Shown one piece after another: positions 1 to 32,189 of a DNA stretch of 32,189 nucleotides (within the stretch, counting starts at the first letter, position 1; every line of letters begins with the position of its first letter). A program made the position numbers and the translations under genes. Below the pieces are notes generated by a model. The model was given only the letters and a program-made list of their open reading frames with translations, had not been told where the DNA came from and searched no databases. Source of the stretch: a virus; the IMG/VR virus record IMGVR_UViG_3300007038_000005, positions 1 through 32,189 of that record; one strand, 5' to 3'.

Positions 1-25
1 TCGTTTGCGCTGCGTAGCATGGCCG

Positions 26-101
26 CACAAGTGCGCTGTCATAATATAGCAGTGCATCCCACCACCCAACGTGTGCACACAAGTGCGCTGTCATAATATA
101 G
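26..101 (+). promoter_or_regulatory. Tandem 24-bp repeat with promoter-like core (26-49 and 78-101)
   Basis: Two identical 24-base copies start 52 bp apart. Each contains TGTCATAAT, which fits an extended -10 element (TG-N-TATAAT with 5/6 matches; CATAAT at 40-45 and 92-97), and each ends in TAATATAG. No good -35 box lies 17 bp upstream of either. The TATAG end also resembles the initiation end of T7/SP6-type promoters, so a phage RNA polymerase promoter is an alternative. Both copies point toward the terminator at 227-263. Confidence 0.4.
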
Positions 102-191
102 AGAGCAATGCACACGCTTTTCAGGAGCCCCTCGGGGACCGAATATCGTGCTGCACATACCATCAGATCTTTAAATGACTACAAACGCAGC

Positions 192-210
192 TGTAACTAA
201 GCTAGTTACA
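192..210. promoter_or_regulatory. 19-bp perfect dyad (8-3-8)
   Basis: TGTAACTA, a 3-base AGC centre, then TAGTTACA form a perfect inverted repeat. Its size fits an HTH-dimer operator. In RNA it would be a small hairpin 17 bases before the terminator stem. Confidence 0.45.
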
Positions 211-226
211 AATGCGCAGACAGCAG

Positions 227-263
227 AAACCCCCGTCAGGCCCCTACTGGTGGGGGGGTTTTT
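227..263 (+). terminator. Intrinsic terminator
   Basis: AAACCCCC (227-234) pairs with GGGGG followed by a run of five T (252-263). The loop can itself fold. This is a standard stem plus U-run in the + direction. It would end transcription from the 26-101 repeats, or from a gene left of the window. Confidence 0.75.
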
Positions 264-319
264 GGCCTATATCGTGCTACAAACGCAGCACGCTATTCTC
301 ACAGAATTTTGTAATACTT

Positions 320-347
320 TTTTCTCGCAATAAGTATTGCGGGAAAA
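320..347. repeat. 13-bp hairpin in the leader
   Basis: Positions 320-332 pair with 335-347 through 13 consecutive pairs (one G-U) around a 2-base centre; the arms contain CGCAATA/TATTGCG. No gene is nearby. The related string CTCGCAATACGGGA occurs again near 637-650 without its partner arm. It could be a transcript hairpin or a protein-binding dyad. Confidence 0.5.
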
Positions 348-515
348 CATACTCTTATGTTTGTGCATCAGGATCTCGTCAACTTTTAGAGTGAAACTCC
401 ACTTTCTTGTGTTAATTTTTTTCAATTAAAAGTCTTGTGAATACGGAAGCTATTTACAGATAGCACGATATCGCCCTGTAACCCACTGATCGCGACCGAT
501 TACTTTAGAAAGAAC

Positions 516-696
516 GCCCCATTTTATGGATTTCATACGATACTCAACAATTAGATAGTAACTCTGATATTACGAAATAAAAGGAAGGCCTTACCCTACT
601 AAAACACTTTTAGTACGATTTTGCCTGAATTTTTCCTCGCAATACGGGACTTGCCCACTAAAACAGTAGTATCGTGTGAAATCCATAAAATGCGGC
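516..696. repeat. 29-bp inverted repeat pair with a 123-bp spacer
   Basis: Arm 1 (516-544) and arm 2 (668-696) are reverse complements with only two mismatches. The shared core is ATTTTATGGATTTCATACGA on the left and its complement on the right. The 123-bp AT-rich spacer holds an 8-3-8 dyad (597-615). Candidate roles are a looping regulatory site or a replication origin. There is no transposase or target-site duplication to support a mobile element. Confidence 0.65.
597..615. promoter_or_regulatory. 19-bp perfect dyad (8-3-8)
   Basis: TACTAAAA, a CAC centre, then TTTTAGTA. The geometry matches the dyad at 192-210 but the sequence differs. A half-site-like ACTAAAACA recurs at 657-665. It is probably a protein-binding site within the spacer of the large inverted repeat. 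Confidence 0.45.
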
Positions 697-769
697 CACA
701 GCACGATATCACCCCATCACAACACCACCCCATCACCCAGCCCTAAAATAAGCTCATTCACAAGCATCG

Positions 770-807
770 CGTCATTTATTGACAGGATAAATGACGAGTG
801 TTAACTA
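770..807 (+). promoter_or_regulatory. Candidate promoter with an overlapping operator-like dyad
   Basis: A perfect TTGACA (779-784) is followed after 17 bp by TAACTA (802-807), a poor -10. The TTGACA sits in the centre of a perfect 9-9-9 inverted repeat: CGTCATTTA at 770-778 and TAAATGACG at 788-796. That geometry suggests a repressor that would cover the -35 box. The first gene of the rightward block starts at 858. The dyad is certain; promoter activity is not, because the -10 is weak. Confidence 0.45.
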
Positions 808-857
808 TTAGTAAACCAGTTACTCCACCACTCCACCACCAGACCGAGGATACACAC

Positions 858-2561
858 ATGCCCAGAAAAGCTAGTCGCAACTTCCCTTTGAACTGGCACG
901 AAGCTCCAGAGGGTCAGGAGATATACTATGAGGTGTCCATGCAGATGGATATCCACCCGGATCCAAAGAGATGTACACCCAACGACAACGAGCGCCGGGA
1001 CAAGCTGGTGGGCGAGCGCAAACACCTCACAGACCTTGATGCCCGGGAACGGCGGATGGCGGCCAATAGGCATGAAGCAATGGCCCAGAATTTCTCTGTC
1101 GAGAAGGGGTCAATGCTACCGGGCGATGCGTTCATCTGGAAAAAGGCCGACAACCTACCTGCCGAGTACGCCCCTGATCTGTCGCATGCTTTCATGGAAC
1201 CAAAGGGCAAGAGAGGCCCTGTAGGCAGTGTCAGTATGTCCGATAAGGACGGCCGATTGAACAGTACGAAGGGCTCGCACAACCTGTTCCTGCACGAAAG
1301 CGAACACCTGAGGACTACCATCCATGACCAGTTCAAGGCTTGTGTATGGAAGGAGCCCGAGGACATTGACGACAAGTCCCGCTATATAGCACTAAGGTGG
1401 ATGGGCAGCCCCGCATACGATATGTTCCGTGGTGGGTGTTGGCATTGGTATGGTGCCATGCACCCCTTGGTGCCCGTAAACGGGCTCAACTCCACGTCGT
1501 ACCCCGTGGTCAATGATCATGACAGCGCGCAGATGGATCAGCCCACGGGTATCTACCATGACCTGCGTGTAGTGCCCAGGCCGGTATTCAGGGCGCCTTA
1601 CGGCATGCCCAACCAGGCCCTGGAGGACATGAGATCATGCTATGCGCAATACTACTTCCGCCGGTTTTTAAGGATCATGAAAAACGATGAAGGTGGGTTC
1701 AGGACTGCCATGGATCGTCAGTTCGGCGAGGTGGCCACGTCGCAGATCTACGTAGATCTGGATAGTGAGCCTTCCAACAAGAACCCGGAGACCCAGAAAA
1801 ACCTCATCGGCAGGGGCATCTTCTACCACCCTGCATGCGGTAATCCCAGATGTGTAAACCCGTGGCACCAGCGTGCCGTCAAGGGTGGCCATACCGTGCC
1901 GTGGACGCTGCCCGTGACCACGCTCATGACCTACAGGCGTATCGAGAGAAACGAGGGCAAACCCAAGCCATACAAAGCGCTGCCGATGACCGAAAGGCTC
2001 GCCCCTCCCGAGTCCCTTACTTCCACGGATCGCGACCTCTCCACTGCCTACAAACTCGGATCCATGCACGATCGCGGCATACGTCGCGAGGACCTGCCCG
2101 TGGATGACCTCGCATGGGGCATGATGTCCACGCTGTGGGCCCAGGCGCTTCCGAGGATGGCACGGGTGGCGGAGCACCCTGCCCGCTTTGTGCCGGAGCC
2201 CGTGGAGCACATGACCACCGAGTCACTACAGCACCGCATGACCTCGCGCTCTACTTTCCGCAGGATGCGTGGAGGGCCAGCCGTCGAGCGTGACAAACAC
2301 ACCGTGTCGCGTGAGCTCGCCGCTGAGAGAGCCGTGTGGGGAGACGCCGCACACGATAACACACTAGGTGTTGCACATATGCAACACCCCGACGAGATAA
2401 AGGGAGACGATGATGTTTACACGGAGTATACACAAGGCACTGAGCACGATCACGAGGGTGATCACGAGGGTGATCACGAGGGTGATCACCAGAGCGAGGA
2501 GGACGATGAGTTCGACAATCAGCTCTTGTCGATACTTGCCCATGGGAGCGCCGGGCCTTAA
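858..2561 (+). CDS. HNH-type zinc-motif protein with acidic repeat tail
   Basis: This 567-residue protein starts at ATG 858, which has GAGGA seven bases upstream; an in-frame GTG at 798 has no such site. Its recognisable part is near residues 323-338: a cysteine pair (C327, C332) and H337 in the pattern C-x4-C-x-N-P-x-H. This is typical of the zinc/active-site region of phage HNH endonucleases of the 'C-x-N-P-x-C-V-N-P-x-H' type. The long N-terminal part matches nothing I know. The C-terminus carries a Gly-Asp-His-Glu tandem repeat followed by a very acidic tail. It is the first gene after the control region. DNA cleavage or binding is an inference from one motif; a structural Zn knuckle in a protein of another function is possible. 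Confidence 0.6.
   Translation: MPRKASRNFPLNWHEAPEGQEIYYEVSMQMDIHPDPKRCTPNDNERRDKLVGERKHLTDLDARERRMAANRHEAMAQNFSVEKGSMLPGDAFIWKKADNLPAEYAPDLSHAFMEPKGKRGPVGSVSMSDKDGRLNSTKGSHNLFLHESEHLRTTIHDQFKACVWKEPEDIDDKSRYIALRWMGSPAYDMFRGGCWHWYGAMHPLVPVNGLNSTSYPVVNDHDSAQMDQPTGIYHDLRVVPRPVFRAPYGMPNQALEDMRSCYAQYYFRRFLRIMKNDEGGFRTAMDRQFGEVATSQIYVDLDSEPSNKNPETQKNLIGRGIFYHPACGNPRCVNPWHQRAVKGGHTVPWTLPVTTLMTYRRIERNEGKPKPYKALPMTERLAPPESLTSTDRDLSTAYKLGSMHDRGIRREDLPVDDLAWGMMSTLWAQALPRMARVAEHPARFVPEPVEHMTTESLQHRMTSRSTFRRMRGGPAVERDKHTVSRELAAERAVWGDAAHDNTLGVAHMQHPDEIKGDDDVYTEYTQGTEHDHEGDHEGDHEGDHQSEEDDEFDNQLLSILAHGSAGP
2448..2495 (+). repeat. 12-bp tandem repeat in the HNH-type gene
   Basis: Three perfect copies of GATCACGAGGGT (2448-2483) are followed by one diverged copy (2484-2495). 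They encode repeated D-H-E-G near the C-terminus. The copies are identical at DNA level, which suggests recent expansion by slippage. Confidence 0.85.
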
Positions 2562-2823
2562 AGAGCTTGGTGTGTGTGGTGCGCCGGAGCCGGTAGTGCC
2601 GCCCATAACAGCTCACTGCGAGCTGTTTCCCGTAACGTGTTCTAATGAAACGGACATGTTCATCGTGCGTATACTCGAGACTCACGCTGATACCGGCATG
2701 GCCAGCGACGAGGTCGCACAATGGTCTTACGACGTGATGCTCAATTTGCTCACGCAGAACCTGGGCAGGATACAGGTGAAAAGGGCGCTGGTGAAACAGG
2801 GCTACACGGGGCAGAGCGGATGA
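2542..2823 (+). CDS. Small protein of unknown function
   Basis: 93 residues from ATG 2542, overlapping the end of the HNH-type gene by 20 bp. There is no clear ribosome binding site, so translation may be coupled to the gene upstream; TTG 2536 is a possible alternative start. It has three cysteines in the N-terminal third and an amphipathic C-terminal half. The stop overlaps the next start as ATGA, which supports its being a real operon member. I do not recognise the family. Confidence 0.55.
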   Translation: MGAPGLKELGVCGAPEPVVPPITAHCELFPVTCSNETDMFIVRILETHADTGMASDEVAQWSYDVMLNLLTQNLGRIQVKRALVKQGYTGQSG

Positions 2824-2999
2824 CGGATGTGTCGGACGACAGGAAAAGTATGCCATATAGGAGTTCTACTGACGAGTTAATCTTGTTGGTACTTCAGTAC
2901 AAGGATCGTATGGCCTTGGATCGAGGATCGTTTGACAGATGCCTTAAATCTGACCTTTTGTTTATGGAGTTCAAAAGGCTATGGAACCAAAAAGAATGA
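2820..2999 (+). CDS. Small protein of unknown function (59 aa)
   Basis: Start at ATG 2820 in an ATGA overlap with the preceding stop. The frame is open further upstream, but only as a shadow of the preceding gene. The product is charged, with a helical, leucine-rich middle (DELILLVLQYKDRMALD) and a basic-aromatic end (FKRLWNQKE). No domain is recognised. Coupling to its upstream neighbour is the likely mode of translation. Confidence 0.5.
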   Translation: MTDVSDDRKSMPYRSSTDELILLVLQYKDRMALDRGSFDRCLKSDLLFMEFKRLWNQKE

Positions 3000-3026
3000 G
3001 TTTCGTAAAGCAGGTAAGGAGGGAAA

Positions 3027-3146
3027 ATGTTTCATCGTGACGATGCGATCATGCTACAGGGCCTCGCTGGGCAATGGAGCAGTTCGATCATGTATCAAAA
3101 ATGGCTGGAGGCTCAGATGGAAACCGTTGTAACAGACAGGAGGTAA
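3027..3146 (+). CDS. Very small protein of unknown function (39 aa)
   Basis: ATG 3027 follows a strong AAGGAGG (about 3017-3023) at good spacing. The predicted product begins MFHRDDAIMLQGLAGQW and ends ETVVTDRR. The 3' end of the gene (ACAGGAGG) supplies the ribosome binding site of the next gene, which starts at GTG 3150. No family is recognised. The strong site and tight packing are the evidence; the small size keeps confidence moderate. Confidence 0.5.
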   Translation: MFHRDDAIMLQGLAGQWSSSIMYQKWLEAQMETVVTDRR

Positions 3147-3149
3147 GCG

Positions 3150-3374
3150 GTGTACTATTACTATGAAGAGCTTGATTTCGCAGGGTGTCGGCGCCCTCGC
3201 ACATCCAGCGTGAAGCCCACCGAGGCAAAAGCCGAGGGTGGTATACGCCGTATTTTCAACTTGTGTGAAGTGCCGACAGAGATGGAGCACTTCACACTCG
3301 ACCAGCTCCAGAAATGGTTGGGGCAGAAGGACGAAGGAGACGACACGAGCAATAAGGAGGGCATAAATGTCTGA
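3150..3374 (+). CDS. Small protein of unknown function (74 aa)
   Basis: GTG start at 3150 with AGGAGG at 3138-3143. The N-terminus is tyrosine-rich (MYYYYEELDFAG), followed by a basic stretch and a hydrophilic C-terminus with an FTLDQLQKWLGQKDE helix-like segment. The stop overlaps the next gene by 8 bp. The last codons carry the AAGGAGG site of the downstream HTH gene, so the two are probably translated together. Function unknown. Confidence 0.6.
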   Translation: MYYYYEELDFAGCRRPRTSSVKPTEAKAEGGIRRIFNLCEVPTEMEHFTLDQLQKWLGQKDEGDDTSNKEGINV

Positions 3375-3765
3375 CCCTGATAACTACAAAGGGTGCGTAG
3401 AGCTCTACGAAGCTGGGTATTACCAGCGCCAGATCTCTAGGATGATGGGCTGGGACTACACCCAGGTCCGTCGTAACATCGTCAAAGCGATAAGGCGCGG
3501 CGACGTGACACCACACCTGGTGTCCAAGCAAGCGGATCTCAGGTCGCTGGCGCGTCACAGGGGCGACATGATCCTGGGAAACATAGGAGACCTGGGCTAC
3601 GAGCTGACAAGGAAACAATGCGAATGGGTAATTGAGGAGGCAGCCAGGATAGGCTGTCTGTCCTTGTCAGAGTACATCACCGAGGTCATACGTGACCTCT
3701 ACGAGGAGAATAGTCCTGATGCAGATCCGTCGAATACGAACGATATAAGCTTGAGGAGGCAATGA
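3367..3765 (+). CDS. Helix-turn-helix protein, probable regulator
   Basis: 132 residues from ATG 3367, preceded by AAGGAGG. Residues about 10-45 (CVELYEAGYYQRQISRMMGW followed by a basic helix) have the spacing of a resolvase/Homeodomain-like helix-turn-helix: 'lyeaGyyqrqIsrmmgwdytqVrrnI'. The C-terminal half is predicted helical (EWVIEEAARIGCLSLSEYIT) and could mediate dimerisation; the end is hydrophilic. Within a block of tiny genes behind a control region full of dyads, it is a good candidate for a site-specific regulator. A role as a small terminase-like DNA-binding subunit cannot be excluded. DNA target unknown. Confidence 0.6.
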   Translation: MSDPDNYKGCVELYEAGYYQRQISRMMGWDYTQVRRNIVKAIRRGDVTPHLVSKQADLRSLARHRGDMILGNIGDLGYELTRKQCEWVIEEAARIGCLSLSEYITEVIRDLYEENSPDADPSNTNDISLRRQ

Positions 3766-3766
3766 A

Positions 3767-3922
3767 ATGTATGATGACGAAGATGATGAAGGACCTCTTT
3801 ACTGGGCTATCGCTGCGGCGCTCGTAGCGTTCGTAGTAATGGCGATATCCACGCTGTACTACGTAGTATGGGTGCTACTGCCGGTAGCACTGCTCTGCTT
3901 CATCATACAGGTCTTGTTTTGA
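3767..3922 (+). CDS. Small membrane protein (51 aa)
   Basis: ATG 3767 with GAGGAGG seven bases upstream gives a product with an acidic N-terminus (MYDDEDDEGP) and then about 39 almost purely hydrophobic residues (LYWAIAAALVAFVVMAIS and a second stretch ending CFIIQVLF). That is enough for two short transmembrane segments or one long one. A competing frame from ATG 3762 stops after 21 codons. Very small phage membrane proteins often act on the host envelope or in lysis, but the length and position do not prove a holin role. The stop at 3920-3922 overlaps the next frame. Confidence 0.65.
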   Translation: MYDDEDDEGPLYWAIAAALVAFVVMAISTLYYVVWVLLPVALLCFIIQVLF

Positions 3923-4101
3923 CCTGGATCAAGAAAATCCTGGCGGTCCACGACAAGACAATTCTGAAGTACATGGACTGGATCCCGGATACCCCACGCC
4001 CACATAATGAGCCGTTCCAGGTGATGGTATCAGCTTACCTGATAGCTCAACTAAGGGAGGTTGAAGACACAAGGCTAAGAAGGCATGGACAAAAGAACTG
4101 A
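3919..4101 (+). CDS. Small protein of unknown function (60 aa)
   Basis: The frame is open from 3868, but the most economical start is TTG 3919, overlapping the stop of the membrane protein (TTGA). ATG 3868 has no ribosome binding site and lies deep in the preceding gene; ATG 3972 would give 42 residues. The product is basic, with a segment FQVMVSAYLIAQLREVED likely to be helical. The next gene starts inside its 3' end. Start uncertain, function unknown. Confidence 0.45.
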   Translation: MTWIKKILAVHDKTILKYMDWIPDTPRPHNEPFQVMVSAYLIAQLREVEDTRLRRHGQKN

Positions 4102-4309
4102 TATCGAGAAAAGAGCTGATGAGGAAGCGGCGTCGGGTACGCTCGATGAGTTTCTGATCAGCCAGGTGATGGATTTTGGCGACAGTGTGAGGTTATCACC
4201 ACAGGCCAGTCGTAACCAGATGGTTTCTGTGACCATATCCCACCTTGAGGCAATAGCACTGCTAAGAGAAGGAACAACCGAATGGGCGTTGTCGATAGAG
4301 AACAGATAA
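4085..4309 (+). CDS. Small acidic protein of unknown function (74 aa)
   Basis: ATG 4085, 17 bp inside the preceding gene, with AAGAAGG just upstream. The N-terminal half is charged (MDKRTDIEKRADEEAASGTL) and the C-terminal half is mixed, with VSVTISHLEAIALLREGTTE. It overlaps the next gene by 28 bp. No family is recognised. It belongs to the run of coupled mini-genes between 2542 and 4497. Confidence 0.55.
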   Translation: MDKRTDIEKRADEEAASGTLDEFLISQVMDFGDSVRLSPQASRNQMVSVTISHLEAIALLREGTTEWALSIENR

Positions 4310-4497
4310 GACAGATAAAGGACAGCGACGACTCACGGATGATGACCGTGATATCAAACATTGGCGGTATGACCAAGCACGATGCCTCCAAGATCGTCTG
4401 GCCTTTAACTAGCGACATGTTACAAGACTTTGCCCGTATAGGCCGGTACCTCTATGTCGAACTAATCAACACCGATGGCACAATCAAAAAAGAATAG
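4282..4497 (+). CDS. Small protein of unknown function (71 aa)
   Basis: ATG 4282 with AGAAGGA upstream. The product begins MGVVDREQIRQIKDSDDSRM and ends in a mixed region with LQDFARIGRYLYVELINTDG. No domain is recognised. It is the last member of the overlapping mini-gene run and is followed by a stem-loop at 4507-4534, which probably marks the end of this transcript segment. Confidence 0.55.
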   Translation: MGVVDREQIRQIKDSDDSRMMTVISNIGGMTKHDASKIVWPLTSDMLQDFARIGRYLYVELINTDGTIKKE

Positions 4498-4506
4498 CAT
4501 CACTTC

Positions 4507-4534
4507 CGGTTGCCCCAGAAGGCTAGGGCAACCG
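4507..4534 (+). repeat. Stem-loop after the mini-gene run
   Basis: CGGTTGCCC (4507-4515) and GGGCAACCG (4526-4534) form a perfect 9-bp stem with a 10-base loop, starting 9 bases after the stop at 4497. No U-run follows, so it is not a standard intrinsic terminator. It belongs to the recurring class of post-stop stem-loops in this window. Confidence 0.65.
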
Positions 4535-4611
4535 TAACGTGCTGCTGCACGGCCCTGTTGACAAACGGAAAAAATTTACACAGGGTAAACAGACCTAAAC
4601 AGGAGAAAGAC

Positions 4612-5559
4612 ATGACCGAAGAAACAGAACTCGTCGAAGTCCCGACCGATCAGGTGGACGAGGCAACGAATAAGCTTTCCGAAATGTTCGGCACTGAGGA
4701 CAAAGTCGAGAGCAAGGCCAAGAAGACGGAGACGGAAGTCAGGCAAGCTCGCGAGAACTCCATCCGGCAACTTCCGGCAACGCTTCAAGGCGCCCTCGAG
4801 GGGACCAACTACAGCTTCGATGACCTCATCGTGAACCCGGACTCGAACGATGATGGGTTCAAGAAGGAGAAGGTGACGATCGGTGAGCTCATCGCCCACC
4901 GTGTCGCCAAGAAGCTGGCCAAGGGGAGGCTGGACCGCAAATCCCCCTATAACTCGCGCAAGTCTGAGCTCAAGCTGCTCATCTCCCAGCGCGATCACGT
5001 CGACACACTCGTGGACAAGCTCTCGGAGCTCTCCAAGCAGTACGAGGAGAACGGCGATAAGCCCCTGAACATCCGGCAGCAGACCCTCGCCGGCCTGCGG
5101 AAGATCCGCAAGAACCCGGAGACCCAGAACGTCGACACTGTCGTGGGTGACCTCAAGGCCAAAAAGGAGCACGTCGCGACACCGCAGGAGAAGGCGAGCA
5201 AGGCGCTAGAGCGCCTGTCGGGTATGGAGGTCTTCTCGGGCGCGCTCGAGGAAGGCGGTCAGACCGTCATGGATGACCGGGCGGAAGAGGCTTTCCGGAT
5301 CCTCGCGGATGTGATCGACAACGGGCCGGATATCGCAGGCACCATCGAGCGCGCCAACGAGGAGAAGGCCATGGCGCTGGACAAGAGTCTCAGCGACATC
5401 GAGGACGACGCTCTTGAAGACATGACTGACACCGACGACGTCGAAGAGGAGGCTCGTGAAATCGACGCACTGGAAGAGAACGATGAAGACAACAGCGAGG
5501 AAGAGGTCTTCGAGCAGCCCGAGGGTCTCGACCTCGAAGACATCATGCGTACGGGGTGA
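4612..5559 (+). CDS. Acidic, coiled-coil-like protein of unknown function
   Basis: 315 residues from ATG 4612 (AGGAGA at 4601-4606); the open frame extends to 4510 only through the stem-loop. The composition is strongly charged. The middle (residues about 80-200) is rich in Lys/Glu/Leu with long helical stretches such as LVDKLSELSKQYEENGDK. The last 75 residues are very acidic (runs of D and E, ending LEDIMRTG). No cysteine pattern or catalytic motif is seen. Highly acidic phage proteins can be scaffolds, DNA mimics or protein-binding adaptors. Nothing here chooses between them, so I leave it unnamed. Confidence 0.7.
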   Translation: MTEETELVEVPTDQVDEATNKLSEMFGTEDKVESKAKKTETEVRQARENSIRQLPATLQGALEGTNYSFDDLIVNPDSNDDGFKKEKVTIGELIAHRVAKKLAKGRLDRKSPYNSRKSELKLLISQRDHVDTLVDKLSELSKQYEENGDKPLNIRQQTLAGLRKIRKNPETQNVDTVVGDLKAKKEHVATPQEKASKALERLSGMEVFSGALEEGGQTVMDDRAEEAFRILADVIDNGPDIAGTIERANEEKAMALDKSLSDIEDDALEDMTDTDDVEEEAREIDALEENDEDNSEEEVFEQPEGLDLEDIMRTG

Positions 5560-5562
5560 GCC

Positions 5563-5778
5563 ATGCTCACCCAGCATGCAAATCCGAGGGTCCGGGCTTA
5601 TGCTCGGGCCACCGGCGCGAAGCGACTCGACCATGAGTACCATTTTTGGATACAGCAGCAGACAGAACTTGCTGCTGATGCGGGCCGTGGTGCGTTTCGT
5701 TTCGATCCTGGGGGCCCCGCGCACATAGGGGACCATCGGGAGTTCAATGCTTTCCTGCTCGAGCAGACAGGAGAGTAA
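5563..5778 (+). CDS. Small protein of unknown function (71 aa)
   Basis: ATG 5563 lies three bases after the preceding stop; the GGGGTGA of that stop region is the only ribosome binding sequence, so translation is probably coupled. The product is rich in Arg, His and Ala and ends FNAFLLEQTGE. No family is recognised. The G+C content and codon use match its neighbours. Confidence 0.5.
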   Translation: MLTQHANPRVRAYARATGAKRLDHEYHFWIQQQTELAADAGRGAFRFDPGGPAHIGDHREFNAFLLEQTGE

Positions 5779-5808
5779 ACTCACCATCACCATCGAAAGG
5801 AGGCATAT

Positions 5809-6012
5809 ATGCCCACCAAGCACTTGCCAGTAATGGAGCTTCCCGCAACCGATGACGAAAGGCACCTCACCGCAGGTGAGCTGGTCATCATCCTCGACAA
5901 CAGCGGGAACATGACCATACTCAAACCCCTTCTGCCCTCACAGAAGCAGGAGAAGTTGGCTGAGTTCGCGAAGAGCTACGCCAAGGGGCGCAAAGCAATG
6001 GTCAAAGTCTAA
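5809..6012 (+). CDS. Small protein of unknown function (67 aa)
   Basis: ATG 5809 is preceded by a strong AAAGGAGG. The product has a beta-like central stretch (GELVIILDNSGNMTILKPLL) and a basic helical C-terminus (KLAEFAKSYAKGRKAMVKV). The 30-base gap before it contains CACCATCACCAT, one of the G-poor spacers seen through this block. Function unknown. Confidence 0.6.
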   Translation: MPTKHLPVMELPATDDERHLTAGELVIILDNSGNMTILKPLLPSQKQEKLAEFAKSYAKGRKAMVKV

Positions 6013-6059
6013 GCGCGCCGTCATCCATCAACCACACACACACATCAGAGAGCATTATC

Positions 6060-6380
6060 ATGCCGAAGAAAGCGTACGTACAACCTCAATCTATCCGGGA
6101 GCTGCTCAGGCTCAAGGGCGACAACAAGTTCAAGACAGCCGAGCTTATGGGCATATCGGACTCGGCTCTTCATGACTACTTGAAGCAGGATCGAGCCCCG
6201 GTCAATGTGGACAAGCTGGCAGCCTACATCGCAGCCGAGACCCGACATGGCACGCCCAACGCCGGCGAGAAGAAGCACCTTCTCGTTGTGAGGGCGCACA
6301 CCGATGAACTCGAGCTCATCAAGATTTTCCTCAAGGGCCTGAACGAGCGGGGCACGAGGTACGTCGAGTTTGTCGACTGA
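6060..6380 (+). CDS. Small helix-turn-helix protein, probable DNA-binding regulator
   Basis: 106 residues from ATG 6060; the ribosome binding site is weak. Residues about 8-57 read as a Cro/CI-like fold: a first helix (SIRELLRLKG), a turn-helix pair (KTAELMGISDSALHDYLKQ) and a following helix (NVDKLAAYIAAE). The C-terminal 35 residues form a small mixed domain (HLLVVRAHTDELELIKIFLK). It lies directly before the MoxR gene and could control this block or the control region at 1-857. The HTH assignment is by pattern only; its operator is unknown. Confidence 0.6.
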   Translation: MPKKAYVQPQSIRELLRLKGDNKFKTAELMGISDSALHDYLKQDRAPVNVDKLAAYIAAETRHGTPNAGEKKHLLVVRAHTDELELIKIFLKGLNERGTRYVEFVD

Positions 6381-6421
6381 ACCAACCACCCAACCACCCA
6401 ATCACCCAACCACCCAACCAA
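6381..6421 (+). repeat. G-less CCCAACCA spacer repeat
   Basis: After the stop at 6378-6380, about 40 bases consist of repeated CCCAACCA/CCCAATCA units containing no G, ending at the AAGGAGC ribosome binding site of the MoxR gene. Such a leader cannot fold and leaves the ribosome binding site accessible. A shorter relative (CACCCAACCACCCCAC) precedes the gene at 9081. Confidence 0.8.
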
Positions 6422-6431
6422 GGAGCATATA

Positions 6432-7580
6432 ATGCAGCTTCACACTTTCCGCAAAACCGCCGCGACTCTCTTCGCAACCGGCAACGCTGTCGAGATCGTC
6501 GGTGGGCCCGGCATCGGCAAGTCGTCCATCATACGCGAGGTCGCGCAGGACCTGTCGCATGACGATCCGTTCGGGCTGGTGACGTACATTCTGTCGCAGA
6601 TGGACCCCATCGACATGCGCGGGTTCGTCTTCCCCGTCAAGAAGGAGGAGGAGGGCAAGAACGACCTGGTTGCAAAGACCACCAAGCCCATCGTCTGGCC
6701 GGAGGCGCACAACGTGGAAGTCTTCCATGGCGGCGAGATGGTGGCTCGCAACGGAGTAGTCCTCAAGGAAGGCTACAACGGGCCACTGATCCCCGAACGT
6801 GGCATGATGCTTCTGGATGAGTTCGCACAGGCTGGCCAGGATGTCCAGAAGGCTGCTTCGCAGCTCATTCTGGACAAGCGCATCGGTGAGTTCACGCTCC
6901 CAGACAACTGGGTCGTGTGGTCGGCTGGCAACCGGACCACTGACCGGTCCGGGGTTCAGAAGCGCCTGGCATTCGTCAGGAACCGCATGCTCGAGATCGA
7001 AATCGAACCCACGTTCGAGTCGTTCCAGCGTTTCGCGAACAAGGCCGGGGTGCATCCCCTGACCATCACGTTCGCGAAACGCTACCCGGCGCATGTGTTC
7101 CGCGATTCCGTGCCTTCGCAGGACGGCCCCTTCTGCACACCCCGCAGTCTCGTGCTGTGCAGCCAGAACCTCGAAGATCTCAGGACCAAGGACATGCACG
7201 AGATGCACCTGCCCGATGGCGAGATCGCCCTGGAGGTGGCCAAGGGGTGGCTCGGAGAGTCGGTGGCTGTCGACCTCATGAGCCATATCCGGCTGGGTAA
7301 CGAGTTGCCGGAGATCGAGGACGTCGAGAAAAAACCACAGTCTGTTCACGTGCCCGAAAGGCCGGATGCACAGTTCGTGATGGCCAACATGCTGGCACAT
7401 CACGTGACCAAGAAGCGGGCCAAGCCGTTCCTCGACTACATGAAGCGGCTGGGGGTCGAGATGCAGGCTCTCTTCGTATCCGCCGCTGCGTCCAGGAACC
7501 CGATGATCCTCGGCGATCCCGAATATCAGAAGTGGATCGAGGCCAACCAGGAACTCCAACTGGCTGCTAGCGCGGCGTAA
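6432..7580 (+). CDS. MoxR-type AAA+ ATPase
   Basis: 382 residues from ATG 6432, behind AAGGAG. Visible motifs are Walker A GGPGIGKSS (K30), Walker B MMLLDEFA (D129, E130), a sensor-1 VWSAGN near residue 160, and a downstream arginine-rich FVRNRMLEIEIEP. This order fits the MoxR/RavA branch of AAA+ ATPases, which work as chaperones that remodel or activate partners, commonly together with a VWA-domain protein. Such a partner is encoded at 10165. Length is normal for the family (about 300-400), so it looks intact. The substrate is unknown; acting in the cytoplasm on a phage or host complex is inferred. Similar ATPase/VWA pairs occur in other phages, including N4-like ones. Confidence 0.85.
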   Translation: MQLHTFRKTAATLFATGNAVEIVGGPGIGKSSIIREVAQDLSHDDPFGLVTYILSQMDPIDMRGFVFPVKKEEEGKNDLVAKTTKPIVWPEAHNVEVFHGGEMVARNGVVLKEGYNGPLIPERGMMLLDEFAQAGQDVQKAASQLILDKRIGEFTLPDNWVVWSAGNRTTDRSGVQKRLAFVRNRMLEIEIEPTFESFQRFANKAGVHPLTITFAKRYPAHVFRDSVPSQDGPFCTPRSLVLCSQNLEDLRTKDMHEMHLPDGEIALEVAKGWLGESVAVDLMSHIRLGNELPEIEDVEKKPQSVHVPERPDAQFVMANMLAHHVTKKRAKPFLDYMKRLGVEMQALFVSAAASRNPMILGDPEYQKWIEANQELQLAASAA

Positions 7581-7585
7581 ACATC

Positions 7586-7609
7586 AGGCCGGGCCTTCGG
7601 GCCCGGCCT
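7586..7609 (+). repeat. GC-rich stem-loop with a UUCG tetraloop
   Basis: A perfect 10-bp stem (AGGCCGGGCC at 7586-7595; GGCCCGGCCT at 7600-7609) closes a C(UUCG)G tetraloop, one of the most stable RNA loops. It starts 6 bases after the MoxR stop and has no U-run, so it is more likely an mRNA-stabilising or processing element than a terminator. Confidence 0.8.
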
Positions 7610-7638
7610 CCACACATCTGCAATTACAGGAGGATAAT

Positions 7639-7953
7639 ATGAGCCAAGAAGAAGATGGATCCGTGCCACAAGTGGTGGCTTATGAGGCTCAGGTGTCGAG
7701 CCTCATCGTCGCGCTGGTGTACGCAGCCGACCTTCGAGGCGATCCCAACTTCGGCGAAAACTCGCTGTCCCAGAAATTCTGCAAAGCTTTCGCAGACAAG
7801 GTCATGGAGACCAGGGACGACGAAAAACTCCGCGAGGAAATGGGCTCAACGTTGATGACTATCATCAGGGGGAGAGAAAATCGCGAAGTCGTAACCATGC
7901 TCACCGGCCTGCGCAAGCTCCAGGAAATCGTCCGTGTAAAGGTCGTCTACTGA
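7639..7953 (+). CDS. Small protein of unknown function (104 aa)
   Basis: ATG 7639 with a strong ACAGGAGG. The product is predicted mostly helical, with an acidic N-terminus (MSQEEDGSVPQ) and two amphipathic stretches (AQVSSLIVALVYAADL; VVTMLTGLRKLQEIVRVK). It lies between the MoxR gene and an unknown gene of the same block, bracketed by two stem-loops, so it may be expressed at its own level. No family is recognised. Confidence 0.65.
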   Translation: MSQEEDGSVPQVVAYEAQVSSLIVALVYAADLRGDPNFGENSLSQKFCKAFADKVMETRDDEKLREEMGSTLMTIIRGRENREVVTMLTGLRKLQEIVRVKVVY

Positions 7954-7957
7954 AGAA

Positions 7958-7990
7958 ACACGCGCGGAGGACTTGTACCCCCGCGCGTGT
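7958..7990 (+). repeat. GC-rich stem-loop
   Basis: ACACGCGCGG (7958-7967) and CCGCGCGTGT (7981-7990) form a perfect 10-bp stem with a 13-base loop, starting 5 bases after the stop at 7953. There is no U-run. It marks the boundary before the 88-base gap that holds the promoter-like TAATATAGGGGGG. Confidence 0.75.
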
Positions 7991-8035
7991 AACATTCCCA
8001 TCACCACATGGAGCATATCTGCCGATACACAACTC

Positions 8036-8046
8036 TAATATAGGGG
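8036..8046 (+). promoter_or_regulatory. TAATATAG-GGG promoter-like site
   Basis: TAATATAG at 8036-8043 runs into a run of G. The same 8-mer ends both copies of the leader repeat (42-49 and 94-101), where the following bases differ. It lies in one of the longer gaps in the block, 33-43 bp before the gene at 8079. It could be an internal promoter; the shared sequence is too short to be sure. Confidence 0.25.
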
Positions 8047-8078
8047 GGTGTTTACGGCGTGTCAACAAGAGGATCAAA

Positions 8079-9041
8079 ATGAAAAAAGAACACCACATTT
8101 CGGACAGGTTCTACAGCTGGGCCGCTGAGAACGTTGAGTACAAAATCATGCCGATGCGTCCCCCGCTTGAAGAGGAAACGCATCGTAGCAAAATGATCTA
8201 CGCCTATGGCCGGATGGGCGGTGCGATCTATGCCGACCGGGCTTCTCCGGCTCTGGCGTACGTTGCAAGGCCGGGCATCGAAACGATCCGATCGCAGTAT
8301 CACTATGAGACTTTCGTCACGCCAGCTGGCACAGAAATACAAGGGCTCGTGCCGGAGATTATCAGCATGCCTGATAGTGCCATAACAGCAGCCTACAACT
8401 CTTTGGGCAAGATGAAGGCTACGCTGATGAACTGCGGGAAGGAGGACGACACTGGCAACAGGCTGGTACGAATGGTACTCGATACTGCCAAGAAGGCCGC
8501 CAAGGATCATCGCAAGCTGAGCGATGAAGAGAAAAGGGTGGTATGGGGCCGGCTGTTGGACGTGCTTCACCCCAAGTTCGACAACGTCGAAAACGTTTAC
8601 GCCGCCGCTTTTCAACAGATAGGAGGCTACAATTCGATACACGAGGACCAGCCCCTGTTCGAACGAATAAAGACCATCGGATCGGCGCTGGAGTTCCTGA
8701 CGGACTTCCACATAGTTTCTACTTCCAAGCAGAAAGGAGACATGGAAAATACCGCAACGATCAAGGCATGCCGCTTGGTCGAGGATCTGGGAAATGAATC
8801 TGCAAAGATACCAGAAAAGCACTACGCACTCGTACTGATCAATGCGTGCATCTATGCGAAAGTGATCTACGAGCTCAGCTTCCAAGCCGTGCGGCACCAC
8901 AAAGGCTTTGGCGGGTCGAGTGTTTCAGCACCCAATGTCCAGAAAGACTGTGAAAGCCTGGTGCTGCCCGTTGAGTTCGATCAGGGTCTCTTCGAAGAAG
9001 GCGAGAAGAGGGTTCTCACCGCCTTGCTGAAGAGAGCCTGA
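8079..9041 (+). CDS. Protein of unknown function in the MoxR-VWA block
   Basis: 320 residues from ATG 8079, with AAGAGGA upstream. No signal peptide or membrane segment is seen. The middle is helical and charged (KKAAKDHRKLSDEEKRVVWG), with a later hydrophobic helix (ALVLINACIYAKVIYELSFQ). Cysteines are few and scattered. It sits between the MoxR ATPase and the DUF3150-like and VWA proteins, so a role in the same complex is plausible but not shown. I recognise no family. Confidence 0.7.
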   Translation: MKKEHHISDRFYSWAAENVEYKIMPMRPPLEEETHRSKMIYAYGRMGGAIYADRASPALAYVARPGIETIRSQYHYETFVTPAGTEIQGLVPEIISMPDSAITAAYNSLGKMKATLMNCGKEDDTGNRLVRMVLDTAKKAAKDHRKLSDEEKRVVWGRLLDVLHPKFDNVENVYAAAFQQIGGYNSIHEDQPLFERIKTIGSALEFLTDFHIVSTSKQKGDMENTATIKACRLVEDLGNESAKIPEKHYALVLINACIYAKVIYELSFQAVRHHKGFGGSSVSAPNVQKDCESLVLPVEFDQGLFEEGEKRVLTALLKRA

Positions 9042-9080
9042 TCAAGTCACCCAACCACCCCACTTAGTAAAGGAGCAACT

Positions 9081-9983
9081 ATGACTGTCGATATCAATGA
9101 AGCAATCCGGCAATCCGCAATGATCGCCGGTGTCCACACGTCGTCCTGGACTGCACGGGCGAAAGACACCAAGGCAGCGATCTCGGCTGCCCAGGCTGTC
9201 GGTGCCGCCGCTGGAGCGTACACCACGCACAAGAACCTAATGTACGGACACGACAAGCGTCTAAAGGCCGTACGCGCGGCGCAGGCCAACGCGAGGAATA
9301 TCCACACGGAGATGACCCTGCCCTGGGGCTCTGAGTCCGCTGGCAAGGGCTTGCGGATGCTCCCCGTGGTGAACTTCGAAGACTACATGAAGAGGGTCGG
9401 CAAGGCCCGCGACGAGTTCCATGAGGCATTGAAAGAGTTTCTCGATCACTACGCGGACGACTCCGCGCAGGCGGCGGAGAAGCTCAACCTCAGCGGCAAC
9501 GAGTTGCTGATGTACCCGAAGGCCGAGAAGCTCAGGGATGCATTCAAGGTCCGGGTCGAGATCCAGCCCATACCGGCGGGGACTTCGTTCCAGGGCCTGC
9601 CGCCGGGCGTGTCCCAGCAGCTCTCCGAAGCCTACGAGGATCGCATGACCGAGAAGGTCAGGCAGGCAATGACCACGGCCTACGAGCGCACGAAGGTCAC
9701 TCTGGAGTCCTTCGCGAACCGCGTGCAGGGTGACCGGATGCGTACCTCGTCCTGGACCATGGTCGAAGACCTGCCGAGGATGCTGAGGCACTTCAACCTC
9801 ATGGGCTCGCAGGAGGCAGAAGACTTCGCGAGCGCAATCGAGAGGGAGCTCGTGGATCCCTACGACTACGAGTCCTGCAAAGACAAATCGCTCAAGGAGT
9901 TTCTGGCGGATAAGTCCAACGCGTTGGCAGAGCAGGCTGACATGCTCATGGGTGACGGGTCCGATATGGACATCAGCGAGTAG
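9081..9983 (+). CDS. DUF3150-like protein
   Basis: 300 residues from ATG 9081 behind AAAGGAG. The layout recalls phage proteins resembling the DUF3150 family: an early tryptophan plus basic stretch (SSWTARAKDTKAA), a 'LPWG...GLRMLPVVNFEDYM' segment near residues 80-100, a helical region (KARDEFHEALKEFLDHYADD) and 'YPKAEKLRDAFKVRVEIQPIP' near 150-175. The rest is helical with an acidic end (MLMGDGSDMDISE). Such proteins are often found beside MoxR and VWA genes, as here, and may bridge or regulate the pair. The family name rests on remembered sequence pattern and gene order; the coding call itself is firm. Confidence 0.55.
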   Translation: MTVDINEAIRQSAMIAGVHTSSWTARAKDTKAAISAAQAVGAAAGAYTTHKNLMYGHDKRLKAVRAAQANARNIHTEMTLPWGSESAGKGLRMLPVVNFEDYMKRVGKARDEFHEALKEFLDHYADDSAQAAEKLNLSGNELLMYPKAEKLRDAFKVRVEIQPIPAGTSFQGLPPGVSQQLSEAYEDRMTEKVRQAMTTAYERTKVTLESFANRVQGDRMRTSSWTMVEDLPRMLRHFNLMGSQEAEDFASAIERELVDPYDYESCKDKSLKEFLADKSNALAEQADMLMGDGSDMDISE

Positions 9984-10011
9984 ATCGTTTACCCTGAGTA
10001 TACTCTACCCG

Positions 10012-10048
10012 CATTCTAAAACCCAGTGAGCGAGGCGTAGGGTAGAGT
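10012..10048 (+). repeat. Stem-loop
   Basis: ACTCTACCC (10012-10020) and GGGTAGAGT (10040-10048) form a perfect 9-bp stem with a 19-base loop. It is the first of two hairpins in the 181-base gap before the VWA gene and has no U-run. Confidence 0.65.
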
Positions 10049-10051
10049 CCC

Positions 10052-10079
10052 AGCTGGCCCGTAGATCTACGGGCCAGCT
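10052..10079. repeat. 28-bp perfect palindrome
   Basis: Positions 10052-10065 are exactly reverse-complementary to 10066-10079, centred on GATC in GTAGATCTAC. In RNA it would be a 12-bp stem with a GAUC tetraloop; in DNA it is a perfect binding-site dyad. It lies 4 bases after the preceding stem-loop and is followed by the CACAC/CGCAC microsatellite. Confidence 0.85.
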
Positions 10080-10085
10080 TCCCAT

Positions 10086-10153
10086 CACACCACACCACAC
10101 CGCACCGCACCACACCGCACCACACCGCACCGCACCACACCACACCACACCAC
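10086..10153 (+). repeat. Pentanucleotide CACAC/CGCAC microsatellite
   Basis: About 68 bases are built from 5-base units that are either CACAC or CGCAC, in mixed order, ending at the AGGAG ribosome binding site of the VWA gene. It contains no T and only the G of the CGCAC units. It does not code and it separates the hairpin pair from the start codon. Slippage would change the leader length but not any reading frame. Confidence 0.85.
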
Positions 10154-10164
10154 AGGAGTATCAA

Positions 10165-11535
10165 ATGTCGAAACACGAGCAGCATCAGCAGATGCTCAAA
10201 CAGCTCAAAACGGCCATGATTTACCGGGCGCAGTTCTTCGCCTGGATCATGTTCGAGAGATCGAGGATTCACTTCACCGTAGACCACGAGATCCAAGGCA
10301 CCGTCGCCAAGCCTGACGGTTCGCACGAAGAGGTGTCGGCGGTCGTGCCGATCTGGAGGGGTATTCAGGTCCCGACCGCCATGACGGATGGGTACAATAT
10401 CGTGTTCAATCCGTCTTTCCTGGAGACACTCAGCCTCAGTGAGCAGATCTTCGTGGCGTCCCATGAGGTCTTCCACCTCATGTCTCGTCACCCGCGGAGG
10501 TTCCAGTTCTATCAGCAGAACGGCATCGCTGGCCGTCCTTTCAACCCGAAGCTCGCGAACGCCTCGGCGGACATCGTAATCAACAAGTGCCTTCGGGTCG
10601 CTGGCATAGGTGCTCAGCCCAAAGATGGCATCGACATGGAGGAGGAGCTTGTAAACGAGTACAACTACCAGGTAACTGGTACGGAACCGTGGGAAGACGT
10701 CTACAAGATCCTGGACCAAAGCGAGGAGAAGTCAGGGTCTTGTGGGGGCAATGGCGACGATGATGGTGATGGCCAAGGCAAGGGCCAAGGCAAGGGCCAA
10801 GGCAAGGGCCAAGGCGATAGCGGCGCAGTTCCAGAAGGCTACGAGCAAGACGTCGGGTCGCCTCAGACCGCTGAAGGCCAGGAAGCTGCTGAGACGGAGA
10901 TGAAGACCACTATGAAGTCGGCTGCCCAAGCGAGCAAGTCTCGTGGCACGATGCCCGGCGTTCTCAAGACGCTGGTTGACGAGTTCGTGGAATCCAAGGT
11001 GCCGTGGCAGGAGGTATTGGCGAACAACATCAAGTCCAACGCCGACCCCGACCAGTACGACTGGTCGAGACCTAACCGTCGCCGTATCGTATCGCCCGGC
11101 ATTTACATGCCCAGAAGGGTCAGCATGTCGACGGGCCATGTGGTCGCTTCCGTTGATACGTCCGGGTCTGTCTCGAACGAGGAGCTGAGGGCGGGCGTCA
11201 GCGAACTCTCTTCCATCTTGTCGGAGTGCAGACCGGAAAGCCTTCACGTGATCTGGTGTGATGCCAAGGTCGATCGGTGTGACGAACTCGACACCCCGGA
11301 AGATCTCGCACACGTCACCAGAGTAAGGGGTATCGGGGGCCGTGGTGGCACGTCTTTCATCCCGCCTTTCGAGTACATCAACGAGCATGGCCTCGACCCT
11401 GACATCCACATATACGTTACGGACGGGCACGCACCTTTCCCCGACGAGCACCTCAGTCAGGTTGACACCATGATCTGGCTGATAACCACAAGCGTGGTGG
11501 CGCCTTTCGGGGACACCATACACCTGGAGGTCTGA
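10165..11535 (+). CDS. Metallopeptidase-like/VWA domain protein (DUF2201-type)
   Basis: 456 residues from ATG 10165 (AGGAG upstream). Residues about 20-170 carry the 'putative metallopeptidase' domain of DUF2201 proteins with HEVFH (H100, E101, H104), a canonical HExxH zinc site. Residues about 195-225 are a low-complexity G-K-G-Q linker. From about 325 to the end is a VWA-like domain with the MIDAS sequence DTSGS (D331), GGRGGTSF (about 390-398) and YVTDG (about 416-420). VWA proteins of this type partner MoxR ATPases, and the MoxR gene lies 2.6 kb upstream. The metal sites look complete, so both metal-dependent binding and peptidase activity are possible. Cytoplasmic; no signal peptide. The family is clear, the target is unknown. 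Confidence 0.85.
   Translation: MSKHEQHQQMLKQLKTAMIYRAQFFAWIMFERSRIHFTVDHEIQGTVAKPDGSHEEVSAVVPIWRGIQVPTAMTDGYNIVFNPSFLETLSLSEQIFVASHEVFHLMSRHPRRFQFYQQNGIAGRPFNPKLANASADIVINKCLRVAGIGAQPKDGIDMEEELVNEYNYQVTGTEPWEDVYKILDQSEEKSGSCGGNGDDDGDGQGKGQGKGQGKGQGDSGAVPEGYEQDVGSPQTAEGQEAAETEMKTTMKSAAQASKSRGTMPGVLKTLVDEFVESKVPWQEVLANNIKSNADPDQYDWSRPNRRRIVSPGIYMPRRVSMSTGHVVASVDTSGSVSNEELRAGVSELSSILSECRPESLHVIWCDAKVDRCDELDTPEDLAHVTRVRGIGGRGGTSFIPPFEYINEHGLDPDIHIYVTDGHAPFPDEHLSQVDTMIWLITTSVVAPFGDTIHLEV
10772..10815 (+). repeat. 12-bp tandem repeat in the VWA gene linker
   Basis: About 3.5 copies of a GGCCAAGGCAAG unit encode the G-Q-G-K linker between the peptidase-like and VWA domains. The copies are nearly identical in DNA, suggesting recent slippage expansion. 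Confidence 0.8.
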
Positions 11536-11541
11536 CTCCTA

Positions 11542-11567
11542 GCTCAGGCACTCCCCGGTGCCTGAGC
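11542..11567 (+). repeat. Stem-loop after the VWA gene
   Basis: GCTCAGGCAC (11542-11551) and GTGCCTGAGC (11558-11567) form a perfect 10-bp stem with a 6-base loop, starting 7 bases after the stop. There is no U-run. It is followed at once by a CAT/CAC microsatellite. Confidence 0.75.
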
Positions 11568-11568
11568 C

Positions 11569-11619
11569 CATCACCACCATCACCACCATCACCACCATCA
11601 CCACCATCACCATCACCAC
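11569..11619 (+). repeat. CATCACCAC microsatellite spacer
   Basis: About 51 bases of repeated CATCACCAC with no G, leading into the AGGGAG ribosome binding site of the gene at 11634. It lies outside any reading frame. It resembles a His-tag codon run only by chance of composition. Confidence 0.85.
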
Positions 11620-11633
11620 TAGGGAGCTAAACC

Positions 11634-12470
11634 ATGAAAATGAGCTACACCGACGAGCAGTTGGTCCTCAACCAGATCGCCAAAGTCCTCGCTGCCAGGC
11701 ATACCGGCGAGGGCCCTGACATCACCGACGTGAACAGGATCATGTTCACGAAAAAGGAATGGGCAGCAATAAACGTACTCAGGGACAGTGCCGCCAGCTC
11801 CTTAGGCTACGTAAACTACGTAGTGCTCCAGCCGGAAAACTTTGGCATCGACGCGGATTCGGCGAAGCTCAGCCCGTTCTCTAATTTCACACATATCGAG
11901 CTTCTAGTAACCAACTACTGTCACCCATCGGGCACCCGCACCGAAATCATGAGACCTCCTCGCCGCGACAAGTACCCGCAGCCAACACCCACCCGGTCTG
12001 ACATATCGTCGACAAAGGTGTTGAATGTGCATGCCGACAACCGAGCCTACAACCGGGTCAAGAGGTGGGCCCAGCACGAAACGAGAACCTCGGTGGAAAA
12101 CATCATAACCTGGAACATGGTCGAAACCGTGATATCCGGGGCCAGCACCTGGCTTCAGCTCAAGAAATGGTGGCCCCAGCTGTTACAGTTCGTCGTGGCC
12201 AACATCAGACTGCAAAACGCACCGACGTGCGACCTCAAGGCTCTCGATGCCACCAGGGCGGCCAACCCCCCATCCGATATGATGAAAGCAATATCGGAAT
12301 ACGGCAGATTTGCTGCCGGCAAGCTGCTTCAAGGCCATATGGTGAGGTACTCCGGTGCAGTGAAAGGGCCTGCGGCCCGTGAACACAGTCGGGGTATCTA
12401 TACAACCTACGACAACAACATACACTTCGTCGCCCAACACAAGCAGCCGTTGTTTTACCACACGGAGTGA
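11634..12470 (+). CDS. Protein of unknown function (278 aa)
   Basis: ATG 11634 (also ATG 11640) behind AGGGAG. The N-terminal part is mixed, with a beta-like FTHIELLVTNYCHPS near residues 85-100, a proline-rich basic stretch (MRPPRRDKYPQPTPTRSD), then a tryptophan-rich helical middle (STWLQLKKWWPQLLQFVVAN) and a basic C-terminus. No catalytic motif is recognised. It is the last gene of the MoxR-VWA block and is followed by a stem-loop, then the DNA polymerase, so it could belong to either block. Confidence 0.65.
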   Translation: MKMSYTDEQLVLNQIAKVLAARHTGEGPDITDVNRIMFTKKEWAAINVLRDSAASSLGYVNYVVLQPENFGIDADSAKLSPFSNFTHIELLVTNYCHPSGTRTEIMRPPRRDKYPQPTPTRSDISSTKVLNVHADNRAYNRVKRWAQHETRTSVENIITWNMVETVISGASTWLQLKKWWPQLLQFVVANIRLQNAPTCDLKALDATRAANPPSDMMKAISEYGRFAAGKLLQGHMVRYSGAVKGPAAREHSRGIYTTYDNNIHFVAQHKQPLFYHTE

Positions 12471-12474
12471 CCTC

Positions 12475-12500
12475 TGCCCCCGGGGTGAACCCCGGGGGCA
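12475..12500 (+). repeat. Very stable GC stem-loop before the polymerase gene
   Basis: TGCCCCCGGGG (12475-12485) and CCCCGGGGGCA (12490-12500) form a perfect 11-bp stem with a UGAA loop, 5 bases after the stop at 12470. A short TGTTTACTTT follows but no continuous U-run, so termination would be partial at most. Confidence 0.8.
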
Positions 12501-12527
12501 TGTTTACTTTGAGCAAGTGAGGCCACT

Positions 12528-14375
12528 ATGCAGGACGTAACAGTAGACTTTGAAACGTACTTCGCTAAGGACTATTCCTTGAAGGATATGACTATGCGCG
12601 AGTACATCCTGGACGATAGGTTCCAGCCTATCGTGCTCGGAGTGGCCACCGAAGATGATCGGTTCACACTCCAGGGCCACGAGATCCAAAGATGGGTGAA
12701 CAGTGTGAACTGGTCGCAGGTCAGGCTTTCTGGCCACAACCTACAGTTCGACGCTGCAATACTGCGTTGGCACTTCAAAGCTGAGCCTCCTGCTCTTTAC
12801 GAATGCACCCAGTTCATGGCGCAGGCCAGCATAGGCCACGCCGTTGGTGGATCATCTCTCGAGATAATCAACGAAGTCTTCGGGATGTCGAAAGATTCGG
12901 GAGCTCTGACCAGCATGAAGGGTATGCGCTACGAAGACATAGACTGGGCTTCTTCTGAAGCCCAGCGCTATATGAAGTACGCATGCCAGGACGCCGTAGA
13001 CAGCTTCACGCATGCCAAGTATTTCCGCAAAAACCTGCCTCAGAAGGCTAAGCTGGTCATACATCTAATCGTCCGCATGTATGTGGACACAGGGTTTGTT
13101 CTCGACCTGCCCATGCTCAAGAAGAACCTGAAAGACGTAAAGCTCGAAGCTGACCGTGTGCTTTCACAAGCTGGCGTAAACGATCGCAAAGAGATTTCCA
13201 GCAGAGAGAAGTTCGCCGAGCTCCTGAAGCTCAATGGTGTAGAGCCTCCTGTGAAGATATCGGAGCGGACTGGCAAAGAGACCTACGCCTTCTCCAAGAA
13301 GGATATTGAGTTCGTAAAGCTGCAATCTCACCAGGATCCGAAAATCAGAACGCTGGTGGAAGCAAAGCTGAACGCATCTTCCACGCTGGAGGAGACACGC
13401 ACTGCACGTTTCATAAAGCTCGCCGAGCTGGGCGACAGGCTGAACGTCCCTTTGAACTTCTCAGGGGCCCACACCCACAGGTTCAGTGGTCGCGACTCCT
13501 TGAACCTACAGAACCTACCCAGAGGCAGTGAGCTCAGGAACGCCATGAAGGCACCACGCGGTTACAAGATCGTGGTAATTGACGCTTCGCAGATCGAAGC
13601 GAGAGTCCTGGCCTGGCTCGCAGGTTGCGAAGAACTTGTTAACGCATTCGCCAATGGTGAAGACGTTTACTCGGTGTTCGCTTCCAAGATATTCGGGTTC
13701 CAGGTTAACAAGAAAGACCATCCAAAAGAACGCTTTCTGGGTAAGACTGGCATTCTTGGCCTGGGGTACGGTACAGGCGCCGACAAGTTTTTTCTCACTG
13801 TCCTACTGGCTGGGCAGGAAATCAGCTACGACTTCGCTCAGCAGACAGTGCGGACATACCGGCAAGGCTACCCTGAAATCCCCCTGCTGTGGAGGCGTAT
13901 GGATGAGGCTATACTGTCCATGATCAGCGGAACTGGTATGGAGATCGGCCCGGTGTCTTTCCACAATAAGCTCTGGACCACTATAGAAGGGCTACCGGTC
14001 GTGTATCCCAGCCTTCGGGTCGCGCCTGATCCGGGCAGTGGATATGGTCAGGAGTTTGAGTTCTGGCGGCACAGGTACAAAAGCTTCGAGCGGCTCTACG
14101 GAGCAAAGCTGACCGAGAACGTAGTGCAGCATCTGTCTTGGCTTCAGATAGTGGAGACCATGGTGAAGATGCACGTGACCAACCCGGATTGGATGTGCCT
14201 TTTGCAGGTTCACGACGAACTGGCGTATCTGGCACCCGAAGACGAGGCCGAAGACTGCTACAACTGCTTGATGAAGTTCATGTGTGAGCAGCCTCCTTTC
14301 GCCTCGGCAAAGCAATACCCGATACCTCTCGCAGCAGAGGGCGACATAGCCGATAGGTACGGGGAAGCGAAGTAA
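12528..14375 (+). CDS. Family A DNA polymerase with 3'-5' exonuclease
   Basis: 615 residues from ATG 12528. The proofreading domain carries DFET (D7, E9), the GHNLQFD segment (D75) and YACQDAVD (D155/D159). The polymerase domain carries motif A VVIDASQIEAR (D352), motif B with R402, K406 and Y414, and motif C QVHDE (H562, D563, E564). The catalytic set looks complete, so it should be an active, proofreading replicative polymerase of the T7/Pol I kind. There is no 5'-nuclease domain, as usual for phage enzymes of this length. The residue equivalent to E. coli Pol I Phe762 is Leu410. It opens the replication block and is followed by two nuclease genes. Confidence 0.95.
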   Translation: MQDVTVDFETYFAKDYSLKDMTMREYILDDRFQPIVLGVATEDDRFTLQGHEIQRWVNSVNWSQVRLSGHNLQFDAAILRWHFKAEPPALYECTQFMAQASIGHAVGGSSLEIINEVFGMSKDSGALTSMKGMRYEDIDWASSEAQRYMKYACQDAVDSFTHAKYFRKNLPQKAKLVIHLIVRMYVDTGFVLDLPMLKKNLKDVKLEADRVLSQAGVNDRKEISSREKFAELLKLNGVEPPVKISERTGKETYAFSKKDIEFVKLQSHQDPKIRTLVEAKLNASSTLEETRTARFIKLAELGDRLNVPLNFSGAHTHRFSGRDSLNLQNLPRGSELRNAMKAPRGYKIVVIDASQIEARVLAWLAGCEELVNAFANGEDVYSVFASKIFGFQVNKKDHPKERFLGKTGILGLGYGTGADKFFLTVLLAGQEISYDFAQQTVRTYRQGYPEIPLLWRRMDEAILSMISGTGMEIGPVSFHNKLWTTIEGLPVVYPSLRVAPDPGSGYGQEFEFWRHRYKSFERLYGAKLTENVVQHLSWLQIVETMVKMHVTNPDWMCLLQVHDELAYLAPEDEAEDCYNCLMKFMCEQPPFASAKQYPIPLAAEGDIADRYGEAK

Positions 14376-14394
14376 ACCAGAAGGAGACAGCTTA

Positions 14395-14553
14395 ATGAAG
14401 CAAGATCCAGAGCTCGAGAAAGTTCTTCGGTCGATGAAAACCGAGCACCTCCAGGCACTGCATTGCGTGGCCAAAACGAGGGCCAAGGCGTTTTTCAAGG
14501 ACCCAAGGGCCATGCTGCAACTCAGAAAAGCACTAAACCGGAGGAAACAATGA
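14395..14553 (+). CDS. Small basic protein of unknown function (52 aa)
   Basis: ATG 14395 with AAGGAGA upstream, 19 bases after the polymerase stop. The product is basic and helical (KVLRSMKTEHLQALHCVAKT; ending ALNRRKQ), compatible with nucleic-acid binding. Its stop overlaps the next start as ATGA, and its last codons carry the GGAGG ribosome binding site of the nuclease gene. Its place between polymerase and nuclease suggests an accessory role, but no family is recognised. Confidence 0.65.
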   Translation: MKQDPELEKVLRSMKTEHLQALHCVAKTRAKAFFKDPRAMLQLRKALNRRKQ

Positions 14554-15224
14554 AGAAGGCATGGAGCCACTCCAACCTCACGAGCTTCGAGCTCTGCCCC
14601 AAGAAGTACTACGCCACTTCAGTGGCCAAGAGCGTACAAGAGCCCGCTGGCGAGGCTATGACCTGGGGCAAAGAAGTTCATTCGGCCTTCGAGAACTACA
14701 TGGGGAGCGGCAAGCCGTTCCCCATGGGCATGAAACACTTCAAAAAGGTCGCGGATCCGCTCATGGTGCCCGAGGGCTCTAGTGCTGAGGTCTTGATAGA
14801 GGCAAAGCTAGCACTGGACGTGAATCTTTCGCCCACTGGGTTTTTCGACCGCGACGTGTGGGTCCGCTGCGTGGTGGACTACGGCGTGGTCAAGGGCTCA
14901 AAGGCTCTGCTGGTGGACTGGAAGACTGGCAAGCGCAAGGACGACTACGACCAACTCGCGCTCATGGCAGGGGTCATGTTCGCGCAAGAGCCTAAGCTGC
15001 AACAGGTGGACAGCATGTTCGTGTGGCTGAAAGAGAAAACCCAGAAGGACATGATCCAGGACGTCTCATTCACCAGAAAAGACATCCCGGATATCTGGAA
15101 CCGCTTCCTTCCAAGGGTCGAGAGGTTTCAACGGGCCTTCGACAACGACAACTTCCCGCCCAATCCCAACTGGCTGTGCAAGAGGCACTGCCCTGTAACC
15201 AGCTGCCCATATCACGGTACTTGA
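14550..15224 (+). CDS. PD-(D/E)XK exonuclease of Cas4/RecB type with Fe-S cysteines
   Basis: 224 residues from ATG 14550 in an ATGA overlap; the frame is open upstream only as a shadow. Family features in order: SFELCPKKYY with the first cysteine (near residue 17), GKEVHSAFENY (the conserved histidine near 48), VDYG with D near 110, LLVDWKTGK with D123 and K125, and a QLALMAGVM segment in the place of the Q-x3-Y motif. Near the end, CKRHCPVTSC supplies three more cysteines. One N-terminal plus three C-terminal cysteines is the 4Fe-4S arrangement of Cas4 and AddB nucleases. It is probably a 5'-end-processing exonuclease in phage recombination or replication. It is not evidence of a CRISPR system: there is no array or other cas gene. 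Confidence 0.85.
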   Translation: MKKAWSHSNLTSFELCPKKYYATSVAKSVQEPAGEAMTWGKEVHSAFENYMGSGKPFPMGMKHFKKVADPLMVPEGSSAEVLIEAKLALDVNLSPTGFFDRDVWVRCVVDYGVVKGSKALLVDWKTGKRKDDYDQLALMAGVMFAQEPKLQQVDSMFVWLKEKTQKDMIQDVSFTRKDIPDIWNRFLPRVERFQRAFDNDNFPPNPNWLCKRHCPVTSCPYHGT

Positions 15225-15231
15225 GGTATAA

Positions 15232-15570
15232 ATGGCCCAAACACCAGAAGGCAAGGTTAAGAAGGCTGTCCAGAAAGTCCTTGACAATAAAGGAAAATTT
15301 GGTGTAATATACCACTACTGGCCGGTACCAGCTGGCTATGGTTCCCCAACGCTCGATTGCATAATATGCTATCGTGGCGTGTTCATTGCTATCGAGACCA
15401 AGGCGCCGGGCAAGAAGCCTACCCCGCGCCAAGAGTTGTCGATTAGCGACATGTTGGCGGCAGGAGCCATAGTCATGGTTATCGACACCACTGACACCAC
15501 AAGGCTTGAGCATGTCCTCGAACGCATCCGTGACCGTCGTCCCGAGAAAGAAGGGATTGATATTAGATAA
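15232..15570 (+). CDS. VRR-NUC domain nuclease
   Basis: 112 residues from ATG 15232, 7 bases after the preceding stop, with TGAGGT upstream. The whole protein is a minimal VRR-NUC domain: N-terminal TPEGKVKKAVQKVL, then D42 in SPTLDCIICYRG, then IAIETKAPG with E55 and K57, then the TPRQ segment. That matches the D-(x)n-E-x-K core. VRR-NUC proteins are structure-specific nucleases, and stand-alone copies are common in phages beside SNF2-type helicases, as here. Its 3' end overlaps the helicase gene by 59 bp, so the two are probably co-translated. Confidence 0.85.
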   Translation: MAQTPEGKVKKAVQKVLDNKGKFGVIYHYWPVPAGYGSPTLDCIICYRGVFIAIETKAPGKKPTPRQELSISDMLAAGAIVMVIDTTDTTRLEHVLERIRDRRPEKEGIDIR

Positions 15571-17071
15571 ATCTCCACAGATCCCGGGAGTAATACCTGA
15601 AGCAGTAGACATACCGTCCACCAACAAGATGTTCGTGCCCCACAGGCCGGGCGAGACGCGCATTCTGCGTAACATGGGCTACAAGGTTCCTAGCCCTATA
15701 CACCACCACTACGACTGGAACGGAGGCACACCGTTCCAGGCTCAGAAGACCACGGCTGCGATGCTGGTGTGCGAGCCTCGTGCCTTCGTGCTTTCGGGTA
15801 TGGGCACGGGCAAGACGCGCAGTGTGCTGTTCGCCTACGACTACCTGCGAAAGCAGGGGCTGGTCAGAAACATGCTGGTGGTGGCCCCTCTTAGCACGCT
15901 CAATTTCACATGGGCCAGAGAGGTGTTTTTCAACTTCCCCGATTACCGAGTAGGCGTCGTCCATGGCCGAAACAGACGTGAAAAGATCCTAACAGACGAC
16001 CGCTTCGATATTCACGTGATAAACCATGATGGCGTCAAAGTCATGGAGAACGAGCTCATCAAGAAGAAGTTCGACATCATCGTCATAGATGAAGTCGCGG
16101 TTTTTCGTAACGCGCGTTCGCAGCGTCACAAGTCCATGGCCAGGGTTGCAAAGAACTACAAGTACCTGTGGGGTCTAACGGGGACACCAACACCGAAGGA
16201 TCCGACAGACGCCTACGGTATCATAAAACTGATTACTCCGGGTAATCGAGAGGTCACCAGTTTCTCCAGGTTCCGCGAAAAGCTGATGTACAAGATCACC
16301 CAGTTCAAATGGGTGCCCAAACCCGGTGCGCAGGAAGAGGTTTTCAGGCTCATGCAGCCGGGCGTCAGGTTCACCATGGACGAGTGCATAGACATGCCGC
16401 CCACGGTGTACTCCGAACGTGAAGTGAAGCTCAGCACCAAGCAGAAGCAGTGCTATGAAGAGCTCAGGAAGTACGCCACCACGAAGACAGACAACGGCAA
16501 TCAGGTTCGCGCAGTAAACGAAGCGGTCCTGATCAACAAGCTGCTGCAAGTATCAAGCGGCTGCGTCTACGACTCCGAGAAAAATAGCACCCTTCTGGAC
16601 CCGGAAGATCGCTTGAAGATCACCGAAGAGGTCGTGTTCGAGAACGACTCGAAGTCGATAGTGTTCTGCCCGTTCATACCGCTGGTGGGCATGGTCGCGA
16701 ATTACCTGGAGTCGAAAGGCTGCAAGGTATGGCAGATCAGTGGAGCTACACCCGTCAACACGAGGTCCAAAATTTTCTCAGAGTTCCAGGACAACGCCAA
16801 GGGCGCCGCACCGGAAGTCCTGGTGGCCCACCCTGCGACCATGTCTCACGGCCTTACGCTCACAGCCGCCAGCTTGGTTTTGTGGTACGCTCCTGTGGAT
16901 AACCTCGAAACGTACCAGCAGGCAAACGCCCGGATCGCCAGGCCGGGCCAAGTGTCGCATAAGGTGCAGGTGATGCACCTTGTGTCGTCGCCCGCAGACC
17001 GCCGGATATACCGCCGTCTGCAATCGAAAGAGCAGGTTCAAGGGAGCCTGCTTGAACTCTTTGACGACTAA
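15512..17071 (+). CDS. SNF2-type (SF2) DNA helicase/translocase
   Basis: ATG 15512 (AAGG about 7 bases upstream) gives 519 residues; TTG 15506 is just upstream in frame. Motifs: I GMGTGKTRS (K101), Ia VVAPLSTL, II VIDEVA (D193, E194; DEVA rather than DEAH), III LTGTPTP, then the second RecA-like domain with SIVFCPF, V SHGLTLTAA and VI QQANARIARPGQ. This is the organisation of short phage SNF2-like ATPases that move on duplex DNA during recombination or replication restart. The gene order VRR-NUC then SNF2 supports a joint role in resolving branched DNA. Length is normal and all ATPase motifs are present. Confidence 0.9.
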   Translation: MSSNASVTVVPRKKGLILDKSPQIPGVIPEAVDIPSTNKMFVPHRPGETRILRNMGYKVPSPIHHHYDWNGGTPFQAQKTTAAMLVCEPRAFVLSGMGTGKTRSVLFAYDYLRKQGLVRNMLVVAPLSTLNFTWAREVFFNFPDYRVGVVHGRNRREKILTDDRFDIHVINHDGVKVMENELIKKKFDIIVIDEVAVFRNARSQRHKSMARVAKNYKYLWGLTGTPTPKDPTDAYGIIKLITPGNREVTSFSRFREKLMYKITQFKWVPKPGAQEEVFRLMQPGVRFTMDECIDMPPTVYSEREVKLSTKQKQCYEELRKYATTKTDNGNQVRAVNEAVLINKLLQVSSGCVYDSEKNSTLLDPEDRLKITEEVVFENDSKSIVFCPFIPLVGMVANYLESKGCKVWQISGATPVNTRSKIFSEFQDNAKGAAPEVLVAHPATMSHGLTLTAASLVLWYAPVDNLETYQQANARIARPGQVSHKVQVMHLVSSPADRRIYRRLQSKEQVQGSLLELFDD

Positions 17072-17117
17072 GGAGGAAGCACAGAGTACTTAAACACCCT
17101 GCCACAAGGAGACGAAC

Positions 17118-17501
17118 ATGGCCGATCTGGGTCAACTCGTGACCAAATACCTACAGCTTCGCGACAAGAAGAAGCAAATTGAAGACAGGCACAAGGAGGA
17201 ACTCGCACCTATCAACGAACTGCTCGGCGAACTGGAAGCGCTTTTCCAGAAGGCTATGGACGAAACGGGTCTCGAGCAGCTAAAATCGGACTCCGGGGTC
17301 GCTTACAAGAGCGTGCAGAGGTCGGTTAAAGCTTCGGACAAGACCGCGTTTCTCGAGTGGGTACAGGAAAATGAAGCATGGCACCTGCTCGACATCCGCC
17401 CCGCTAAAACAGCGGTAAGCGAATACACTGACGAGAATGGTACGCCGCCACCAGGCGTAGACATATCAAGCCACCTCAAGATTAACGTAAGGAAAGGGTA
17501 G
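17118..17501 (+). CDS. Conserved coiled-coil phage protein beside the SSB-like gene
   Basis: 127 residues from ATG 17118 behind AAGGAG. Residues about 5-55 form a charged coiled coil (LQLRDKKKQIEDRHKEELAP). The rest is a small domain with GVAYKSVQRSVKASDKTAF, WVQENEAWHLLDIRPAK and a PPPGVDISSHLKINVRK end. I know this general arrangement as a common unnamed phage family located next to ssDNA-binding or recombination genes; I cannot give it a reaction. It stops 4 bases before the next gene, so the two are likely a translational pair. Confidence 0.7.
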   Translation: MADLGQLVTKYLQLRDKKKQIEDRHKEELAPINELLGELEALFQKAMDETGLEQLKSDSGVAYKSVQRSVKASDKTAFLEWVQENEAWHLLDIRPAKTAVSEYTDENGTPPPGVDISSHLKINVRKG

Positions 17502-17505
17502 CCAC

Positions 17506-18474
17506 ATGAGCACCGACATCACACTCGCAGGTTTCGACCCCAACCAGGTCCCCGCACTCGCTGACATGTTTGGAGGGCAGGAACGCAACGACGACCTCTC
17601 GCAAGGCGTCAGCGCTTCCTTCCCAGTTCTGTCGTTCAAAGGCAAGGTGTGGCGAGTCAAGCACAAGGGCGAAGAGAAGACAGTCCTCAACAACGACGGG
17701 GATCCTGTCGCATCGTTGACGGCTGTGCTGATGAAGGCCAGCCCGAACATCTCGAAGCTCTACTACGAAAAGCAGTACGCTGAAGGCGACGACGCTGCGC
17801 CCACGTGCTTTTCGCTGGACGGCATTAAGCCCGACCCGGCTTCCGAGAAGAAACAGTCGGAGACGTGCGCGGTCTGTCCCCACAACGTCTGGGGGTCTCG
17901 GGTGACCGACAACGGCAACAAGACCAAGGCGTGTGCCGACAACCGGCGCATCGCGGTCGCCCCCTACCCCGATATCGACAACGCCGGCGACGGGCCCATG
18001 CTTCTGCGTGTCCCGCCCGCGTCTCTGGCTTCGCTGGTGTCCTTCAAGGAGAAGCTGGACGAGCTCAAGCTTCCCTATCAGGCGGTTGTCGTCAAGATCG
18101 GCTTCGACACCAACCTCGCTTACCCCAAGCTGGTCTTCACCCCTGTCAGGGCGCTCACCCTCGAAGAGGCCGAAAAGGTCAAGGGCTACATGGAGAGTGA
18201 ACAGGTGAACAACATGTTCACCGAAGTCGTGGACGAGGGCGACAAAGCCTCTCAGAAGGCTGCTGAGAGCACTTCTGCTGCGGCTGACCCCAAGCCTTCT
18301 GACGAGCCAAAGGCTTCTCCTGCCCCCTCCACGACTACTCCTGAGCCCCAGCCTGAGCCCCAGCCTGAGCCCAAACCGGAGACCCCGAAGCAGACAGCTG
18401 CTGACGAGGGCCAAGTCGCAGACGAAGGTGACGAAGATCTCAACGCTCGCCTCGCGAGCATATTGGGCGACTGA
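17506..18474 (+). CDS. Zinc-binding, probable single-stranded DNA-binding protein
   Basis: 322 residues from ATG 17506. The core (residues about 40-230) starts with a beta-rich segment (FPVLSFKGKVWRVKHKGEE) and has four cysteines, C101, C121, C124 and C143, spaced like a zinc site embedded in a nucleic-acid-binding fold. Then comes a Pro/Glu/Ala-rich linker with PEPQ repeats (about 255-300) and an acidic tail (DEGDEDLNARLASILGD), as in many SSBs that recruit partners through their C-terminus. Its position between helicase/nuclease genes and the primase fits. The SSB name is inferred from architecture and context; no catalytic motif is seen. Confidence 0.55.
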   Translation: MSTDITLAGFDPNQVPALADMFGGQERNDDLSQGVSASFPVLSFKGKVWRVKHKGEEKTVLNNDGDPVASLTAVLMKASPNISKLYYEKQYAEGDDAAPTCFSLDGIKPDPASEKKQSETCAVCPHNVWGSRVTDNGNKTKACADNRRIAVAPYPDIDNAGDGPMLLRVPPASLASLVSFKEKLDELKLPYQAVVVKIGFDTNLAYPKLVFTPVRALTLEEAEKVKGYMESEQVNNMFTEVVDEGDKASQKAAESTSAAADPKPSDEPKASPAPSTTTPEPQPEPQPEPKPETPKQTAADEGQVADEGDEDLNARLASILGD

Positions 18475-18484
18475 TCCCTCAATA

Positions 18485-18507
18485 GCCCGGGCCAGTCAGG
18501 CCCGGGC
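18485..18507 (+). repeat. Stem-loop before the primase gene
   Basis: GCCCGGGCC (18485-18493) and GGCCCGGGC (18499-18507) form a perfect 9-bp stem with an AGTCA loop, starting 11 bases after the stop. There is no U-run. A short CATCACCACAC spacer and AAGGGGGG then lead to the GTG start at 18533. Confidence 0.75.
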
Positions 18508-18532
18508 GCATCACCACACAAGGGGGGCAGCC

Positions 18533-21337
18533 GTGAGCACTAAGCAGTTCCTGTCGAAAGTCCTCGGAGAAGGAATACACTACGTAGGGTGGGCTTCACC
18601 TGAAGAGTTCAATGGTTATAGGCATAAAGCCTTCACCGACATTGACGAGGCTATTCAAACCGCCAGGGGCCTGGCGCAGAAGTACGATGTGTTTTTCACC
18701 CCAGGCACTTTCAAGAGAGCCAAGATACGACGTGAGGGTAGAGATTACGCCCAAGCTTATCGTTCGCAAGATAACGTAGCTGAGCTCAAAAGCTTCTTTG
18801 TCGATGTAGACTTCAAAGTATACGCATCGCCCAAGCAAGCGATCGAGTCGTTCCAGGCTTTCACGAAGACCGTGGATCTACCGAAACCCAACCTCGTGGT
18901 CTCGTCCGGGAACGGACTGCATATCTACTGGGTTCTCGACCAGGTTATTCCCAAAGAGGAATGGGACAAACTAGCACCCGTGCTCGAGATGTACGCCACC
19001 GAACATGGGCTCGAGGTAGACCCGAACGTAACTACGGACTCGGCCAGGCTCCTGCGTTGGCCTGGCTCATTCAACATGAAGTACGAGTCCAAGCCCGAAG
19101 TAGAGGTGTCTTACTTCGGGGAACACGACGTGTCGTTTGAAAAGTTCAAAAGCGTACTGGATGCTTACTCGGAGCAAACTACGGGCGTTAACCCAAACGT
19201 AACTCCGCAGGACCTGCAAGCCAGCGACAACGTCGTACATCTTTTCCAGCAAGACAACGATGATCTGATAGGAGATTACGACGCTGGTCAGAAGTACTAC
19301 ATGTCGCGAGTGGTTGAGTTCTGCCCAACCATGGCCAGCATACTCGAGAGGAATGGCGAAGGTGATGAGTATGCGTTGTGGAAAAACGCCTTGCACCTAT
19401 CAGCCTACACCGAGGACGGGCGTGAGTTCATACATTCCCTGTCAAACGGTCATAAGGACTACGATCCAGACGAGGTAGAGCAGAGGTTTTCGGAGTCACT
19501 CAAGGTCAAGAACAATGACGCCCGGGGCCCGACCACCTGCGAGCTTTTCAGCAAGTACAGCGATAAGTGCCTCAAGTGCAAGTTCTTTGGCCACATCAAG
19601 AGCCCAATAGTCCTCGGCAAGGAGGAGAAGCACAAAACAGAAGATCCTGGAATCACATACACGATGCCAGGTCGCACATGCATGAATGTGGAGGCTGGTG
19701 AAGACGGCGAAGTACAGCGGGTGGAGATCGCCAACTGCGAGATAGACTACTGGCGCCTTGGCTACGACCGTGAGCACGGTCAGGTGATGAGTTTCAAATA
19801 CAAGGTCAAGAACAAGTGGAAACAGTTTCAGTTCTCGGTCACGGACGCAGCGGATAACAAGAAGCTACATAGCTTTCTGCTACGCGAAGGCGTCAGTATC
19901 CAACACAGTCAGATGAAACTTTTCGGGAGAGCAGTCGTGAGCTGGATGGAAAGGCTGCAAAACGTACAACACTACGAAGACGAAGCGCCGTTCGGGTGGA
20001 CAGAAGACATGGAAGGGTTCGCTATCGCTGGCAATGTCTACCGACCTAGTGGCGTTAGGGAAGCAGGGTATTGCGACCCGTCGTTCACTGATAACTACCA
20101 GCCTGCGGGATCCTTCGAGGAGTGGAAGAAGGCAGTTTCGCTGTTCACACAAGACAGCAGGGAGGAGGTGCATGCCATGATGGCCTGCTCCTTTGCCTCC
20201 CCGCTCATGCGTTTTGCCGAAGTGAATGCTTTCACCACAGTGTTCACATCGCAGATGTCCGGGGTAGGCAAGTCAACGATACTGGCCGCTGCACAATCAG
20301 TATGGGCTCACCCGGTCAAGACTATGGCGTCCATAAACGACACCATGCTCTCTACATCCAAGAAGATGGCTACTTCTAGTTACATGCCCACGTGCTATGA
20401 CGAGCTCAGGGGGCCAGGTGTGCTAGAAGACTTCACCAAGCTCATATTCCGCGCTGCACAGGGCAAAGAGCGCCAAAGGCTGAACTCGAGTGCGCAGCTG
20501 AGGAAGGCTGAAGACATTCACTCGATCATAATCGCGGCGTCGAACGACTCGGTCAGGGAAGCAGTGAAAGAGAGCACGGGGGACTCGAACGCCGGGGTCT
20601 TGAGGATGTTCGAGATCAAAATGCCTCAGCACGACGGTAAAGACCAGGACTCCAGGTTCAGCGCCGCTTCCAAGAAGCTTACGAGGAACTACGGGCACGC
20701 TGGCCGTGAATACATGAAATACGTGGTTTCGAACCTTTCCAAGATGGAGCAGCTCTACAAGGTATGCCTCGAAAAGATAAACCAAGAAGTCGGTGCGAAG
20801 CCTGACGAGAGGTTCTGGACACAAGCTGGTGCAGCGTTCGTGGCTGGTGCCGCTGCTGCCAAGGCCGCTGGTATCTGCGATATTAGCGCCAACAAGGTCC
20901 ATAAATGCGTAGTTTCAATGATCGAGGACGGCCGCTCCGAGTCGTTCGAGGTCAAGGAACACGCGCAAAACCACGTGTCCAGGGTATTCAGCGTCATGAG
21001 GTCTTACCTACTCATCACCGATGAGGCTGGCACGTCGAAAAACGCGACTGTCGCTTCCCCGCCGCCTAACCGAGTGGCCAAGATGCAGCTTGTGATCCGC
21101 TCGGGCCACCTCTACGTGCCCAGGTACACCGTGAGAGAGTACGCGCAGCTACAGGGCCTGGTGATGGGGCACGTAGAAGGGTCGTTGCAGAACATGAGAG
21201 GCGTCGAGTTCACAAGGTTCGCCTTGGGCCAAGGGACCCAAGACTACGTTAACCCAGTGACCGATTGCTACAAGATAGACGTCGCGGCGGTCCTGGGGCC
21301 CGAGATGCTCAAGAGGTGGTCAGGCGTCAGCAACTGA
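18533..21337 (+). CDS. Primase-polymerase/helicase fusion
   Basis: GTG 18533 follows AAGGGGGG and gives 934 residues; the longer frame runs back through a stem-loop and is rejected. Residues about 80-190 look like an archaeo-eukaryotic primase-type active site: FVDVDF (D91, D93), SSGNGLHIYW (H130) and LLRWPGSFN (about 175). A cysteine cluster near 335-355 (CELFSKYSDKCLKCKF) could bind zinc. The C-terminal half is an AAA/SF3-like ATPase: Walker A SGVGKST (K580), a probable Walker B ending CYDE near 620, and a sensor-like IIIAASND near 665. It would unwind DNA and lay primers for the family A polymerase. It ends the rightward block; its stop abuts the stop of the opposite-strand gene. Confidence 0.85.
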   Translation: MSTKQFLSKVLGEGIHYVGWASPEEFNGYRHKAFTDIDEAIQTARGLAQKYDVFFTPGTFKRAKIRREGRDYAQAYRSQDNVAELKSFFVDVDFKVYASPKQAIESFQAFTKTVDLPKPNLVVSSGNGLHIYWVLDQVIPKEEWDKLAPVLEMYATEHGLEVDPNVTTDSARLLRWPGSFNMKYESKPEVEVSYFGEHDVSFEKFKSVLDAYSEQTTGVNPNVTPQDLQASDNVVHLFQQDNDDLIGDYDAGQKYYMSRVVEFCPTMASILERNGEGDEYALWKNALHLSAYTEDGREFIHSLSNGHKDYDPDEVEQRFSESLKVKNNDARGPTTCELFSKYSDKCLKCKFFGHIKSPIVLGKEEKHKTEDPGITYTMPGRTCMNVEAGEDGEVQRVEIANCEIDYWRLGYDREHGQVMSFKYKVKNKWKQFQFSVTDAADNKKLHSFLLREGVSIQHSQMKLFGRAVVSWMERLQNVQHYEDEAPFGWTEDMEGFAIAGNVYRPSGVREAGYCDPSFTDNYQPAGSFEEWKKAVSLFTQDSREEVHAMMACSFASPLMRFAEVNAFTTVFTSQMSGVGKSTILAAAQSVWAHPVKTMASINDTMLSTSKKMATSSYMPTCYDELRGPGVLEDFTKLIFRAAQGKERQRLNSSAQLRKAEDIHSIIIAASNDSVREAVKESTGDSNAGVLRMFEIKMPQHDGKDQDSRFSAASKKLTRNYGHAGREYMKYVVSNLSKMEQLYKVCLEKINQEVGAKPDERFWTQAGAAFVAGAAAAKAAGICDISANKVHKCVVSMIEDGRSESFEVKEHAQNHVSRVFSVMRSYLLITDEAGTSKNATVASPPPNRVAKMQLVIRSGHLYVPRYTVREYAQLQGLVMGHVEGSLQNMRGVEFTRFALGQGTQDYVNPVTDCYKIDVAAVLGPEMLKRWSGVSN

Positions 21338-21628
21338 CTACTTCTTGTCCCTCGACTTTTTGTTCCACCCCCGGTTCTTCTTGGGGGTGGTCACAGACAG
21401 ATTGGACTTGCCGTTCCCCCCTCCGCTTCGGAGGGGGTTTTTGTGGTTGACGTCCTTACTGTCTCCCTTTTTGACCTTGCCCGCTTTCTCCATCTTAGCA
21501 CGGGCAGCGTTACGTTGCGCGCGATCCTTCTTGACCTCGGGCTTCGCGTCGTACGTACGGGTTTGACGCCTTCTCTGCCCCGGAGTTTTATGAGACGTAG
21601 GGTCGCGCCTTTCTCCATTTTCAGCCAT
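21338..21628 (-). CDS. Small basic HNH-like protein (96 aa)
   Basis: The start (ATG at 21628-21626) is preceded by AGGAG. The protein is very basic and reads like a family common near phage structural genes: DRAQRNAARAKMEKAGKVKK, then KDVNHKNPLRSGGGNGKSNL, then TPKKNRGW. The DVNHKNPL...NL...KN spacing matches the core of HNH nucleases without zinc-binding cysteines. It may cut or just bind DNA, for example during packaging. It lies 9 bp downstream of the giant gene on the same strand and its stop abuts the primase stop. Its coding sequence contains two inverted repeats, one of them a rightward terminator. Confidence 0.7.
   Translation of the reverse strand: MAENGERRDPTSHKTPGQRRRQTRTYDAKPEVKKDRAQRNAARAKMEKAGKVKKGDSKDVNHKNPLRSGGGNGKSNLSVTTPKKNRGWNKKSRDKK
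21365..21390. repeat. Inverted repeat inside the small HNH-like gene
   Basis: CCACCCCC (21365-21372) and GGGGGTGG (21383-21390) form a perfect 8-bp stem with a 10-base loop, 28 bp past the primase stop. No U-run follows on the + strand. It may be a first pausing hairpin ahead of the terminator at 21417. Confidence 0.6.
21417..21442 (+). terminator. Intrinsic terminator of the rightward block
   Basis: CCCCCTCCG (21417-21425) and CGGAGGGGG (21429-21437) form a perfect 9-bp stem with a 3-base loop, followed by five T (21438-21442). It lies 80 bp past the primase stop, inside the coding sequence of the opposite-strand gene. On the - strand the stem is not followed by U but preceded by A, so it acts in one direction only. 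Confidence 0.85.
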
Positions 21629-21637
21629 CCTCAGCTC

Positions 21638-24600
21638 CTACTCAATAAACTTCAGGTTCTCATCGTACAACGCTTCGAGCCTCTCGGGAACGAAGGAATA
21701 GTTCCTGCGATCCTGTTGCGACTCCCTGCGCCGTTTGAACGAGTTTTGCAGGCTTCTCCACGTGATGGCCAAAGAGGGGTACTCTTCGTTGAACGCAGCG
21801 ATGTCTTTCAGCACAGCGTTGTAGTCGCCACCAATCTGCTTGGCCGTCCATGCGCGTTCGTAAAGACGGCCCTTGCGACGCTCGATGCCACGTATGGCGT
21901 AGTACACGTTACGCGCCGAGTACATTGTCGACTCCGTCGTGGGTGTGAAGCCCATGGACATCGCGAAGTACTCCTGCGGGCTAAGACTATCCGAGCTCGC
22001 GAATTGCTTGCCGGACCCATCCGTGAAGCCACGGTTGGCGACCCTCATGGTAGCCATGCCGTCTTTGATACCCTTTGGCATCATGTTTTCAATGGCCCTG
22101 GGGTAGTCGCCCTTCTGCCAGTAGTCGATCACCCTCGTGGGGCGAGTGACCAGAAGGCTCGCCATGGGCCCGCCGATGGTTTCGCCAACCGAGCGGTAGA
22201 CGGATCCAGAATCAGACCAGTCAGTTCCGGGCCCGCGACCGTAGTAGAGCATGGAGTCGATACCCACACGGTTCGAAAGATCGACACCAAGCATGGTTGG
22301 TGCGCCTTTGGCAAACACCTGGCCGGCTTCGGGCCCGAGCCATTCTGCCATCGTGTTGCGGACCTTTGTTTCCCAGTCCAGCTCGTCCTCCTCGTTGAGC
22401 CCGAGGGCCTCGAGGATCGTCTCTGTGCCCTGGATCATCCACTTGGCAGGCTCCGGCATGCCGCCTACGACCCCTGCTGCTATGATGTGCATGCCGGTCA
22501 TGTGCGCAATCGCGCTGCGGGACTCAGCACGTTCCTCTGCTGTAGTGTCTACAAGGCTGGCTGCTTTGGCAGCGTTCCCGATCATGTAGGCATAGACATG
22601 CTGAACGTGCTTCATGAACATCAGCATTATCCTGCCCATCTGGTTCTGCATGATCCTGGGCGCGTTGTAGTTGGCGTATATGAACTGTGTGCGTTTCACT
22701 GTTTGCACGGCGTAATCACGCGCCCGTTCATAAGCCTCCTTCTTCTGAGCTTTCGTGGCGCTGCCACGATCGACGCCTTTGCGTTCAAGGACGCGGTCGT
22801 ACTCGAGATCGAACGAAGCAACCGCCACAGTCGAGCGGTTCATGACCTCGATGAGGTGGGGAGCCATACGCATCCAGTCAGTGAGGTACTCCCACCGGCT
22901 CATCTTGCGAGGCGAGCCGTCCTCATTGACCCTCGGCGTCACACCACTGCGGCCCATGTCTTGCGCGAGAGACACGTCAATATGGTTGTTCTTCACCATC
23001 CAGTCGATGAGGGTGCGGTGGTCCTCAGGCATGGACGGGTTGTTGAGCAGACCAGTGTCACCGTGAATGATGTCGAGGTTAGTCGCGTCGAAGTCCTGAC
23101 GCATGCCAGGGATCATGCCCTTGAGCTCAGTGAGGGTGCCGCCAGTCTTCATGAGCCGGCCTATAATGGGGCCCCGAGTGGACTTGTAGGCGTTGTTGAG
23201 GTACCTCGCAGCCTTCGCAGATCCGTGGCGGCTAGCCATCTCCGGGTAGCCAAACATCCACGGCTGCGTAGCGTTTACCATGTTGTACGAGGCGCTGCCA
23301 AGATAGTAGAGGAAGCCCACATCGGACATCTTCTGAGCCGTCTTCGAAAGCTCGAAAGTGTCCTGGGCCCTGCGATCCTGGTTTGTTAGGTGACGCGCGA
23401 CGATAGTCATGCCCAGCGACTTGAGCCCAGGGTTACGTTCTTCCTCTTTGCTGGCCTGATCGCGCATCGCCACAGCCGCATCACGGATGCGCTTGGAGTA
23501 GTTGAGCGAAGCGATATAGCGGGACTGTGCGTTGCCGTAGTTGGCCAACACACGGCGCATATCCATTGATGCACCGATCACCCCTTTGCGCGTACGCAGC
23601 GCAGCAGAGTAGGACTGATCAGGCGAGAGGTCCATCATGGCCAAAGAGACCTGCTGGACCATGTACTCAGCGTCCTTGTTCTGCTCAGTACTCCCATCGG
23701 ACCTGCTACGAATGCGCTCCGCGATCCTCTGGACCAGCTGGTTGTTGATCTGCTGGTCTGCGAAATAGCCTGCGTCCTTGGCCAGCATTATCGGGCTTAC
23801 TGCTTCTTCCGGGAAGTCTTTGAGCGCCTCGTCCCTAAAGCGCGCTGCTTCTGGGTTCGTCTCGAAACGGTTCACAGACTTGTAGGTCACCGTCTGCTTC
23901 GTGGCGTTGACCTCGGCGCCGGGGTACATGCTCAGCAGCTCTTCACGCTGCTTTTCGTTATCGTACTTCATCTCGTGCTTGATAGTGATGACCTTGTCAC
24001 CATACCGCCTAAGCGGGAAGTAGGCACCACTTACACGATTAGGGGAGAGCAGCTTCCTTAGCTGCCCGAGGTCGTCCCTGCTCAAACCAAGTTTAGAGAT
24101 CTCTTCTTCCTTGAGCCCATTGAGCTGCTTGATCTTTTTGCGCTGCTCATCCTTGGTCGCGTTCACCCAAGAGCCATTGTCTTCAGGTGCGACCTCATCT
24201 AGGTAGGTGCCAACGATCGTGCGCTCAGTCTTGTTGCGCTGACGCTTGAAGTAGTTGGCGATATCCTCGTAAAGCTGCCTTCCCTCCTTCGTCATGCTGT
24301 CGTACACGGGCTTCCATTCGTCCCAAAGCTGGGCCGAATGCTTACGCGAAGTGCCTTTGCGACCCCGCCGCACCTCCACGTTGGAGGAGTGGTTCTCAGG
24401 CTTCGAGAAATCGACGCCGGCGATTCCCGACACGTTCATGAGAGCGGAAAGGGCTTCTTGCTGAGTGACCTCTTTCTTCTGGCCGCGAAGCCCCATAGGG
24501 GCTGTGATTTTCTTGCCGCCTTGGTTGATGTTGTTGATGAAGCGGTCCAGGGGCAGGAGAACTTCACGCTTGAAGTTCTCCATAGCCTGAGTGACTGCAC

Positions 24601-27600
24601 CTTCTCGCTTTTCCACAAGGTCCGTAAACCGCACCATGGCATTGTAGGCGACGTTGCCGCCGAACGAGTCCTTCGAAGCGTTCTTGATCTGCTCAAAGGT
24701 CGATACCTGCAACGCCCCCTTGAGTGTTTTCTCGAACACCTCGCGGGTCAGGCCCTCGTTTTTGCCTTCCGCAAACGAGAGCGCCTTGGTGAGCAGCCCG
24801 GTCCTCTTCGTGTCATTCTCCTGGTAACGGCGTGCCAAGCCCTCGGGGAGGGCCCGCCGTGCGGCATCGGACAGGTACGGGGAAGCTTCGGCTTCAGCGA
24901 CCTTGGTGGCAGAGACCAAGGAGCCCATTATCGACCTGCTTTGGGTCTGCAATCCGACGAGCTTACGGACAAAGTCAATGAAGCGCGTCCACAGGCTGAT
25001 CCTTTCGCCAGTGTCCGCGTTTACCCCGCGCAAACTCTGCTGGAGATCAGGGTCAGAGAACGCCTCCGCCAGGAACTCGTAGGGGTTCCTCATGGCGTTG
25101 GGGAACTGCTCCTGCACCTTGGTGGGCACACGAGCCATGAGACCACGCAGCTCTTTCGCATAGCGATCGTTGGTCGCCACCAGACGGGCTGTCTGGGCAT
25201 GCACGAGCTCGTGCATCACGGTTTGTGCAGCCTGCCTGGGAGTAGTCTCGTTGATATAGATCGCGTTGATCGGAGACTCCGACGATGCAGGACCGTAGTA
25301 GCCCAGCAGTCTGTTGCCTTGCTCATCCACGAACCGGCTGGAATCTGGAGCAGAAGACATCGGGAAGATGAGCGGCCAGGTCACGTCTTCACGCTCCAGC
25401 ATCATCTTGGCGAGGCGCTTTTGTGCCGGGGTCCCTTCGTTCGCGATATGCCTGAGAAGCCAGCGGGGGCTCGTACCAGTCGGCTCGAGACCAGCAATTA
25501 CCCTGTTATCAGCCCGCGAACCAGTGCGCAGGTCGTTCGGGTCCTTGGTGGTGTGCCGCCGTGCGTGCCACGTGGACAGCGAATACATCGGCGGGTTGAG
25601 GTCCCTTGGCGTACCGCGTGTCTCGGCGTTGCGCAGCCCACTAAGGTTTTTCACGCGGTTCACAGAGTCCATCAGGTTTTGCCTGACGTCTTGGTCGGCT
25701 TTCACGCCGGGCAAGCTCACGAACGACGTGTAGGGCACGTATTGGGTACTCGCCCGGTCATGGCGACCGAGAAGCTGTTCGACGTTGATACCGCTGTCCA
25801 TTGTCGCAGCGATAATCATATGCCTGGGCCTGCCATCGGTCTTATCGTCCAGGTTGATGCCCGTACCGCCTTTGGAGTCAGTCATGACGAACACATGCGC
25901 TTCAGACCTGTTAGGGTCAGTGCCACGGAACATTTCAACCGCGCCGTCATCCACGTTACTTTCAGTACCGAAATACTTCACTGTTTTGCTGGGCAGGTCT
26001 TGGGCCTTGAGCGCCTTTTCTACCTCCGCGGCGAAAGCTTCAGCAGGGATCCCCTCGCCAGGGAAAGACTTGCTTTCGCCTGCGAAAGAGAAAACTGCGA
26101 TGGTTTTACGGCCCTTTGATATATCCTCGACAGCCTGGTCTACCATCGTAGGGATCTTCATCCACTCGACAGCGTAAACCTTATCCATTTTAGACTTGGC
26201 ATTCTCGAGAAGCCTTTTACCTTTGTTGTAGTATTTCGAGCCCCCGGAGCTCGAGCTACCATCGGGTACGTCGGCCTCGATAATGGCTGGCTCCTGGATC
26301 CTCTGGTTATGCCTCGACACCACTAGCCCATCACGTGCTACTTCCCTGAGCATCCTCTCAGGGCTGGCCGACATTGCGTCGAATTTCGAATCGGCCTGCT
26401 TTTCGGTTTGCCCTTCGCCCGCAAGCATATACCGCATCATGTAGCGAAGCTGCTCTACTTTTTCTCCGGGCGTAGCAGTGACGAAAAACCTCATGTCGGT
26501 TTTCAGATCAGATGCAGCCCTGGCCGATTTGGTGGACAGTTTTTCGTCTCTGATATAGCCATGAGCCTCATCGAAAAAGACAGCCGCATATTCCTCTTTT
26601 TTAGCAGCTGCCTCCCCAATCTGAGGATATGTGTAGAACTTCACATACTTAGAGTCGAATATATAACGTCCATTTCCGCTAGGATCCTTACGCATGTATT
26701 CCAGCCCGCCAAGCGCTTCAAGATCCCCACCGGGCTCAAGCATCTGGTTCTGGAGCTCATTACGGTCGCCTTCCTTGCCGAACACGAAAAGCGCAATGGG
26801 TCTGGGCTCGCGACCTGCCTCTTTTGCATCACTGTGCTCTCGTGCCACTGCATAGTGCATGGTCGCGAGCATCTGACGGGTCTTGCCAAGGCCAGTACCA
26901 TCAAGCCAGGCAAAGCCCGCTTTTTCAGCTGAGTCGGGATTACGCGACAGGATCTTGCGCCTGGCGTCCAACGCAGCCGTAGCGAGTGCCACACCCTTTC
27001 TTTGAACTTCGTTCAGGGCGTTAGCCATAGAAGAAAGAAGACTCGGCAGCTCGGGCTCAGGATTTGTTCCCTCGAAAACGTCAACGACAGAAGTTTCAGG
27101 GCGCTTTTTGCTCTGCGCTTTAATCTTCTCGGCTGCATCTTCTTTGGGAATTTCCGCGACAGGCTTTTTAGACTCTCCATCGGACTTTTTGGCCTTGCCT
27201 TTTTTGTCACCCTCGGAACTCACCGCAGGGCGTTTACTTTTCAAGCCTTCCAGCGTTTCTATATCCCTGGCCACTCCTCTACTTAGAAGGTGTTTCAGCT
27301 GCCGGTATTCTCTACGAAGATACTCTCGCGCTTGAGGTTCGATATCCTCATCTCTTAGCTTTACTATTTTAGAGAATAGACCTACGAGCTTACCATTACG
27401 TTTTTCTACTTTCAGGTTAAGGGGGGTCTCGTATCCTTCAATATAGTGATCTTGAGTGACCTCAACCTTTATGAGGGGCTTTCCGTCTTCATTATACTCA
27501 GCATTGTCGATTTGCTGTTGTATAGCATCCTCTTTGGCGTCGATTTCCGCCAAGAGTGCCTGCTGACCCTTCAACCGCTCCTGGACCGCCTTGATCTGCG

Positions 27601-30600
27601 AGTCTACTTGTTCGCGCGAAGGCTTGTTGATCTCACCTTCCAAGAACTGTCTGACCAGCTCTTCATCCAGCGAGACTTCTTCGACCACGGGGGGCTCGTC
27701 CGTGGCCTGCTCAGGCGACTCTGCGGTCTCACCTGTGGCCTGCTCAGGCGACTCTGCGGTCTCTGCGGTCTCTGCGGTCTCTGCGGTCTCTGCGGTCTCT
27801 GCGGTCTCTGTGGGCTCTGTGGGCTCTGCTTCGGCCTGTTTGGCAGACTTCTTGTTACGCTCAGCCAGCTTCTTGCGGGCTTTGCGCACGGATCCGGGCG
27901 TGCCGGACCGGCCAGGCGCCGACTTGCTGCTTTCGCGGTAAACCTCGTTTATGGCCTGTTCAGCCATGTCACGAGCCCTTTTGCCTCGAGCCAGGCCGGA
28001 ATCAGTGATCTCGGCTGCCAACTGGTCAACGTAGTCAGGGTCGATGGTAACGCCGCCCAACTCCTTGAGGCGTACCTCTCGGTTCACCCTGCCCGTAGAA
28101 GGGTTGGTCGAGAGGGGTTCCCCCGGCCTCGAGGGGCGAAGAAGAACAACGTCTTCTACATTGAAATACTCTTTGCCAGTGGAAGACACCCCGACAGGCT
28201 CGCGGCGTTTGGGGGTGTCTGTATCAGCTCGCGCAGGATATGCACCATCAATGTACATGATTCCGTCTTTGTCGATCGCGCCTTTAAGCACAGTGCGATC
28301 GGACTTGGAAAGCATGGACTCGGGTATTTTCACCCATTCGCCATAAGTCGGTGACTTCTCTTCCCTGACGGCGTGTACAACCGCCCTGGCGGTTGACATG
28401 ACCTTGTTGAGAATACCCTTAGGCGCAGCCAGAAGTTCATTCCGCACTTCTTTCATGTATTTCGTGCGGCTCTTCGACTGCTCATATCTCTTTTTCGCTC
28501 CGCCAGTGGTGGTTTTCGACTGGCTGAGCTCTTTTTCTTCTTTCTCTTGCTTGTCCTCTTCAGCGAATTGCTTAACGAGCTGCTTATACCGCTCTTTCTG
28601 CTGTTTCGGATCGAAATTCTCCGCCCGATCACGCTCCCTCGCCAAAGTAGCCAGGTACCGGTTCAGATCCGCTGCCTTATCACGGGCCTGGCTGAGTTTC
28701 GCCTTTTTGTCTTCGGCTTTTGCGCCGACTTTTCCGGCGGGATCAATACCAGCGATTTTGTCCTGGATCTTGGCGATCCGGTTTAAGATCTGGTCTTTTT
28801 CCCCATCAAGGCGCTTTTTCTTTTCCCTGGTATCGTATACCGCTTTTAGTTCAGTATCTCTATTCGAGTTCGGACTATTCTCGATAACACGGGTAAGTTT
28901 ATTTTCCGCACTTGTAACGTCGCGTTCCGCTTTATCGAGCTCGGAGTCTTTGGCACGGAGTTCTTTCCGGGCGTCTGTTAACTCCGAGTAAGCAGCATCC
29001 AGCCTCCTTGCAGCCTGTTCGAACTTCTTCTTTTCGACAGGGTTCGTGGCCTGTTTGAGTTCGTCTTCTGCCGACTCGACGGCTTTGTTAGCCCGCTCAA
29101 GCTTTTTGGTGGTCGCCGTGATTTCCTGGTCGATCTCCCCCCTATCGCGAGGGGGCGCCATTACCTTCGCGATTTCATCCTCGCGACGGCGTTGACGTTC
29201 ACGCTGGGCTTGTTTTTCTTCCTCCTTTTTCTGTTTCTTTTTCTCCTTGCGTTCCTGCTCCTTTTGTTGGCGCTTTTGTTCAGCAGGCCCCTTGGCGAAA
29301 TCTGTTTCCTGCTCGACGGTTTTCGTGCGGTCTTTCCTCGCAGTAGACGCCTTGCTGGCACGTTTCGCCCGTTGAGCTTTCTTCTTCTGGGCTTGGCTGA
29401 GCGTAACTGTCTCATCGGGAGGCTGGCCCAGCCTCCTTTCATCCATCGCTTTTTGGCCAGGCAGATCAGTGTTCTGTACATCCGCCGGCGGGGAAGTGGA
29501 AGTCACACCCCTGCGCTGCTCCATGCGACGGAGGTTTTCAGCCCTGGAGGGCCTGGGTCGCTTTTCCTGAACGCCGGAGTCCGGGAAGCCGAACATGACT
29601 CCCCCATCGGGCGTCTCGCTTACATATTTCGAAGCCTGCTCGTCGTTCTTCACCTTGGTTACGACGTCGGACTTCTTGACCTGCGCGAGCTGTTTGCGCA
29701 CACGCTCCGTGCTTTCCTGGAGTTTGGTCTTGAGTTCTTGGGCCGTGCCTTCGCTGACCGCTGCCTGACGGATCTCTTGGTTGGCCGTGATGTCCGGTGT
29801 GCCAATGAGTACGCCCACGACTGCGTTCTTCGAGGGGCCCGAAACCACGTTCGCACCAGTTGTGGCCTCACGGAGCTGAGCAGCAGCCTGAGACGAAGCC
29901 AGAGCTCTTTCCGAGAACCTGCTCGCCTTGTCTTCGCTCTCCTTTTGAGCTTCTTTGATACGACTCGCCTGGTCGGGCTGGTTGGTCGTATCGCCAGCGT
30001 TGGCCTTCTGGGTTTCGATCGCAGCCAAGGCCAGGTTAAGCTGGCTCATGGTCTTGAGGTAGTTGTCGACCGTATCGGCAAGCTCAGGGTCGTTGAACAC
30101 CTCTTCCATAGCGGTGTTACGAGACCGCGCGATCTTGCGACCAGTGCGGGCATTCGTGCGGATTTGAAGGCTTTCGCGCTGCGCCTCTTTGTTTTCAGCA
30201 GCGTTAAGCGTTTCGGCTGCATCGACAGCGGCGTCATCCATGAACCCTTCGTCTTCGCCCACGGGATCTTCGCCCTGGTCGATGGCCTCGTACTCGCCAG
30301 TGAACCTGCCGTCGTCATCGTAGACCGGCACACTCGAGCGCATGGTCTGCGCTGTGACATCCAGCTTGTCCGGGTCTATGCCGCTAGCCGAAGTGCCCTC
30401 TTGATCGCCTTGTTCGTCTTGCTCCTCAGGCATAGGCAACGCCTGCTCGCCCTCGGCGGTCTGTTCACCTTGGGCAGGCTTTCCGACCTCTTCGGCATCC
30501 CTGCGAGCGTCTATGATCTCGCGGGCCCTCTTTTCCGCCTCTTTTCTGGTCAGACCTTCTTCATTGATAAGATCGCTGGCCTCCTTCTCGATCTCATCAT

Positions 30601-31882
30601 CCAGGTCGGATCTCTGCTTACCAGCCTCCATCTTTTCTTCGGAAGGACGAGAAGAAGGCTTAGGCTGCTCGTCCTCGGCGGGCTGCTCGTCCTCGGCGGG
30701 CTGCTCGTCCTCGGCGGGCTGCTCGTCCTCGGCGGGCTGCTCGTCCTCGGCGGGCTGCTCGGTGTCAGTCTCGTCAGTGGTCTGTGGGCGGCCAAGTTTT
30801 TGAGGCTGGTCAGTACCCTTTTTTCCACCCTCGCGGGTCTTCTCGCCGCCGCCTCTACGGCCACCAAGGATCTGGGCCGCTGTCGAGAACGCGCCACCAG
30901 CGGCACCGCCACCGAGTGCGGCGTTGGCCAGCTCATTGACCAGCTGATCAGACTTCTCTACTTCTTCAGGCGTCTGGGGGTTGACCATGATCCTGAACAT
31001 CTCAGGGTCCGCCTGAGATATCTGCATGGCCTGCTGCATCACCTCTGTGCTGGCCTCAACGCCCGCATCCTTTACGACCCTACGGACCCCCCTCTTGTTG
31101 GCCAGGGCGCCCACAAAGCGCTTTGAGAAGCTCTGTGCAACCTCGCTACCGAGCTTTCCGGGGACAGCAGAGTCGAGCATGCCTTGTGCGACGCCCGTAC
31201 CCCAGGCAGCTATAAGATCTACGTCTTTGCCTGGGTTCTCTTCTCGCTGCCGCTGTATGTTCTCGCCTGCCTGGAAAAGTGCAGAAGTCCCAACAGCACT
31301 GGCTGAAGCAGCCAGTGATGTACCACCGCTTAGTGCCGTGACGGCAGCGGCAGAAAACACTGCGCCCATTTCCGGCAAGCTCCTGGCTATCTGTCCAGTG
31401 ACATACCGGTAACCTGTTCTGAAGTCTTCAACATCTTCGTAGTCCTGAACGCCTTCAGGATACGACTCTGCAACGTTTTCAAAGTACTCGGAGGCTTCAT
31501 CGAGCCCCAAAGCCATAGAAGCCGAAGAGGCCGACATGGCTGCGCCTTGAGCCATGTCGCTGAAAAAACCACCCTCCAGCTTCTCTTCACGTTTTTGTTC
31601 TTCTGCCAGTACAGGCTCAGGCTCAGGTTGCAGGTCGCGGCCTTGCCTTCCACCGGCGGCACGCCCTGCTTCACCGGCCAGGCCGGGGGTTTCAACCGGC
31701 AACACCCCACGATCGAACATGGAGTCGAACTGGCCTACCTGGCCTGTTGAGCCTGGTCCTGTTCCTGAAGCTCCTCGGTCAAATACGGATTCAAAGCTGA
31801 CAGATTGCCCGCCAGAACCTTTCTTGGCCGCTTCAAGCGCGTCTTCACCGTAGTGATCTTCAGGTATGCCGGTATCTTTCAT
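21638..31882 (-). CDS. Giant polyvalent protein with helicase and metallopeptidase domains
   Basis: 3,414 residues. Residues about 100-335 are Gly/Ala-rich and hydrophobic (about 170-205), suited to membrane insertion. About 375-405 is an EQPAED repeat; 700-1160 is mainly charged coiled coil; 1350-1395 is an ETA repeat. About 1600-2120 is an SF2 helicase of strawberry-notch type: GTGLGKT (K1667), DEAH (D1771-H1774), TATP (about 1802), GGTGINLDD (about 2005) and QLLGRHDRAS (about 2037). HELVH (H2224, E2225, H2228), followed by NPYEFLAEAF, is the zincin domain common in phage polyvalent proteins. The last 700 residues are helical with hydrophobic stretches. Such proteins are typically packaged in the virion and delivered with the DNA to protect or prepare the phage genome; that is inferred here. 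The ribosome binding site is weak; the start lies 2 bases after the preceding stop, suggesting coupling. Confidence 0.85.
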   Translation of the reverse strand: MKDTGIPEDHYGEDALEAAKKGSGGQSVSFESVFDRGASGTGPGSTGQVGQFDSMFDRGVLPVETPGLAGEAGRAAGGRQGRDLQPEPEPVLAEEQKREEKLEGGFFSDMAQGAAMSASSASMALGLDEASEYFENVAESYPEGVQDYEDVEDFRTGYRYVTGQIARSLPEMGAVFSAAAVTALSGGTSLAASASAVGTSALFQAGENIQRQREENPGKDVDLIAAWGTGVAQGMLDSAVPGKLGSEVAQSFSKRFVGALANKRGVRRVVKDAGVEASTEVMQQAMQISQADPEMFRIMVNPQTPEEVEKSDQLVNELANAALGGGAAGGAFSTAAQILGGRRGGGEKTREGGKKGTDQPQKLGRPQTTDETDTEQPAEDEQPAEDEQPAEDEQPAEDEQPAEDEQPKPSSRPSEEKMEAGKQRSDLDDEIEKEASDLINEEGLTRKEAEKRAREIIDARRDAEEVGKPAQGEQTAEGEQALPMPEEQDEQGDQEGTSASGIDPDKLDVTAQTMRSSVPVYDDDGRFTGEYEAIDQGEDPVGEDEGFMDDAAVDAAETLNAAENKEAQRESLQIRTNARTGRKIARSRNTAMEEVFNDPELADTVDNYLKTMSQLNLALAAIETQKANAGDTTNQPDQASRIKEAQKESEDKASRFSERALASSQAAAQLREATTGANVVSGPSKNAVVGVLIGTPDITANQEIRQAAVSEGTAQELKTKLQESTERVRKQLAQVKKSDVVTKVKNDEQASKYVSETPDGGVMFGFPDSGVQEKRPRPSRAENLRRMEQRRGVTSTSPPADVQNTDLPGQKAMDERRLGQPPDETVTLSQAQKKKAQRAKRASKASTARKDRTKTVEQETDFAKGPAEQKRQQKEQERKEKKKQKKEEEKQAQRERQRRREDEIAKVMAPPRDRGEIDQEITATTKKLERANKAVESAEDELKQATNPVEKKKFEQAARRLDAAYSELTDARKELRAKDSELDKAERDVTSAENKLTRVIENSPNSNRDTELKAVYDTREKKKRLDGEKDQILNRIAKIQDKIAGIDPAGKVGAKAEDKKAKLSQARDKAADLNRYLATLARERDRAENFDPKQQKERYKQLVKQFAEEDKQEKEEKELSQSKTTTGGAKKRYEQSKSRTKYMKEVRNELLAAPKGILNKVMSTARAVVHAVREEKSPTYGEWVKIPESMLSKSDRTVLKGAIDKDGIMYIDGAYPARADTDTPKRREPVGVSSTGKEYFNVEDVVLLRPSRPGEPLSTNPSTGRVNREVRLKELGGVTIDPDYVDQLAAEITDSGLARGKRARDMAEQAINEVYRESSKSAPGRSGTPGSVRKARKKLAERNKKSAKQAEAEPTEPTETAETAETAETAETAETAESPEQATGETAESPEQATDEPPVVEEVSLDEELVRQFLEGEINKPSREQVDSQIKAVQERLKGQQALLAEIDAKEDAIQQQIDNAEYNEDGKPLIKVEVTQDHYIEGYETPLNLKVEKRNGKLVGLFSKIVKLRDEDIEPQAREYLRREYRQLKHLLSRGVARDIETLEGLKSKRPAVSSEGDKKGKAKKSDGESKKPVAEIPKEDAAEKIKAQSKKRPETSVVDVFEGTNPEPELPSLLSSMANALNEVQRKGVALATAALDARRKILSRNPDSAEKAGFAWLDGTGLGKTRQMLATMHYAVAREHSDAKEAGREPRPIALFVFGKEGDRNELQNQMLEPGGDLEALGGLEYMRKDPSGNGRYIFDSKYVKFYTYPQIGEAAAKKEEYAAVFFDEAHGYIRDEKLSTKSARAASDLKTDMRFFVTATPGEKVEQLRYMMRYMLAGEGQTEKQADSKFDAMSASPERMLREVARDGLVVSRHNQRIQEPAIIEADVPDGSSSSGGSKYYNKGKRLLENAKSKMDKVYAVEWMKIPTMVDQAVEDISKGRKTIAVFSFAGESKSFPGEGIPAEAFAAEVEKALKAQDLPSKTVKYFGTESNVDDGAVEMFRGTDPNRSEAHVFVMTDSKGGTGINLDDKTDGRPRHMIIAATMDSGINVEQLLGRHDRASTQYVPYTSFVSLPGVKADQDVRQNLMDSVNRVKNLSGLRNAETRGTPRDLNPPMYSLSTWHARRHTTKDPNDLRTGSRADNRVIAGLEPTGTSPRWLLRHIANEGTPAQKRLAKMMLEREDVTWPLIFPMSSAPDSSRFVDEQGNRLLGYYGPASSESPINAIYINETTPRQAAQTVMHELVHAQTARLVATNDRYAKELRGLMARVPTKVQEQFPNAMRNPYEFLAEAFSDPDLQQSLRGVNADTGERISLWTRFIDFVRKLVGLQTQSRSIMGSLVSATKVAEAEASPYLSDAARRALPEGLARRYQENDTKRTGLLTKALSFAEGKNEGLTREVFEKTLKGALQVSTFEQIKNASKDSFGGNVAYNAMVRFTDLVEKREGAVTQAMENFKREVLLPLDRFINNINQGGKKITAPMGLRGQKKEVTQQEALSALMNVSGIAGVDFSKPENHSSNVEVRRGRKGTSRKHSAQLWDEWKPVYDSMTKEGRQLYEDIANYFKRQRNKTERTIVGTYLDEVAPEDNGSWVNATKDEQRKKIKQLNGLKEEEISKLGLSRDDLGQLRKLLSPNRVSGAYFPLRRYGDKVITIKHEMKYDNEKQREELLSMYPGAEVNATKQTVTYKSVNRFETNPEAARFRDEALKDFPEEAVSPIMLAKDAGYFADQQINNQLVQRIAERIRSRSDGSTEQNKDAEYMVQQVSLAMMDLSPDQSYSAALRTRKGVIGASMDMRRVLANYGNAQSRYIASLNYSKRIRDAAVAMRDQASKEEERNPGLKSLGMTIVARHLTNQDRRAQDTFELSKTAQKMSDVGFLYYLGSASYNMVNATQPWMFGYPEMASRHGSAKAARYLNNAYKSTRGPIIGRLMKTGGTLTELKGMIPGMRQDFDATNLDIIHGDTGLLNNPSMPEDHRTLIDWMVKNNHIDVSLAQDMGRSGVTPRVNEDGSPRKMSRWEYLTDWMRMAPHLIEVMNRSTVAVASFDLEYDRVLERKGVDRGSATKAQKKEAYERARDYAVQTVKRTQFIYANYNAPRIMQNQMGRIMLMFMKHVQHVYAYMIGNAAKAASLVDTTAEERAESRSAIAHMTGMHIIAAGVVGGMPEPAKWMIQGTETILEALGLNEEDELDWETKVRNTMAEWLGPEAGQVFAKGAPTMLGVDLSNRVGIDSMLYYGRGPGTDWSDSGSVYRSVGETIGGPMASLLVTRPTRVIDYWQKGDYPRAIENMMPKGIKDGMATMRVANRGFTDGSGKQFASSDSLSPQEYFAMSMGFTPTTESTMYSARNVYYAIRGIERRKGRLYERAWTAKQIGGDYNAVLKDIAAFNEEYPSLAITWRSLQNSFKRRRESQQDRRNYSFVPERLEALYDENLKFIE
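27752..27823 (-). repeat. 9-bp tandem repeat in the giant gene (ETA repeat)
   Basis: Six perfect copies of CTCTGCGGT on the + strand (27752-27805) and two variants (to 27823) encode Glu-Thr-Ala repeats. A longer duplicated unit containing TGGCCTGCTCAGGCGA precedes it. It is a flexible linker just before the helicase part. Confidence 0.85.
30664..30757 (-). repeat. 18-bp tandem repeat in the giant gene (EQPAED repeat)
   Basis: Five perfect copies of an 18-base unit (GCTGCTCGTCCTCGGCGG on the + strand) encode Glu-Gln-Pro-Ala-Glu-Asp repeats. It separates the hydrophobic N-terminal region from the coiled coils. DNA-level identity points to recent expansion. Confidence 0.85.
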
Positions 31883-31884
31883 GG

Positions 31885-32189
31885 TTTACCTGTACTTACT
31901 GTACTGCTTCTGCCACCGCAGCATGAGTTGGCGTTGAAACTCCAACTGCGACTGTCTAGAATAACTTCCAAGCAGTTCTCTATTCAACTCAGTAGCCTTT
32001 GCTATAGCATCTCCACGTTCTGGAGTAGCCAGTATCTTATCAATCCTGCTTTGGATCTGCGGCGTGATCTCGACCTCTGTCTGAAAGGGCTGCTGGCCGC
32101 CTTGCTGGCCGCCTTGCTGGCCGCCTTGCTGGCCGCCTTGCTGGCCGCCTTGCTGGCCGCCTTGCTGGCCGCCTTGCTGGCCGCCTTGC
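31885..32189 (-). CDS. 3' end of a Gly/Gln-repeat protein (partial)
   Basis: About 100 C-terminal residues are in the window; the 5' end lies beyond it. The visible start is a perfect GGQQ repeat, then a helical, charged tail (PFQTEVEITPQIQSRIDKIL to RWQKQYSKYR). The stop (31887-31885) is 2 bases before the start of the giant gene, so they are in one operon. Position upstream of a probable virion protein suggests a structural role, for example an internal or tail component, but no family is recognised. Confidence 0.65.
32102..32189 (-). repeat. 12-bp tandem repeat at the window edge (GGQQ)
   Basis: Seven perfect copies of TTGCTGGCCGCC (+ strand) plus a partial copy run to the last base of the window. 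In the - strand frame they encode Gly-Gly-Gln-Gln. The true copy number is unknown because the array is cut by the window end. Confidence 0.9.

Follow-up and report, generated by a model that had tools for sequence, protein, structure and literature searches.

Several described machines pair a MoxR-clade ring ATPase with a VWA partner carrying a MIDAS, and the two remodel a client complex. RavA-ViaA, CbbQO and midasin share this plan with the locus analyzed here, and to our knowledge none of them has a fused HExxH peptidase. Of these comparisons, the resemblance to midasin in the ATPase domain is the one computed in this work. The module may also resemble the cobS-type genes of SXT/R391.

In phages, the closest described counterparts are N4 gp24 (ATPase) and gp25 (vWFA), core genes of N4-like phages that belong to middle transcripts (PMC4193335, PMC2784036). 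They are core in the 25 N4-like phages compared, with no function assigned (PMC4193335). A MoxR ATPase and a metallopeptidase-vWA protein of group 2.2 jumbo phages were named a chaperone pair in 2021 and proposed to serve virion assembly. In the sections of that paper considered here, the domain pair is the same, with the vWA domain fused to an N-terminal metallopeptidase, whereas a DUF3150 partner, plasmid copies and a gene in the slot next to PolA go unnamed (PMC7824862). The MoxR-vWA ternary conflict systems described in 2020 likewise combine MoxR, vWA and a third protein (PMC7159879). A Pfam scan of our block gave no match above cut-off for their third components (VMAP, iSTAND, FtsH, beta-propeller), and its match to the bpMoxR profile also stayed below cut-off.

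The first-pass annotation had put the locus forward as an undescribed system. Its ATPase/metallopeptidase-VWA pair is already published, in N4 (PMC4193335) and in jumbo phages (PMC7824862), and is known from hundreds of phage records. What seems undescribed is the trio that the pair forms with a DUF3150 protein, the presence of this trio, with its gene order kept, on plasmids of Burkholderiales, and a conserved protein family in the slot between the metallopeptidase and PolA.

RESULTS

Organization of the locus

The window, i.e., the whole stretch of DNA analyzed, covers positions 1-32,189 (32,189 bases) of IMG/VR viral record IMGVR_UViG_3300007038_000005 and is about half as long as its relatives of ~60 kb. 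Its last positions (32091-32189) form a pure tandem repeat with a 12-bp unit (TGCTGGCCGCCT x 8.2), inside which the contig probably broke. Megablast of positions 6001-18500 against 50,697 phage records found no nucleotide match. The block at 6432-12470 holds six ORFs, all on the plus strand and placed as in the first-pass annotation, which had described one co-directional block (Table 1).

Table 1. Features of the block and its surroundings
Feature	Position	Strand	Remarks
MoxR-clade AAA+ ATPase, 382 aa	6432..7580	+	phrog_1297, motifs, relatives, midasin profile match
Perfect 10-bp hairpin, no T tail	7586..7609	+	after ATPase gene
104-aa orphan	7639..7953	+	without relatives; block membership unsupported
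320-aa orphan	8079..9041	+	without relatives
Predicted DUF3150-superfamily helical protein, 300 aa	9081..9983	+	third trio member
Perfect 14-bp palindromic hairpin	10052..10079	+	between 9081 and 10165
Metallopeptidase (HExxHxxxxH, DUF2201_N) fused to VWA, 456 aa	10165..11535	+	complete MIDAS
Gly/Gln/Lys repeat linker	10771-10815		between DUF2201 metallopeptidase and VWA
Perfect 10-bp hairpin, no T tail	11542..11567	+	after metallopeptidase-VWA gene
278-aa unnamed protein	11634..12470	+	slot between metallopeptidase-VWA and PolA
12-bp hairpin, T-rich tail	12475..12500	+	before PolA
PolA	12528	same as block	downstream of 11634
RecB-like	14553
VRR-NUC	15232
SNF2	15512
Primase-helicase	18530
3414-aa ORF	21638-31882	-	internal 18-bp and 9-bp repeats

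The replication genes that follow (PolA, RecB-like, VRR-NUC, SNF2, primase-helicase) are ordered as in Rhizobium phage RHph_TM3_14A (MN988472; EVB41_051 to EVB41_058). This phage keeps the gene order of the window through VRR-NUC, SNF2, primase and the giant protein, at identities of 32% for MoxR, 30% for the metallopeptidase-VWA protein, 35% for PolA and 36% for the RecB-like protein; unlike the window, it lacks the DUF3150 and 8079 genes. The giant ORF of the window, to which Pfam gave no match, corresponds in position to a 2307-aa gene of RHph_TM3_14A. Where the flanks suffice, PolA is found downstream on the same strand in 36 of 54 loci and in 19 of 27. Gene order near PolA may mirror only the ancestry of one phage group. 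The position of the terminase in relatives was considered as an early/late marker and dropped, as early and late strands are not separated. Elsewhere in the window, the product of 798-2561 (587 aa) contains an HNH-like motif region (CGNPRCVNPWH) and has only a weak match to a PHROG endonuclease.

Perfect or near-perfect hairpins follow the genes at 6432, 7639, 9081, 10165 and 11634. Stem-loops thus separate most genes of the block, as first annotated, except that none lies between 8079 and 9081. Since a T-rich tail is found only after 11634, the transcription unit most likely extends to 12500 and stops short of PolA, and the remaining hairpins may be processing or stability elements. Short C/A-rich tandem repeats occur at 708-738, 6382-6420, 10086-10154 and 11568-11612, several of them just upstream of start codons (MoxR, the metallopeptidase gene and 11634).

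The ATPase and the metallopeptidase-VWA protein

The product of 6432 belongs to phrog_1297 (E 5.3e-75) and carries Walker A (GGPGIGKS), Walker B (MLLDE) and sensor-1 (AGN) motifs as well as R185 and R238. Conservation over 112 aligned sequences is nearly complete: K30, N167, R185 and R238 are kept in 111, D129 in 109 and E130 in 108. Tblastn matched this ATPase to 747 phage records, and the best solved structure for the family profile was midasin (E 4e-14). Its matches to Pfam AAA_3 and AAA_5 fell below cut-off (15 bits against 22 for AAA_5), and one phage relative reaches AAA_3 at 8e-9. Because AAA_5 misses its cut-off, the label MoxR, already used in the first-pass annotation, rests on the PHROG, the relatives and the midasin profile match. 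An IMG/VR scan with this protein as a single sequence returned nothing; an alignment-based scan succeeded. Locus L047 encodes two MoxR ATPases, of 325 and 368 aa, separated by a few genes.

Both halves of the 10165 product are well supported by Pfam, with matches to PF13203 (E 1.8e-39, 136 bits; cut-off 23.2) and PF09967 (E 7.5e-17, 62 bits; cut-off 26.4). An alignment of 101 sequences drawn from widely differing phages shows the zinc-site residues H100, E101 and H104 in at least 98 sequences and H109 in 95. The MIDAS residues D331, S333, S335 and T396 are invariant, and D420 is found in 100 of the 101. Both sites had been described as looking intact, and the alignment bears this out. Selection to keep a peptidase active and a metal-dependent docking site functional would leave such near-invariance, and zinc ligands can also be kept for structure. 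Matches to the protein occur in 370 phage records and 49 plasmid records. In RefSeq phage records and in PHROG phrog_1314, N4 gp25 included, it is labeled "HNH endonuclease"; the same name is given at L135:1165-2307 and in many phage records, and the domains contradict it.

The window therefore carries a genuine MoxR/VWA module, as first proposed on the basis of its letters, with domains, motifs and relatives in agreement. N4 gp25 matches the metallopeptidase-VWA family profile (E 2e-92), and the gp24/gp25-type pair, a Schitoviridae marker, is present in the window. The order is that of N4, with the AAA+ ATPase followed by metallopeptidase-VWA. Unlike in the window, gp24 and gp25 are adjacent, a dCTP deaminase and small proteins are annotated after gp25 where the window has the slot protein and PolA, and the replication modules differ.

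Among 80 phage loci fetched with the ATPase alignment, most have metallopeptidase-VWA downstream of MoxR. Distance matrices of the two proteins correlate beyond the share due to PolA, with partial correlations of 0.73 in the 16 phages that have all five genes and 0.30 in 39 phages. This mirror-tree comparison supports a linkage of the two proteins beyond shared phage ancestry, clear in the smaller set and weak in the larger one. Two further conserved small families lie between MoxR and metallopeptidase-VWA in relatives (loci L010-L062), one in 39 loci (66-162 aa) and the other in 13 (140-222 aa). No member of either was detected in the window.

A DUF3150-superfamily protein joins the pair in viruses

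The 9081 product itself gave no match to PF11348, and 9 of 28 members of its family did (best E 1.9e-7). Its predicted structure (pLDDT 86), helical with a small strand part, resembles models of viral DUF3150 proteins (TM 0.77 to one of them). Through these intermediates and the shared predicted fold, we assign it to a DUF3150 superfamily wider than PF11348; the initial term "DUF3150-like" holds in this wider sense, not as a Pfam match of the window protein. Against the PDB, the model had no match that could be trusted, with a best Foldseek E of 0.86 and a VIA-align Z of 10.5 to generic helical bundles. A weak profile match to apolipoprotein was set aside as long-helix similarity.

Relatives of 9081 were found beside MoxR in 12 cases by blastp and 14 by iterative profile. 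In the ATPase-side set, a DUF3150-like gene is present in just 13 of the 73 loci holding both MoxR and metallopeptidase-VWA, so that it is an optional third part. The reverse search, with DUF3150 alone, fetched 45 viral loci, of which the 44 new ones were counted; they include near duplicates and are thus not 44 independent events. MoxR and metallopeptidase-VWA both lie within 7 kb in 37 of the 44. Two named records retrieved on their own, both positive, stand outside this count and would raise it to 39 of 46. Six others (L094, L095, L107, L124, L125 and L130) are limited by contig ends, and in L095 the metallopeptidase gene lies at the opposite end of the same contig. The sole true exception, L119 (an 85-kb contig), has a distant DUF3150-like gene and neither MoxR nor metallopeptidase. 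Co-occurrence with MoxR/VWA in other phages clearly links 9081 to the pair.

An IMG/VR scan with 9081 as a single protein found nothing, and an alignment-based scan succeeded. A scan of bacterial genomes, weak because it used a single-protein pattern, found no DUF3150. None of the papers in the open-access library searched refers to DUF3150.

The trio is also found on plasmids

The phage DUF3150-like query retrieved nine plasmids. Those inspected encode an ATP-binding protein, a DUF3150-like protein and a VWA-like protein in that order, usually with VirB/Trb genes following. MoxR, DUF3150 and VWA occur in the order of the phage trio on six Burkholderiales plasmids (e.g., NZ_AP024959, NZ_LR699557 and NZ_CP071828), five of which have T4SS genes adjoining. 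On Cupriavidus pBB2, no VirB genes accompany the trio in the stretch displayed. Five plasmid middle proteins outside the profile-building set match the DUF3150 profile with E values no higher than 8e-85. The one on a Simplicispira plasmid is adjoined by a VWA gene, with no ATPase in the stretch displayed. The Burkholderiales cassette thus has the three families in the order of the window trio and differs in its VirB/Trb type IV secretion neighbors, the absence of PolA there and the lack of any slot-family gene seen. As plasmids make no virion, virion assembly cannot be all that the trio does; the plasmid copies may have been repurposed.

The PolA-proximal slot and the two orphans

In this phage group, a gene for ~220-290 aa lies between metallopeptidase-VWA and PolA. 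The slot family comprises 47 proteins of ~250 aa, is essentially missing from PHROGs and has a clear member in RHph_TM3_14A (EVB41_056). Fetching by the family alone gave 12 closely related loci. Metallopeptidase-VWA lies directly upstream in all 12, and PolA follows in every case where the contig extends further. The 11634 gene occupies this position on the same strand. Its product scores 11.5 bits against the family profile (E 9e-4 in 97 sequences). The highest score among 2000 shuffles was 6.7, and a real ORF outside the family comes close, at 10.8. Hhalign gave a probability of 68% over 60 columns, and the aligned part is the conserved W-P region of the family. We consider 11634 a likely divergent member: its position probably links it to MoxR/VWA in other phages, as the first-pass annotation had suggested checking, while its score stands near that of a non-family ORF. 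An IMG/VR scan with 11634 as a single protein found nothing, and its model (pLDDT 71) had no trustworthy match in the PDB (best Foldseek E 0.58; best VIA-align Z 3.5).

The module as first drawn also included 7639 and 8079, which we leave out. Relatives of 8079 were sought in phages, viral contigs and whole related genomes, and those of 7639 among related phage loci, and none was found, hence none near MoxR/VWA in other phages; for these two genes, this is the lack of co-occurrence that the first-pass annotation had listed among its refuting outcomes. Comparison of 7639 with the two small families that commonly occupy the interval from MoxR to metallopeptidase-VWA showed no homology, and 8079 was rejected as a slot-family member on comparison with that family. 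GC3 is 0.65 in 8079, against 0.81 in the ATPase gene and 0.82 in the DUF3150 gene; it is weak evidence by itself because PolA has a similar value (0.66). Probably, 8079 is a lineage-specific insertion, and both orphans are passengers not to be counted as parts. Directly upstream of 8079, the minus strand (8037-8065) has a strong sigma-70-like promoter match (11/12).

DISCUSSION

We lean, at slightly better than even confidence, toward an ATP-driven protein-remodeling machine that carries its own zinc peptidase and acts in the early or middle phase. By analogy with its family, MoxR would assemble into a hexameric ring. As in midasin, RavA-ViaA and CbbQO, the MIDAS metal of the 10165 VWA domain would hold an acidic residue of the client and present the client to the ring, which would pull it out of its complex. 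The fused HExxH domain, whose active-site residues are conserved, would then cleave the client itself or a processing site in it. DUF3150, a long helical protein, would probably be a client-selecting adaptor in some lineages. The pair would form the core, with DUF3150 as an optional third part and 11634 as the protein that usually accompanies it downstream in this group of phages. The target would be a host or replication-associated complex, and the role not solely virion assembly; we infer the timing from the position of the module, which precedes PolA and the replication genes and shares their orientation.

A virion assembly machine, with the MoxR/VWA chaperone putting together parts of the tail or head and the metallopeptidase processing structural proteins, appears rather unlikely to us, even with the published proposal for group 2.2 jumbo phages (PMC7824862) and the tail-chaperone precedent of p618/p892 in the archaeal virus ATV, as cited in PMC7911831 and PMC7159879, behind it. 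Structural genes do lie near gp24/gp25 in some N4-like roseophages (PMC4193335), but the N4 copies are middle genes (PMC4193335), the block of the window is grouped with replication genes and the opposite strand encodes the 3414-aa protein, and the trio is also carried by plasmids.

Its sharing by phages and plasmids, its location with replication genes and its lineage-specific third partners would suit counter-defense or host takeover. The machine would then pull apart or cleave an immune or regulatory complex of the host, one that both phages and conjugative plasmids entering the cell encounter. We judge this improbable: a search with defense-system profiles gave nothing of substance, just a weak ATPase match, and core conservation in all N4-like phages fits housekeeping better than a patchy anti-defense role. 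A metal-chelatase or cofactor-insertion pair like cobaltochelatase CobS/CobT is very improbable. MoxR and chelatase ATPases are neighboring AAA+ subclades (PMC7159879), but the VWA partner contains a fused, conserved peptidase, and no chelatase catalytic subunit or cofactor genes were recognized in the window. Metal loading, which the first-pass annotation mentioned as a role of bacterial MoxR-VWA pairs, has no specific support here.

A bolder extension of the remodeling machine, which we hold to be unlikely, is that the trio is an autonomous AAA+ protease machine of phages and conjugative plasmids that would disarm or rewire the same host complex on entry. Its adaptors (DUF3150, the slot protein, perhaps 8079) would be interchangeable and lineage specific.

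The N4-type ATPase/VWA pair is the core pair of a whole phage family and is frequently misannotated as "HNH endonuclease." Its three-part form on plasmids narrows the function to something other than virion building only. The trio is a defined set of proteins for purification, and plasmid and phage genetics are both usable as a test bed.
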